Source: Deroplatys truncata
Lineage: Eukaryota > Arthropoda > Insecta > Mantodea > Mantidae
DNA: 64,000 nucleotides
Reading direction: 5' to 3'
Assembly: GCA_030765065.1 (NCBI GenBank)
Contig: CM060978.1
Location: 215,717,498-215,781,497 of the forward strand
Made by a program: the position numbers and the translations under genes
The notes under the pieces: model-generated
Told to the model about the DNA's origin: nothing
Databases searched by the model: none
The model's input: the letters and a program-made list of their open reading frames with translations, nothing else
Shown here: positions 1 to 64,000 of the stretch, piece after piece
Position numbering within the stretch: the first letter of the stretch is position 1
Layout: the number at the start of each line of letters is the position of its first letter

Positions 1-526
1 CCGGGCATTCGCCATACCCACACCCTGCTGCCATCGGATCGCCATATTGCGTATAGTGATTCGTCACTCCACACAACGTTTTGCCACTGTTCAATCGTGT
101 AATGTTGACGCTCCTTAGACCAAGCGAGGCTTCGTTTGGCATTTTCCTGCGTGATGTGTGGCTTATGAGCAGCCGCTCGACCATGGAATCCAAGGTTTCT
201 CACCTCACGCCTACTGTTATAGTACTTGGAATGGATCCTGATGCAGTTTGAAATTCCTGTGTGATGGTCTGGATAGATGTCTGCCTATTAATCTTTAAGA
301 CCCTCTTCAAATGTTGGCGGTCTCTGTCAGTCAACAGACGACGAGGTCGGCCTGTACGCTTTTGTGTTGTACATGTCTCTTGACATTTCCACTTCACTAT
401 CACATCAGAAACAGTGGACCTAGGGATGTTTAGGAGTTTGGAAATCTCGCATAAAGACTTCTGACACAAGTGACACCCAATCACCTGACCACGTTCGAAG
501 TCCGTGAGTTCCACGGAGCGTCCCAT
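1..526 (-). pseudogene. Tc1-like transposase fragment, frameshifted
   Basis: The reading frame starts at the ATG at 524-526 and gives the family's N-terminal DNA-binding region: ELTDFERGQVIGCHLCQKS, then a helix-turn-helix around IPRSTVSDVIVKWK and the basic GRP hook. One extra arginine codon lies in the GRPR segment. A missing T near 210 shifts the frame after PSTITV, so the catalytic part (for example WRSDGSRVWVW near position 30) is in another frame. An extra codon also lies near position 30. The DDE domain is mostly outside the window. This copy cannot make an active transposase. Family identity is sure from the parallel copies. Confidence 0.92.
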
Positions 527-642
527 TCTGCTGTTTCACGAGGTCGCGGATGAGTACCAGACAGTAGGTGGCAGCACAATGCACCTAAGATGAATAACGT
601 ATGTTTGTGGGGGGTTGTCCGAATACTTTTGATCACATAATG
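1..642 (-). mobile_element. Tc1-like transposon copy A, cut by the window start
   Basis: This is the 5' half of a Tc1-like DNA transposon on the minus strand; the rest lies before position 1. Its outer end, reading TACTTTTGATCACATAATG on the plus strand, is followed by the TA target dinucleotide at 643-644, as expected for Tc1/mariner insertion. Five other copies of the family occur in the window and share terminal repeats of about 29 bp. Confidence 0.93.
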
Positions 643-2914
643 TAGTACTGTTATATATTTTTTACAGTAAATGTGTTTAGGTGTTAAAATTAAATATTTT
701 CTGCCGTCACAGAAATGATTATTTTAATACATAACAAGCCTAAGTGAATCAATTTTCCTGCACAGCTCCCTAAGGTAGGAGAAGTATTGTGTTCGAACCA
801 GAAATGTGAAATCTACTATATTTTATAGGAAAGAGGCGTTTTGGGATTCTCAGAGAAGGTAGAAGAAGAGGTGCTTTTTGAAAACGATCCGCACGTGATG
901 TGAGTGTTTGTTAGGTGTGCCTCTACCAATCTATGAACAGCGTAACTCAGTAACCAAGACTTGGTTAAATATACCAAATTTCTCACTCAACACCTTTTAG
1001 GAATGCATGGCAAAGCAGTTCTTCCACACTAAGGAAACCTTTACCAGAAGAATTTTGCTTTTATTTTTTACTTTCCTTTTTCCCTTCTTTTGTTTTATCA
1101 AAAATGGCTCTAATGATTATAACCAAAATGTCGTAACTTTGAGATATTTAAATAAAAACTAAAACGCAATTTTGAAGTTCCTGAAAATAATCTGTGACGC
1201 TCTCTTTATTCTAGCGGAATTTTATAAACTTAGGAAACGGTGTTAGACCAAAACTTACTTCAGCATAAATAGTCTCGTAGATCCCGTTACAATATATGTC
1301 AAACGTTTTGTTGCATTTTATTGCATTTCGAAAACATTTGCTCTTGTTCCTTTTAAGCAGTACCTTAAACTGCTATTAAGTATTCGTATTTTTTGTTTCC
1401 CATGAGTTATACAAAAATGTATAATATCTTGGAAGAGTAATTATATCGAATTCCTTCTTAAACAGATGAATACTACATTAGCTTCTTCTGCAATAACAGC
1501 AGATTTTGTGTGTTTGATTTGTAGAGTAACTTGATGAATAAAGAAAACCAATGACCGTTTACACATCATATGTTATTTTTGTAGTATTCACTACAGTAAT
1601 AGAATCGAAATTATAGCTCCATGTGTACTTCAACATTTACTCTCTTTTGGCATTATATTTTGATGGACGCAGTACTAAATATCCAGTTATATGCAGATCC
1701 AGTTTCATACAGCCAAGTAATTCAAAAAATAAGCTTTCGTTAACTATGTTAATCACATCCATGTCCACGTGTCATGAAACGTATACAAGTAATGCATAAG
1801 AATTGGATAAGTATCTACCAAGCCTAGCTAATATACGCTGAAAATGGTGGCTTTTTCATCATCCTTTCTGAGGAAGAGATTATTTTAAGCAAATACCATA
1901 AAACTTTAATTAGATTTGAGAATCCCTTTTTCGGTTACTTTAGTTGGTCACTGTATAAGACTAGGACGACTTCGTAATTTTACTTCTTATTATAAGATTT
2001 TAGCTTTACTTACTTTTGGGGTTAGATAGGTTCTCATTCCCTTCTGTCATTAACTCTTTGCTATATGATAGTTATTTTTTTTTAAAAAATGAAGGTTATA
2101 TTTCAAATTTTCAGCAATAGAACTGACATATAAAACTATTTTATTACTATATTCCAGTATAATGTTTACATTTCTCTCCTGAAATAGTGTTTTTAAATGC
2201 AAAACTCTGTTTTGAGCATCTTACATAAATAGGCGAACGACTCGCGAATTTATCTGTAATTTCAAAATTACTCGTTGCGTTACCTATGCTCACATGCATA
2301 TTTTCTTCTCAGACTGTGCCAAATATTCATGAGAACTAGTTTCTAAAGTCGAGCTTGAAGGAAAGAATTGGATAAAATACTCTATACTTTTCAAAGACGA
2401 GTTAAGGTTTTTCTTCGTTGTGAAATGGATTCTTGACGGAATATCCTGGACGGCATTGTTCAGTGTCCATTTTTAGGAAACTCTGTTCTAGAAATACTTC
2501 GTTATCTTGAGAACTTGTTCATACATTTGCTCAAATGCATAGAATTCCTTAATTATGTTCACCTTCAGAAATCTTAAAGTAGGAAGATATATATTACCCC
2601 CCCATATAGTTTTTAGGAAAACAAATATTTTATCTCGCCAATTTAAAAACAGATTTTTTCTCTTCAACAGTTACAAAAGAGATAATTCCAATGAAATCAC
2701 TAACACCATTCGGTTATCCACAACCATTAACTTAAAATCGGGTTATTCTTCCCTGAAACGCCACCTACCCTCAGTATGGACGTCAGGAGGGCGGTATTTA
2801 GGCGCTAAAGCGGAATGTATCTTAACTGCCTAATTTTGGTTATCAATTACAAATATTGACGTCACAGTGGACTCCGCATAACAAAGCAGTCATAAAGTGG
2901 TCTTTAAGGGGGGG
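643..2914. other. AT-rich DNA without a recognisable gene
   Basis: No coding region here is supported. The longest open stretch, 2555-2833 on the plus strand, has no recognisable motif and a chance-like composition. The only identifiable content is an old copy of repeat family F at about 771-1330. Confidence 0.7.
771..1330 (+). repeat. Family F repeat, strongly decayed copy
   Basis: Family F landmarks appear in the expected order: GGAGAAGTATTGTGTTCG near the 5' end, GAACAGCGTAACTCAG, TCAAAAATGGCTCTAATGAT, and a tail matching the conserved block before the microtubule-like run of AT-rich sequence that ends most copies. Many substitutions and gaps separate it from younger copies, so it is among the older insertions. 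The 3' third is not recognisable. Confidence 0.65.
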
Positions 2915-2928
2915 ATGTAAGTCAGAAG

Positions 2929-3304
2929 GGCGGCGCCGTGGCGAGTGGTTGAACCGCTCTCCTCCCACCGAGGCGGCCCGGGTTTAATCCCAGGGACCTG
3001 CATGTGAGATTTGTGGTGGACGAAGCGGCGTCTGGGCGGGTTTTCTCCGGGTTCTCCCGTTTCCCCCGCCATTCATTCCACCAACTGCTCCATCATCACC
3101 TTTCCTTTCATCCATTTCACCATCATTTCGTTTCATCTACTTCCTTCATCCCATACCAGGCATCGGGCTGATCACCCATCCTGGATGCTCTGTCTGATCC
3201 ATGAGTGTCTGCTCCTCGACGGGCCTCTGACCCCAGGCACCCGCCTGTAAGTCCTGGGGGGTGTAAGTCCTACATAAGAGGAGGGTAAACAGATGAATGA
3301 ATGA
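2929..3304 (+). mobile_element. Full-length tRNA-derived SINE with 14-bp target duplication
   Basis: A GC-rich insert in AT-rich DNA begins with a tRNA-like head: an A-box-like stretch around 2938-2951 and a B box GGTTTAATCCC at 2981-2991, the internal RNA polymerase III promoter. A pyrimidine-rich body follows, and a short (TGAA)n-type tail ends it. The same 14 bases, ATGTAAGTCAGAAG, lie immediately before (2915-2928) and after (3305-3318), so both ends are defined. It has no coding capacity and would have depended on a LINE for retrotransposition. Confidence 0.9.
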
Positions 3305-3318
3305 ATGTAAGTCAGAAG

Positions 3319-3761
3319 TCACTAATGTATTTTAAACTTTGCCATTAGCTCATTATGAAAGGTATGTTTTTGAAATTTTGCACACCTATTACTTATAAAA
3401 TGTAGCATGTAAAACAATTAATGGTGAATTTTCCTTACACAGGTTGGCCAATACACTAAAACTAAAAAATTAAAGAATGATTAGAAATTATGTTCCTTTA
3501 TCTCTGAAACTTGTGAAGCAATTCATCTCAGCGTATAGAGCTAGCATAAACCCCATTCCAATACTCCAATTAACTTCTCTTTAGACGGCAAGCTTCAATA
3601 TTAAGTTATAAAGACTTCATAAAGGCTTCTCAGCTTTGTTGCTGAAGGTTGTTGAGAAAAAAGAACATATATTATGAAAAATGTAGTTGCAGAAATGAAC
3701 AATTTAAGTTTTTTTTCAAGTATATGAACAAACTATCCTTACTTTCAGAAATTAACAATGC
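3319..3761. other. Anonymous AT-rich DNA
   Basis: I see no gene, repeat or signal here beyond AT-rich composition. Confidence 0.6.
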
Positions 3762-4190
3762 TCAGTGACCACCATATGCATATCCCTCATCATCCTCTTG
3801 ATTCTTTCTTTTGGCCCTCTTCTTCTGCCTAGCTTCCCGGTGCAGCTTCAGGAGATTTGATTCTGCTTTCACTATCCGCTTCCGATTCATGTAGTTAAAT
3901 ATTTTATTGTGTACTCCAGGTTTCAGTGCAGCTTTGTTTAAATCCCTAATTCTGCCATTATTTACTTCATTATGATATAACACAGCATCATACATAGCAA
4001 TATTCAGAACTTTCAGGCCACAAAACATGGTTATAGGGCACCTAATCCACACTGAATTGTTAAAACTTTCATTATTATTCAAGTTTTTACCATGCACACA
4101 TTTTCACAAAAGTTTAGTATGTGACAAAGCTCTAAATGTTGGCTTTATTTCATTTAACACTGCCTCTGACAGTGAATGCTGCGGCTGTTA
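3762..4190 (-). pseudogene. C-terminal fragment resembling an animal Mutator-like transposase
   Basis: An open frame at 3762-4097 ends in a basic, then acidic tail (EARQKKRAKRKNQEDDEGYAYGGH, split here as KKRAKRKNQEDDEG and AYGGH). Upstream to about 4190 the related peptide HSLSEAVLNEIKPTFRAL continues, interrupted by one in-frame stop before KCVHGKNLNNNESFNN. The pattern of NES-N, then RCP, FCGL, VYDAV and a basic C terminus resembles the end of Mutator-like transposases spread through animal genomes. This assignment is from memory of the family and is moderate only. The N-terminal and catalytic parts are absent. There is no visible terminal repeat, so it may be a relic carried in a larger element. 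Confidence 0.5.
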
Positions 4191-4425
4191 ATATTGTACT
4201 TGCACCCTTCTTCTTTGGGACGCAACTGGTGCATACGTTTCTGGTCGCTTGACAATATGTGAAAGTAAATGGTCCAAATTGCCTTCCTCATATTCTGTAC
4301 ACTGGAATTATTTTCTGCTACAGCTTTTCCATAGTAAACCTGCAGAGAATCTATTTCCTTTGCAGTCAGTCTTCATCTACCTTCCAAACGTTTTCAATCC
4401 TCCAAGAGAGCACCCTGAAATGTTT
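4191..4425. other. Short spacer upstream of the TGG tract
   Basis: Nothing beyond the fading 5' side of the transposase-like fragment is recognised. Confidence 0.5.
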
Positions 4426-4494
4426 TGGTGGTGGTGGTGGTGGTGGTGGTGGTGGTGGTGGCGGTGGTGGTGGTGGTGGTGGTGGTGGTGGTTG
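4426..4494 (+). repeat. (TGG)n microsatellite
   Basis: About 23 units of TGG with one GCG interruption near 4462. Long poly-glycine, poly-tryptophan and poly-histidine frames across it are by-products of the repeat. Confidence 0.97.
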
Positions 4495-4502
4495 TTAAGA
4501 AA

Positions 4503-4790
4503 TTGAGTTTTATTTATGGACGCTCTTTTTAATACTATGGTTCTTAGTGTCCCATTCTGTATTGGGCGTAAAAGACCGGAAATTTTGCTCAGAGGACTCT
4601 TTATCAGGTTTGAGGTTCTTTCACGTGTCGTAAATCTACGACGCGGGACCGTCGGCTTTACTTCCCTTACGAAGGAAGCCATGCTAAGGATTTTTACGCC
4701 CGAAAAAATTCATCACCCTCCGCCGGGGTTAAGCCTGCGACCTCGGGGACTAGAAGCTAGCATGGTACCCCTAGGCCACAGAGAACGACT
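4503..4790 (-). mobile_element. tRNA-derived SINE, second type
   Basis: On the minus strand the head begins near 4790 with an A-box-like TGGCCTAGGGGTACC, and a decayed B box (AGGCTTAACCCC) lies near 4725-4737. The body runs down to the TGG tract. This head differs from that of the SINE at 2929. No target duplication is visible, because one side is minisatellite. Confidence 0.65.
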
Positions 4791-6272
4791 GTGGTGGTGA
4801 TGGTGTTGGTGGTATTAGTATTGATGATGGTAATGGTAGTGATGATGATTATGGTGACAGTGGTTTGGTGGTGATGGTGATGATGGTGGTGTTGCGTATG
4901 ATAGTGGTGTTGGTAGTGATGGGGCGTAGGTAGTGATGATGTTGGTGATGGTGGTATTAGTGGTAACGGTGGCAATAGTGGTGATAGTGTTGGTAGTGAT
5001 GGTGGTGGTGGTAGTAGTAATGATGTTGGTGTTGGTAGCGGTGGTGATGGTGTTGTGATAAGATGATGTTGGTGGCGGTGGTCGTGATGGTGTTGATGAT
5101 GTTGGTGATGGTGTTGGTGGTGATGTTGCGTATGATAGTGGTGTTGGTAGTGATGGGGATGTAGGTAGTGATGATGTTGGTGATGGTGGTATTAGTGGTA
5201 ACGGTGGCAATGGTGGTGATAGTGTTGGTAGTGATGGTGGTGGTAGTAGTAATGATGCTGGTGTTGGTAGCGGTGGTGATTGTGTTGTGATAATGATGAT
5301 GTTGGTGGCGGTGGTGGTGATGGTATTGATGATGATGGTGTTGGTGGTAATGGTGTTGGTAGTGATGGGGTGTAGGTAGTGATGATGTTGGTGATGGTGG
5401 TATTAGTGGTAACGGTGGCTATGGTGGTGATAGTGTTGGTAGTGATGGTGGTGGTGTTAGTAGCGGTGGTGATGGTGTTGTGATAAGATGATGTTGGTGG
5501 CGGTGTTCGTAATGGTGTTGATGATGTTGGTGATGGTGTTGATGGTGATGTTGCGTATGATAGTGGTGTTGGTAGTGATGGGGTGTAGGTAGTGATGATG
5601 TTGGTGATGGTGGTATTAGTGGTAACGGTGGCAATGGTGGTGATAGTGTTGGTAGTGATGGTGGTGGTGTTAGTAGTAATGATGGTGGTGTTGGTAGCGG
5701 TGGTGATGTTGTTGTGATAAGATGATGTTGGTGGCGGTGGTCGTAATGGTGTTGATGATGTTGGTGATGGTGTTGGTGGTGATGTTGCGTATGATAGTGG
5801 TGTTGGTAGTGATGGGGTGTAGGTAGTGATGATGTTGGTGATGGTGGTACTAGTGGTAACGGTGGCAATGATGGTGATAGTGTTGGTAGTGATGGTGGTG
5901 GTGTTAGTAGTAATGATGGTGGTGTTGGTAGCGGTGGTGATGGTGTTGTGATAAGATGATGTTGGTGGCGGTGGTCGTGATGGTGTTGATGATGTTGGTG
6001 ATGGTGTTGGTGGTGATAGTGGTGGTGTTGGTGTTGGTTATAATTGTGATAGTGGTGGTGGCGGTGGTGACGGTGTTGGTGATAGTGGCGGAATTGGTAA
6101 CGGTGTTGGTGATAATGGTGATGTTAGTGGTGGTGATGGTGTTGATGATAATAGTTATGGTGTTAGTGGTAATGGTGGTGGTGATGGTGATGCTGGTAAT
6201 AGTGGAGTTGGTGTGATGATGGTGGTGCTGTTGATGGTAATGGTGGTGATGGTGTTGGGGTGTTAGGGTGGT
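4791..6272 (+). repeat. TGG/TGA/GTT minisatellite with higher-order units
   Basis: About 1.5 kb is built almost only of GGT, GAT, GTT and AGT triplets. Over this lies a longer period: the marker GTTGCGTATG occurs at 4891, 5125, 5550 and 5784, giving spacings of 234, 425 and 234 bp. A shared block with GGTATTAGTGGTAACGGTGG recurs in each unit. After about 5950 the order becomes less regular. Open frames on both strands here are artefacts of triplet periodicity. Confidence 0.93.
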
Positions 6273-6860
6273 GGTGGGATATAGAGGAGAATTATATCTT
6301 CAGACTTTATAACGAGGGCACAAATATGTGTATTGAAGGTTAAAAACTGTCCTTCGTTGCATATCCGCTTCTTCAATCAATAAATATGTTAAACCACATC
6401 TGTCAATCCGTAGTCCTAAATGAACTAATGCATCCTGCAGTGAAATTACCAGACATAGTTCATAAGAAAGTAGTTGGAAATTCTTCCCGTAGACATCCAC
6501 TGATACAAACTCCTGTCATGTTCACTCCTAAGTTTATCGGTGAATTAAATGATTTAACCTTTTCTGACATGGCTGGCAGAAAACCACCTTAATGTCGATA
6601 TTTAAGTGTGTACCATTCCCAAGAAGGGTAAGTTTTGTTTGGAAATATTCATATAGCCGGGATTACTCCGTACGCTCCCTAGAGACTGGAAGTATGAATG
6701 AGTGTGTGAATGTATGTGTGTGTGTGTATTAATTTATTGTAATAACCCAAAGATTAACACCAATGTGAGTGAACATCATTGCCGATGTGCAATTGTTCCA
6801 AAGGTAAAATTCCGCCGATATGATCAGAGATGTTAAAGGCGACATATAAGAGGAGTATAT
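6273..6860. other. Spacer without recognised features
   Basis: Contains only a short GT run near 6715-6726. Two overlapping short open frames at 6300-6592 have no recognisable motif. Confidence 0.6.
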
Positions 6861-6867
6861 AAAAAGT

Positions 6868-7804
6868 CTGATGTGTTACACTCGCATAACTTTCTCTACT
6901 CTTGTACAAACTATTTTTACAAACTCTTATTCTCCATCTATTTCATATTAATCGAGATAAACATTTGCAGAAACAATCGTTTGACATGCAAAGAGAATTA
7001 GATTTTACACGTAGCGACCGTTCTAAAAATATTTGACTATCGCTTATGGCGTACTATGTTCCCCTTGTTTTGTATTTGCAAGGGCAATATAGAATTACAG
7101 TAGCCTTTAAGCATAGACATATCTCTTAATAGCTGGTTGCTAGGTGCAGCATCATTCTCTTTGCTACAGATTAATACTCTTTGCATATCCAAGACAAAAA
7201 ATGAATAACGAATTCCTATTTGAGAAAATAAGTATTGAAAAATTTAAGGGAATAACAAGCAATATCTCGAAAATGGTTCACTCAAAAAAAACTTACATGG
7301 CATAAATTGTATATTTTAACGCGATCTACATTTTTGTGCAGTAAAATTTTGTCTATCTCTTATGGTTTACCAGTTATGGTAAAGTCGTTCACAATAAAGA
7401 ATACTTTTGGAGACATTCCCAGAAAATTCAAGATATACATTTCATTTGTCATGAAAATATCTTAAACATACAATATTTTATTCAAAATCGTTAGAGCCAT
7501 CTTTGAGGAAATTACAATTTTCGAAAAATCTTCCATGTAAAGGGTAATCTGGGGTGGGGGATTTTCTTGAAAACGTTCGTGTCGCATCTCTGGAAGATAC
7601 TGAACCTAAATACCAAGTTTGGTGTTTATCTGACTTCGTTTCTGAGTGATGCTGTTCACAGACACACACTCGGACATGTTTCCAAAAATGTTTTTTTTTT
7701 GGATTCAGGGAGTCTCAAAACATGTATTTCAGGTGAAATCTCGGTATCGAATTTTTGAGTGGAATACAATACTACCCCTACTTAGTATACGTAGTAGAGA
7801 AACT
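6868..7804 (-). mobile_element. Family F copy, long subtype, complete
   Basis: Read on the minus strand, it runs from AGTTTCTCTACTACGTATAC to GTAACACATCAG (plus strand CTGATGTGTTAC at 6868). It is flanked by A-rich DNA on both sides (AAAAAG left, AAAAAT right), matching the T-rich target of the family. Its 3' part has about 110 bp not present in the short subtype, including TTGCAAGGGCAATATAG; the copy at 25853 shares it. The internal GT tract is nearly gone here. Confidence 0.9.
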
Positions 7805-8999
7805 AAAAATGTCGGGTTGAATGGCGACTGGTGCTGAGACCTATATCCGTACAGTTGTCCTTCCTTACTGCCATCTCGCACTAAATGGGTTCATCTCAAA
7901 ATTGTAATTCTAGAAAGGGAATAAATGATATTTTTAAATTAACATAAAATACTTTAAAAATGCACTTTTCAAGCAGAATTTATAGGTATTTATAGTTCAA
8001 TTAAGCGTTATAGGTCCTTTAGAATTTGGCGGGAGGGATCCCGCGTACATGACACGCAAAGATCTCTCTAAATGGTAGCAAAAAAAAGGTGCAGAACTAG
8101 TAATTCGCGTCATAAATATTATACTAAGGCTCGAAGTTGAGGTATCCTTTTTATGTCCGAAGACGTGTCCCAAATTATATATGCCCATTTTGGGTCACTG
8201 TAGTCAGAAAATGGTGTATAATTTGTTCCTTTTGGGCCCTATCGGTGTATTTTTTTACTTTCTTTGGTCATTTTGGCTCTTTTCGGCTGCATTTTTATTG
8301 TTCTTTCTCAGTTTGAACAGACAACAATTACTTATAAGGATTAGACTGAAAGCAGAAGCATTTTATTTATAAAGTCTTTCATATACTTGCACGTTTAAAA
8401 CCATCGGAATTCTGTATTTTTTAAAGAAAAAGCGATTAATTCTATTTCAAAGAATAACATTTGGGTGTTACATGATAGATTAAGTGCATCAATCTCTCAC
8501 TGCAATATGCATATACTAATGTACATTAAGAGTCCATAAATAACACGATTTGGAGAAAATGACGCATTTTAAAATGGCTGATGTAATGATGTTGGTGCCA
8601 GATGTCAAGGATTACATTCATTTTTAATTATGTAATTAAAAATAAAATTAACAGCATTAGTTAATTTACATCGCATTGTTACATTCTTATTTCACTTAGT
8701 TTAGGCCTTGTTGGTTTTTTTAGGCACAATTTATAGGTCTTCAATTTCCTAGCCCTAGTTATTACCATGCCTGCCACATACAATAGACTCTGTCGCGTAT
8801 AAACATTTATGTGAGCGATATTACGGTTTTCGCAGTTGCCATACTTCACGTATCATTGTGGATCCTGTGATGCCCTTTAAGTTTACCAAAGGAGGGGACC
8901 AGTTTTCGGACTAGCTCTTCTTTGCAGCAATTTACTGTTTAAAGTATTATATTACTTAGTATATAAAACTATGCTGTAAATTAAAAATTTAAAAAAAAT
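7805..8999. other. AT-rich spacer between two F copies
   Basis: No gene is supported. The open frames at 7997-8188 and 8181-8372 are short and lack recognisable motifs. Confidence 0.6.
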
Positions 9000-9870
9000 C
9001 TTATGTGATACACTCACATCACTTTCTCTGTTCTTGTACAAACTATTTTTACAAATGCTTATTCTCCATATGCTTCATGTTAATCGAGATATCGAGATGT
9101 CAATCTTATTGCTAATTTTCTTGTAGATGCAAGCGGAATTGGTAGGTTTTAAGTGATAGTCAAATATTTTATCGCTGGTTGCTATGTGGCGCATTCCATT
9201 CTCTTTGCATGTCCAGGACATAAAAAAATGTATAACGAATTTGAGAAAAAGTATAAGTATTGGAACATTTAAGGGAATAACAAGAAATATCTCGAAAACG
9301 GTTCACTCAACAACAAAAAATTATATGACATAAATTGTGTATTTTAACGCGATCTACATTTTTTGTGCAATAAAAGTTTGTCTATGTCTTATGGTTTACC
9401 AGTTATGCAAAAGTCGTTCACAATGAAGAACACTTTTGGAGACATTCCCAGAAAATTCGAGATATACATTTCATTTGTCATAAAAATATCTTAAATATAT
9501 GATATTTTAATCAAAATCGTTAAGAGGCATTTTTGAGAAAATTAAAATTTTCGAAAACTGTTCCATGTAAAGGGTACTCTGGGGTGGGGGGATTTTCTTG
9601 AACACCTTCGTGTCGCATCTCTAGAAGATACTGAACCTAAATACCAAGTTTGGTTTTTATCCGAGTGTTCGTTTCTGAGTTATGCTGTTCGCAGACAGAC
9701 ACACACACACACACACACACACACATGAACACACACACGGACATGTTTCCAAAAATGCTTTTTTTGGATTCAGGGAGTCTCAAATCATATATTTCCGGTG
9801 GAATCTCGGTATCGAATTTTTGGGTGGAATACAATACTTCCCCTACTTAACTATACGTAGTAGAGAAAGT
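9000..9870 (-). mobile_element. Family F copy with (AC)n tract
   Basis: A nearly complete copy in minus orientation, with AGTAGAGAAAGT-type ends and A-rich flanks (AAAAAAAAT left, AAAAACTG right). At the family's fixed microsatellite position, 9697-9738, it carries (AC)n interrupted by one ATGA. Close in sequence to the copy at 6868 but of the short subtype. Confidence 0.9.
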
Positions 9871-10006
9871 AAAAACTGTAACATTTACCCTTCGTAGGTA
9901 TACCATGTGTGTTATACTATTAGTATAAAAAGTTATTGTTGTTTTGACTATATCTTAATGAAAAAATGTGTGTGCCTGAAAGCTACTTCAAAATAAGAAA
10001 TAAGAT

Positions 10007-10016
10007 ATTATTATTA

Positions 10017-10048
<32 letters not shown>
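10007..10048 (+). repeat. (TTA)n microsatellite
   Basis: About 14 units of TTA with one interruption. Confidence 0.95.
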
Positions 10049-10307
10049 CCTCGATGATTACGTGCGAGATATGTAAACGACAACTAGCTGATTATATTTC
10101 AAGTGGAGTTTTGTTTGTGTGAATTCAGGTAAACAAACATATCGCTCAGTATCAAATATCCATAGACGACGACCAACCTAGGCTCATTCTGGATGAGCTG
10201 AAATATAAAAATAATAAATATTTCGGAAGTCTAGTATTACGAAAAGTTGGCTGAAGTATATTTTATATTCCAACTATCAGACGCAGCTCCGCTTGCATGG
10301 TTGAGTT

Positions 10308-10585
10308 CACTATGCAAATTCTTATCTCCCTCTCTCCCTTTATCCCGCTCTACTCTATCACTCTCCTCCTTTTATTCTCTTCCTTTCTATTTCTCCACCT
10401 CCTCCACTTTGATCCTCTTTTCTATCCCTCTCCTTCCCACACTCCTTTCTCCAACTCTCCTATAATATTCTCTCTTCCCCCTTCTTTCACTATCCTATTC
10501 TTTGTCATTTTCCCTCGCTCTGCAACTCTTCCCCACCCTCCCTCATCTGCCCCTTTCCCTTCCCCTCTCTGTAACATACTTAATG
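10308..10585 (+). repeat. Pyrimidine-rich tract
   Basis: About 280 bp with strong strand asymmetry, mostly C and T in CTCC, TTCT and TCCC words. It is not a clean tandem repeat. Confidence 0.8.
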
Positions 10586-11001
10586 TGGTATTATGAAAAT
10601 GGATAATAAAACTGCTTTTTCTAGGACGTTATTAAAAACTAAAACATAGCTATGTTCGAAACTATGCTGTTTCCTGTGGTTACTCTTTACTTACATGAAT
10701 ACTGTTGGACAAAAATATGTGTAACTTTTCAAATATTCACCACATGGAAATTTTGTGCATAACACAAATCGTGACAATTATCATGCTTATAAACTTTTGG
10801 TATGTATCATTTTTTTATAAAACTCAATAAAATGCGAAATATTTCGATTCACTGATTTCACGCTCCATTAGAATCCCCCCTTTGGAGAAAGTTATTAGGA
10901 TGCCATTTAGCCTATTCTTTAAGTAGGTCTGAAGGCATGTTAAATGCCAAGTTTTTTAACAATTAGTACGGCCATTCTTGCATGAAAAGCTAGCTCGCAT
11001 G

Positions 11002-11008
<7 letters not shown>

Positions 11009-11053
<45 letters not shown>
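11009..11053 (+). repeat. (CA)n microsatellite
   Basis: About 22 units of CA, preceded by a short CGCGCG run. Confidence 0.97.
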
Positions 11054-11056
<3 letters not shown>

Positions 11057-11163
11057 CAAAAGGTGGATTGTTTCACTTCAGGATAGCCCGTTCTACATGT
11101 TAACATTAATTATTCAATCGAGATTGAAAGTTATGGAAAGTTTTCGATTACAGTTTCATCATA

Positions 11164-12352
11164 CACTACGTGATCAAAAGTATCCGGACACCTGGCTGAA
11201 AATGACGTACAAGTTCGTGGCGCCCTCCATCGGTAATGCTGGAAGTCAACAGTGTTGGGCCACCCTTAGCCTTGAGGACAGCGTTCACTCTCGCAGGCAT
11301 GCTTTCCATCAGGTGCTGGAAGATTTCTTGGGGAATGGCAGCCCATTCTTCACGGAGTGCGGAACTGAGGAGAGGTATCGATGTAGGTCGGTGAGGCCTG
11401 GCACGAAGTCGGCGTTCCATAACATTCCAAAAGCGTTCTATAGGACTCTGTGCAGGCCAGTCCATTACAGGGATGTTATTGTTGTGTAACCACTACATCA
11501 CAGCCCGTGCAGTATGAACAGGTACCCGATCCTGTTGAAAGATGCAATCGCCATCCCCGAATTGCTCTTCAACAGTGGGAAGCAAGAAGGTGCTTAAAAT
11601 ATCAATCTAGGACTGCGCTGTGATCGTGCTACGCGAAACAACAAGCCCCCTCCAGGAAAAACACGACCACACCATAACACCACCACCTCCGAATTTCACT
11701 GTTGGCACTACACACGCTGGCAGATGACGTTCACCGGTCATTCGCCATACCCACACCCTGCCATCGGATCGCCACGTTGTGTACCGTGATTCGTCACTCC
11801 ACACAACGTTTTGCCACTGTTCAATCGTGTAATTTTGACGCTCCTTACACCAAGCGAGGCTTCGTTTGGCATTTTCCTGCGTGATGTGTGGCTCGACCAT
11901 GAAATCCAAGGTTTCCCACCTCATGCCTAACTGGCATAGTACTTGGAGTGGATCCTTATGCAGTTTGGAATTCCTGTATGATGGTCTGGATAGATGTCTG
12001 CCTATTACTCTTTACGATCCTCTTCAAATGTTGGCGGGCTCTGTCGGTCAACAGACGAGGTCGGCCTGTCCCTTCACGTTTCCACTTCACTATCACATCA
12101 GAAACAGTGGACCTAGGAATGTTTAGGGGTGTGGAAGTCTCGCGTACAGACTTCTGACACAAGTGACACCCAATCACCTGACTACGTTTGAAGTCCGTGA
12201 GTTCCACGGAGCGTTCCATTCTGCTGTTTCACGATGTCTAATGACTACTGAGGTCGCGTATAATGAGTACCAGGCAGTAGGTGGCAGCACAATGCACTTA
12301 AGATGAAAAACGTATGTTTATGGGGTGTCCGGATACTTTTGATCATGTAGTG
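11164..12352 (-). mobile_element. Tc1-like transposon copy B, full length
   Basis: A 1189-bp element flanked by TA at 11162-11163 and 12353-12354. The inverted ends start CACTACGTGATCAAAAGTAT at the left and the matching CACTACATGATCAAAAGTAT at the right, about 29 bp each. Inside the repeats the two ends differ: the 5' end continues CCATAAACATACG and the 3' end continues TGGCTGAAAATGACG, a useful end marker in this family. Confidence 0.96.
11250..12219 (-). pseudogene. Tc1-like transposase, frameshifted
   Basis: Starts at the ATG at 12217-12219 (MERSVELTDFKRSQVIG). The N-terminal helix-turn-helix region lacks the CTAQK linker before the GRPRLLTD hook. The frame ends early at FQTA, and the middle section with the first catalytic aspartate (VVWSDES) resumes at 11924. 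A further break separates the C-terminal DWPAQSP section, where a short in-frame loss removes DLNP before the catalytic IE pair. At least three lesions make it inactive. The product would cut and paste the element using paired terminal repeats. Confidence 0.94.
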
Positions 12353-12354
12353 TA

Positions 12355-12657
12355 TGAATAGATGAGACTTAGAGCTTTCCAGTATTTGGTTTTAGCTAAT
12401 TCTCATGATGTCCTATTTATATAAACCTGAATGACAATGAAGGGACCTCACATTTCACAGACTATTTGCAAAAGAAGGCAGATGTACTTTTTATGTCATG
12501 CTAATACCTCAAACTTTATTGATATTTTAAAATAAAAACTGTTAAACCATATTTGAGGGAAAATACAACGACAAATTCTTCATATAAACGTATGATAAAC
12601 GACAGATGAGGAAAAAGGCAGGCGAATGTAACACATAACATTTTTAAAACCTGTAAA
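12355..12657. other. Spacer before the LINE
   Basis: No feature recognised; the last 12 bases are the left target duplication of the LINE. Confidence 0.6.
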
Positions 12658-13286
12658 CATGTTTGAACTCCCCCCAGGGGCTCACTTTCTGTGAGTATGG
12701 GTTTGGCGCACCTGGGGTCCCGAGCCAACCATCCCTATCGTCATCCCTCCACCCTCGTCCGGTCGAGGTGGGTTCGTTCTCGTGACCGGGGGACGCAAGG
12801 TTGGCTCCCGTGCGTTCTTTGCTTTTCGTTCTATGCCGCCCCTCGCCATCGTTTCTTTCTTCTCTAGTCTATTTCCGACCATTTCGCATCACGACCATTC
12901 TCATATCTATTTTTCTTCCTCGCCGGCCTACCTTGCGTGCAAAACGCCCACAAACGTTTTGGTTTATTTACGTATTTCTTTTTCTTTTAATCCTCCGTGG
13001 ACACAGCCTGACGGCTACCCGCGCACTGGGTGCGCAGCTGGGTGAGTGGGTAATGGCGTCATTCCCACCACACGGGGTCGTCATGTAGGGTGTGTGTTCG
13101 TATCCGCTGTTCAACTGCAATCCCGTTGGGGGGCCATTGCATGAGCTGCTGACCTCCCACGGCCATTGGGTCCCTCTGTCTATGTTCTGGGAAGTATGAC
13201 CTGGGGTGAGACTGGTATAGATAGGCCACTCACCCAAGCCGGGGTAACGCCCGGGAAGTTAGAGCCCGAGGTCGGAGACGGTTGCA

Positions 13287-14566
13287 ATGGTGGAGAATTT
13301 CTTTCGCAAGGAGCTCTCTTTCTCCATTACTAATAACAAGCGCCGAAAAATCTTTGTAACAGAAGTAGCACCACCAACATCTGGTTGTTACTTGGTGATT
13401 GCCCGAACAGAGGAAGGCCAATCTTTCGAGAATGTGAACCCATTTATAATACAGAGGGGAATTGACTCTATTGCTGGTTCGGTTCACTCCTGCACTCGAC
13501 TATGAAACGGTTCATTATTAGTACAAAGCAAGTCCGATGAAAAAGTAAGACATTCTTGTGCGCTACGCTTCTACACGGTTATCCCATCCGTGTTGAGAAA
13601 CACTGCACCTCGAATTCCTGTCGAGGCGTCGTTAACACCCATAGCCTCGATGGTATTATCGGACGATGAACTGGTCGAATATCTTTCAGCTCAAAAGGTG
13701 ACAGCAGTTCATCGAGCGCAGGCTAAATGCGACGGAGTATTAGTACCAACTCGTACTCATTTCTAACTTTCGATGGTGTCGATCTGCCCACGAATATCTC
13801 ATAAGGGTACAAACGTATTGCGGTAAGGTCCTATATTCCTAGACCTCAGCGTTGTTTTAAATGCCAACGTTTTGGGCATATGCAAGTCTCTTGTAAGAGT
13901 GCCGTTTCCATCTGAGCCTCTTGTAGTCAGCCCTCACACGATGATGCCTGTTCATCAGCACCCGTCTGCGTTAATTGCAAGGGATCTCATTCTGCGTCAT
14001 TTGCCGACTGTCCGCGATACGTGGACGAGAAGGCGATACAGGAGATCCGGGTAAAGGAGAAACTATCGTTCACTGAAGCCCGGAGGCGTTTTCATACGCG
14101 CCAACCTGCACTCCTGCGTTCAGGTATATTTAGCTCTGTTGTTGCCTCGCCAGTACCCCGGAAGGATGCCGAAACTCAGACCTTGACCACGACTGCCTTG
14201 TCCGCCACTACCATCCGGCCGTCCATCTCTGGCACAGTTATCAAGCCATTTAAAGCTGGTCCTAAGGTACTGAAGTCCCTGGCACTGATAATAAATGGAA
14301 GCAGAAACTTCGCAAGGAAGATTTTCTTAAAGACCCTCCGCGTGCGCGCGGTAAGAAACGTTCACCTTCACCTTCTCCTCCTCGGAGTTCACAGTCCCAG
14401 GATGCTCCTGGAACAAGCAGCGCTCACCGGCACCCTTCGCCCATTGCCACTCAGAACCGATTCTCGGCGCTTGGATTGGTTTCTGGCATTGAGCGCGTGG
14501 GCCCTCCCTTCGAGGAGCCTATGGAGTCTGACCAACTTCATACCAAATGCCCAGTCCCAAGGTTAA
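13287..14566 (+). pseudogene. LINE ORF1, gag-like nucleic-acid-binding protein
   Basis: The chosen start, at 13287, begins MVENFFRKELSFSI. The frame breaks at about 13505 and again several times. The middle carries zinc knuckles of CCHC type in a shifted frame: CFKCQRFGHMQVSCKS near 13855, and CVNCKGSHSASFADCP near 13972. The last 180 residues are open and include RVKEKLSFTEARRRFH, a conserved stretch after the knuckles in I and Jockey ORF1 proteins. The protein would coat the LINE RNA. It is inactive because of frameshifts and internal stops. Confidence 0.88.
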
Positions 14567-14617
14567 GCAGGTTATTTTGAGCCGCTCTTCTAAGTAGACA
14601 GTTTATCCCTTTTATTC

Positions 14618-17180
14618 ATGGCTATCCTGACCTGGAATTTACGCGGTGTACGATCGCATAGGGCGGAACTGCAAATTTTGTTGCGTTCCCATTCACCTTA
14701 GGTCGTGTGTTTGAGGAGACCAAGCTTCGCCCTCACGATCCTTTTGATTCCCGAGGGTATACTGCGGTTCGCTACGATCTTGCACCGGATGAGGGTACTC
14801 CTGCTCATCGTGGTGTCATGCTATTAGTCCGTAACGACGTTCATTTTCAGACTCTCACACTTAGTCCGACTTGCAAGCTGTTACAGTTAGACTTCAATTA
14901 CCCCGCTTTTTCTTTTATATTTGCTCCGTCTATTTACATCCATCGTCTCCCCTCGCTAAAGCGCACATTCGAGATCTCCTGTCCGCTCTCCCAACATCAT
15001 TTGTTCTGTTGGGGGATTTTAATCGCCAAGTACCTTCCAGCTACCGCTCTATCTCCCTCACCAGTTGCATTTGCAAGATGGTGGAGCGCATGATCAAAGG
15101 GCGTTTGACATGGTGGCTTGAGTCTCAGAACCTTCTGGCGAACGCTCAGTGCGGGTTTCGTCGACATCGCTCTACCGTCGACCATCTGGTGTCTCTGTCG
15201 ACGCATATTATAATGGTTTTCTGAGAAAGTGTCAAACAGTAGCTGTGTTTTTTGACCTGGAGAAAGCCTATGACACTTTTGAGGGGCGGCATTTTACGTA
15301 CACTCCACGCATGGAAAATACGCGGTCGTTTTCCCATATTTCTTCAGGAGTTTCTGACGAGTCGCATCTTTTGTGTATGTGTGGGCTCGGTTTTATCTAG
15401 TTGTTTTATTCAAGAGAATGGTGTACCGCAGGGCTCTACTTAGTGTGACACTTTTTGCGATTGCTATCAACCCCATTGTTGAGTGCGTTCCACCTGGTAT
15501 TTCCTTGTCCCTTTTCGTTGACGATTTTGCCATTTATTGCAGTTCGTGGCGGTCCTGTCTGCTCAAACGCCGCTGCATCGACCGTCTCTACGCCTGGAGT
15601 AACGACAACGGCTTTACTTTCTCCGCCGAGAAATCGTCTGTGTCAATTTCTTGCGCCAAAAGGCTTTCCCTCCGCCCTCTCTCCACCTTGGGCCGGATAT
15701 CCTTCCATTTGCAGACGAGGCGAAAATTTTGGGGTTGATCTTTGATCGGAAGTTGAGCTGGACTTCGCACATTTCGTTTTAAAAGCAAAGTATAACCGTT
15801 CACTTAGTACGTGTTTTAAGTGGCACATCCTGGGGAGCTGATCGGACCGTCCTTCTGCGTCTTTATCGCCCTTTGATCCGATTCGAGCTTGATTACGGGT
15901 GCGTTGTCTATTCATCGACGCGTCCATCCGTGTTACGTCGCTTGAATGTCATTCACCATCGTGGCATAAGGGTCGCTACAGTAGCATTTCCAACTAGCCT
16001 TGTACCCAGCCTGCATGCTGAGCTGCAGAGCCCCAACTGTCCTTCAGGCGTGAGATGCTTTTATGCAGCTATGCCTGTCGACTCTCCAGCTTGCCTGACC
16101 ACCCGTCATTTGAGTTATTTTTCGAGGATTCGTTTGATCGGCAATATTTAGTTAGCTCCTCTGCATTGCTCCTCCAGGGGTTCGATTTCGCCAGCTTCTT
16201 CGGCGTTTGGACGTTACGCCAGCGCCGACGCTTCCCAGGGAGGAAACGTGGTTTTGCTCCTTGGTTGCACGCTGAGGCCCACTGTCACCTTGGGTTAACG
16301 TCGCTGCCGAAGAATGAGACCCCTTCTTCGGTCCTTAGATCCGCCTTTTTAGAACTTCAGGCGCAATTCGGAGACTTTTATTTTATCTATACTGATGGGT
16401 CTAAGACTGATGTTGGAGTAGGGTGTGCCTTTGTCGTTGGTCAACTTATTTTTACCTTTCGTTTACCGGGGCAATGTTCGATTTTTACCGCCGAGCTTTT
16501 TAGTATTTTCTAGTTTCTTTTATACATCCAGCGGCACGACTTACGGCACTGTGTTGCTTTTTCTGAGTGCTCCTCAAAATATTCGTGCGCCGTACACTTA
16601 CTGCCCGCTCGTACAACGCATTCATGACCTGCTCCACTCGCTCGGTGCTTCTGGCATCAGCGTCTTCTTCGTGTGGATTCCAGGTCGTGTGGGCATCTCA
16701 GGAAACGAGTCTGCCGACGCCGCTGCCAAATCGGCAATTTTATCGCCCAGATATTTTACCTCTGTTGTTCCCTCCACAGATTTGTTTGTTATTTTACGTA
16801 GACGCATCCTCTCGCTTTGGCGCGATGAATGGACAGCCCTCCGGGGGAACATGTTGCGGGACGTTAAACCCCTCCCGTTAATTTGGGGTACCTCTTCTCG
16901 TTCTTCTCGTCGGGAAGAGGTAATTTTAACTTGTTTTCGTATCGAACATTGCCTTTTTAGTCATAGACCCCTGCTCAGTGGTGACCCCGCACCACTCTGT
17001 AAGCAGTGTGATGCACCCTTAACGGTGCGTCACATTTTAGAAGAGTGGCAGGTTTTGGCTCCATTGCGCGTTCATGTGTATCTGCCTGTTGGTATAGCCA
17101 ACGTTTTGACATACGAAACGCATACTGTAGCATGTCTTTTCCGTTTTATAAGTGACAGTGGTTTTTATCGGCGCATTTGA
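14618..17180 (+). pseudogene. LINE ORF2: endonuclease, reverse transcriptase, RNase H, broken
   Basis: Starts at the ATG at 14618. The AP-type endonuclease opens with MAILTWNLRGVRSHR and reaches LLGDFN near 15020. There it joins directly to RT sequence (SYRSISLTSCICKMVERM), so the endonuclease end and RT beginning are deleted. RT continues with QCGFRRHRSTVDHLVSL, FFDLEKAYD, NGVPQGS and the active site LFVDDFAIY near 15515. RNase H is seen as YTDGSKTDVGVG near 16390 and WIPGRVGISGNESAD near 16680. The C terminus carries a CCH-type finger, CKQCDAPLTVRHILEE. Many frame changes lie between these blocks. Confidence 0.93.
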
Positions 17181-17469
17181 TGCGCTGAACGTATTTTAGA
17201 TTTGTGATTTTATATTGTCTGTTTTACTGAGGGCTCTTCCCCCCAGCGGACATGGCGCTCTTGTGTTTTGCCTTACAGTTCCTGACACGTCCTTTTAATC
17301 TTTTATTGTTTTATTTCCCATGTTTTTAGTGTGGTACTTTTAAGAATTCGCTAGGTTGTTTTTGAGAGTTTTAGTGTTTGGCTATTTAAATTTTATACGT
17401 TGTAAGGGCGCTGATGACCCTTGATGTTAAGCGCCCTTAACCCGATATCATCATCATCATGTTTGAACT

Positions 17470-18129
17470 TACACGCTCAGTATAGGATAATAGAATAAAT
17501 ATTACGTAGTGGGTTTCTGATATGGGAGACTTTCTGTAAATCTTCATAGTAATAACCTAGAAATATCTGCTATATTTTAATATGAAATAATCTTATCATT
17601 ATTTTATTATAAACATATTATCATTGTCATTATTGCTACTAAAGATCATTCTCAAAAGCAAGCTTAAATTTGTTTTAGATGTATTCAAGCATCATCATAT
17701 AAATAAGTATGGAAAATGCCTCTAATTTCCCATCCTGATACTGAAAAGGCGATTTCCTAAAATTAAAAAATCTGACAAACCTCCACACTTCCAATCTCGA
17801 GCCAAGGATATGTACCTCAAACTACATATTTCGACTGAAACCTCCAATCTTCTACTGTCACAGTAAGTACTAGAATAGCTTACACAACGGAGGGAAACAC
17901 CTTGCACATTGCGACCTACATACCTCTATTGTAACTACCACCCATCAGGAGGAAAGGATGAAGTGAAGGAACCACAGGAGGCTACAGGCCGTAGGGCACA
18001 GAGACGCACGGAAGACCCTAAAAGTTTGAGGCTCGAAGACCAGACATTCCTAGAGAGCGCGATGAACGACCTATCGACCAAGCTGCCTACTAGTGTCAAT
18101 AGGGAGTACTCTTTCCTTTGAAAAAACAT
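17470..18129. other. Spacer, partly possible SINE body
   Basis: 17470-17905 is AT-rich with no feature. 17910-18129 is more GC-rich and may be the 3' body of the SINE whose head lies at 18368, since the related SINE at 48366-48889 is also over 500 bp; I cannot show this by eye. Confidence 0.45.
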
Positions 18130-18368
18130 TTGCTCTATCTGCCCGGCGCCGCCCTACGACACGAAACCTAGAATCACACCTGAAAGATAAGAAGGAAACG
18201 GAATAAAAGGAAACTGATGGAAAGTAAATCGTGGTAGATGAGAAACCAGCCTATCACCAGGGCAAACCGCGAAACCCTCAAGGTCAGAGTGGGCAGGCGA
18301 GGGGAATTGAATCCAGGACCTCTCGAATGCGGGCCTCACACGTTACCGCAGAGCCATCTCGCTTGCTG
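18130..18368 (-). mobile_element. tRNA-derived SINE
   Basis: On the minus strand the head has an A box TGGCTCTGCGG (18347-18357) and a B box GGATTCAATTCC (18303-18314). The anticodon-arm equivalent, CCCGCATTCGAGAGGTCC, matches the heads at 48889 and 59738, so all three are one SINE family. No target duplication was identified. Confidence 0.78.
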
Positions 18369-18524
18369 TAGGTACCTGTAAGTATAACCTGTTAGATTCT
18401 GAATGTTGCAATATTACTCACATGAAGGTTTTACTAAACACGAATGTTATCTCTATAATGGCATGAATTTAGGTTGGAAATTCAAAGTTAGCTTTTAAAG
18501 GAATGTATGTATGAATTTATTCCC

Positions 18525-18525
18525 C

Positions 18526-18556
<31 letters not shown>
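18525..18556 (+). repeat. (CATA)n microsatellite
   Basis: Seven to eight units of CATA followed by a short TA run. It sits where the 5' part of the adjoining F fragment would begin. Confidence 0.9.
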
Positions 18557-18560
<4 letters not shown>

Positions 18561-18564
18561 TTTG

Positions 18565-18930
18565 AAAACCCCTTAACCTACCCTCCCAAAAAAGTCTATG
18601 TTTATGTGTCTTTGAACAGCATAACTCAAAACACGAGGAGTCCGATAAATACCAAACTTGGTATTTAAGTACTGTGGCTTCCAAAGATACGACACGAAGA
18701 TTTTCAACAAAAAGATTTTCATGGCAAATGAAATGTATATCTTCAATTTTCTAAGAGTGGTCTCTGAAGTACCTACTCTTTATTCTGAGTAAGAGACAGA
18801 CGAAATCTTATTACTTACACAAAAAATGTAGACTTCATTATTATGGGGTTAACCATTTCCGAGATATTGCTTTTTATTGGTTTGAATTTCCAAATACTTA
18901 TACTTTTCTGAATTACGAAGTCTTTATTAG
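18565..18930 (+). repeat. Family F fragment, 5' and central parts
   Basis: Starts inside the family at the microsatellite side (TGAACAGCATAACTCAAAAC) and keeps the blocks AACTTGGTATTTAAGT, TGAAATGTATATCTTCAATT and CCATTTCCGAGATATTGC. The segment between the hairpin-like CCC block and the ATGAAATG block is deleted. It abuts the next F copy head to tail. Confidence 0.8.
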
Positions 18931-19361
18931 TTTTTACATTCTCTGCCACTTACCTATAGCAACGAGGGAAAGTATTGTATTCCAAACAAACATTCATTAG
19001 GAAGAGTTCACCAGAAATACACGTTTTGGGACTCCCTGAATCAAAAAAGCGCCTTTAGAAAAAGGTTCGTTTGTGTCTGTGTGTGTAGATGTGGGTTTGG
19101 ATGTATGTATGTGTGTGTGTGTGTGTGTGTGTCACGAACAGCATAGGCAACTCATAAACTAAAAATCTGTTAAGTATCAAACTTGGTGTTTAAGTTCAGC
19201 ATCTTCCATGGTAGCGACACGAAGATTTTCAAGAAAATCCCCCACCCCAAACTACCTTTCACATGGAAGATATTTCGAAAATTTTTATTTTCTCAGAAAT
19301 TTTTCTAAAATTTTGATTGAAATATCACATTTTTCAGATATTTTTTATGCTAAATGTGTCG

Positions 19362-20206
19362 CGGTATCGTTCGTGTTATCTTATTGCTGAGCGCCTGTTA
19401 TTGTTTTACTATTTTGAATTTTGGGTTCTTTGTCCTACGGCTAGCTATTATTACTCAGTCGAGCAAATCTCTTGAACAGGGTGTGTAAACGGAAAGGAGT
19501 TGTTACTAAAAGATAACACTGATAAAAGAATTTGTTTTTACACTTTTATTGGCGTCACACTTAGTTAATTTCACAGATTTACTTTTGATACACGCCTGAC
19601 TGAAACTGTTATATTTTCGAATGTAACTACAATCACTTATTTGTCGCACATTATTAATTCGTGTATTTCACATTTTATAACTAGCTTTACGACGCGAGAG
19701 ATTCTGTAGAATTTCGTAACGTGTACTTCGTGAATGCTTCTGTTGAACTGCGCGACGTGTAAGCCGTGAATGATTCTGTAGAACTGCGCGACGTGTAACC
19801 CGCGAATGATTCTGTTGAACTGCTCAGAATTTATACTCCCTCACCCCGAAATGCCTAAACATTATAATCGAGCTGCTATTGGTTAATAAAGCGCGCCAAC
19901 ATTAGTGTCTATTTTATTATCCAATCAAAATTACGAACACATATGCTCTAGGGAAGACATTCCCTCCATTTCTAAAGAAAGGCACGGTACTCTGACGTCA
20001 TTTACTGCCTCTTCTAATTGATAAACAACTCACCCCCTCGCTCATTGTTATCCGCTCCTATTGTCAGTTTCAGTGAGGCCGAGTAAACTTATTTCCCAAC
20101 AATGCATACAATTAACAAACATCTCAAATCATTGTCATACAATAATGTTAATTTACACTACAATCACTCTGGCATTCACAGTGTTGTGATATAAAATACT
20201 GCGTCA
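19362..20206 (-). mobile_element. Solo LTR, type A, with 4-bp target duplication
   Basis: An 845-bp insert begins TGTCGCGG and ends GCGTCA on the plus strand, so it has TG...CA termini. It is flanked by AATG at 19358-19361 and 20207-20210. A related copy at 40512-41378 is in the other orientation. On the minus strand a TATAAAT box (19829-19835) precedes about 36-bp tandem repeats (about 19701-19830) with GCGCGACGTGTAA, which would lie in the transcribed part. No internal region remains, as expected after recombination between two LTRs. Confidence 0.88.
19829..19835 (-). promoter_or_regulatory. TATA box of solo LTR A
   Basis: On the minus strand GGGAGTATAAATTC matches the position of the TATA box in the second LTR A copy, and the tandem repeat block lies just downstream in both. 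Confidence 0.65.
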
Positions 20207-20465
20207 AATGACATCTATATATTGAATTCTCTGGGAATAAATAGCCTCTGAAGTCCTTTTCATTCTGAATGACTTTTGTATAATGGTAAACTATAAGAAA
20301 TAGACAAATTCTTACTACACGAAAATGTAGAGTACACCTCGTTAAAGCACAATTTATGTCACATACATTTTTTTGTGTCGTTCTCCATTTCCGATATATT
20401 TCTAATTATTAGTTTGCATTTTAAAATACTTACACTTTTCTCAATTGAGAAGTTATTCGCTTTTT

Positions 20466-20593
20466 ACTTTCTCTACTACGTATAGTAAGTAGGGGAAGTA
20501 TTGCATTCCACCCAAAAATTCGATACCGAGATTTCGCTGGAAATACATGTTTTGAGACCTCCTGAATCCAAAAAAAGCATTTTTGGAAACATG

Positions 20594-20631
<38 letters not shown>

Positions 20632-21327
20632 CCTGTGAACAGCATAACTCAAAAACGAACAGTCGGATAAGCACCAAACTTGGTATTTAGGTTCAGTATC
20701 TTCTAGAGATGCGACACGAAGGTTTTCAAGAAAATCCCTCCACCCCAGACTACCCTTTACATGGAAGATTTTTCGAAAATTTTAATTTTCTCAAAAATGG
20801 CTCTAACTATTTTGATGAAAATATCATATGTTTAAGATAATGTCACGAGAAATGAAATGTATATCTCGAATTTTCTGGGAATGTCTCCAAAAGTGTTCTT
20901 CATTGTGAATGACTTTTGCATAACTGGTAAACCATAAGAGATAGACAAAATTTTACTACACAAAGAATGTAGATCGCGTTAAAATACACAACCTATGTCA
21001 TATACATTTCTTTTGTAGAGTGAACCGTTTTCGAGATATTGTTTGTTATTTCCTTAAATTTTCCAATACTTATACTTTTTCTCAAATTCGTTATTCATTT
21101 TTTGTATGTCCTGGATATGCAAAGAGAATGGAATGCGCCATATAGCAACCAGCGTTAAAATATTTGACTATCGCTTAAAAGCTACCATATTTCCCTTGCA
21201 TCTACAAGAAAATTACCAATAAGATGACATCTCGATATCTCGATTAACATGAATCATATGGAGAATAAGCGTTTGTAAAATTAGATTGTACAAGAGTAGA
21301 GAAAGTCATGTGAGTGTAACACATCAG
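20466..21327 (+). mobile_element. Family F copy, complete reference-quality
   Basis: An 862-bp copy from ACTTTCTCTACTACGTATAG to GTAACACATCAG, flanked on both sides by CTTTTT. The (GT)n tract, about 20 units, is at 20593-20630. An inverted GTAGAGAAAGT lies 21 bp inside the 3' end, complementary to the 5' ACTTTCTCTAC. No open frame of note is present, so it is non-autonomous. It is inserted in an older F copy. Confidence 0.92.
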
Positions 21328-21624
21328 CTTTTTTCTTTTTCTTTCTTTATCTGTTTCTTTCTTGTGGTCATGCAAATAGAACGGAATTTTAAAGTCGTCA
21401 CATGCGACACGCTCTTAAAAGATTTGACTATCGTTTAAGCCTAGTGTGTTGTCCTAATCCCCTTCTACTGACAAAGAAATATTTAATTAAAGCATTCCCT
21501 CAAATGTTTACCTTGATTAATGTGAAGTGGATAGAGCCGTCCTCTCTTATATTATAGGACTGCCGCTTAACCCTAAATTTGCCTAATCCCCCTTTTTTCA
21601 TTTATATACCCCTTTTAACTCCTA

Positions 21625-22842
21625 CACTACGTGATCAAATGTATCCGGACACCTGGCTGAAAATGACGTACAAGTTCGTGGCGCCCTTCATTGATAATGC
21701 TGGAAGTCAATATGGTATTGACCCACCCTCAGCCTTGATGACAGCGTTCACTCTCGCACGCATACTTTCAATCAAGTGCTGGAAGGTTTCTTGGGCAATG
21801 GCAGCCCATTCTTCACGGAGTGCGGAACTGAGGGAGAGGTATCGATGTAGGTCGGCGAGGCCTGGCACGAAGTCGGCGTTCCAAAACATCCCAAAGGTGT
21901 TCTATAGGATTCAAGCCAGAACTCTGTGCAGGCCAGTCCATTACAGGGATGTTATTGTCGTGTAACCACTCCGCCACAGCCCCTGCAGTATAAACAAGTG
22001 CTCGATCGTGTTGAAAGATGCAAATGCTATCCCCGAATTGCTCTTCAACAATGGGAAGCAAGAAGGTGCTTAAAATATCAATGTAGGTCTGCGCTTTGAT
22101 CGTGCCACGCAAAACAATAGGGATGCAAGCCCCCTCCAGGAAAAACACGACCACACCATAACACCACCATCTCCGAATTTCACTGTCGGCACTACACACG
22201 CTGACAGATGACGTTCACCGGGCATTCGCCATACCCACACCCTGCCATGGGATCGCCACATTGTGTACCGTGATTCGTCACTCCACACGACGTTTTTGCC
22301 ACTGTTCAATCGTGTAATATTGATGCTCCTTACACCAAGCGGGGCTTCGTTTGGCATTTTCCTGCGTGATGTGTGGCTTATGAGCAGCCGCCAAGGTTTC
22401 TAACCTCACGCCTATCATAGTACTTGGAGTGGATCCTGATGCAGTTTGGAATTCCTGTGTGATGGTCTGGATAGATGTCTGCATATTACTCTTTACGACC
22501 CTCTTCAAATGACGGCGGTTTCTGTCAGTCAACAGACGAGGTCGCCTGTACGCTTTTGTGCTGTACATGTTTCTTCATGTTTCCACTTCACTATCACATC
22601 AGAAACAGTGGACCAAGGGATGTTTAGGAGTGTGGAAATCTCGCGTACAGATTTCTAACACAAGTGACACCCAATCACCGAAGTCCGTGAGTTCCACGGA
22701 GCGTCCCATTCTGCTGTTTCACGATGTCTAATGACTACTGTGGTCGCGGATAATGAGTACCAGGCAGTAGGTGGCAGCACAATGCACCTAAGATGAAAAA
22801 CATATGTTTGTGGGGTGTCTGGATACTTTTGATCACATTGTG
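21625..22842 (-). mobile_element. Tc1-like transposon copy C, full length
   Basis: 1218 bp, flanked by TA at 21623-21624 and 22843-22844, with the family's inverted ends and 5'- and 3'-specific subterminal sequences. Confidence 0.95.
21707..22709 (-). pseudogene. Tc1-like transposase, several frameshifts
   Basis: The start would be the ATG at 22707-22709. Part of the N terminus is lost between ELTDF and GCHLC. The DNA-binding hook, RPRLLTDRNRRHLKRVVKSN, and the ITQENAKRS region lie in a frame from 22568. The first catalytic block, [12 protein letters not shown], is in the next frame. The second, IFQHDRALVYTAGAVAEW, and third, DWPAQSSGLNPIEHLW, are in a third frame, with a substitution at the usual SPDLN. 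Dead copy. Confidence 0.93.
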
Positions 22843-22904
22843 TATGTTCATATCGGAGACTTTGGATGAAACATTTTATGGTATTTTACTCTCTGAGCAG
22901 TTTT

Positions 22905-22935
22905 TAGGTTAGATTAGGTTAGGTTAGTGTAGGTT
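22905..22935 (+). repeat. Short TTAGG-type tract
   Basis: A few imperfect units of TTAGG (GGTTAGGTTAG), the insect telomere motif; too short to mean more than a chance or old seed. Confidence 0.6.
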
Positions 22936-23031
22936 TTCGTTGTTTTTAACTTATTTTCACACTACATTCATTCTCACATCCACACCTTTAAATTCCATGG
23001 AGAGTAGGGAATAATCCTAATTAAAGAAAAA

Positions 23032-23113
23032 TTTCCCACGCCCGGCGGGAATCGATCTGTAACCTTTTGTTGAAAAGTAAGCTCTACGACCACTCGACCA
23101 CGGAGGCAGTGTA
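23032..23113 (-). repeat. tRNA-like sequence, probable SINE head
   Basis: The minus strand shows an A-box-like TGGTCGAGTGGTCG and a B-box-like AGATCGATTCCC about 40 bp apart. A cloverleaf is not complete, so a functional tRNA is unlikely. Confidence 0.5.
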
Positions 23114-23124
23114 ACTTCTTTTTT

Positions 23125-23265
23125 ACCTACAAGAAACTATACAATAAAACCATTTCTGCAAATGCGTTTATCAATTAGCATGAAGTAGACAGAAGAATAC
23201 ACTTTTGTAAGAACAGTTCGTTGAAGAATGTGTTGAGAAGTTCATTTGGATATAACACACCAGAG
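23125..23265 (+). repeat. Family F 3' fragment
   Basis: Contains the end region of F (AACCATTTCTGCAAATGCG, TTAGCATGAAGTAGA, AACACACCAGAG), head-to-tail with the next copy. Confidence 0.75.
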
Positions 23266-23268
23266 TTT

Positions 23269-24055
23269 TACTTTCTCTACTACGTATTTAAAGTAATAGT
23301 ATTCCAGCCAAAAATTCGATGTTGAGATGTCACCGGAAATAAAACTTTGAGGTTCCCGATATCCCATAAAGTGTGTTTAGAATAACAAGGAAAAGTCCAT
23401 TAAATACGAAACTCAGTATTTAAGCTCAGGTCTTTAAAAGGATGCGACACGAAGATTTTTGGACAAAATCCCCCATCCCAAACTACCCTACGCATGGAAA
23501 ACTTCCTTTTTTTATTTTCTGAAAAATGGCTCTAATAATTTTTATTAAAAATACCATATGTTTAAGCAATTTTTAGGACAAATAAAATGTATACCTTGAA
23601 TTTTCTGGGAATAGCCTCTAAAGCTCTCTTTATTCTAAATCACTTTTGTGTAACTAGTAAACCATAAGAGAGAGAGAGACAGAGAGAGAGAGAAATCTTA
23701 CTACACAAAAATTATAGATCTCGTCGAAGCACACAATTTATATCAGATAAATTAACCATTAACCACTTTAGAGATATTCTTTGACATTGTCTTCAACTGT
23801 CAGACCTTTACACTTCTCTCAACTACAAACCGCTATTCCTTGTTTTTCTTTTTCCTTTCTTTCTTTTTCGTGTTCATCCAAAGAGAACAGACTTTGACTA
23901 TCACTTTACTTATTTGTACTCTTCTTATACCGATAACGAAATGCGTAATGACAGTTTATCTGCATTAACAAGAAGTGAATAAAAGAATAGGATTTTTTAA
24001 GAATAGTTTGCAGAAGAGTGAATAGAGAAAGTCGCGTGAATGTATCACATAAAAT
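23269..24055 (+). mobile_element. Family F copy, diverged
   Basis: Begins TTTTACTTTCTCTACTACGT and ends near GAATGTATCACATAAAA. The GT tract has been lost with a nearby deletion, while an (AG)n tract occurs at 23668-23692. The 3' part keeps GACTATCACTTTACTT and AAGAATAGTTTGCAGAAG. Confidence 0.83.
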
Positions 24056-24436
24056 TTTTAAGATTTTGTGTGTTGATATGAACTTCCTAAATGTGCGATT
24101 CGATCTTCAGAGATCTGATTTATCTATATTAGGAAAATGTTCATTATGAGCTTGTATGCACTATTACTGTTTCGGAATTTCTCCATATAAAATATTAATG
24201 CTTATATGCGTTTTACTATACTGCTAGACTGTTCGGTGCTTCCGCGACATAATTGTGTTGTACAGCAAACCGTCGAGTTATTAGAGCTCTGAACCAGAAG
24301 CTAGTTTGAAATAATTTTAAGCGTATCATTTGAGAGGAATGTATAAATGATTAAACCTGCTATGTCTAAAAGAGTTAGACCACCTGCATGATGAAATTTT
24401 ATAGGTTCGAATCTAAAAAGGTAGTCCTAATGCATG
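24056..24436. other. Spacer before Tc1 copy D
   Basis: No gene seen. It may be the host DNA next to the 3' end of the R1-like LINE, which is cut off at the Tc1 insert. Confidence 0.5.
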
Positions 24437-24438
24437 TA

Positions 24439-25566
24439 CACTATGTGATCAAAAGTATCCGTACACCCCACAAACATACGTTTTTCATCTTAAGTGCATT
24501 GTGCTGCCATCTACTGCCTGGTATTCATTATCCGCGACCTCAGTAGTCATTAGACAACCTGAAACAGCAGAATGGAACGTTCCGTGGGACTCACGGACTT
24601 CGAACGTGGTCAGGTGATTGGGTGTCACTTGTGTCAGAAGTCTGTACGCGAGATTTCCAAACTCCTAAACATCCCTAGGTCCACTGTTTCTGATGTGATA
24701 GTGAGGTGGAAACGTGAAGGGACAGGCCGACCTCGTCTGTTGACTGACAGAGACTGTCGACATTTGAAGAGAGTCGTAAAGAGTAATAGGCAGACATCTA
24801 TCCAGACCACCGCACAGGAATTCCAAACTGCATCAGGATCCACTCCAAGTACTATGCCAGTTAGGCGTGAGGTGAGAAACCTTGGATTCCATGGTCGAGC
24901 GGCTGCTCATAAGGCACACATCACGCAGAAAAATGTCGAACAACGCCTCGCTTAGTGTAAGAAGCGTTAACATTACACGATTGAACAGTGGCAAAACGTT
25001 GTGTGGAGTGACGGATCACGGTACACAACGTGGCGATCCGATGGCAGAGTGTGGGTATTGCGAATGCCCGGTGAACGTCATCTGCCAGCGTGTGTAGTGA
25101 CAAGTGAAATTCGGAGCTGTTGGTGTTATGATGTGGTCGTGTTTTTCCTGGAGGGGCTTGTACCCCTTGTTGTTTTGCGTGGCACGATTGCATCTTTCAA
25201 CACGATCGAGCACCTGTTCATACTGCACGAGGAGTGGTTACACGACAATAACATCCCTGTAATGGATTGGCCTGCACAGAGTCCTGACTTGAATTCTATA
25301 GAACACCTTAGGAACGCTGACTTCGTGCCAGGCCTCACCGACCTACATCGATACCTCTCCTCAGTTCCGCACTCCATGAAGAATGAGCTGCCATTCCCCA
25401 AGAAACCTTTCAGCACCTGATTGAAAGTATGTCCGCGAGAGTGAACGCTGCCATCAAGGCTAAGGGTGGGCCAACACCATATTGACTTCCAGCATTACCG
25501 ATGGAGGGTGCCACGAACTTGTACGTCATTTTCAGCAAGGTGTCCGATACTTTTGATCACGTAGTG
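24439..25566 (+). mobile_element. Tc1-like transposon copy D, internally deleted
   Basis: 1128 bp with TA at 24437-24438 and 25567-25568 and normal inverted ends. It is shorter than the other copies because of internal deletions in the transposase. Confidence 0.95.
24572..25485 (+). pseudogene. Tc1-like transposase, nonsense codon and deletions
   Basis: Starts at 24572 (MERSVGLTDFERGQVIG) and stays open through the helix-turn-helix and the hook until TAG at 24953-24955, where other copies have tryptophan in RLAWCKER. It resumes in another frame with WSDGSRYTTW, in which the residue after the first aspartate is changed. About 105 bp between two CGAT sequences is missing near 25188, removing [12 protein letters not shown] second loss of about 9-10 bp follows IEHL near 25310. 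The second catalytic aspartate region is destroyed. Confidence 0.94.
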
Positions 25567-25852
25567 TATATTTACGTCCTAGATTCTTGCTATTCTTCTT
25601 TGACATCATCAATTTTTAATATTTCAGCAGGATGCGACCAGTTCTACGGCTCTATTTCTATTTCAAAATCGTGTTCCACTTCTACTTTTCTTTTTATAAT
25701 TTTATAGAACTGAGCTGTCTCTTCTGCTTTAATTGTTATAGGGATCATACCCACAAGCACACAAAGTGCCTCGGTTGGTGTAGTTCGGAAGGCTTTAGTT
25801 ATAAGGTTTATAAGTCTCAGAATGATAATGTAGTTTGCTCTACTGTATTTTT

Positions 25853-27330
25853 ACTTTCTCTACTACGTATAGTAAGTAGCGGAAGTATTGTATTCCACTC
25901 AAAAATTCGATACCGAGATTTCACCGGAAATATATGTTCTGAGACCCCCTGAATGCAAAAAAAGCATTTTTGGAAACATGTCCGTGTGTGTGTCTGTGTG
26001 TCTGTGTGTGTGTCTGTGTGTGTGTCTGTGTGTGTGTGTGTCTGTGTGTGTGTGTGTCTGTGTGTGTGTCTGTGTCTGTGTCTGTGTCTGTGTGTGTCTG
26101 TGTGTGTCTGTGTCTGTGTGTGTGTCTGTGTCTGTGTGTGTGTCTGATTGTGTGTCTGTGTGTGTCTGTGTGTGTGTGTCTGTGTCTGTGTGTGTGTGCC
26201 TGTGTGTGTGTCTGTGTCTGTGTCTGTGTCTGTGTGTGTGTCTGTGTGTCTGTGTGTCTGTGTCTGTGTGTCTGCGTCTGTGTGTGTCTGTGTCTGTGTC
26301 TGTGTGTGTGTCTGTGTGTGTCTGTGTGTGTCTGTGTGTGTGTCTGTGTGTGTGTCTGTGTGTGTGTGTCTGTTGGTGTGTGTCTGTGTCTGTGTGTTTG
26401 TGTGTCTGTGTGTGTGTGTCTGTGTGTGTGTGTCTGTGTGTGTCTGTGTGTGTGTGTCTGTGTGTGTGTCTGTGTGTGTGTCTGTGTGTGTCTGTGTCTG
26501 TGTGTGTCTATGTGTGTGTGTCTGTGTGTGTGTGTATGTGTCTGTGAACAGCATAACTCAGAAACGAACAGTCGGATAAACACCAAACTTGGTATTTAGG
26601 TTCAGAATTTTCCAGCGATGCGACACGCAGGTTTTCAAGAAAATCCCCCACCCCAGATTACCCTTTACATGGAACATTTTTCGAAATTTTTAATTTTCTC
26701 AAAAATGGCTCTAACTATTTTGATTAAAATATCCTATGTTTAAGATACTTTTATGACAAAATGTATATCTTGAATTTTCTGGGAATGTCTCCAAAAGTAT
26801 TCTTCATTGTGAACGACTTTTGTAAACCATAAGAGATAGACAAAATTTTACTGCACAAAAAATGTAGATCGCGTTAAAATACACAATTTATGTGATATAC
26901 ATTTTTTTGTTGAGTGAACCATTTTCGAGATATTGCTTGTTATTCCCTTAAATCTTTCAATACTTATTTTCTTCAAATGGGAATTGGTTATTTATTTTTT
27001 TGTCTTAGATATGCAAAGAGTATTAATCTGTGGCAAAGAGAATGGTCCTGCACCTAGCAACCAGCTATTAGGATATATGTCGATGCTTAAAGGCTACTGC
27101 ATTTGTATATTGCCTTTGCAATTACAAAACAAGGGGAACATAGTACACCTTAAGCGATAGTCAAATATTTTTAAAACTGGTCCCTATGTGTAAAATGTAA
27201 TTCTCTTTGCACGTCAAAAGATCGTTTCTGCAAATGTTTATCTCGATTAATGTGAAATAGATGGAGAATAAGAGTTTGTAAAAATAGTTTGTACAAGAGT
27301 AGAGAAAGTCGTGTGAGTGTAACACATCAG
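25853..27330 (+). mobile_element. Family F copy, long subtype, with giant microsatellite
   Basis: A complete copy with ACTTTCTCTACTACGTATAG at the start and GTAACACATCAG at the end, flanked by ATTTTT on both sides. It interrupts the RT-coding part of the R1-like LINE, so the empty site can be inferred. It shares the extra 3' block with the copy at 6868 (TTGCCTTTGCAATTACAA). Its length, 1478 bp, comes from a 570-bp microsatellite. Confidence 0.93.
25979..26548 (+). repeat. GT-rich compound microsatellite inside F
   Basis: About 570 bp of GTGTGTCT and GTGTCT words with a few interruptions such as CTGATTG, GCCTG, CTGCG and TTGGTG. It sits exactly where other F copies have 15-45 bp of GT. Long cysteine/valine and threonine/histidine frames across it are by-products. 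Confidence 0.97.
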
Positions 27331-29699
27331 ATTTTTTTGTTTAGGTTTCTAATCAAACTGGTGCTCCATATAGCATAAGTAGTAAAATTACTCCTTTATA
27401 AATATGTTTAAGAGCCTGGTGAATTAATCCCCAACTAATTTTTGCAGATTTCGAAAGTGCATGGACTAATTAGGTCATTTCTGACTTACGTAGAGAAGTT
27501 AAATGTCTTGTCCATAATTATACCTAGATATTTCATTTTAGTTGTTCCAATTTTTTATGCAAATAAATGCTTATTTCTTTTGATTCCCTCCTTTTTCTTC
27601 TTGATACAAATATAACATGTGATTTTGATCCATTAAATGTGTTTATGTTATTTTCTGACCTTTTGTCAATTTATACACTCCCATATTCATAACGTTTTCC
27701 AGCTCCTTCGCATATCCTTCATTTATGGAGGCCAATAAATCAACAAAACTGCTGTTCTTGTGTATTTTTCAAAGTTTATGTGTAATATAGAATTGTACAT
27801 AACGTTCCATAATCCTGGTCCACAGCATGATCCTTGCGGGCATCATTTTGTAATTTCTTTTTCCTGCTCTTCATTATTAATTGAAAAAAGCAGTAGTTTT
27901 TCACAAGATTATATAGGCTACGAGGACAGTTAAAATCTTTAGAGCTTTCAGGATGCTGGGTCACCAGGCGGCGTCGAAGGCTCCATTTATGTTCACACTA
28001 GCAAGTGCGACCTGTTTATTTTCTAGAGCTCCTTCTACAAATTTCTTAATTGTCATTGCAGCATCTCCCGTACTTTTTGATCAGTGAATCCATGTTGGTT
28101 AGCGTTTAGTAAGTCATACTTATACATGTGGTGCTTTATCCTATTTATAAGGAGTTTTTGCAGAGCTTTGCCGCCAAAATTTAGTGGACTAATAGGTCGG
28201 AATTCTGAGACATCTAAACTGTTTTCCTTTCCTAGCTTCACAAGTGGAATTAACCTAGCTCTTTTCCAACAACTGGCCTTGTCGTAGGCAACTGTTGTAT
28301 ACTTCTGTTAGATAATTTGGGGAAATTTTGAACGCTCGAAGGAATAATAATTCCATCTTAACCTGTGGCTTTATTATGGTTAAAACTTCCTAACACACCT
28401 TTAGCTTCTGGTGTAAGCCCCAGATCATCGCTTGTTTTTTATTGATTTCTCAACTAAATTTTTTATGTGTTTATGATATTTTTATCTTCTTTTTTATCAT
28501 CATTTGTTGTTAGTTGATCTATTATGCAATAAATTGTTTCTTTGATATTGCTACTTAGGGAGCCATCGGTTTTCTTAGCCTTGTCATTACTGCATTATTT
28601 TTATATTTTCCGGATGCAAGTTTATACATTTCACTCTAAGGATTAATAAATGCTCTTACACTACAATACTGCTTCCAGCAGTTTTTTTTTCATTTTAGAT
28701 TGGTATTCTCTTTTTCCTTCAGATGTTGATTTTTACGTTTTTCGCTAAGTGTTTCGTTGTTTTTGTTTTTTGGAACCTTCTCCTTAAATCAATACCTCTT
28801 TTTCTAATTATTGTAGGTTCATCTGTCCACCATGGGACTGGTTTTTTTCTGATGATGTAGTTGACATATTGTATACTCCAAAGAATTTATCACTTGCCTT
28901 AATTCGTGTTTTTGTAATATGCTTACTGTTCCTTCGATTTCACATTCTTCTTTCATCTTTTCTGCTAGTACTGAATCAAGTTTCTTAATTTCTGGATCAT
29001 TCACTCTTTTATTCAATTTCTTATTTATTTCTTGCACAAATACTTATCAAATTCTGCAAACGTTTCTTCGTGTATTCTATAACATATGTTGCTAATTATA
29101 AATACCCCGTAATTTTTATATTTTCCTATGTTATAGGTAAATAATCTTATGATCTGAGCAACTATCTTCATGGTTAATGGTTCAGTCAGCAGTATTGGCA
29201 ACGAGTCTGCTGTTAGTAATTGTTACACCATTGTTGCTTTTTCCTCTCCTATTATAAAAGTGGTGACTTCACTTTCTTCACTCAGAATAAATAACTGCTT
29301 GCTTGATATGAATTCTTCAAGTGCCCTGCCACTTGTGCTATTTGGGATATCATGCCAACTTGTGGATCTTGCATTACTATCTAAAGCAACAGTATTCCTA
29401 CTCATTTCGTTAATTCCATAATTTCTACTACTGCTCTCAGGTCAATGTTTATATCTCTTCCAATGTCAAAATACATGCTAGGCACAAACAACATTTCAAT
29501 TCTATGAATAATTTCTAGTACTACCGCATCTTCATTTGGTATTTGTTCGATTAAAAGGACGTCTATTTTTCTGTTTGTTATTATTAAAGCTGCTCTGCTT
29601 CTTTCACTTCCTGAACTAAATGCCCCGTATCGTTTAGAAATCCCCACTAATTTATTAAATGTATACGGCTCTTGTTAAAATATCATGTCTAAACTATTT

Positions 29700-30797
29700 T
29701 GTGCAGCTATTTGCATTAGATTATCTGTAGCAATTCCTTTATACTGTATATTTAACTGTAGACATTTGATTGCATTTGCTATTCAAATCGCAGAATTTGC
29801 CAAATTTAATATTCTGTGTTTTACTTGTACTTCTTTATTACAGCTAGAAAACACGAGTAGGTTCTATCTAGAGAGGAGTGGTTTTCTTCTGCCTTGCTAT
29901 TTTTGTTTTATTGTTTATAGATTGATGCATAAAATAATGTTGCTTTTATATAGCTTCCAACATGGCATATTTGCCACCCGATTTTTAGTCTTTTTTGCAC
30001 TATCTTTATCCAGTTTTCAGGAGTAACTTTACCATAATATTTCTGTTTTCTTTATTATTCTTGCATATATATATATATATATATTTGGCCTTTAAATCGC
30101 CTTTTTTTAGTTCAAGTTCAGTACTCTAAGCGTTAACTATTTTTTGAAATTCTCAACGTTGGCATCTTCAGGGAAATTGTACACAACTACGTTAGGGTAT
30201 ATAAGTTTCGGAACTTCCAAATGTTGGCTACACTGCTTCATAATCTCCTTGCTCAGAATATCTGTATTCTCTTTGCTTGTGTCTCAATTATAAGCTTTCC
30301 ATTTCTTAAAGGTTTTAAATTATTCACACCAACTTTTAATTTGGTTGGATTTATGTTACGTTTTAGCAGTATCTTCATTGCATTTGGGCTTTCATTTTGT
30401 TTTGATGATACAATAGCCTTATATTTCTTATCGTTTGTAATATTCTCCTTTAGAAGTTGCATTTCCATTCTAAACTTTCGCATTCTCTCATAAGATGTCA
30501 TATAATTGCCATTAGTAACCCCACGTATTGCTGCCATAGCATAATTTCGTGAGACACTAACATATGGCACATGTTTGTTACATTCTTTTAAGGCATTAAT
30601 CTCTTTTTCTAAAGCCTTTATTTTGTAATCCTTTTCTTCTAATTCCTTTTCACCTTCACAAAGTCCTTCCTTAAATAACCTACTGCTGTATGGATGCCTG
30701 CTTTTAGATCTTTCTTTATATTACTACTTTTCTCCGTGATATTTAACAACACTCCAAGGCACTTTCAATACCGGATTACATATTATTTTCCATTAAT
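29700..30797 (-). pseudogene. R1-like LINE ORF1, coiled coil and RNA-binding protein
   Basis: A start at 30795-30797 is followed after a stop by NIKKDLKAGIHTAVGYLRKD. A coiled-coil-like stretch, KELEEKDYKIKALEKEINAL, and a long open part (about 105 residues from 30570) follow, with MKILLKRNINPTKLKVGVN and PLRNGKLIIET, then LIYPNVVVYNFPEDANVE. This order is typical of ORF1 of R1-like LINEs. The C-terminal zinc knuckles expected near 29750-30050 are not readable. Stops and frame changes make it a relic. Confidence 0.75.
30067..30084 (+). repeat. (AT)n microsatellite in the LINE
   Basis: About nine AT units within the decayed ORF1 end. Confidence 0.9.
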
Positions 30798-31077
30798 ATT
30801 CAATGAGATTTTTCACGGCCTTCTGACTAAAACTGAAACAATATGATGCTTATAAATAACTTTATATTTTGAAATGACTGATTTAACATTCTTTTAAAAC
30901 ACAACTTTCTGTATTCCGCAATCGCACTAATACTTTCACGAATAAAAAATAAGGCAAAGAACATACTTAAGTATCTTAAACAAAATAAGTGTTCTAATAA
31001 AGGCGTAACAGCAGTAAATTTGCACTGAACTGGAATTACTTTAGAAAGCGCCACTGATTCAAAACAGTAACCATGTA

Positions 31078-31078
<1 letters not shown>

Positions 31079-31122
<44 letters not shown>
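31079..31122 (+). repeat. (GT)n microsatellite
   Basis: About 21 pure GT units between the LINE and the transposase remnant. Confidence 0.96.
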
Positions 31123-31124
<2 letters not shown>

Positions 31125-31731
31125 CAGGTGGCCCATACAAGCCGTTCTTTGCAATTTGTGATTCCCGCATATTTATGTGCAGAAGAAGTTGCCGCGTCAC
31201 TGATTTTTAAAGGGCAGTGTAGGCACTAAGCTGAGGTCACTGAGGAAGCGCGGCGTGGTCAACTGCTTGCAATTCGAGCCAGGTCATTCAGGCAAAAATA
31301 TAACAGGTAACATGTTCACCAACAACGAATACACAGATATGGCTGTGATCTATGGGAAGACGCACCGAAATGCGACTGAAGTTCGAAGGCTGCATTCTGA
31401 ACGTTTTCTGCGTGACGTCTGCCTTCTTCGCGGTTATTAAACATGCAGAGAAGCTAAAGAAATTAACAATGTGTACCCCGGATGGTGAATAGGTCGTGAA
31501 GGTTGTATTTGGTAGCCAGCGAGATCCCCCCTTTTCTTATAGGGATATATTAAAAGCGGGGTTTACGAAAAAGAAACAGAAAATCTAGAAACTCTTAAAA
31601 GACAGGATAAATGATGTCTGTGCTTCACTATCCGTAGAAATGTTAAGATATGCCCGTGATGATACTGAGAGGCGCTTACATCAATGCCTCCACCAAGGCG
31701 AACATGTATTTGAACATGTTTATTATGAATG
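31123..31731 (+). pseudogene. Internally deleted IS630/Tc1/mariner-type transposase remnant
   Basis: Begins with a possible terminal repeat, ACCAGGTGGCCCATACA, next to the GT tract. An open frame from the ATG at 31312 reads MFTNNEYTDMAVIYG, KTHRNATEVRRLHSERF, the helix-turn-helix start common in one group of arthropod transposases (DUF4817-like). It runs straight to an unrelated frame. From about 31590 to the stop at 31731 a C-terminal-like stretch appears: LKDRINDVCASLSVEML, then EHVFEHVYYE. The catalytic middle is gone. No matching right-hand repeat was found, so the exact extent is uncertain. Confidence 0.6.
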
Positions 31732-31789
31732 ATCCACTAATACAATGTAACTTAATTCTAGCATAGCTTTAAAGGAACATAAACATACA

Positions 31790-33478
31790 AAAATATTATG
31801 TGATACACTCACATGACTTTCTCTACCCTCTATCCTTTATTAAGTGGGTATATAAAATATTCTTGCTAAAGCTTATTGCTTTCTCTACTACGTATAGTAA
31901 GTAGTGGAAGTATTGCATTCCACCCAAAAATTCGATACCGAGATTTCACCGGAGGCCACCTGAATCCCAAAAAAGTATTTTTGGAAACATGTCGTGTGTG
32001 TGTCTGTCTGTCTGTCTGTCTGTCTGTGAACAGCATAACTCAGAAACGAACAGTCGGATAAACACCAAACTTGGTATTTGGGTTCAGTATCATCCCAGAG
32101 ATGCGACACGAAGGTTTTCAAAAAATCCGGCAACGCAGATTACCCTTTATTGAAACATTTTTCAAAAATTTTAATTTTCTCAAAAATGGCTATAACGATT
32201 TTGATTAAAACATTATATATTTAAGATACTTTCATGACAAATAAAATGTATATCTCAAATTTTCTGGGAATGTGCTCAAAAGTATTCTTCATTGTGAACG
32301 ACTTTTGCATAACTGGTAAACCATAAGAGATAGACAAAATTTTACTACACAAAAAATGTAGATTGCGTTAAAATACAGAATTTATGTCATATACATTTTT
32401 TTTTGAGTGAACCATTTTCGAGATATTGCTTGTTATTCCCTTAAATGTTCCAATACTTATACTTTTTCTCAAATGGGAATTCGTTATTCATTTTTATGTC
32501 CTGGACATACAAAGAGAATGGAATACTCCACATAGCAACCAGCTGTTAAAATATTTGACTATCGCTTAAATCCTACAAATTCCCCTTTCGCTACAAGAAA
32601 ATTAGCAAAAAGATTAACATCTCGATATCTCGATTAACATGAAGCATATGGAGAATAAGCTTTTGTAAAAATAGTTTATACAATAGTAGAGAAAGTCGTG
32701 TGAATGTAACACATATGTTTTTTCTATCAACTACGTTTTAATCCAAATAAACCTTTGCAGAAATAGCTACATTACACATTTCGTTAGGATACAAAGAGAA
32801 AAGCTCTAGTCAAATGTTTAAGAACTGGACGCTATATGCTGGCTTTAAAATTCCATATGTTTCTATGCATTCGTGAGAAACAACTGTAAATCGATGGGTT
32901 TTAAAAGAAATGACAAAGTACTGAAAAAATCGAACAATTAACAACGGTTATATTGGAAATGGTTGATGACTCAAAACAGTTATATGAAATAAATTGCGTG
33001 TTTTCGTCTATCTTTAACGTTTACTAGTTATACGAGATTATACAAAATTCCTTCAAAATTAAGGGGACTTCACAGGCTATTGCCAGGAAATTCAAGATGT
33101 ACATTTTATTTTTCACGTAAATATCTTTAATATGTGGTGTTTTAATCAAAATCGTTAGAGCTATTTTTAGAAAATAAAAAAATCGAAAAATTTTCCATAT
33201 AGTAAGGGTAGGGAGATTTTCTTGAAAATCTCCATTTCGCATCTTTGGAAGGTACTGAACCTAAATCACAAGTTTCGTAATTGTGCGAATGTTCGTTTTT
33301 GAGTTATGCTGATCACAGATACAACACACACACACGCACGCACGAACCATTTCTTTCTAAAAATGTTATTGGCTTTAGAAGACCTCAAAGCATGTATTTC
33401 CGGTGAAATCTCGGTATTGAAATTTTAGGTGGAATGCAATACTTTCTTTACCTATATGTGCGTGTAGAGAAAGTAAAA
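31790..33478 (-). mobile_element. Family F copy, minus strand, split by another F
   Basis: The piece 31790-31878 is the 3' end of a minus-strand copy (GTGATACACTCACATGACTT), and the piece 32718-33478 continues it to its 5' end (GTGTAGAGAAAGTAAAAA). A plus-strand copy lies between. The outer copy is quite diverged and belongs with the older copies; it has only a short AC/GC run at 33325-33342. Confidence 0.82.
31879..32717 (+). mobile_element. Family F copy, complete, nested
   Basis: Runs from CTTTCTCTACTACGTATAGT to GTAACACATATG. It has a short (GTCT)n tract at 32000-32024 and lacks the TACATGTTTTGAG stretch after the CACCGG block. Its orientation is opposite to that of the F copy it split. 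Confidence 0.9.
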
Positions 33479-33555
33479 ATAGCGTTTTGTTTAATCATGT
33501 CAACGTTGTAGTACCAATAGGTACTATCTAGTTGTACTGATTGTAGATAAACTGC

Positions 33556-33559
<4 letters not shown>

Positions 33560-33604
<45 letters not shown>
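33560..33604 (+). repeat. (AT)n microsatellite
   Basis: About 22 AT units, able to fold back on itself. Confidence 0.96.
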
Positions 33605-33606
<2 letters not shown>

Positions 33607-33689
33607 CTTAACCCGCGTGCTGAGGTTTTTGCCAGGCGGCAACGCTAATTTTCTTGTTTATGGGCGAAATGGTTATTACGTAACCGATA

Positions 33690-33852
33690 AAACACACACA
33701 CGCTTACTCATATCCAAACACCACAACCTGGGCATACCAGAAGACGTTCTTGATTAAAGAAAACTAAGTTGAGTCCAGCCGGGAATTAATTCCGGTACCC
33801 CTCACACAGCAGACAAATGCTCTACCGACTGAACTACATGATCCTTCATAGC
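33690..33852 (-). mobile_element. tRNA-derived SINE or tRNA-like fragment
   Basis: The minus strand has an A box TAGTTCAGTCGGTAGAGC and a weak B box GGAATTAATTCCCGG at a tRNA-like distance, followed by a short AT-rich body. The B box departs from the consensus, and no aminoacyl stem closes, so it is probably a decayed SINE rather than a tRNA gene. Confidence 0.55.
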
Positions 33853-34042
33853 AGTTAGTGTTTGTTTTCAAAAATTGGTCTTTAATTTAGCAAGGTCTCC
33901 TCTCTTTCTGTATGGAATCCCCTTTACAGTTCTGCTTAGGCAAACCTTTTGGCATCCGCGCTAACTGGAATAAACTAACTCAACGAAGAACGGCTTGTGT
34001 GGGCCATATGGTATGTGTGTGCGTATGTATGAACGGAGTATT

Positions 34043-34070
34043 TATGTATGTATGTATGTATGTATGTATG
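34043..34070 (+). repeat. (ATGT)n microsatellite
   Basis: Seven units of ATGT just before Tc1 copy E. Confidence 0.93.
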
Positions 34071-34088
34071 CAAGGACGCGTGTATTTA

Positions 34089-35267
34089 CACTATGTGATC
34101 AAAAGTATCCTGACACCCCCACAAACATACGTTTGAGGACGCATTCACTCTTGCAGACATACTTTCAATCAGGTGCTAGAAGGTTTCTTGGGAAATGGCA
34201 GCCCATTCTTCACGGAGTGCGGAAGTGGGGAGAGCTATCGATGTAGGTCGGTGAGGCCTGGCACGAAGTCGGCGTTCCAAAACATCCCAAAGATGTTCTA
34301 TAGGATTCAAGTCAGGATTCTGTGCAGGCCAATCCATTACAGGGATGTTATTGTCATGTAACACTCCGCCACAGCCCGTGCAGTATGAACAGGTGCTCGA
34401 TCGTGTTGAAAGATGCAATCGCCATCCCCGAATTGCTCTTCAACAGTGGGAAGCAAGAAGGTGCTTAAAATATCAATGTAGCTCTGCGCTGTGATCGTGC
34501 CACGCAAAACAACAAGAGGTGCAAGTCCCCTCCAGGAAAAACACAACCACGCCATAACACCACCACCTCCGAATTTCACTGTTGGCACTACACACGTTGG
34601 CAGATGACGTTCACCTGACATTCGTCATACCCACACCCTGCCATCGGATCGCCACATTGTATACCGTGATCCGTCACTCCACACAACGTTTTGCCACTGT
34701 TCAATCGTGTAATGTTGACGCTCCTTACACCAAGCGAGGCGTCGTTTGGCATTTTCCTGCGTGATGTGTGGCTTATGAGCAGCCGCTCGACCATGGAATC
34801 CAAGGTTTCTCACCTCACACCTAACTATCATAGTACTTGGAGTGGATCCTGATGCAGTTTGGAATTCCTGTGTGATGGTCTGGATAGATGTCTGCCTATT
34901 ACTCTTTACTACCCTCTTCAAATGTGGGCGGTCTCTGTCGGTCAACAGACGAGGTCGGCCTGTACGTTTTTGTACTGTACATGTCCCTTCACGTTTCCAC
35001 TTCACTATCACATCAGAAACAGTGGACCTAGGGATGTTTAGGGTGTGGAAATCTTGCGTACAGACTTCTGACACAAATGACACCCAATCACCTGACCACG
35101 TTCGAAGTCCGTGAATTCCACTGAGCGTCACATTCTGCTGTTTCACGATGTCTAATGACTACTGAGGTCGCGGATAATGAGTACCAGGCAGTAGGTGGCA
35201 GCACAATGTACCTAAGATGAAAAAGGTATGCTTGTGGGGGTGTCCGGATACTTTTGATCACATAATG
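34089..35267 (-). mobile_element. Tc1-like transposon copy E with swapped 3' end
   Basis: Flanked by TA at 34087-34088 and 35268-35269. Unlike the other copies, both ends carry the 5'-type subterminal sequence CCCACAAACATACG, and about 90 bp of the normal 3' end is missing, so the inverted repeats are about 46 bp rather than 29 bp. Confidence 0.94.
34176..35133 (-). pseudogene. Tc1-like transposase, nonsense at codon 2 and frameshifts
   Basis: The ATG at 35131-35133 is followed at once by TGA, where sister copies have GGA. A one-base deletion in the helix-turn-helix region (just before LNIPRSTVSD) is shared with copy F. From there the frame is open for about 150 residues through RPRLLTDRDRPHLKRVV and VVWSDGSRYTMW, where the residue after the first aspartate is glycine instead of glutamate. 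[17 protein letters not shown] follows in another frame, and DWPAQNPDLNPIEHLW lies after a missing base near 34361. The C terminus is cut by the end swap. Confidence 0.93.
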
Positions 35268-35269
35268 TA

Positions 35270-36110
35270 TGCATCAACGCAAATCGTGGTCTTCATTCCA
35301 ATGTGGTGAACCTAGTTACCCTGCAGTATAAGAGTTACTCATCTGGCATTTGAGCAAGACAGCCTCAGCTTCTAGCTTTCGTGTCTTATGGCGGGCCCCA
35401 TGGACGCTAGAGGGCTGCTTGGTCGACGAGTCGTTCATCGGCTTCTCTAGGCAGCTTCAACAGTATTGAACCTGGAACTTATGTAATAATTACCATAAAG
35501 GTTTTGGTTACGTTTTTACCAGAGCGATCCGGAAATAATGCTCACTGCGCATGGTCTCTCATCTCCATGCATTGACATGTCTACACATTGCATTATTAGT
35601 TATGCAAGTTTAATTCATTTGCTTAAACTCTTCTTTGTCTAGAAGCTTTAAAATGGACTGCGAAAATCAGATCAGGAGCTTTAATCGTTGCAATTAGTAT
35701 TAAAAAGTTCTGAGGGAAAAGTTCTCTCCCTGCATGTTGAAGTAATAAACAAGACAGGCATTTGTATGCTTTCCCTTTCTGGGAGAGAAGTGATCAGATG
35801 TTACGGGCTGTGTGTAACCTATTTATCAGCACAGCATGGTAAGTAATTATAAATTCAGATCATAATTATGCTATATTTAATAATGTAAGAGGTTTTTGCA
35901 CCTTCGTTACTCAGAAAAAAACGTATCCCAAAATTGTTTCATCTTCTCTCTATATGCCAAAGCAATTGGGAATACTGGCGTTACGTCATTACTATAGAAA
36001 ATTGCTATTATTGCCACGCATGAATACGCACGATATTGAATACACTAATGGCCTATTTATAATGGTAGGACTGCATAAATAAAGGTATGGTGATTAAGTA
36101 ACTGTGTGCA
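35270..36110. other. Apparently single-copy DNA without a gene
   Basis: No reading frame of note, no repeat shared with the rest of the window and no RNA gene seen. Confidence 0.6.
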
Positions 36111-36115
36111 TTTTT

Positions 36116-36911
36116 ACCTTCTCTACTACGTATAGTACGTAGGGGAAGTATTGCATTCCACCCAAAAATTTGATAACAAGATTTCACCGGAAATACATGT
36201 TTTGAGGCCTTCTGAATCAAAAAAAAAGTATTTTGGAAACATGGCCGTGTGTGTGTGTCTGTCTGTGAAGAGCATAACTCAGAAACGAACAGTCGGATAA
36301 ACACCAAACTTGGTATTTAGGTTCAGTATCTTCCAGAGATGCGACACAAAGGTTTTTAAGAAAATCACCCCACCCCAGATTACCCTTTACATGGAACATT
36401 TTACGAAAATTTTAATTTTCTCAAAAATGGCTCTGACAATTTTGATTAAAATATCATATATTTAAGAAACTTTCATGACAAATAAAATGTATATCTCAAA
36501 TTTTCTGGGAATGTCTCCAAAAGTATTCTTCATTGTGAACGACTTTAGCATAACTGGTAAACCATAAGAGATAGACAACATTTTACTACACAAAAATGTA
36601 GATCGCGTTAAAATACACAATTTATGTCATATAATTTTTTTTGTTGAGTGAACCATTTTTGAGATATTGCTTGTTATTCTCTTAAATTTTCCAATACTTA
36701 TAATTCGTTATTGATTTTTTTGTCCTGGTAATGCAAAGAGAATGGAATACTCCACATAGCAACCAGCTCTTAAAATATTTGACTATCGCTTAAAGATACC
36801 AATTCCCCTTGCATCTACAAGAAAATTAGCAATAAGATTAACATGAAGTATATGGAGAATAAGCGTTTGTAAAAATAGAATAGAGAAAGTCATGTGAGTG
36901 TAACGCTTCGG
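36116..36911 (+). mobile_element. Family F copy, complete
   Basis: 796 bp between ATTTTT direct repeats (36110-36115 and from 36912). Only a short GTGTGTCT run remains at the microsatellite position. The 3' end has lost about 15 bp around TTTGTACAAGAG. Confidence 0.9.
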
Positions 36912-37211
36912 ATTTTTTCTTGGAGTACCCTCGACATTAATACACTCTAGAAATTCCCTTGTGGATTCCTGTGATATTAAAATAAATTATATTTATCAGT
37001 GGGTTGATTCCCGAGTCACATGTAGTTCATAAGGTGCGTTTATTTTGGCAGGCTGCTTCAGCACGAAACGTGTTCAGTTCATGAGATTTTTGCAGGCTAC
37101 AGCGCAGCCAGCCCTCACCTCTCCTACTCTCCTCAAAAGAAAAGCGTCGATTTCCTCCACATCACCTCTGCACAGTGTTTGAAGCTGAACTGTTGCCTTA
37201 TTGTCTACGTA

Positions 37212-38488
37212 CGAGGGCTGTCCCAGAAGTACCCGACCTAACAAAGAAAACACAAAAATGTTGGGAAAAAACATCTTTATTTCTCTACATAATCTCCTTT
37301 CAGCTCGATACACTTTTCCCAGCGATGTTCAATAGCTTCGATACCCTGTTTATAGTGAGAACCGTCGAGTTCTGCAAAATAGCCATCAATTGCAAATTCC
37401 ACCTCTTCACTGTTGGCAAATATTTTGCCACCAAGCCATTTTTTCAACTTTGGAAACAGAAAATAATCAGAGGGGGCTACGTCTGGCGAATAGGATGCAT
37501 GAGTAAGCAATTCGAACTTTAACTCCTTGATTTTGACCATGGCGATAATGGATGTATGAACTGGTGCATTGTCTTGATGAAACAGAACTTTCTTTTTAGC
37601 TAAATGCGGCCGTTTTTACTTGATTTCACGCTGCAATAAGTTTGCATAATACTCGCCATTGATTGTTTTTCCTTTTTGAAGATAATCAATGAAAATTATC
37701 CCAAGTGCATCCCAAAAAACCTGACGCCATGACCTTGCTTGCAGATAGAACTGTCTTCGCCTTCTTTGCAGCCGATTCTCCCCTTTTAATCCACTGTTTT
37801 GATGTTCCTTCGCCTCAGGTGTGACGTGATGGACCCATGTTTCATCCATGGTTATGAACCGACACAAAAACTCGGCTTTATTGCAGCGAAACATCGCCAA
37901 ACGCGCTACTGAAACATCCTCATGAAGCTGCTTTCGTTCCATTGAGAGTAAACGCGGCACCCATCTTGCGCACAACTTTCTCATGTCTAAATTTTCAGTT
38001 GTATGCGATATACAGCACTTTTTGAAATGCCTACGATGTCTGGTAGCTCGCGCACTTTCAATCGACGGTCATCCAATACCATTCTGTGGATTTTCTTCAC
38101 AATTTCGGTGTGGTCACCTCATTTGGTCGACCACTTCGATGTTCGTTTTGGCAGCTCGAACGACCTCGCTTAAATTCTGCCACCGAATATTTTTCTGTTG
38201 TAAACGAAGGAGCAGACTCCCCCAGAGTAGAATCTAGCTCAGCTGTAATATTAGCTGGACTAAGATCTTTAAAATGAAAGTATTGTAACACATAACGATG
38301 ACCAGTTTTATCCATGTTTAAAAATTCGCTGAGAGAGTTCACTATTAATGACTGCCAAACTATTACTAAACAACGTAACATTGTCAAACTTCAAACTTAA
38401 GCTTTATGATACTTTCTACCATGGTTATTCGTTTGAAACAAGAACCGCTATGCATACGTCAGGCCGACTACTTCTGGAACTGCCCTCG
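37212..38488 (-). mobile_element. mariner transposon, full length
   Basis: 1277 bp between TA dinucleotides (37210-37211 and 38489-38490), the usual mariner size. The inverted ends read CGAGGGCTGTCCCAGAAGTA at the left and CGAGGGCAGTTCCAGAAGTA at the right. Both continue into a few more matching bases. Confidence 0.96.
37277..38315 (-). pseudogene. mariner transposase (DD34D type), broken
   Basis: Starts at the ATG at 38313-38315 (MDKTGHRYVLQYFHFKDLS). The N-terminal helix-turn-helix half includes FKRGRSSCQNEHRSGRPNEV. A frame break precedes MRKLCARWVPRLLSMERKQ. The first catalytic aspartate is in FITMDETWVHH, followed by VFWDALGIIFIDYLQKGKT. The C-terminal part has SYSPDVAPSDYFLFPKLKKWL, given here as two blocks SYSPDVAPSDYFLF and PKLKKWL, containing the third aspartate. 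It ends with GDYVEK at 37277. At least two frameshifts inactivate it, but the sequence is otherwise well kept. Confidence 0.95.
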
Positions 38489-38748
38489 TATATATGGATA
38501 GTTTTTTGAACTAAATGGATTTTAGTTATGATTGTGAGCTAACGTGTGTACGAAAATCCGCACGTCACTTTGTAGAAAGAACGTTTTTTTTTGTCACGTG
38601 TCTTAGCCGAACTTTCTTATTACGATAGGAACAGTAATGTTTTTATTTCTGAAATGTTACAACAAATAGTTTATTTTAAGTGCAAAAAATAATGAAATAA
38701 TACAGATGCGAAAATAAGTCAACATAAAAATCGCTATATGTAAATATA

Positions 38749-39969
38749 CACTATGTGATCAAAAGTATCCGGACACCCACACAAACATACGTTTTCCATC
38801 TTAGGTGCGTTATGCTGCCACCTACTGCCTGGTACTCATTATTCGCGACCTCAGTAGGCATTAGACATCGTGAAACAGCAGAATGGGACGCTCAGTGGAA
38901 TTCACGGACTTCGAACGTGGTCAGGTGATTGGGTGTCATTTGTGTCAGAAGTCTGTACGCAAGATTTCCACACCCTAAACATCCCTAGGTCCACTGTTTC
39001 TGATGTGATAGTGAAGTGGAAACGTAAAGGGACATGTACAGCACAAAAGCGTACAGGCCCACCCCGTCTGTTGACTGACAGAGACCGCCGACATTTGAAG
39101 AGGGTCGTAAAGAGTAATATCTATCCAGACCATCACACAGGAATTCTAAACTGCATCAGGATCCACTCCAAGTACTATGGCAGTTAGGCGTGAGGTGAGA
39201 AACCTTGAATTTCATGGTCGAGTGGCTGCTCATAAGCCACACATCACGCAGGAAAATGCCAAACGACTCCTCGCTTGGTGTAAGGAGCGTCAACATTACA
39301 CGATTGAACAGTGGCAAAACGTTGTGTGGAGTGACGAATCACGGTATACAATGTGGCGATCCGATGGCAGGGTGTGGGTATGGCAAATATACGGTGAACG
39401 TCATCTGCCAGCGTGTATAGTGCCAACAGTGAAATTCGGAGGTGGTGGTGTTATGGTGTGGTCGTGTTTTTCCTGGAGGGGACTTGCACCTCTTGTTGTT
39501 TTGCATGGCACGATCACAGCGCAGACCTACATTGATATTTTAAGCACCTTCTTGCTTCCCACTGTTGAAGAGCAATTCGAGGATGGCGATTGCATCTTTC
39601 AACATGATCGAGCACCTGTCCATACTGCACGGGCTGTGACAGAGTGGTTTCAAGACAATAACATCCCTGTAATGGACTGGCCCGCACAGAGTCCTGACTT
39701 GAATCTTATAGAGCACCTTTGGAATGTTTTGGAACGCCGACTTCGTGCCAGGCCTCACCGACCTACATCGATACCTCTCCTCAGTTCCGCACTCCGTGAA
39801 GAATGGGCTGCCATTCCCCAAGAAATCTTCGAACACCTGATTGAAAGTATGCCTGCGAGAGTGAAGGGTGGACCAACACCATATTGGCTTCCAGCATTGC
39901 TGATGGAGGGCGCCACGAACTTGTACGTCATTTTCAGCCAGGTGTCCGGATACTTTTGATCACATAGTG
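38749..39969 (+). mobile_element. Tc1-like transposon copy F, best preserved
   Basis: 1221 bp, flanked by TA at 38747-38748 and 39970-39971. Both inverted ends are intact, beginning CACTATGTGATCAAAAGTAT. The 5' end continues with CACAAACATACG and the 3' end with TGGCTGAAAATGACG. Confidence 0.96.
38883..39959 (+). pseudogene. Tc1-like transposase with open DD34E catalytic domain
   Basis: The ATG at 38883 begins MGRSVEFTDFERGQVIG. A one-base deletion in the helix-turn-helix segment (shared with copy E) and an 8-base deletion in [10 protein letters not shown] near 39115 shift the frame. From 39177 a frame of 260 residues is open to 39959. In it I see D53 (VVWSDES), D144 ([11 protein letters not shown]) and E179 (SPDLNLIEHLW), that is 34 residues between the last two, as in Tc1. 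An in-frame change near the end (PARVKGG) loses several residues and removes the usual stop, so the frame runs on into the terminal sequence. It would cleave DNA only if fused to a working DNA-binding part. Confidence 0.95.
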
Positions 39970-39971
39970 TA

Positions 39972-40511
39972 TTTCTTCTGAAGCTTCCAAAGATGATATT
40001 TGTGAATAAGTATCTGTAAATCATTTAGAAAAGAGGATATCAAATCATTGTCGCGTTGTCATCACACTAATTACAAAATTGAGAAGTTTTCTGTACTTAC
40101 TATCTGAGTCATTTATCCGTTATTTCATAATTTTGTAGACATCATTATGATTCTGTGGTACACTCTGCAGCAGTGTGTCGAGGCAGTTATCTTTTGCTTC
40201 GTTATTGGTACAGGACGTTGTGTTTCATCTCGTTTTTAAATGTAGATTTTACTTAACTCATGTAAACAGTGACAGAAAGGGCTTCAACGTGTCGTGTTCA
40301 TCATTCACAATCGCATGCTAACATAGAGAAAGGAGTATAATTTTGGTCTGTGGCATGACTAATGGCACCGAAATATTCTTTCTTCAGCGATTGAAGTCCT
40401 TGGTTACGGTACGATAAACTGCAACAATGGTAACACCACGCAGTTTTATGTCATGACTGCGGCGCTAATTAAAGCTACCTAAAAATCGTAGATCTAAAGG
40501 TTGATCACAAG
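39972..40511. other. Spacer without recognised features
   Basis: Ordinary AT-rich DNA; nothing shared with other parts of the window was noticed. Confidence 0.6.
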
Positions 40512-41378
40512 TGTGGCAGTAATTTGTATCACAATAATGTAAATGCCAGAGTGATTGTAGTGTAAATAAGCATGATTGTATGACATTGATTTGAGATGTT
40601 TGTTAATTATAAGCATTGTTAGGAAATAAGTTTACACGGCCTCACTGAAACTGACAATAAGAGCGGATAACAATGAGCGAGGGGGTGAGTTGAATATTAA
40701 TTAGAAGAGACAAACAAATGACGTCAGATTGGCGCACTTTTCTTAGAAATAGCGGGATTATTTTCCCTAGAGCATTTGTGTTCGTAATTTTGATTGGATA
40801 TAAAAATAGACGCTAATGTTGGCGCGTTTTATTAACCAATAGCAGCTCGGTTATAATGTTTAGGCATATCGGGGTGTGGGAGTATAAAAAGCTAAAGTCA
40901 GATGCAGATTTCGTCAGTCCAACAGAAGCATTCGCGTGTAATACGTCGATTAGTTTAACATAAGTATTCGTGAGTTATACGTCGCGTAGTTCAACGGAAG
41001 CATACATAAAGTACACGTTACGCAATTCTACAGAATCTCTCGCGTTGTAAAGTTAGTTATAAATGTGAAACACGCGAATTAATAATGTGCAGTAAATAAG
41101 TGATTATAGTGATATTAGAAAATATAACAGTTTCAGTCTGGCGTGTATCACGAGTCAATATGTGAACTCAATTAATTGTGACGGCAATAAAAGTGTAAAA
41201 ACAAATTCTTTTATCATTGTTATCTTTGAGTAACAAATCCTTTCCGTTTACACACCTTGTTCAAGAGATGTGCTCGACCGAGAAACAATAGCTAGCCGGA
41301 GGACAATGAACCCAACATTCAAAGTAGTAAAACAATAACAGGCGCTCAGAAATAAGATAACACGAAGTGACCGCGACA
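40512..41378 (+). mobile_element. LTR type A, possibly a 5' LTR
   Basis: Starts TGTGGCAGTAATTTGTATCA and ends ACCGCGACA, with TG...CA termini. It is related along its length to the minus-strand solo LTR at 19362-20206. TATA box, initiator, a block of about 36-bp repeats and AATAAA (41186-41191) lie in LTR order. The bases on the two sides (CAAG and AATT) differ, and a possible tRNA primer site begins four bases after the end, TGGCTCCCATACG, so it may be followed by internal sequence rather than being solo. Confidence 0.78.
40883..40918 (+). promoter_or_regulatory. LTR promoter: TATA box and initiator
   Basis: TATAAAAAG at 40883-40891 lies about 30 bp before TCAGTC at 40913-40918, an arthropod-type initiator. 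The spacing is that of a standard RNA polymerase II core promoter. Confidence 0.7.
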
Positions 41379-41594
41379 AATTGGCTCCCATACGTTGTGC
41401 ATATAAACATGAAGCATCTTCCAACTACCAACAAATAAACCACTTCACAAGGAATAGCTTTATAACATAACTGAAAGAAATCATACCTCCACTCGCGTAT
41501 TTTTGTCAATTGCGGATATTCTTCTCTCCCTTTCCGATTCTCTCTCTCTCTTCCAACTTCTTTTTTTCTCTCTCTCACTCTCTTTACCATCTAT
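41379..41594 (+). other. Possible internal leader of the LTR A element
   Basis: Starts with the primer-site candidate and goes into a pyrimidine-rich stretch (CTCTCTCTCT near 41545). No gag frame is visible. It is interrupted by LTR B at 41599 and seems to resume at 42387 with similar CTCTCTTCCTCTCAC sequence. Confidence 0.5.
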
Positions 41595-41598
41595 AACT

Positions 41599-42386
41599 TG
41601 AGGCGGTATTTTTAACACTTAAATTATTTCAGTCAGATTATATAATATAAAATAAAATACCAGCCCGCCTTAAAGCAATATGTGTATAAAATAACTTAAA
41701 AATTATGTAAGAGTCATTGTATTAATGTTTATATTATTATGTACATGTTCAATAATGTTATGTGAATGTGTTATGTAATTTAATAATGAGAGGAGCTGTG
41801 AGAATAATAGGTTAAAAGTTGCTGCTAACAATGAGGTAGCCTTGAAGCAATAATTAACTAGAAAGTTTAATAATACTACTGGTAATTCTTGGAGCAACAA
41901 TAATGTAACTTTTGAGACAGTTTATACAATATCCAATCAACAACCAGAAAAAAGCTTAAGTTAAATAAAAGTATACTATTGGAGTAGGAATAGCCAATCA
42001 GAAACAGAAATAGGGCAAATTGTACAAATTCAGAAGTCAGTTGCTAGTAGACAGCGTTCCTAACCGGACGCGAGACGCGTCCTCGAGAAGTTTAATACGT
42101 ATTCAGTGTGAGACAAAAATAATTTACGTGTTAAAAAAAGTGCAAGTAATTAATAAATAATCTCACAGCTCTCAATCCATGTCTCTAACAATAATACTGA
42201 CGCAGCCGAGGCAAGCATAAATATATAATATTTAAAGAAACAGTCAAATTACAAAGTTAATATTTTCAAACTTGGGGCGAAGGCTTCAGGAAGCTTTTTA
42301 TCATACGTGTGGTTGCAACTACTTCAAGTTCGGCTCCCCAACAGTCGAAATACAATACAACACCACCATAAAATTAACCTTCTTCA
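41599..42386 (+). mobile_element. Solo LTR, type B, with 4-bp target duplication
   Basis: 788 bp, beginning TGAGGCGGTATTTTTAACA and ending CTTCTTCA, flanked by AACT at 41595-41598 and 42387-42390. It contains an initiator-like TTCAGTGTGAG near 42100 and AATAAATAATC near 42158. A longer copy in the other orientation is at 46545-47552. Its start resembles that of LTR A (TGWSGCAGTATTTT pattern), so the two are probably related families. Confidence 0.87.
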
Positions 42387-42390
42387 AACT

Positions 42391-42924
42391 CCATCTCTCT
42401 TCCTCTCACTCCATATCTCTTACTATCTCTGAAACGTAGATGTTTTGAAAGTCGGTACAAAACATCTATTTCTGACATGTTAACCAAAATTAAAATTTAA
42501 AGAACCTGTTTCTATACTTATTGTGTTTTTCAGAACTATACTGCTTCCAACACTATCAGAAAAAAACAATATAAGTTCAAAATAATTATTTCGGGAGAGT
42601 GTTAATGTCCTTTAAGCGGGAAGGTCATATCGGATTATGAATTAAATGAAATGGGTGAAATGATGCTCAGGGTTCATATCGCTTATAGCTATCACATTCA
42701 TCTTCTGAGGATAAGAGATCTCCCCCCAAAAAGCTTGTAAAAGCTTATCCAGTCAGCTCGCCCCAGCGAAAATTCAAACTCGAGGCCTTTTAATTACGAA
42801 GCAATCACGCTACCCGTGCATCTCAGATGTGGACAAATGATAATGATTATGTGTTACAATAATTGTCTCCTGTATGCAAATAATAGTACCTTTTTAAATG
42901 TTCATCATCTAAAATATTTAAAAC
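42391..42924. other. Spacer with a weak tRNA-like patch
   Basis: The first part may belong to the LTR A internal region. At 42745-42835 the minus strand shows TGAGATGCACGGGTAGCG and GAGTTTGAATTTTC at tRNA-like spacing, a probable SINE relic. Nothing else is seen. Confidence 0.45.
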
Positions 42925-43703
42925 AATTCAAAAAATTCTAATGTTAATCTTTTTGCTTATTTTCTTGTAGATGCAAGGGGAATATGGTAGGTTTTAAGCG
43001 ATAGTCAAATATTTTAACGCTGGTTGCTATGTAGCGCATTCCATTCTCTTTGTATGTCCAGGACATAACAAAATGAATAACGAATTTCCATTTGAGAAAA
43101 GTATAAACATTGGAAAATTTAAGGGAATAACAAGCAATATCTCGAAAATGGTTCACTCAAAACCAAAAATGTACATGACATAAATTGTGTATTTTAACGC
43201 GGTCTACATTTTTGTGTAGTAACATTTTGTCTATCTCTTATGGTTTACCAGTTATGCAAAAGTCGTTCACAATGTAGAATACTTTTGGAGATATTCCCAG
43301 AAAATTCAAGATATACATTTTATTTGTCATGAAGGTATCTTAAATATATGATATTTTAATCCAAATCGTTAGAGCCATTTTTGAAAAATATGAAATTTTC
43401 GAAAAATGTTCCATATAAAGGGTAATCTGGGTTGGGGGATTTTCTTGAAAACCTTCGTGTCGCATCCCTGGAAGATACTGAACTTAAATACCAAATTTAG
43501 TGTTTATCCGACTGTTCGTTTCTGAGTCATGTTGTTTACAGACACACAGACAGACACACAGTCACAAACACGGACATATTTCCAAAAATACTTTTTTTTA
43601 TTCAGTGCACCTCAAAACATGTATTTCGGGTGAAATCTCAGTATAAAATTTTTGAGTGGAATGCAATACTTCCTCTACTTAGTTATACGTAGTAGAAAAA
43701 GTA
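42925..43703 (-). mobile_element. Family F copy, 3'-truncated
   Basis: Minus strand; it starts at the internal GTTAATCTTTTTGC and runs to the 5' end at GTAGTAGAAAAAGTAAAAA. The last 90 bp or so of the 3' end are missing. At the microsatellite position it has CAGACACACAGACAGACACA (43541-43564). Confidence 0.87.
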
Positions 43704-43706
43704 AAA

Positions 43707-44495
43707 ATCTTGTGGTTCATTCGCATGACTTTGTCTACTGACTATCGTTTATATTCTTATAGCTTCTACAAATTATTCTTCCAAAAACTTATGGTTCAAT
43801 CTACTTCAAGTTAATTGGGATAAGCTTTTGCTTAATAGTTTAATTACACATTTCGTTATAGGTACAAAGGGAAAAGCGATAGTCAAATGTTTAAAAACTG
43901 GTAACTATATACTGGCCTTGAAATTCTATACTATTTCTATGACATTATGAGAAACAAGTGAAGGTTGGTTGTACTTCAAAAAATGAAATAAGTATTGACA
44001 AATTTAAACCTACAACAACGGATATCTCGGAAATGGTTTATGCTACAAGCAAGTTATTTGAAATAAATTGTATCATTTAAGGAAATCTATATTTGTTGTG
44101 CACTACGTTATTGTTTGTCTCTTATGATTTACATGTTACACAAACTTTCGTCCTGACAGACTACTTCCAGAAATCTCAAGACATACATTTTGTCATATAA
44201 ATAACTTAAGTATATGTTAAATCAAAATCCTTGGAGCTATTTGTGAAAAATTCACAAGTAATTAAAAACTTTCTATGTAAAAGGTGCTTTGGGGAGAGGG
44301 TTCTTAAAAATCGTGTCGTTTGTTTTAAAGGTACTTAACTTAAATGTTAGGTTTGGTATTTATCAGGAATTTAGTTTTTGTATCATGCTGTTCACAGACA
44401 CACGCGCATGTACACACACACACGTATTTCCGGTGGAATCCCGATATGCAATTTTTGGGTGACAACTTCCTCTACCTATAATGTACGTAGTAGAA
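43707..44495 (-). mobile_element. Family F copy, diverged, in tandem with the previous one
   Basis: Begins ATCTTGTGGTTCATTCGCAT at the 3' side and ends ACGTAGTAGAAAT. A short (AC)n tract is at 44414-44424. It is the older partner of a head-to-tail pair and close in type to the outer copy at 31790-33478. Confidence 0.8.
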
Positions 44496-44716
44496 ATAAC
44501 AATTAGCAAGATAATTCGATCTTTTGACTTCCTGCCCCAATAAAATCCCCATTCATTCATTCTTGAGTGAAAAGATACGATATTTGGCTTCAACGTAAGC
44601 TCATTATGCACTTTAATATTAGTAATTCATCCAAGTTACCAGAAAACGTGTATTATAGTTTCGTTGCACCTAAGTTTATATTGTATGTCAGATACGAATT
44701 AAATGTAACACTTTTT

Positions 44717-45553
44717 ACTTTCTCTACTACGTATAGTAAGTAGGGGAAGTGTTGTATTCCACCCAAAAATTCGATACCGAGATTTCACCGGAAATACATG
44801 TTTTGAGATCCCCTGAATCCAAAAAAGTATTTTTGGAAACATGTCCGTGTGTGTGTCTGTGAAAAGCATAACTCAGAAACGAACAGTCTGATAAACACCA
44901 AACTTGGTATTTAGGTTCAGTACCTTCCAGAGATGCGACACGAAGGTTGTCAAGAAAATCCCCCTACCCCAGACTACCCTTTACATGGAAGATTTTTCGA
45001 AAATTTCAAGTTTCTCAAAAATGGCTCTAACGATTTTGATTAAAATATCATATATTTAAGATATTTTCATGACAAATGAAATGTTTATCTTGAATTCTCT
45101 GGGAATGTCTTCAAAAGTATTCTTCATTGTGAACGACTTTTGCATAACTGGTAAGCCATAAGAGATAGACAAACTTTTACTACACATAAGATGTAGATCG
45201 CGTTAAAATACACAATTTTTGTCATATACATTTTTTGTTGTTGTTGAGTGAACCATTTTCGAGACATTGCTTGTTATTCCCTTAAATTTTCCAATACTTA
45301 TACTTTTTCTCAAATGGGAATTCGTTATTCATTTTTTTACGTCCTGGACATGCAAAGAGAATAGAATACTCCACATAGCAACCAGCTCTTAAAATATTTG
45401 ACTATCGCTTAAAGCCTACCAATTCCCCTTGCATCTAAAAGAAAATTAGCAATAAGATTAACAGCTCGATTAACATGAAGCATATGGAGAATAAGCGTTT
45501 GTAAAAATAGTTTGTTCAGGAGTAGAGAAAGTCATGCGAGTGTAACACATCAG
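44717..45553 (+). mobile_element. Family F copy, complete
   Basis: 837 bp from ACTTTCTCTACTACGTATAG to GTAACACATCAG. TTTTT-type runs lie on both sides (CTTTTT left, ATTTTTG right). The GT tract is minimal (GTGTGTGTCTGTG near 44847), so this may show the state before microsatellite growth. A good model for the family. Confidence 0.93.
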
Positions 45554-45724
45554 ATTTTTGTTTTCTATTTTAGAATTTGGGATGTATTGTGTTATGATAT
45601 TGGGACTACGATTGAATTAAGCTGCTCTTATGATTTAAATATCCCACGTCCGTACCAATGACATCCTTTCTGCTGGAGATGTCGACAAACGCTAAATATT
45701 CAAGATATGAACTACCACAATCTT

Positions 45725-46146
45725 CACCGAGCGGGATAGCTTAGGCTCAACGTCTGTGGCCCGCATTCGGCAGGTACCGGGTTCGATTGCCGGTGACCGC
45801 CCATTCTGACCATGGGGGTTTTCCCCTGGTTGCCAAGGCGAATGCCGGATTGGTGTATTCTACCACCATCTCTCCTTTCCCCCCATTTCCTCTCCTTTCA
45901 CGTTTCAGATGTGACTCAGGTTCTGTTGTGCTGGCGGTCCCAGGCAGATGGATGGATGCATGCGCATTGGAAAGATTTCTCCCCGTGTACGCCAGGATGA
46001 GCTGTCTCGCTCACTGGTGCGCCGGTATTCAAACTGAAAAAACTAGGGACTTATGGGCGTCTCTTTAGGCCTGTCTGCCTGCGAACCTGAGACCTCCTCC
46101 GACTCCTTTACCTCATCCCTGCCTCCCTGGGGTATAGCTATAATAG
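45725..46146 (+). mobile_element. tRNA-derived SINE
   Basis: The head has an A-box-like GATAGCTTAGGCTCAACG and a B box GGGTTCGATTGCC (45779-45791); the segment CCCGCATTCGGCAGG between them matches the other SINE heads in the window. The body includes TTTTCCCCTGGTTGCCAAGG. The 3' end near 46146 is a guess. Confidence 0.75.
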
Positions 46147-46455
46147 ATCAAAATGGTCGCAGTACGCGAGATGTGCCCCTCCGATAAACACATCCTACTA
46201 CAATATTCAGAAATCCTCTTCTTTCATGCAATATAGGGAGAATCCTACCAAAATAAAAACAATTTTTCCAAAGTTTCCTTTATAAACACAAGGATCAAAA
46301 TACGCTTTCCATTAAAGTTCTTACACTTCCATTTACGCCAACACCATACTTCCTGAATAGTAGTATTATATTTTATGAACCTCCAAAAAGTGTAACTCAA
46401 AAATTTTAGTATTAATGCGAGTGGTTTTCTGTTATAACTATTGTTATTTGCAAAA
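46147..46455. other. Spacer without recognised features
   Basis: AT-rich, no motif noticed. Confidence 0.5.
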
Positions 46456-46544
46456 GCTTATTACTTTATCTAGTACTTGCTTATAGTAAGCAGAAGAGAT
46501 ATCCCATCCATCCAGAAATTCAGTATCGAGATTTTACCGAAAAT

Positions 46545-47552
46545 TGAAGCAAGGTATGGAAAGCCAATTTGAAAAGGTTGTTGCTTCACGTATGGTATGT
46601 TGTTGAAGGAGGAGTTGTATTCTAGTTCTAATGTTGGGGAGCCGAACTTGATGTAGTTGCAACCACGTGTGGTCTTCGCCCCAGTGTTCACTTTCCGGTC
46701 GTCTTCGCCCCGAGTTTACTTTCCGGTGGTCTTCGCCCTAAGTTTAGGAATCAACTTTGTATTTTTTTATGTTTCTTTAAATATTATATATATTTATGTT
46801 TGCCTCGGCTGCGTCAGTATTAATTTGTAGAAACACGTATCTCTTTGCAGGGGTTGATGCGGCTAAAGAATGTAGGCTTACACAAATTATAATTTTTTAC
46901 TTCACTCCATTTATTAATCCTTCACACGATTAAATAATACTTCACTGATATAGAAAGCTGTGGGATTATTTATTAATTACTTGCACTTTTCAACACGTAA
47001 ACTTCATAATATTTTTCGCCGTAATGAATTTTCGTCTCACACTCAATACGTATTAAACTTCTCGAGGACGCGTTTCGCGCCCAGTTAGGAACGCTGTCTA
47101 CTAGCAACTGACTTCTACCGCCTGAATTTGCAAATTTTTATCTATTTCAAGTCTCTGATTGGGTAATCCTACTCCAATAGAATAATTTAATTAAATTTTA
47201 GGTTTTCTGGTTGTTTATTGGCTGTTTATAGACTGTTTTAAAAAATTACATTATTGTTGCTCCAATAATTACTAGTAGCATTATTAAACTGTCCAATTCA
47301 TTATTGCCTCAAGGTTACCTCATTGTTAGCAACTTTTGACCTATATTCTCACATCTCCTACATTATTAAATTACGTAATACATTCACATAACATTATTAT
47401 ACATGTATACAATAATATAAACATTAACACAATGGCTGTTACATACACTTTATATATTATATTGTACAAATATTACTTTAAGGCGGGCTGTTATTAAACT
47501 TTACATTATATAATTAGACTGAAATCATTTCAATGTTAAAAATACTGCCTCA
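46545..47552 (-). mobile_element. Solo LTR, type B, long form
   Basis: 1008 bp with TG...CA ends (TGAAGCAAGG left, ACTGCCTCA right), flanked by AAAT at 46541-46544 and 47553-47556. It is the reverse-oriented relative of the 41599 copy. It is longer mostly through a 28-bp repeat and through extra sequence near 46840. Confidence 0.88.
46670..46746 (+). repeat. 28-bp tandem repeat within LTR B
   Basis: 2.7 units of GTGGTCTTCGCCCC followed by GAGTTTACTTTCCG. The shorter copy at 41599 has only one related unit near 42275. Confidence 0.9.
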
Positions 47553-48089
47553 AAATACATGTTTTGAGACTCCCTGAATCCAAAAAGAAGAAACACGTCC
47601 GTGTGTCTGTGAACAGTATATCTCAAGATCGAAAATTCAGTTAAATACAAAACTTGCTAATATTTAAGTTAAGCATGTTCCAAGAATGCGACGTGAAGGT
47701 TTTCAAGAAAATTCCCACTCTAAACTACCCTTTAGATGGAAAATTTCTCATTTTTTCTTCTCTCAAAAAAGTCTAACGATTATTATTAAAATACCACACA
47801 TTTAAGACATTTCCACGATACTGAAATGTATATCCTGAATGTTCTAGGAATAGCCAGTGAGGTTCTCTTCATTCAGAAAGGAAGTTCTGAAAATATTCAG
47901 TTCTTTCCTGCTGTCATGGAAGGAGTATAGAATTTCCAGGCAGTATATAGCGACTACCTTTCAAACATCTGATTATCAATTCGTTTTGCTCTATCCCCCT
48001 TGCACCTTCAACGAAATGTGTAAACAAACTATTTGTATAAAATTTAAGCTGAATCTACATGAAGTAAATAGATAAATAAGCTTTCGTGA

Positions 48090-49305
48090 GAACAATTTGT
48101 GGAAGCTATATCAAAATATACGATACAGGGTAGACATAGTGTTGCGAGTGTACCGCAAGGCTATGTGTGTCCGTGTGACTGAGAATACCATAACTCAAAC
48201 ACGAAAAGTTGGTTTAATATCAAACTTGGTTTTAATTTCAGCATCTTTTAAGGATGTGACACGAATATGTTCAAAACATTCCCCCACCCCATGCTGCCAT
48301 TAGATGGAAAACTATTCATGATTCTTTTATTTTCTCAAAAAATGATTAAGGATTTTGATTAAAATCGTTGATTGGATTGTGAAGCGGAAGGGATTCGACA
48401 CCGATCCAGGAATGAAGATATTGTAACGACGCCCCACGAGGTGGTGCCCCGGAAGGGAGGGTTGAGGTGAATGGAGACACCGGCGGCCGGAACTAGGAGT
48501 GACTACAGTTGCCAGATTGAGACACTCCGGCAGACCGGGGACCCAGCACCACACAGGTCCAACGCTCCCAAGGGGCGGTCCTTAAACCCCTGTAACCAGC
48601 CGAAGGCCGAAGGACGGAGAAAGTTCACAGAGAGCATCTTTTTTCCCTGCCACGCTGCACCGAAACATCATCGCCACATTTAACCCTGAAACAGATCAAA
48701 CGGAATGAAGGATGAATGAAATGATTAATGGAACAGAATGGAGGGACAGGAAATTCGGGGGATAAGGGAAACCACTTCAGCATTCGCCTGACGACCTGGG
48801 AAAACCTCCGACGAATAAAACCGGGAAGCGAGTCCTGGACCTTCCGAATGCGAGGCACAGACGTTATCGCCTGAGCTATCCCCATCGGTAAAATACGTAA
48901 ATATATTTAAGATATTTTTGTAAAAAACTGAAATGCATATTCTTAGTTTTCTGGGAATAGCTCTGAACTTCTCTGCATTCTGAATGACATTTATATTATT
49001 GGTTAACCGCAACAATACACGGAGATAGACCAAAATCTTACTACACACAAAAATTGTGATCTCGATGAAGCACACAATTTGTGTGAAATAAAATTTACTT
49101 TTGGAATTAACTACGCATTTCCAAGGTATTCCTTATTATTGGTTAGAATTTCCAAATTTGTATACTTTTCTCAACTGGGAAGTCATTATTCATCTGGTTT
49201 TTGTTTGCTGTTTTTTTCGTAGTTATGCAAAGAGCATAGCATTTCAAAAACATCACATACCAACAAGATCTTTAAAATTTTGATTATCACTTTACCTACT
49301 TCAGT
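48090..49305 (+). mobile_element. Family F copy split by a SINE
   Basis: The first part (48090-48365) runs from just before the microsatellite position (GTGTGTCCGTGTGACTGAG) to TTGATTAAAAT. The second part (48890-49305) continues with ATATTTAAGATATTTTTG to TTTTGATTATCAC. The 5' end is missing. AAAAT is present on both sides of the SINE. Confidence 0.82.
48366..48889 (-). mobile_element. tRNA-derived SINE, long, inserted in F
   Basis: On the minus strand the head begins near 48889 with an A box GATAGCTCAGGCGATAACG. The B box is weak (GGACTCGCTTCCC near 48830). The long GC-rich body ends at 48366. The TTTTCCCAGG stretch after the head matches the SINEs at 45725 and 59500. AAAAT flanks it on both sides. 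Confidence 0.78.
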
Positions 49306-49439
49306 GGTGGCGAAAGGGCGACTCGCGAGGCACTGTGACTCGCAGACGCAACTCCTTTTCTAACCGTCTATTCATTTGTTTTCCATGTGCTGCTGAGTGG
49401 TGTAGTGCGTGTTGAATATTTGATGACTCGAAAGAGAGA

Positions 49440-50540
49440 CATTTTCGTTACCTTTGACCTACAGCATCCTGCAACGAAATGCATAAATGAGAACTGAAAG
49501 TTTATCTTCATTAATAAGAAATAGAATATAGGCAAAGAAGATGGAATTTCAAAGCCATAAAATAGCAACACGCTTTTAAAAAAAATCTGATGTGTTATAC
49601 TCACATGACTTTCTCTACTCTTGTATCCAAATATTTTTACAATCGCTTATTCTCCATATGCTTCATGCTAATCGAGATGTTAATCTTATTGCTAATTTTC
49701 TTGTAGGTGCAAGGGGAATATGGTAGGCTTTAAGCGATAGTCAAATATTTTAAGAGCTGGTTGCTATGTGGGTATTCCATTCTCTTTGCATTACCAGGAC
49801 AAAAAATTGAATAACGAATTTGAGAAAAAGTATAAGTATTGGAAAATTTAAGGGAATAAATAGCAATATCTCGAAAATGGTTCACTCAACAAAAAAATGT
49901 ATATAACATAAATTGTGTATTTTAACGCGATCTACATTTTTTGTGAAGCAAAATTTTATCTATCTCTTATGGTTTACCAGTTATGCAAAAGTCGTTTACA
50001 ATGAAGAATACTTTTGGAGACATTCCCAGAAAATTCCAGATATACATTTCATTTGTCATGAAAATATTTTAAACATATGATATTTCAATCAAAATCGTTA
50101 GAGCCATTTTTGAGAGGATTAAAATTTTCAAAAAATGTTCCATGTAAAGGGTAATCTGGAGTGAGGGAAGATACTGAACCTAAATACCAAGTTTGGTGTT
50201 TATCCGACTGTTCGTTTCTGAGTTATGCTGTTCACAGACACACACACGGACATGTTTTCAAAACTGCTTTTTTGGATTCAGAGGGCCTCAAAACATATAT
50301 TTCCTGTGAAATCTCGTTATTGAATTTTTGGACAGAATACAACACTTCCGCTTACTGTACGTAGTAGAGAAACTAAAAATTGACCATGCCTTTAGCCTAG
50401 TTTATTCTTCTTATACATATAACGAAATATGTAAGTATACAGTGAAATTTTATCTCGATTAACAAGAATTAGACAGAAAAATAAGCTGTTGTAAAAACAG
50501 TTTGTAGAAAAGTGAGTAGAGAAATCTTGTGAATCCAACA
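49440..50540 (+). mobile_element. Family F 3' part split by an inverted F copy
   Basis: 49440-49587 holds late-F sequence with AACGAAATGCATAAATGAG and AATAGCAACACGCTTTT. 50375-50540 holds TTTAGCCTAGTTTATTC, then AACACATCAGAACTTTTTAC at its end. Since the first piece already contains some 3' sequence, there may be two decayed copies here rather than one. 49306-49439 is unassigned. Confidence 0.65.
49588..50374 (-). mobile_element. Family F copy, complete, minus strand
   Basis: From CTGATGTGTTATACTCACAT to GTACGTAGTAGAGAAACT, with A-rich runs on both sides (AAAAAAAT left, AAAAATTG right). It has lost about 25 bp around the TTTTCTTGAAAACC block. The microsatellite is only ACACACAC (50240-50247). 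Confidence 0.9.
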
Positions 50541-51034
50541 CATCAGAACTTTTTACTGTATTACTTACCTATAGCAAGTATAGAGAAAGAATAAAATTAA
50601 ATGACACCCAAAAATTAGTTAAGAAGATTTCTCTGGAAATGCGCGTATTGAAGTTCCTGAACGAAAACATTTTTAGAAAAAGGCCTGTGGTGTGTGTGTG
50701 TGTGTGTGTATGTGTGTGTGTGCGCGTGTACGTGTGTGTGAGAGAGAGAGAGAGAGAACAGCATTACTCAAAAAAGAAAAGTTGGTTAAATACAAAACTT
50801 GATATTTAAGTTTACAATCTTGCAAGGATGCGACAAGAAGCTTATAATAAAACCCTTTCATCTCAGACTACCTTTTACATGGATAAATTTTGTTATACCT
50901 ACTTTGTGTTTCGAGATAAACACTTTCAGAAATAGTTTCCGTAGAACTCCTTAAAGCACGCAATTTATATCAACTATAGTTTTTATTGCCTTAACCATTT
51001 CTTTGTTATCGACCTGAACTTTCAAATACTTATA

Positions 51035-52305
51035 TATAGGGTCTTTCAACAACAGAGTCCTATCTTTGAACTTAAATAAAACACGTTCTATAAATGATAT
51101 AGGTTTATTTTTTTTTTTAGTGGAACAATAATTATTGCCATTAAGTGTGGAAGAGAACATCAGTTAAGTGACCGCCGTGACTTCGTTGGGTTGCGCGTAT
51201 ACGGCTGATCCAATTTTCAATGACAGAAGAACGTAAATTAGGTCCAACTTCACGAATAACACGCGTGATGTTATTCACAAGATCATTTACTGTTTCTGGC
51301 TTGTTGACATAAACTCGAGATTTAACATAACCCCACAGGAAGTAATCCAACGGCGTTAAATCACATGACCTCGGGGGCCAGTTATCATCACCACCACGGG
51401 AAATGATGAAAGCTCTGAACTTCTCCTTCAAAAGATGGTTGTTTCGAGAGCAGTATGACATGTGGCCCCATCTTGTTTCTGAGTTCCATAACATTCAATT
51501 GAGGCCAAACATAGTCCCGGTATCTTTCTCCATTGACAGTTAGAGCTTCTCCATCTTCATCTTGGAAAAAATATGGACCAATGATTCCACCATACCAAAA
51601 TCCACACCGCGCAGTAACCTTTTGGGGATGAAATGGTCGTTCTTGAATCTGCGTTGGATTGCGATTGCTCCAAACGCGGCAATTTTGTTTGTTAATACAA
51701 CCATCCATCCAAAAGTGGGCTTCGTCGCTGAAGATGATTTTTCGACAAAAATCCGGGTCAGCTTCCAATTGCTCCATAGCCCAGTCAGCGAATACACGCG
51801 CAATCTATGGTCGTTGAGCTTTAGTTCTTGAGCTAACACCATTTTGTAAGCGTGAAACCTGAAGTCCAGATGCAGAATTCGCCAAGTTGTGGTCGGCGAA
51901 AGGCCCAACTCTTGTGTTCGACGAGCAATTGATTTGTTTTCGTTCTCGCGTACACTCTCACGAATGGCGCCTATGTTTTCGTTGGAGCGCTTACGTCGAT
52001 TATGTACAGGCGTTCTTTGATCACTGACAGAACCGCTTCTTTCAAATTTATCGATCAAACGCCGAATCGTTCTCTCGCAGGGATGATTATGCACACCGTA
52101 AACTTCAGCAATACACGGAAGGTTTGGCGAACAGATGATCCATTTTGATAATAAATTTTCACAATTTCTACGCGTTGCTGAATGTGTAACGTTCCATGGC
52201 TATTTGTCAATAACAACTGTAACCACATTAAAAAACTACTGCCGTAACTCAATAACAACGGCAGCTATCACATGTTAACGATAGGACACTCTTGTTGAAA
52301 GACCG
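51035..52305 (-). mobile_element. DD41D-type transposon of the Tc1/mariner superfamily
   Basis: About 1.27 kb with inverted ends GGTCTTTCAACAACAGAGTC at 51040 and GGTCTTTCAACAAGAGTGTC (minus strand) near 52303. It lies in a TA of the F repeat: ACTTATA before and TACTTTTCTC after match the uninterrupted ATACTTATACTTTTCTC of other copies. Confidence 0.9.
51141..52258 (-). pseudogene. DD41D (rosa-type) transposase, frameshifted
   Basis: From the right: RVEIVKIYYQNGSSVRQTFR begins the helix-turn-helix region, then HNHPCERTIRRLIDKFERSG and SIARRTQELGLSPTTTWRIL. After a frameshift near 51800 the first catalytic aspartate is in KIIFSDEAHFWMDG. The stretch RCGFWYGGIIGPYFFQDEDG follows. After another frameshift, the second aspartate site, QQDGAT in relatives, is destroyed. 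The end is open with NWPPRSCDLTPLDYFLWGYV (51370) containing the third aspartate. The spacing in relatives, counted from remembered family patterns, is 41. Dead. Confidence 0.87.
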
Positions 52306-52842
52306 TTTACTTTTCTCAAGTGGTAAGTGGCTGTTCGTTTTTATTTTCTATACCATGTATACAGTAGGTAGAGAAAGTATTGCTTTCCACCCTAAAAGTT
52401 CAATACCGCAATTTCACCGGAGGTACATGTTTTGAGTCCTCTGAATTCGAAAGAAGTGTTCATAGAAAAAATAAAGGTCCATATGTGTCTGTGTGTGCAT
52501 GTGTTTGTGGGTGTATCTGCGAACAGCATAACTCAAAAACGAAAAGAAGGATATACACCAAACTCGATATTATTTCAGTGTCTTCCAACAAAATCCCATC
52601 AGCTCGAACTACACTTTAGATGAAAAATATTAGATATTTTCTATTTTCTCAAAATGGCTCTAATGAATTTGATTAAAATAACATTTTATACTATATATAC
52701 CTAAAATATTTAGGATATTTGCATAGGAAATAAAACTTATCTTGAATTTTTTGGTAATACCTTGTGAAGTCTTCTTCATTCAGAAAGGATTTTGGATAAC
52801 TTTGTATATAGGATAAACCGTAAGACATAGACCAAGATATAC

Positions 52843-53393
52843 TGTAACGTATGGGACAAGTTAAGTTAAATTATTTTCCTAAAAATTACTTTTCTTTAGA
52901 ATTTGGTTCATGTAAAGCTTATTTCTTGCATTCTTACTTCACATGGTGCAACACAGGATGCATGAGCTGGACATTCAGTGCCAGTCATATCCTGGTGATA
53001 TTATGTGGGTGATGCCAACTCATAGAGTAGAGGTTATCTCTCCATATATGGAATGTCCTGTGTGGAGGCGTCTATCTATGATATAAAACCCCTTTCTTAA
53101 GTCTATGGGCATGGCAGTCTTGATAGGAACAACCCAGGTGCAGCCGGAGGCGCTGCCCAGATCAAAATTTACCCTTTGGGTATGGCAACCAGCGTAACAT
53201 CTGTTCTGTCTTAAATACTTAATCCTAAAAATGGCTTGCTTGCTCACTGTCTGTGTGTCTACTCGTTTATTATATCAAATCTGTTATCCTTTTTGTTAAT
53301 TGTGTCTTGCTATTCGGAGTTGCTCACCAACCCCTAATCCTGCTACACTCCCAAATGCACGTCCTCAACCCGCTTCAAATCTAAGGCGTGACA
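52843..53393 (+). mobile_element. Possible 5' LTR (type C) of a truncated retrotransposon
   Basis: 551 bp with TG...CA ends (TGTAACGTATGGG, then AAGGCGTGACA). TATAAAA is at 53082-53088. After the end, GTGGTGGAGGCGCCG could be a tRNA primer site. No second LTR follows, so the element lost its 3' part. A different kind of repeat is possible. Confidence 0.55.
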
Positions 53394-53970
53394 TTAGTGG
53401 TGGAGGCGCCGAATTCTGCATTTTAATTATTCTTGCTAGAAATATGGTAAGATCTCGTACCTTTTCTACAATACTTCACCCCTATAATAGTTCACAGTAT
53501 TGCTAATTTCTCAATTTGTTGGTACAAGTGAGCTTTAATTTGTTTCCTAAACTCTTTTTATATTATAGGTTTTCAAGTTACTTATCTATTTAAATCTATA
53601 AGTTGCAGTATTTTATTTATCTATTAATGCTTTGAATTGCTTGAATGCTTGATATTTTATGTTATTCTATAATGTTCACTCGAAATATGCAAAATAATTG
53701 TTAAACGCATTTGCATGTCCAAAATTCAGTTACGTTCTGGAAGGCACCTTCTTCCACCGAATCACCAGCCCCACCCTGAACTTCCTCCTGCTACCTCACA
53801 CAATATTCCTTCGCCACCTATAATACCGCTTAACTTAACTTTTGTAGATACTCGAGAAAAGGTTACAATGCCTGACGTTAAGGACCCACCCTCAACCAAC
53901 CCGGTTCCGCTAGCCTACCTTTTGCGCGATCATTTATAGACCCTGGTCAGTTTAAGACATTAAAAATGCA
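53394..53970 (+). other. Leader and start of the LTR C internal region
   Basis: Between the LTR and the return of F sequence there is one short open frame (listed next) and no recognisable gag, protease or pol motif. Confidence 0.45.
53715..53939 (+). CDS. Short open frame, possible gag start
   Basis: A 74-codon frame begins MSKIQLRSGRHLLPPNHQPH and is rich in proline. Its place 320 bp after a possible LTR suits a gag N terminus, and N-terminal phrases of the kind LRSGR are seen in some retroelement proteins. It has no domain I can name and ends in a stop, so it is only a weak candidate. Confidence 0.3.
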   Translation: MSKIQLRSGRHLLPPNHQPHPELPPATSHNIPSPPIIPLNLTFVDTREKVTMPDVKDPPSTNPVPLAYLLRDHL

Positions 53971-54099
53971 AATCGTTTAAACACACCATGTAATTCAAAT
54001 AACTTTTCTTTTGTGTGTGTATGTGTGTGTGTGTGCCGTTTACCATTTCTGAGATATCCAGTAATATGCGTTTCAGTGCTTTAATGCTTTTGTCATTTT

Positions 54100-54245
54100 T
54101 ATTTTCCCTACCACTTCCGCTTACTTATAGTAAGTAGAGGAAGTATTGCATTCCGCCCAAAAATACGATACACAGATATCACCAGAAATGCACGTTTGGG
54201 TACTCTCTGAATCCTATAAAAGTATTTTTAGAAAACGTTCCATGT
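54100..54245 (+). repeat. Family F 5' fragment
   Basis: TTACTTATAGTAAGTAGAGG, then AAGTATTGCATTCCGCCC, to the GT position, where the BEL-type LTR remnant begins. Only the first 150 bp remain. Confidence 0.78.
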
Positions 54246-54366
54246 ATTGTGTGTGTGCTTGCGTGTATCTCAAATACACAGAGAAACAATGCATAGAGCA
54301 ATTCATGGTTGCTAAAATGGTCACGACATACATGCAATAGAGAAGGTCGTGACCGGATCCTCCACA
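54246..54366 (-). repeat. 3' LTR remnant of the BEL/Pao element
   Basis: CATAGAGCAATTCATGGTTG, TGGTCACGACATACATG and GGTCGTGACCGGATCC match the 5' LTR at 58900-58993 in order. The left part is missing or deleted. Confidence 0.78.
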
Positions 54367-54635
54367 TCCTCCCTACATTGGTCGATCACTAGAGGGACGA
54401 CCAGCGGGTCAGGACGGCTAGTTTTTCTCTCCTCTGGAGCACGGAGAAATATTGTCCGTATTTTGTAGATCGTTCCTTCCAGCAGACGTTCAATGACTGC
54501 CTTCCTCCACATGTGTCTCGGCCGTACATTTTCTTGAACTAGAATATCTCCTTGGCGTTTGCCTTTGATCTTCCCTGGTCTTCAGACTTCATAGAAGCTC
54601 CTCAGTTGTAGGAGATATTTCTTTTGCCAATTGTT

Positions 54636-54790
54636 GGTAAGGTAGAATCAGACAACTGAAAAATTGAATTCCATCGCCGGGATTTGAACCACGGATCTCC
54701 CGGTTTACGCTAACCACTGAGCTACCATGGCAACATGCGTACGACATTAAATCTCCCAACTGATTCACATTTTTCCGGTAAACCACGAGG
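54636..54790 (-). mobile_element. tRNA-derived SINE in the BEL integrase end
   Basis: The minus strand gives an A box TGGTAGCTCAGTGGTTAG and a canonical B box GGTTCAAATCCC, both well kept. The tail continues into CAATTTTTCAGTTGTCTGAT, shared with the neighbouring copy. Confidence 0.85.
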
Positions 54791-55034
54791 AGATCTCAAA
54801 TTTTATTGAGATGACACCCCAATGACGATTTACAGTGTTGTAAGTACTTTAAGTTCCGGGTTCTACAGTTTCGATAGCTATTAGGTCAATTAATGGAATG
54901 AATTATTCCTCCACACAAGTTGTGTGTCGGACAAGGTTGGAAAGGTAGAATCAGACGATTGAAAAATTCAAGCCATCGCCGGGATTTGAAAAAGAACATG
55001 CGAGTCAGTTGGAGAATTTAATGTAGTACCGGCA
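54791..55034. other. Sequence between two opposed SINE copies
   Basis: Includes a third, headless piece near 54935-54990 (GGTAGAATCAGACGATTGAA, CGCCGGGATTTGAA) with the same orientation as the left copy. Confidence 0.6.
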
Positions 55035-55200
55035 TGCTATTACGGTAGTTCAGTGGTTAGAGCAACCGGACGGAAACCGGGAGATCCGTGGTTAAAATTT
55101 CCGTGATGGCATTTAATTTTTCAGTCGTTCTGCTACTACCATTCCAACCTTGTCCAATATACGGCTTGCGTGGAGGAACCATTAATTCAATGGTTTGTAA
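55035..55200 (+). mobile_element. tRNA-derived SINE, opposite orientation
   Basis: A box GGTAGTTCAGTGGTTAGAGC and a decayed B box GGTTAAAATTTCC, then TAATTTTTCAGTCGTTCTGC as in its partner. The two lie head to head across 250 bp inside the integrase relic. Confidence 0.82.
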
Positions 55201-58200
55201 GCTTCAGCCTCAGTAAGAATTCCTTTGCCACCTCCTACGTTAGCTCGAACATTTTGGGCTCTGGAGCAACTGATGTATCAACAGTCTTCTTTTAATCACG
55301 AAGTGCACTGGAGTGAGTGCTTCCGAGTCCTCGCCCCGAGTGATAGATTTTGATTTCAAGGCGACTTCAACGCTAACTAGAGTAGTATTCAATTGTTCCT
55401 CACTATATGGATTGCCCTAGCACCTTTCGTAAACAACGCTTTGTGGTGTCTATCGTTCTCTCCCATCAGCCTCTCCACAAGCCTCCCGAAGTACAATAAA
55501 CTTCCAGATTATACCATTTTGGCGAGGAACTGTTGAGTGTTACAAGATGACAACGTCTATCAAACTTCAGTGAGCTCCACGTTTACGGCTTGAAATGTTT
55601 TGGCAGTGTCTGAGTAGATCGCGTGTGGTAAATCTCTACGACTAATTAATCGCTGCAGTGCCATGAGAAATTTGTAGTCATATCTGTGCATAATTCCAGA
55701 TATAATGCTCATTGGTTACACAGGTGAAGAGGGTAATATATGCCTTATGCGTGTCTCGCCCAACCCTGATATAATGAAGGCCAGCAAAGTTTATCCCAGT
55801 GACTGGAAATGGACGTGACAGTTTCAAACGGTCGGCTGGCTGTGAGCTTCTACCTGCTGTCCTGGGTTGTTCAGAATTTTGCAGAGAAACCTGTGAAAAC
55901 GTTTCGGATGGTTTGGTGACTTCTCAGGATCCAAAACTCATTTCAAAGTCCGGTCAAGACAACGCGAATTACAAGGTGGTGCAGTCGGATGTGTATGTCA
56001 GAAACAAGCAGTTCTGTAAAGCGATGGGAACCATCGAGGAGCAGTGGAAGATGTTCTTCTCTGCTACGAATAGAACACTGCAGTCTAGCCCACAAGCGAA
56101 TGAATCCATCATCTAGGAAGAGGTTGAACCGTGCAATTCTCAAGCCCCTAGGAAGAGATAAGTTCTTCTGCGGGGTTCCAAGTTCGACCGCAAAGGCATC
56201 TCCTTGCACTATACTGATCAAATACAAGCGAGCAGCAAAGAGACCAGCAGCAGTTCATTCTCCTTTGGCCCTATCCTTCCCGCGGACGTTGTGCAAGTAG
56301 CGGAGAATCCACGCAATGGTACGAAGCAATTTCCAATATAAGCTGAATTTGGAGACATCAATAAGTCCGGTGGTTAAATTTGTAGTCGAAACTTCACAAC
56401 TTTTCTTCTGGGAGTGTTCTCGTAGGGAAGATTCTGGATGCCCATTCCTTTTCATGTTGTCGGAGCCATGGTGGCTTATGCCACTAGATGTCCAAAATAT
56501 GTATCTGGTTACCAATCATCCCCCTCTAAAGATGGTCAGCCGGATTTTTGTCTCCGGAGCAGTGTCTCTATTGTATATAATTTGTATGTTTCTGTATCTC
56601 AGAGATCCGATAGAAAACAAAGGTCTTCCATTTCTCAAATCACTTCTTATCCACCCCAAAGTCACCATCTGTTCAAAGTGTTGCGTAATATATTTCGCCA
56701 CCTGTAGCTGTATAAAAGTAGTACAGCAATCTGTTCTCATCAGCATGCTGGAAGTTCTAGTCGCTGCAGAGTTATCTTTTGAGAGGACAGTCTGTTTTGC
56801 TATAGACTAAATGTACCTGAGTATCTTCTTCTTTGACTGTGCGAGTGTAAAGGGCTGCCACCTCGTATGCCTCCTCAGAGGCGTCACAAAATACGTGTAT
56901 GCTGAAGCTGTTCCTTATCCTTAATGTCTATCCATCTCGGAAAACTATGTAAAACTATGACAGATAAGAGAGGCTTGATGTCAAAGCACACCAGCGAGTA
57001 GTGAGATTACTTGGTAAAAGTTCATCCCAAGATAGTCCTCTGGTCCACGTGTCTTGAAGTAGAATCTTCCCCACAAAGGATAGGGGCATCGGAAGTCCCA
57101 AGGGATCGTAAAAGTTAGCAGTGGTTCGCAGCAAAATTCTTTTACTGACGTTGTTCCTTCACTTTATGAACTCCAATGAGAACCTATCACTACCAGTAAT
57201 CCAATAGACTCGTAATACATGTACAGCGGGCAATATTTGCCGTTCTTCAGTCTCCTATGTTTCAGTTCGCTGTAAAGAACTGATAGCCCATATTGCCATT
57301 GGGAGCTTAATTATTTTCATCAGAGATATAAGCTCGGAATAAAGGCTAGTTACATTGTTTTCATCTTGAGTGCCTGCAGCAAACTCGTCCATAAACATGT
57401 TTTCATCTGTAAGTGATGCTGCAATGGGAAACTGATATTTGTAGTTGATTCCTAACTCTTTCACTGCAGCCAGCAGTAAAACATGGGCTGCAGGTGAGTC
57501 TGAACGAAAGGCGTTGAAAGCAATAAATAGCTCTTTCTTTGGTCGTAAGTAGTTCCCCGAGGTCATTTTTGATGACACCGTACCAGAAAAATCCGGGTAT
57601 ATTTCTGTCATCCCGATGAAGCACTAGCTGTGAAAAGACCAGGGCAATGTCCACAACAGGATGCATACGAAATCGCATAAGCATTGCGGTTATTTCAGGA
57701 AATAAGTTGGGACTCATTTCCAATATGTCGTTTAGGGAGAGTGCATTTCTTTCGTGCGAAAAGCCGTCAAACGTAATGCGTCATTGATGGCGCCTTTTTT
57801 ATTATTATATGGTGGGGCAAGTAAAATGCTTCGGATTATTCCACAGAAGAGGCTCTATGTTACCCTTTGCATCCTCTGTCTTTCATATGTTAGTCTAAGA
57901 TCCTCGTGCTTCTGGAGTCTCTTTTCTAAGGCATCAAAACGCCTTTATGCATTGCAGTTGTTGCTCGGGAAGCTATGTGAGGTCTTTAGGGGAGACGGAC
58001 GACGCTTTAAGGAGCAGGAAGTGCAGAACTCCATAAGTCTGTGTTTCTTGATCAGTCTTGCTCTGCGTTATACCTATTGTTTCTACGTCCCAGAAACTTT
58101 GCAAGGTATCATCATCACACATTGGTTGGCTATGAACTATATTAATGAAGTTGATTGTGGTATTCTTCACTAGTATTTCGGAACGATTTCCACTCAGTAT

Positions 58201-58759
58201 CCATACAAAGTGCGATGGTAGCAACACAACAGATGCTGGAATGAGTATAGGTGATGCGTCCTTGACGATCTTGCAATATTTGTTTGCGCCTCTGAACATC
58301 TCATTTGAATAAGTTTTCAGATTCAACAGTGGGACTGCTAACCTCAGTTTATCTGTCTGTCCAATGAGATGTAAGTCTCGCAGAACTGTAAGATGATGAC
58401 AATGAGAGAAGCAGGTTCCTCTCGAAAACAACAAGAGGGATCTGAGCGTTTTTACATAAGCCCTTTGCGTTTAGGCGGACGAGCTGACGTAGGTCTGATG
58501 TCGTAGTGGAAGTCTCGAAGGATCAGTTCTAAGTGACTTGTTGGTCCGATTTCTAGCTGTAACTCCTCTATTAAATGTAGACAAACCTAACTGGCTGCCT
58601 CCATCCAGCACGCAACGAGTAAGCTTGCTTAAGCCGGCCGGTCATGTGACACGTATAAGTGCAGTCTGTAGGTAAGTAAAATCCGTAGGTGCTATGCCAA
58701 TATTCCCAAAAGAAGTGTTGGTCGTTGAAGACAAGTGAGAATACGGATGCTCCCAGTGC

Positions 58760-58777
58760 TCCCGGGTTGCAGCACCA
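58760..58777 (-). promoter_or_regulatory. tRNA primer-binding site of the BEL/Pao element
   Basis: TGGTGCTGCAACCCGGGA on the minus strand lies five bases after the 5' LTR end. It has the TGG start complementary to a tRNA 3' CCA and resembles primer sites of other BEL/Pao elements. Confidence 0.78.
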
Positions 58778-58782
58778 AATTA

Positions 58783-58993
58783 TGTCATGGATGGGAATAA
58801 ATAACTTATTTTCTTTTCAAGTCACTTTTCAATACTCGTGGGCTATGCAACCTTATTTTATGTGTATCTTAGATATAGAAAGCAATAATGCATACACTAA
58901 CAGAGAGAAACGGTACATAGAGCATACATTCATGGTTGCTGGAATCGTTACGTCATACACGTAGTATAGAGGGTCGTGACTGGATCCTCTACA
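58783..58993 (-). repeat. 5' LTR of the BEL/Pao element
   Basis: 211 bp with TG...CA ends (TGTAGAGGATCC to CATGACA on the minus strand). AAAATAAG near 58855 could include a polyadenylation signal. Confidence 0.8.
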
Positions 58994-59400
58994 TAACCTA
59001 ATCTGGCCTCAACATAAACTAACACAATCTAAACTAGCTGTCATCTAACCTAGAATAACATCATATAACCTAACCGAACACAACGCGATGCATCTAATTT
59101 AAGCTAACATGATCCCAACCTAAGCTGGCATCTAACCTAACCTAATACAATCTAAGCTACCTTGTCTAACAACATTTGACCCAACCTAACCTTGCCTGGC
59201 ACCTCTAAACTACCTGTTCTCACACTATCTGACCTCAACCTAGCCTATTCTAAACTACCTTCATACCTTAAGCTAATTTCACCTAAAGTCAAACCTAACC
59301 CGACACCATCTACCTGGTCTGACACCATCTGAGCTCTACCTACTGTAACCTAAGCTAATCTGACACCAACTAAACTAACCTAACGTAACGCACAGCTAGA
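58994..59400 (-). repeat. Degenerate CCTAA (TTAGG-type) tract
   Basis: Rich in CTAACCTAAC and ACCTAAGCTA words, with TCTAACCT spacing, in CCTAA orientation. It is directly next to the BEL LTR. TTAGG is the common insect telomere motif; here it is internal and decayed. Confidence 0.75.
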
Positions 59401-59499
59401 TTTTATTTTGAAGTATGACTATAACAAGGTAATAAAGAGGGACACCCCGCTCACCTCGACTCAACTTATGGCTGCAACCCCTGGGAGCAGGCATCTGCG

Positions 59500-59738
59500 C
59501 TATCTATCCGACACTGACTGACACTGCAGAGCCCACCTGAAACAGGAAAGGGGAAACGAAATGAGAGGGAATTAGGGTGCAAGAAATTGGTGGTAGAAGA
59601 CTAATCACTCCAGCATTCGCCTAGTGACCGAAGGAACCACGAAAAAACATGGTTAGAGTGGTCGACCGACGGGATTCGAACCCGGACCTCCCGAATGCGG
59701 CGCTCACACGTTATCGCAGAGCCACCTAGCTCGGTATA
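59500..59738 (-). mobile_element. tRNA-derived SINE
   Basis: Minus strand: A box TGGCTCTGCGATAACG, a perfect B box GGTTCGAATCCC (59671-59682), then a body with AGGCGAATGCTGGAGTGATT. The anticodon-side sequence GCCGCATTCGGGAGGTCC matches the SINEs at 18368 and 48889. This is the best-kept promoter of the group. Confidence 0.85.
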
Positions 59739-60119
59739 TTTTGAAGTCACTTTTGTGTCTTATTCAGATTTTAAGTTAGTTCGTGGCATTTTAGATCTCA
59801 TTTCAATTTACATAGAAATGTTTAGTGTTTTATTATTGTTATTTTGTGTTTCATGTAGGTTTATTGATTGGGGTTTCTCCTCTTTTATTGGACCTGAGAC
59901 CAGCACTAGAAGGACTCCTAGAGGCAGAAGTGCCACCTTCCTAACTCCTTTCCTTGTTTCTTCATGATGTACCTTGTGTGTGAGTGATAGTTGGGTAAAA
60001 TACCTTTTTCTACACGTAAGCTCACGGATAAAAACAATATCTTAAGGTCCATGTAACATTCTCTTGTGCACTGTTAACATGCCATAATGTCCACAAGCAT
60101 ATATAGAATTAAATATGGA
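59739..60119. other. Spacer between the TTAGG-type arms
   Basis: An open frame at 59695-59967 starts in the SINE and has no recognisable motif. Nothing else seen. Confidence 0.55.
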
Positions 60120-60680
60120 GGTAGGTTGAGTTCAGTTAGTGTTAGGTGAGTTCAGTCAGGTAGCTCAGATGGTGTCATGTTAGGTTTGATGTCAGGTTCG
60201 TTTAGGTTAGCTTACATGTTTTCAGTTTAGGTTAGGTTGTGAGGTGGTGTGAGACCAGGTAGCTTAGATGTTGTCAGGTTAGATTAAGTTGAAACCGGAT
60301 TAGCTTAGGTTAAGTTAGGTAAGGTTAGGGTAGGTAGTTTTAGGTTGTTACATTATATTATTTGGAGGTCAGATTAGATTATGTTACGCCAGGCTATGCT
60401 AGGTTAGAAGGGGTTACGTTAGATTAGGAAAGGTTGTATGGTGCCATACCAGATAGCTTGGATGGTGACAGGTTTGGTTAGGTTAGTTGAGACCATTTTA
60501 GCTTAGGTTTTAGGTTAAATCAGGTTGAATTCAGGCTTAGGTTAGAATTTTAGATGAAGTCCGGTTGAACCTAGCCATTGCTCAGTTAAGCTATATGGTG
60601 TTATGCCAGGTTGCCTTATAAGCTTTAGGTTAGGTTTTAGACGATGTCAGGTTAGGTTAGGTTAGATTAGATGCATTCAT
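60120..60680 (+). repeat. Degenerate TTAGG tract, opposite orientation
   Basis: Contains many GGTTAGGTTAG and GGTTAGCTTAG words, with perfect runs such as GGTTAGGTTAGGTTAG near 60650. A looser unit with GATGGTGTCAGGTTAG also recurs. Its orientation is opposite to that of the tract at 58994. Confidence 0.8.
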
Positions 60681-62344
60681 TAAGGAAATCTCTTACGTTA
60701 TACATCATACATACGTCGTACATCAAGCATCATACACCATTCATAATACATGCGTCACACACATTTATCGTATAAACATTTTAGATTACACACCAGATAT
60801 CGTACACCTGTCGTATCATTAATCAAACTAATCATAAATAGTACATATATCTCTATCCTCCTCCCGTATGAGCGCTAAATTGTTCACAGAGGCTCCCTCC
60901 CACACCTTCAGTTACCCTTTTTCAATATTCTCTCCTCATATTATTTATCTTCCTCCTTTGCTCCTTTTTACCCAGATTTTGGTCTGTCTTATTATACCTA
61001 CTGTCAAGCAGTTGAATAGAGGATGGAAAAGAAGCTTTGGCGGAAAGAAGAAACATCTGTAGATATTTGAACAAAGTACTAAGGAAGAGATAAATGAAGT
61101 AATTTTTTGATGTGGTATGTATAATGCGGAAACTTTCACTTTGCGACGGAGCAAAATGATTGGAAGCATTATAACTATGGATATGGTAAAGAATGGAACT
61201 TATAAAACGGAAGAACTATGGTGAAATGGTAGTGTGATAGAAACGGTGAGTCAGGGAGCATTGCTGAAACTGATCAAGAAGAGTAAAATAAATTAGCAGG
61301 CACGCTAGATGAAATGAAACTGCTTGCTAAGAGAGCTGGTAGGACTGGTGAATAGGGAAAGCCTTTGTGGCAGCGAAAGATACACCGGAGGATAGACAAT
61401 TTTAAAATAAGTTGTTTACATGACACATAAAGAGGAACGAATAAAGGATATTGCGTTTATAGAGAAGGCGGGCTAAAAAAACAGACCATCAACCAAACGG
61501 ACGATGGACCGATCAATCCCGAAATTGTAAATCTGCATTGAGTGAATACAGAAAGCGTACCTAAAATCTGTGCAATAACTGTGTAGTTAAATGTTCCCAA
61601 GTGTCATTTCCATATGTAGGGATGCTGAATACATTAATTTAGAAACGATACCAAATGAGCTAACGGATGCGTTTAGCGGATAAATAATACTGTGAATGAC
61701 CTGTGGAGTAATTAGATTGATTCTTGACACAGTCCAACAAAAAGGGAATCAAACAGTCAAATAAAACGAAAACCATGGGCGTATTGGTTTTCTGTGCCCA
61801 TGGTTGTATCATGGCTTGAAGGGACGTCATTTAAAAGTGTTTAAATGTAACAGCCTCACATTTTGGTACACTGACGACGCTAACTTGATTCTGGCAGTTC
61901 CTGGCGTACATTAATGAGCATACTACCTGTCTGGAGAATAAGTGCAGTGAAAGCTACGTAGAAACATTACAGACAGGCGGTATTACGTCATCATTCTCAG
62001 TGCATAGCATGTACAGGACTGCAGTAAGGAAATGCTGCAGTTGAGTCTGCTAATCACACGGGATGAGTTTGTAAACCAGTCAAAATGCAAACACCGCCAC
62101 AAGAAGTCATACGCTGACAAAGTAGACATTCAGCCACTTGTGGATTAAGGAGTGTTTTATTAGTTATAAGAGAAACAGCATGTTAAATCTGTAGTGGACC
62201 GTTTAGTGTATTCCTATTTACGTACGTTCAGTTGATGTATTGATGGTCAGACTGTATTGCACTCTCGTTCGGGCGTTATCTCTCCTGTCTAAGCACGCTA
62301 GTGATCTCGCCTAAAAACGGCATTTTTTGTCAAACAGGTAGTAC

Positions 62345-62346
<2 letters not shown>
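60681..62346. other. Anonymous DNA with a possible RT trace
   Basis: 60681-60860 holds loose ATACATCATAC-type repeats. 61070-61900 has an uneven mix of short gene-like phrases but no sustained frame. Only one motif, described separately, suggests an old LINE. Confidence 0.45.
61856..61910 (+). pseudogene. Possible LINE reverse transcriptase active-site trace
   Basis: The translation FWYTDDANLILAVPG fits an RT active site of the Y-x-DD kind with hydrophobic residues after it. No other RT block is readable on either side, so chance is not excluded. Confidence 0.3.

Positions 62347-62424
<78 letters not shown>
62347..62424 (+). repeat. (TTA)n microsatellite
   Basis: About 26 nearly pure units of TTA. 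Confidence 0.97.
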
Positions 62425-63538
62425 TATTAAAATAGACTAAATTTACTTTGCACACATCTATCAGGTGTGTGAAATAAGTGCTTTCTTTCACTGATAGGAA
62501 CAATTCTGATAAAACTTTATTAGTAATGGTTCCTTCAATTGTCTTCAGTTTTAAAAAAATATGAACTAAAGACATTTCTTTGAATTTTTTAATGATCTAT
62601 AGTAGTGTTCTGGTCAGCCGCATTCGAAATGCCAAAGGTGCATTTAAATCCTATCAGCTTCTGAGCCAAGCAAGGCGATAGGCATATTCGCAGAGCTCGG
62701 GGGGGGACGTAAAAACAAATGGAAGCCAAATAGGAAGTCAAACGCCTTTATGGCTGTGGAAGAAATGTCGTTCTCCTATTCAATCTGAATCCATGCGACT
62801 TTGTTCTTGTAGTATTATAGTTAAATATGAATGAAAATGTGATTACAAAACACATTCAGAATGTTGCCTTGTTTGGATTTCAGGAAAGACCCTTGTTGCA
62901 CTTTCACTTCCACTGTATAAAAACCATCAAAACTAAAATGTAAAAACTTACATCACGACGTTCGTTTATCCTTATACTCTAACCTACTGACGTCATTAAT
63001 GCCAATCACTATACCCCACTCTAAATAGTTGGAGTACTTAATATAAAATATGCCCTTTATTAAATTATTAATCTTTAGCGCAGTGACATTACATTTGCAT
63101 TTAGCAGCATTTGATGTTTTAGTGCAGTATTAGCAGTGTGTATATTAAACACTAGTGAGTTTGCTTCTAAATATTGACAAAGTAGCTGAGAAAACTCGTG
63201 TATACATTTGAAATATAACTCAACTTCAAAAGAAAATGTACAAAGTTGTGTAAAATATTGCAATTGTAACTTAGCAGCATCTATCAGGTATGAATCTGCT
63301 ACATTCTGGTTATATTGGATAAATAATGGTGCAATAAATCAACGAATTTATAAATGTCATTAAGATAAACAAAACTTATTTAAACTCTTTTGGCCAGTAA
63401 GATTGCTGTGTGCCAGCTTATGAATTTCTGTTACTAGCAAACCTTAAAGGTTTAATTTTTCAATTTTGCACAGTTATCGTTAAATAATAATTGGAAATTA
63501 AAACATTATCATCAATAACTGCGACTTTAGCACTAATA
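62425..63538. other. AT-rich DNA without a recognised gene
   Basis: Short open frame at 63075-63263 has no recognisable motif. A run of eight G occurs at 62700-62707. Confidence 0.6.
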
Positions 63539-63539
63539 T

Positions 63540-63944
63540 TACTTTCTCTGTTATTTACCTGTAGTAAGTATATGAATATTGCATTCCACCCAAAAGTTCA
63601 ATAACCAGATTTCACCGGCAATACGAATTTTGAGACTTCCTGAACAAACAAAAAATGCCGTTTAGAAAAAGATCTGTCTGTCTGTATCTCTGAACATCAT
63701 AACTCAAAAAATGAAAGCCGATTAAGCATGAAACTTCGTATTTAGGTTCAACATCTTCCAAGGATGCGACAGGAAGACTTTCGAGAAAACCTTCCCATCC
63801 CGAACTACCTTACATGAAAAATGTTTCGTTGCTTTTTACTTTCTCAAAAATGCCTATAATGATTTTGATTAGAATACACTATGTTTAACATATTTTCATG
63901 GTGATATTTATATCTTGAATTTTCTGGAAATAACTGTGAAGTTA
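63540..63944 (+). repeat. Family F copy, 3' part cut by another F
   Basis: From TTACTTTCTCTGTTATTTAC to TCTGGAAATAACTGTGAAGT, in normal order. There is a minimal (GTCT)n at the microsatellite position (63676-63686). It stops where a new F begins, either nested in it or next to it. Confidence 0.83.
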
Positions 63945-63945
63945 T

Positions 63946-64000
63946 TACTTTCTCTACCACGTATAGTAAGAAGGGGAAGTGTTGTATTCCATCCAAAAAT
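63946..64000 (+). mobile_element. Family F copy, cut by the window end
   Basis: TTACTTTCTCTACCACGTAT, then GGGGAAGTGTTGTATTCC, is the unmistakable 5' end. The rest lies outside the window. Confidence 0.85.

Follow-up and report, generated by a model that had tools for sequence, protein, structure and literature searches.

What kind of mobile element carries a 12-bp inverted repeat at its very 5' border and the matching repeat at some distance from its 3' border? This question is raised by the repeat at positions 20466–21327 of the window (the whole 64-kb stretch of DNA analysed), which was originally predicted to belong to an abundant mobile family, here called family F, lying outside the described classes of element. 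Family F is most likely a known kind of element that is very abundant in the window. It is very probably a HINE, that is, a non-autonomous Helentron (a rolling-circle transposon of the Helitron2 type), built like DINE-1 of Drosophila, and it is probably moved by an autonomous Helentron located elsewhere in the genome, as would be expected by analogy with known families.

Abundance and divergence of the family

The repeat is real, and the estimate of at least 20 copies or parts in the original prediction is correct. The 5' end motif ACTTTCTCTACTACGTATAG occurs 11 times in the window with up to three mismatches (no occurrence in 100 shuffles), and the 3' end motif GTAACACATCAG occurs five times, four times exactly and once with one mismatch (shuffle mean 0.45, maximum 3). 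A profile built from 11 copies, the eight core copies described below and those beginning at 43702, 23270 and 44500, gave 39 matches; these amount to 15,901 bp, which is 24.8% of the window, with 19 reaching the 5' end of the model and 15 its 3' end. BLAST likewise shows family F in the window. Ten dinucleotide shuffles searched with the profile gave no match, and the reversed-sequence control gave a single weak match, on a GT microsatellite; because this control also matched a GT array, the matches at 10940–11084 and 31029–31116, which overlap such arrays and are still counted among the 39, are doubtful and may be spurious. Coordinates are collected in Table 1.

The eight core copies possess both ends, in keeping with the predicted mobile repeat with fixed termini (5' ends at 7804−, 9870−, 20466+, 25853+, 31878+, 36116+, 44717+ and 50374−). 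They are 86–93% identical to one another and, in the interior alone, 91–96% identical to their own consensus, and family F is therefore not very young. The copy beginning at 43702 is 82–86% identical to the core copies, and the older copies beginning at 23270 and 44500 are 68–72% identical to them. Copies 7804 and 25853, which are 92.7% identical, make up a subfamily with an extra internal block. No inverted repeat of at least 25 bp was found in this block; it does include a short inverted match of 72–76% to another part of the element in copy 20466, detected by BLAST and also by the profile.

Table 1. Positions of family F copies, their parts and the landmarks of the reference copy in the window.
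Feature	Positions	Strand	Remarks
Reference copy with 3' T-run	20466..21334	+	Same-orientation insertion in older member, 20202-20464 and 21353-21536
5' subTIR/ATIR ACTTTCTCTACT and fold-back partner AGTAGGGGAAGT	20466..20499	+	5' hairpin, 12-bp arms
Internal (GT)n microsatellite	20597..20629	+	TGTC/GTCY units in several other copies
3' subTIR/ATIR AGTAGAGAAAGT	21295..21306	+	Inverted version of 5' subTIR, 22 bp from T-run
3' palindrome region CATGTGAGTGTAACACATCAG	21307..21327	+	Stem ATGTG/CACAT; some copies ATGTGA/TCACAT
Full copy, extra-internal-block subfamily	6863..7808	-	
Full copy	8995..9874	-	
Full copy, subfamily of 6863-7808	25849..27335	+	GT/TGTCTG array ~570 bp
Full copy inside inverted older copy	31874..32723	+	Paralogous empty site, decides T-run
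Inverted resident around 31878, 3' part	31790..31877	-	
Inverted resident around 31878, 5' part	32720..33478	-	
Full copy	36112..36916	+	
Copy, 3' end degraded	42842..43706	-	Head-to-tail behind 43704-44502
Older copy	43704..44502	-	Next element begins directly after its 3' T-run
Full copy	44713..45558	+	
Full copy inside inverted older copy	49582..50378	-	Second paralogous empty site, within T-run
Resident of 50374 insertion, 3' end	50375..50555	+	Runs head-to-tail into 50556 element
Further copy, 5' part	50556..50891	+	Directly behind 3' T-run
Older copy, 3' end	23113..23268	+	Head-to-tail ahead of 23270, T4 between
Older full copy	23266..24058	+	subTIRs 12/12 and 11/12, interior 72%
5' part of copy	18932..19355	+	Inserted at same internal T-run as 20466
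Resident fragments ahead of 18936	18595..18936	+	
Diverged fragment	772..1415	+	
Diverged fragment	12390..12589	-	
Diverged 5' end	46459..46545	+	
Four diverged fragments	47553..49328	+	47553-47879, 47894-48158, 48163-48365, 48901-49328
Diverged fragment	50941..51035	+	
Diverged 5' part	52339..52844	+	
Resident fragment and 5' end at 54101, apparently inserted in resident	53956..54268	+	
Diverged copy with nested 5' end of second copy (63947)	63538..64000	+	Cut by window end

Structure of the ends and coding capacity

Read from left to right, the layout of family F is T-rich host DNA, ACTTTCTCTACT-ACGTATAGTA-AGTAGGGGAAGT, an interior with a GT/GTCY microsatellite, AGTAGAGAAAGT-CATGTGAGTGTAACACATCAGA-T(5–8) and host DNA again. 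The predicted 12-bp inverted match, terminal at the 5' end and internal at the 3' end, is genuine and asymmetric, lying 0 bp from the 5' border and, in the consensus, 22 bp upstream of the 3' T-run. Folding of the first 34 bases gives a hairpin with full 12-bp arms in three of four sequences (z −2.05, −2.39 and −1.69; for copy 20466, with z −2.05, the minimum free energy is −4.7), and the fourth, the 5' end of copy 7804, formed no hairpin. Across 19 copies, 87.4% of 214 cells are paired, as opposed to 47–62% when the partner is slid. Covariation in this hairpin does not rise above that of shuffles, the paired percentage being reached in 174 of 500 and the covariation score in 281 of 500. The palindrome that follows the 3' subTIR has a stem of 5–6 bp at the expected place in some copies; it folds better than shuffles in two of five sequences (z −2.74 and −2.56) and no better in the other three (z 0.10, 0.93 and 0.23). 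In copy 23270, the subTIRs agree with the consensus at 12/12 and 11/12 positions and the interior at only 72%, as would be expected if the enzyme that moves the element needs its ends. Against such end conservation, the 5' subTIR of copy 44500 retains 8/12 positions and the 3' subTIR of copy 43702 only 5/12.

The microsatellite sits in the 5' half of the copies. In copy 25853 it takes the form of a GT/TGTCTG array some 570 bp long (25979–26546), far longer than in the other aligned core copies. Five stop-to-stop frames of at least 150 aa lie inside copies, all of them across this array, and one further frame of that length (10986–11489) overlaps the doubtful match at 10940–11084. Apart from frames across a GT array, the copies have no open reading frame of at least 150 aa, and family F is, as predicted, apparently non-coding at this threshold. 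It contains no tRNA-like part (ARAGORN, bacterial code) and gave no Rfam match at the gathering score.

Insertion sites, nesting and the 3' T-run

The original prediction placed the 3' boundary at CAG, which is probably too short; the element usually continues for one more base, mostly A, and then a run of five to eight T. Such a run marks the 3' border in 12 of the 15 profile matches that reach this end (beginning 1–2 bases further on in two of them); among the other three, the end at 23268 has T4 and those at 42842 and 48158 are without a T-run. At the opposite border, 13 of the 19 elements start directly behind T5, including 50556 with its start placed at the A, and the remaining six follow TTATT (three), TAATT, ATATT and GTTTT.

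Nine of the 19 5' ends adjoin another member of the family. The copies at 20466, 18936 and 54101 are inserted at one and the same internal T-run of a resident copy (consensus position about 632), 54101 being counted as nested on the 150-bp flank test only (z 6.2; z 1.2 with 60 bp), and 63947 is inserted at resident consensus position 428. The copies at 23270, 43702 and 50556 begin directly behind the 3' end of a resident, head-to-tail, with a single shared T-run of 4–5 T. In all of these cases the insertion has the orientation of its resident. The left flanks of 25853, 36116, 44717, 9870 and 7804, five of the eight core copies, have no clear family match within 150 bp (z ≤1.8). The copies at 52343, 46463, 36116 and 33474 were considered as nested and rejected, since their left flanks gave z values of 1.9–2.9 with 60 bp and of −0.5 to 1.1 with 150 bp; in BLAST, the match of 52343 reaches beyond the start of 20466 into its left flank, by about 30 bp.

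The copies at 31878 and 50374 interrupt inverted residents and thereby provide paralogous empty sites; the resident is visible on both sides at these two sites and at 20466. When the flanks are joined (the slash marks the junction), 31878 gives GCTTATT/CT and 50374 gives TTTTT/AA, and with the right-hand T-run removed the joined flanks agree with the resident consensus, with small gains in score (123 versus 117 at 31878, 162 versus 158 at 50374). At 31878 the insertion lies directly behind TT with no target-site duplication (TSD) of at least 3 bp. Because the target there is TTATT and the right border is T6, the T6 is not a duplicated target but a 3' T-run borne by the element, although a single informative site does not establish this for the family. 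At 50374, the left T5 and right T8 fit an element-borne run and a T-run duplication alike, and at 20466 the two placements of the T-run score 216 and 215. A 2-bp duplication of TT is possible at all sites examined. The left T5 was also considered as part of the element, given that its length is mostly exactly five; this was rejected because 290 of the 407 T-runs of at least five in the window (71%) are exactly five long and because the nesting at 31878 puts the element-borne run on the right.

The head-to-tail copies can be explained either by read-through of an end signal or by insertion behind the T-run of a resident. It is also conceivable, though unlikely, that family F targets itself, the element-borne T-run acting as a docking site and each copy as a platform for the next; this reading rests on 19 ends, in a window of which family F makes up about 25% and to which it contributes many T-runs itself.

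Comparison with known elements

The comparison with HINEs is one of described features. The paper on HINEs in Mob DNA (2014) is attributed to Thomas, Vadnagara and Pritham, that on DINE-1 in Genome Biol (2008) to Yang and Barbash, and that on Helitron2 in Mob DNA (2013) to Bao and Jurka.

According to the portions of these papers used here, Helitron2 ATIRs lie 0–2 bp from the 5' end and about 20–30 bp from the 3' end (PMC3627910), and the subTIRs of HINE/DINE-1 elements are likewise asymmetric (PMC4067079; PMC2374699). Helentron/Helitron2 elements are described as having a 5' hairpin in which the first repeat takes part, a 3' hairpin after the second, and insertion at oligo-T without a TSD (PMC3627910; PMC4067079), with a GTCY-rich microsatellite and, next to the 5' subTIR, a partial inverted repeat (PMC2374699; PMC7492417); in several animals such elements were formerly annotated as MITEs (PMC4067079). 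The claim that family F lies outside the described classes fails because an asymmetric inverted repeat is among the features that define Helentron/Helitron2 and HINE/DINE-1 elements in these portions of text (PMC3627910; PMC4067079; PMC7492417; PMC2374699). Helentrons (Helitron2) were missing from the list of classes originally excluded, and their features are largely present in family F.

The HINEs described in excerpts of the 2014 paper, HINE-Mo of the mite Metaseiulus occidentalis and HINE-Cq of Culex, resemble family F in having subTIRs of 12–15 bp, one close to the 5' end and the other in a subterminal 3' position, a palindromic 5' subTIR region, a 3' palindrome (a candidate one in family F), T-rich borders and targets, no coding capacity and an optional microsatellite (PMC4067079). 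They differ in the position of the repeats, the 3' subTIR of the mite HINE lying about 38–60 bp from the 3' end and that of family F 22 bp from the T-run, and the 5' subTIR 2–4 bp in versus directly at the border (PMC4067079). DINE-1/INE-1 of Drosophila has 13-bp subTIRs, whereas that of family F, ACTTTCTCTACT, has 12 bp, and no central tandem repeats were seen in family F beyond the microsatellite (PMC2374699, in part). The passages on Helitron-1N1_CRe of Chlamydomonas describe a 5' ATIR 0–2 bp in that forms a hairpin, a 3' ATIR about 20–30 bp inside, before a hairpin, and insertion behind TTTT without a TSD, features that family F resembles, the 3' hairpin and the lack of a TSD being less clear there; the sequence differs, and presumably the host does too (PMC3627910). 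The Fanzor-bearing elements CRe-1, 2 and 3 are reported there with TSDs of about 7–19 bp (PMC3627910), which were not seen in family F. Cg_HINE of the Pacific oyster (Sci Rep, 2020) shares with family F, as far as the excerpt describes it, a subTIR of 11–12 bp, an adjacent complementary inverted repeat, a GTC-type microsatellite, a 3' palindrome (a candidate one in family F) and oligo-T sites, but has central satellite-like arrays where only the microsatellite was seen in family F (PMC7492417).

Searches beyond the window returned no relative. A text search of the literature for the end motifs gave no transposable-element paper by title, and in a second one, on HINEs and Helentrons, PMC7492417 and PMC4067079 alone among the titles listed deal with Helentrons. 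As exact patterns, TTTCTCTACTACGTATAG was found in no stretch of the viral contigs and GTAGAGAAAGTCATGYGAGTG in none of the prokaryote genome contigs; in the viral and prokaryote collections, TGTGAACAGCATAACTC occurred in one stretch and TTTTTACTTTCTCTAC in 72. None of the 73 loci with TGTGAACAGCATAACTC or TTTTTACTTTCTCTAC matches the family F profile at E ≤10, and BLAST of the same loci gave, among the matches listed, short words with E ≥0.03. An absence of relatives among viruses and prokaryotes is expected, since family F looks like a repeat of animal genomes.

Class assignment and rival explanations

The HINE reading is preferred because the end anatomy, 5' fold-back, GT/GTCY microsatellite, T-rich insertion and nesting largely match published features of Helentrons. 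A canonical Helitron (Helitron1) has TC at its 5' end and CTRR with a hairpin at its 3' end, and inserts between A and T; by inspection, CTRR is found at the end of neither strand of family F, which inserts behind TT, so that the original exclusion of this class holds. A scan of the six frames of the 64-kb window with motif patterns, which agree with the motif quoted in PMC4067079, found neither the Rep motif of Helentrons (G[SL]PH.H) nor the Walker-A motif GxxGTGK[ST].

The original prediction was also right that family F is not a standard MITE with terminal inverted repeats (TIRs): such an element has them at both ends, and the 3' repeat of family F lies 22 bp inside. A broader reading would make it a MITE-like cut-and-paste element that duplicates TT or oligo-T targets, is moved by a DDE transposase and uses its asymmetric repeats as internal binding sites. 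The inverted repeats, short length and lack of detected coding capacity would agree with this, a 2-bp TT duplication suits both empty sites, and duplication of oligo-T suits 50374 and 20466; the authors on DINE-1 report the same ambiguity in the part of their paper used here (PMC2374699). Such an element is nevertheless improbable, given the internal position of the 3' repeat, with the palindrome region outside it, and the TTATT target and T6 right border at 31878, where no duplication of at least 3 bp is seen.

The T-runs at most ends give oligo-A borders on the complementary strand, and the repeat might accordingly be taken for a retroposon, such as a SINE, with an inverted poly(A) tail that appears as the T-run. 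Retroposons are expected to be truncated frequently, whereas both termini are present in all eight core copies, and family F has neither a tRNA-like head (ARAGORN, bacterial code) nor an Rfam match, which makes this origin highly improbable. Hardly any weight can be given to the idea that recombination, instead of transposition, has spread family F as a tandem or satellite-like repeat, despite the three head-to-tail junctions and the repeated nesting: both orientations occur, the left flanks (the only side considered) of five of the eight core copies lack a clear family match (150 bp, z ≤1.8), and the two copies that interrupt inverted residents already contradict it.

Other repeats and open reading frames in the window

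A Pfam scan of 10 open reading frames (ORFs) in the window gave, at or above the curated cut-off, transposase or DDE models only. Fragments of Tc1/mariner-type transposase ORFs lie at 34625–35158 (−), 39150–39959 (+), 37616–38068 (−) and 51540–52199 (−); the models matched by ORFs of this type are HTH_Tnp_Tc3_2, DDE_3 and Transposase_1, and the ORF at 51540–52199 (−) gave only DUF4817, just below the cut-off. A segment of some 80 bp, which begins with TACACTACGTGATCAAAAGTATCCGGACACC, is common to 11159–11239, 21620–21700, 25492–25568 and 39894–39971; these segments look like the ends of Tc1-type transposons, because one of them adjoins the Tc1-like ORF at 39150–39959. The Tc1/mariner ORFs and the repeat content would point to an arthropod or another invertebrate as host. 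At 13916–17180 (+), ORFs resemble a non-LTR retrotransposon, with parts that by eye look like a zinc knuckle and RNase H, and the three ORFs scanned gave no Pfam match at 0.001. A tandem array of about 1.5 kb with TGG/GTGGTGATG-type units occupies 4791–6277, with a higher-order unit of 234 bp at 5425–6017, and short 36-bp tandem arrays, whose units appear by eye to be partly reverse complements of each other, lie at 19700–19823 and 40916–41003.

A probable transposition cycle

Known families suggest how a HINE such as family F would move, most probably as a rolling-circle copy-and-paste passenger. An autonomous Helentron would supply in trans the Rep/helicase(-endonuclease), which would recognise the subTIR and hairpin ends, nick the T-rich 5' junction and displace one strand. 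Copying of this strand would stop at an end marked by the 3' subTIR and the palindrome that follows it, and the copy would then be joined directly behind TT or oligo-T in host DNA. The 5' hairpin may be opened, and the product closed, when the 3' subTIR pairs with its 5' counterpart; subTIR–subTIR pairing that melts the 5' hairpin and marks the end of the round is proposed in the part of the Helitron2 paper used here (PMC3627910).

Implications

The assignment places about a quarter of the window in a known class, and illustrates that a reader equipped only with the rules for MITEs, CTRR-ended Helitrons and SINEs misses the passengers of Helentrons. The readable empty site at 31878 puts the T-run at the 3' end of the element, a point on which the DINE-1 and HINE papers are ambiguous in the portions used here. 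If family F did target itself, head-to-tail arrays in one orientation would represent a self-seeding route to satellite formation.
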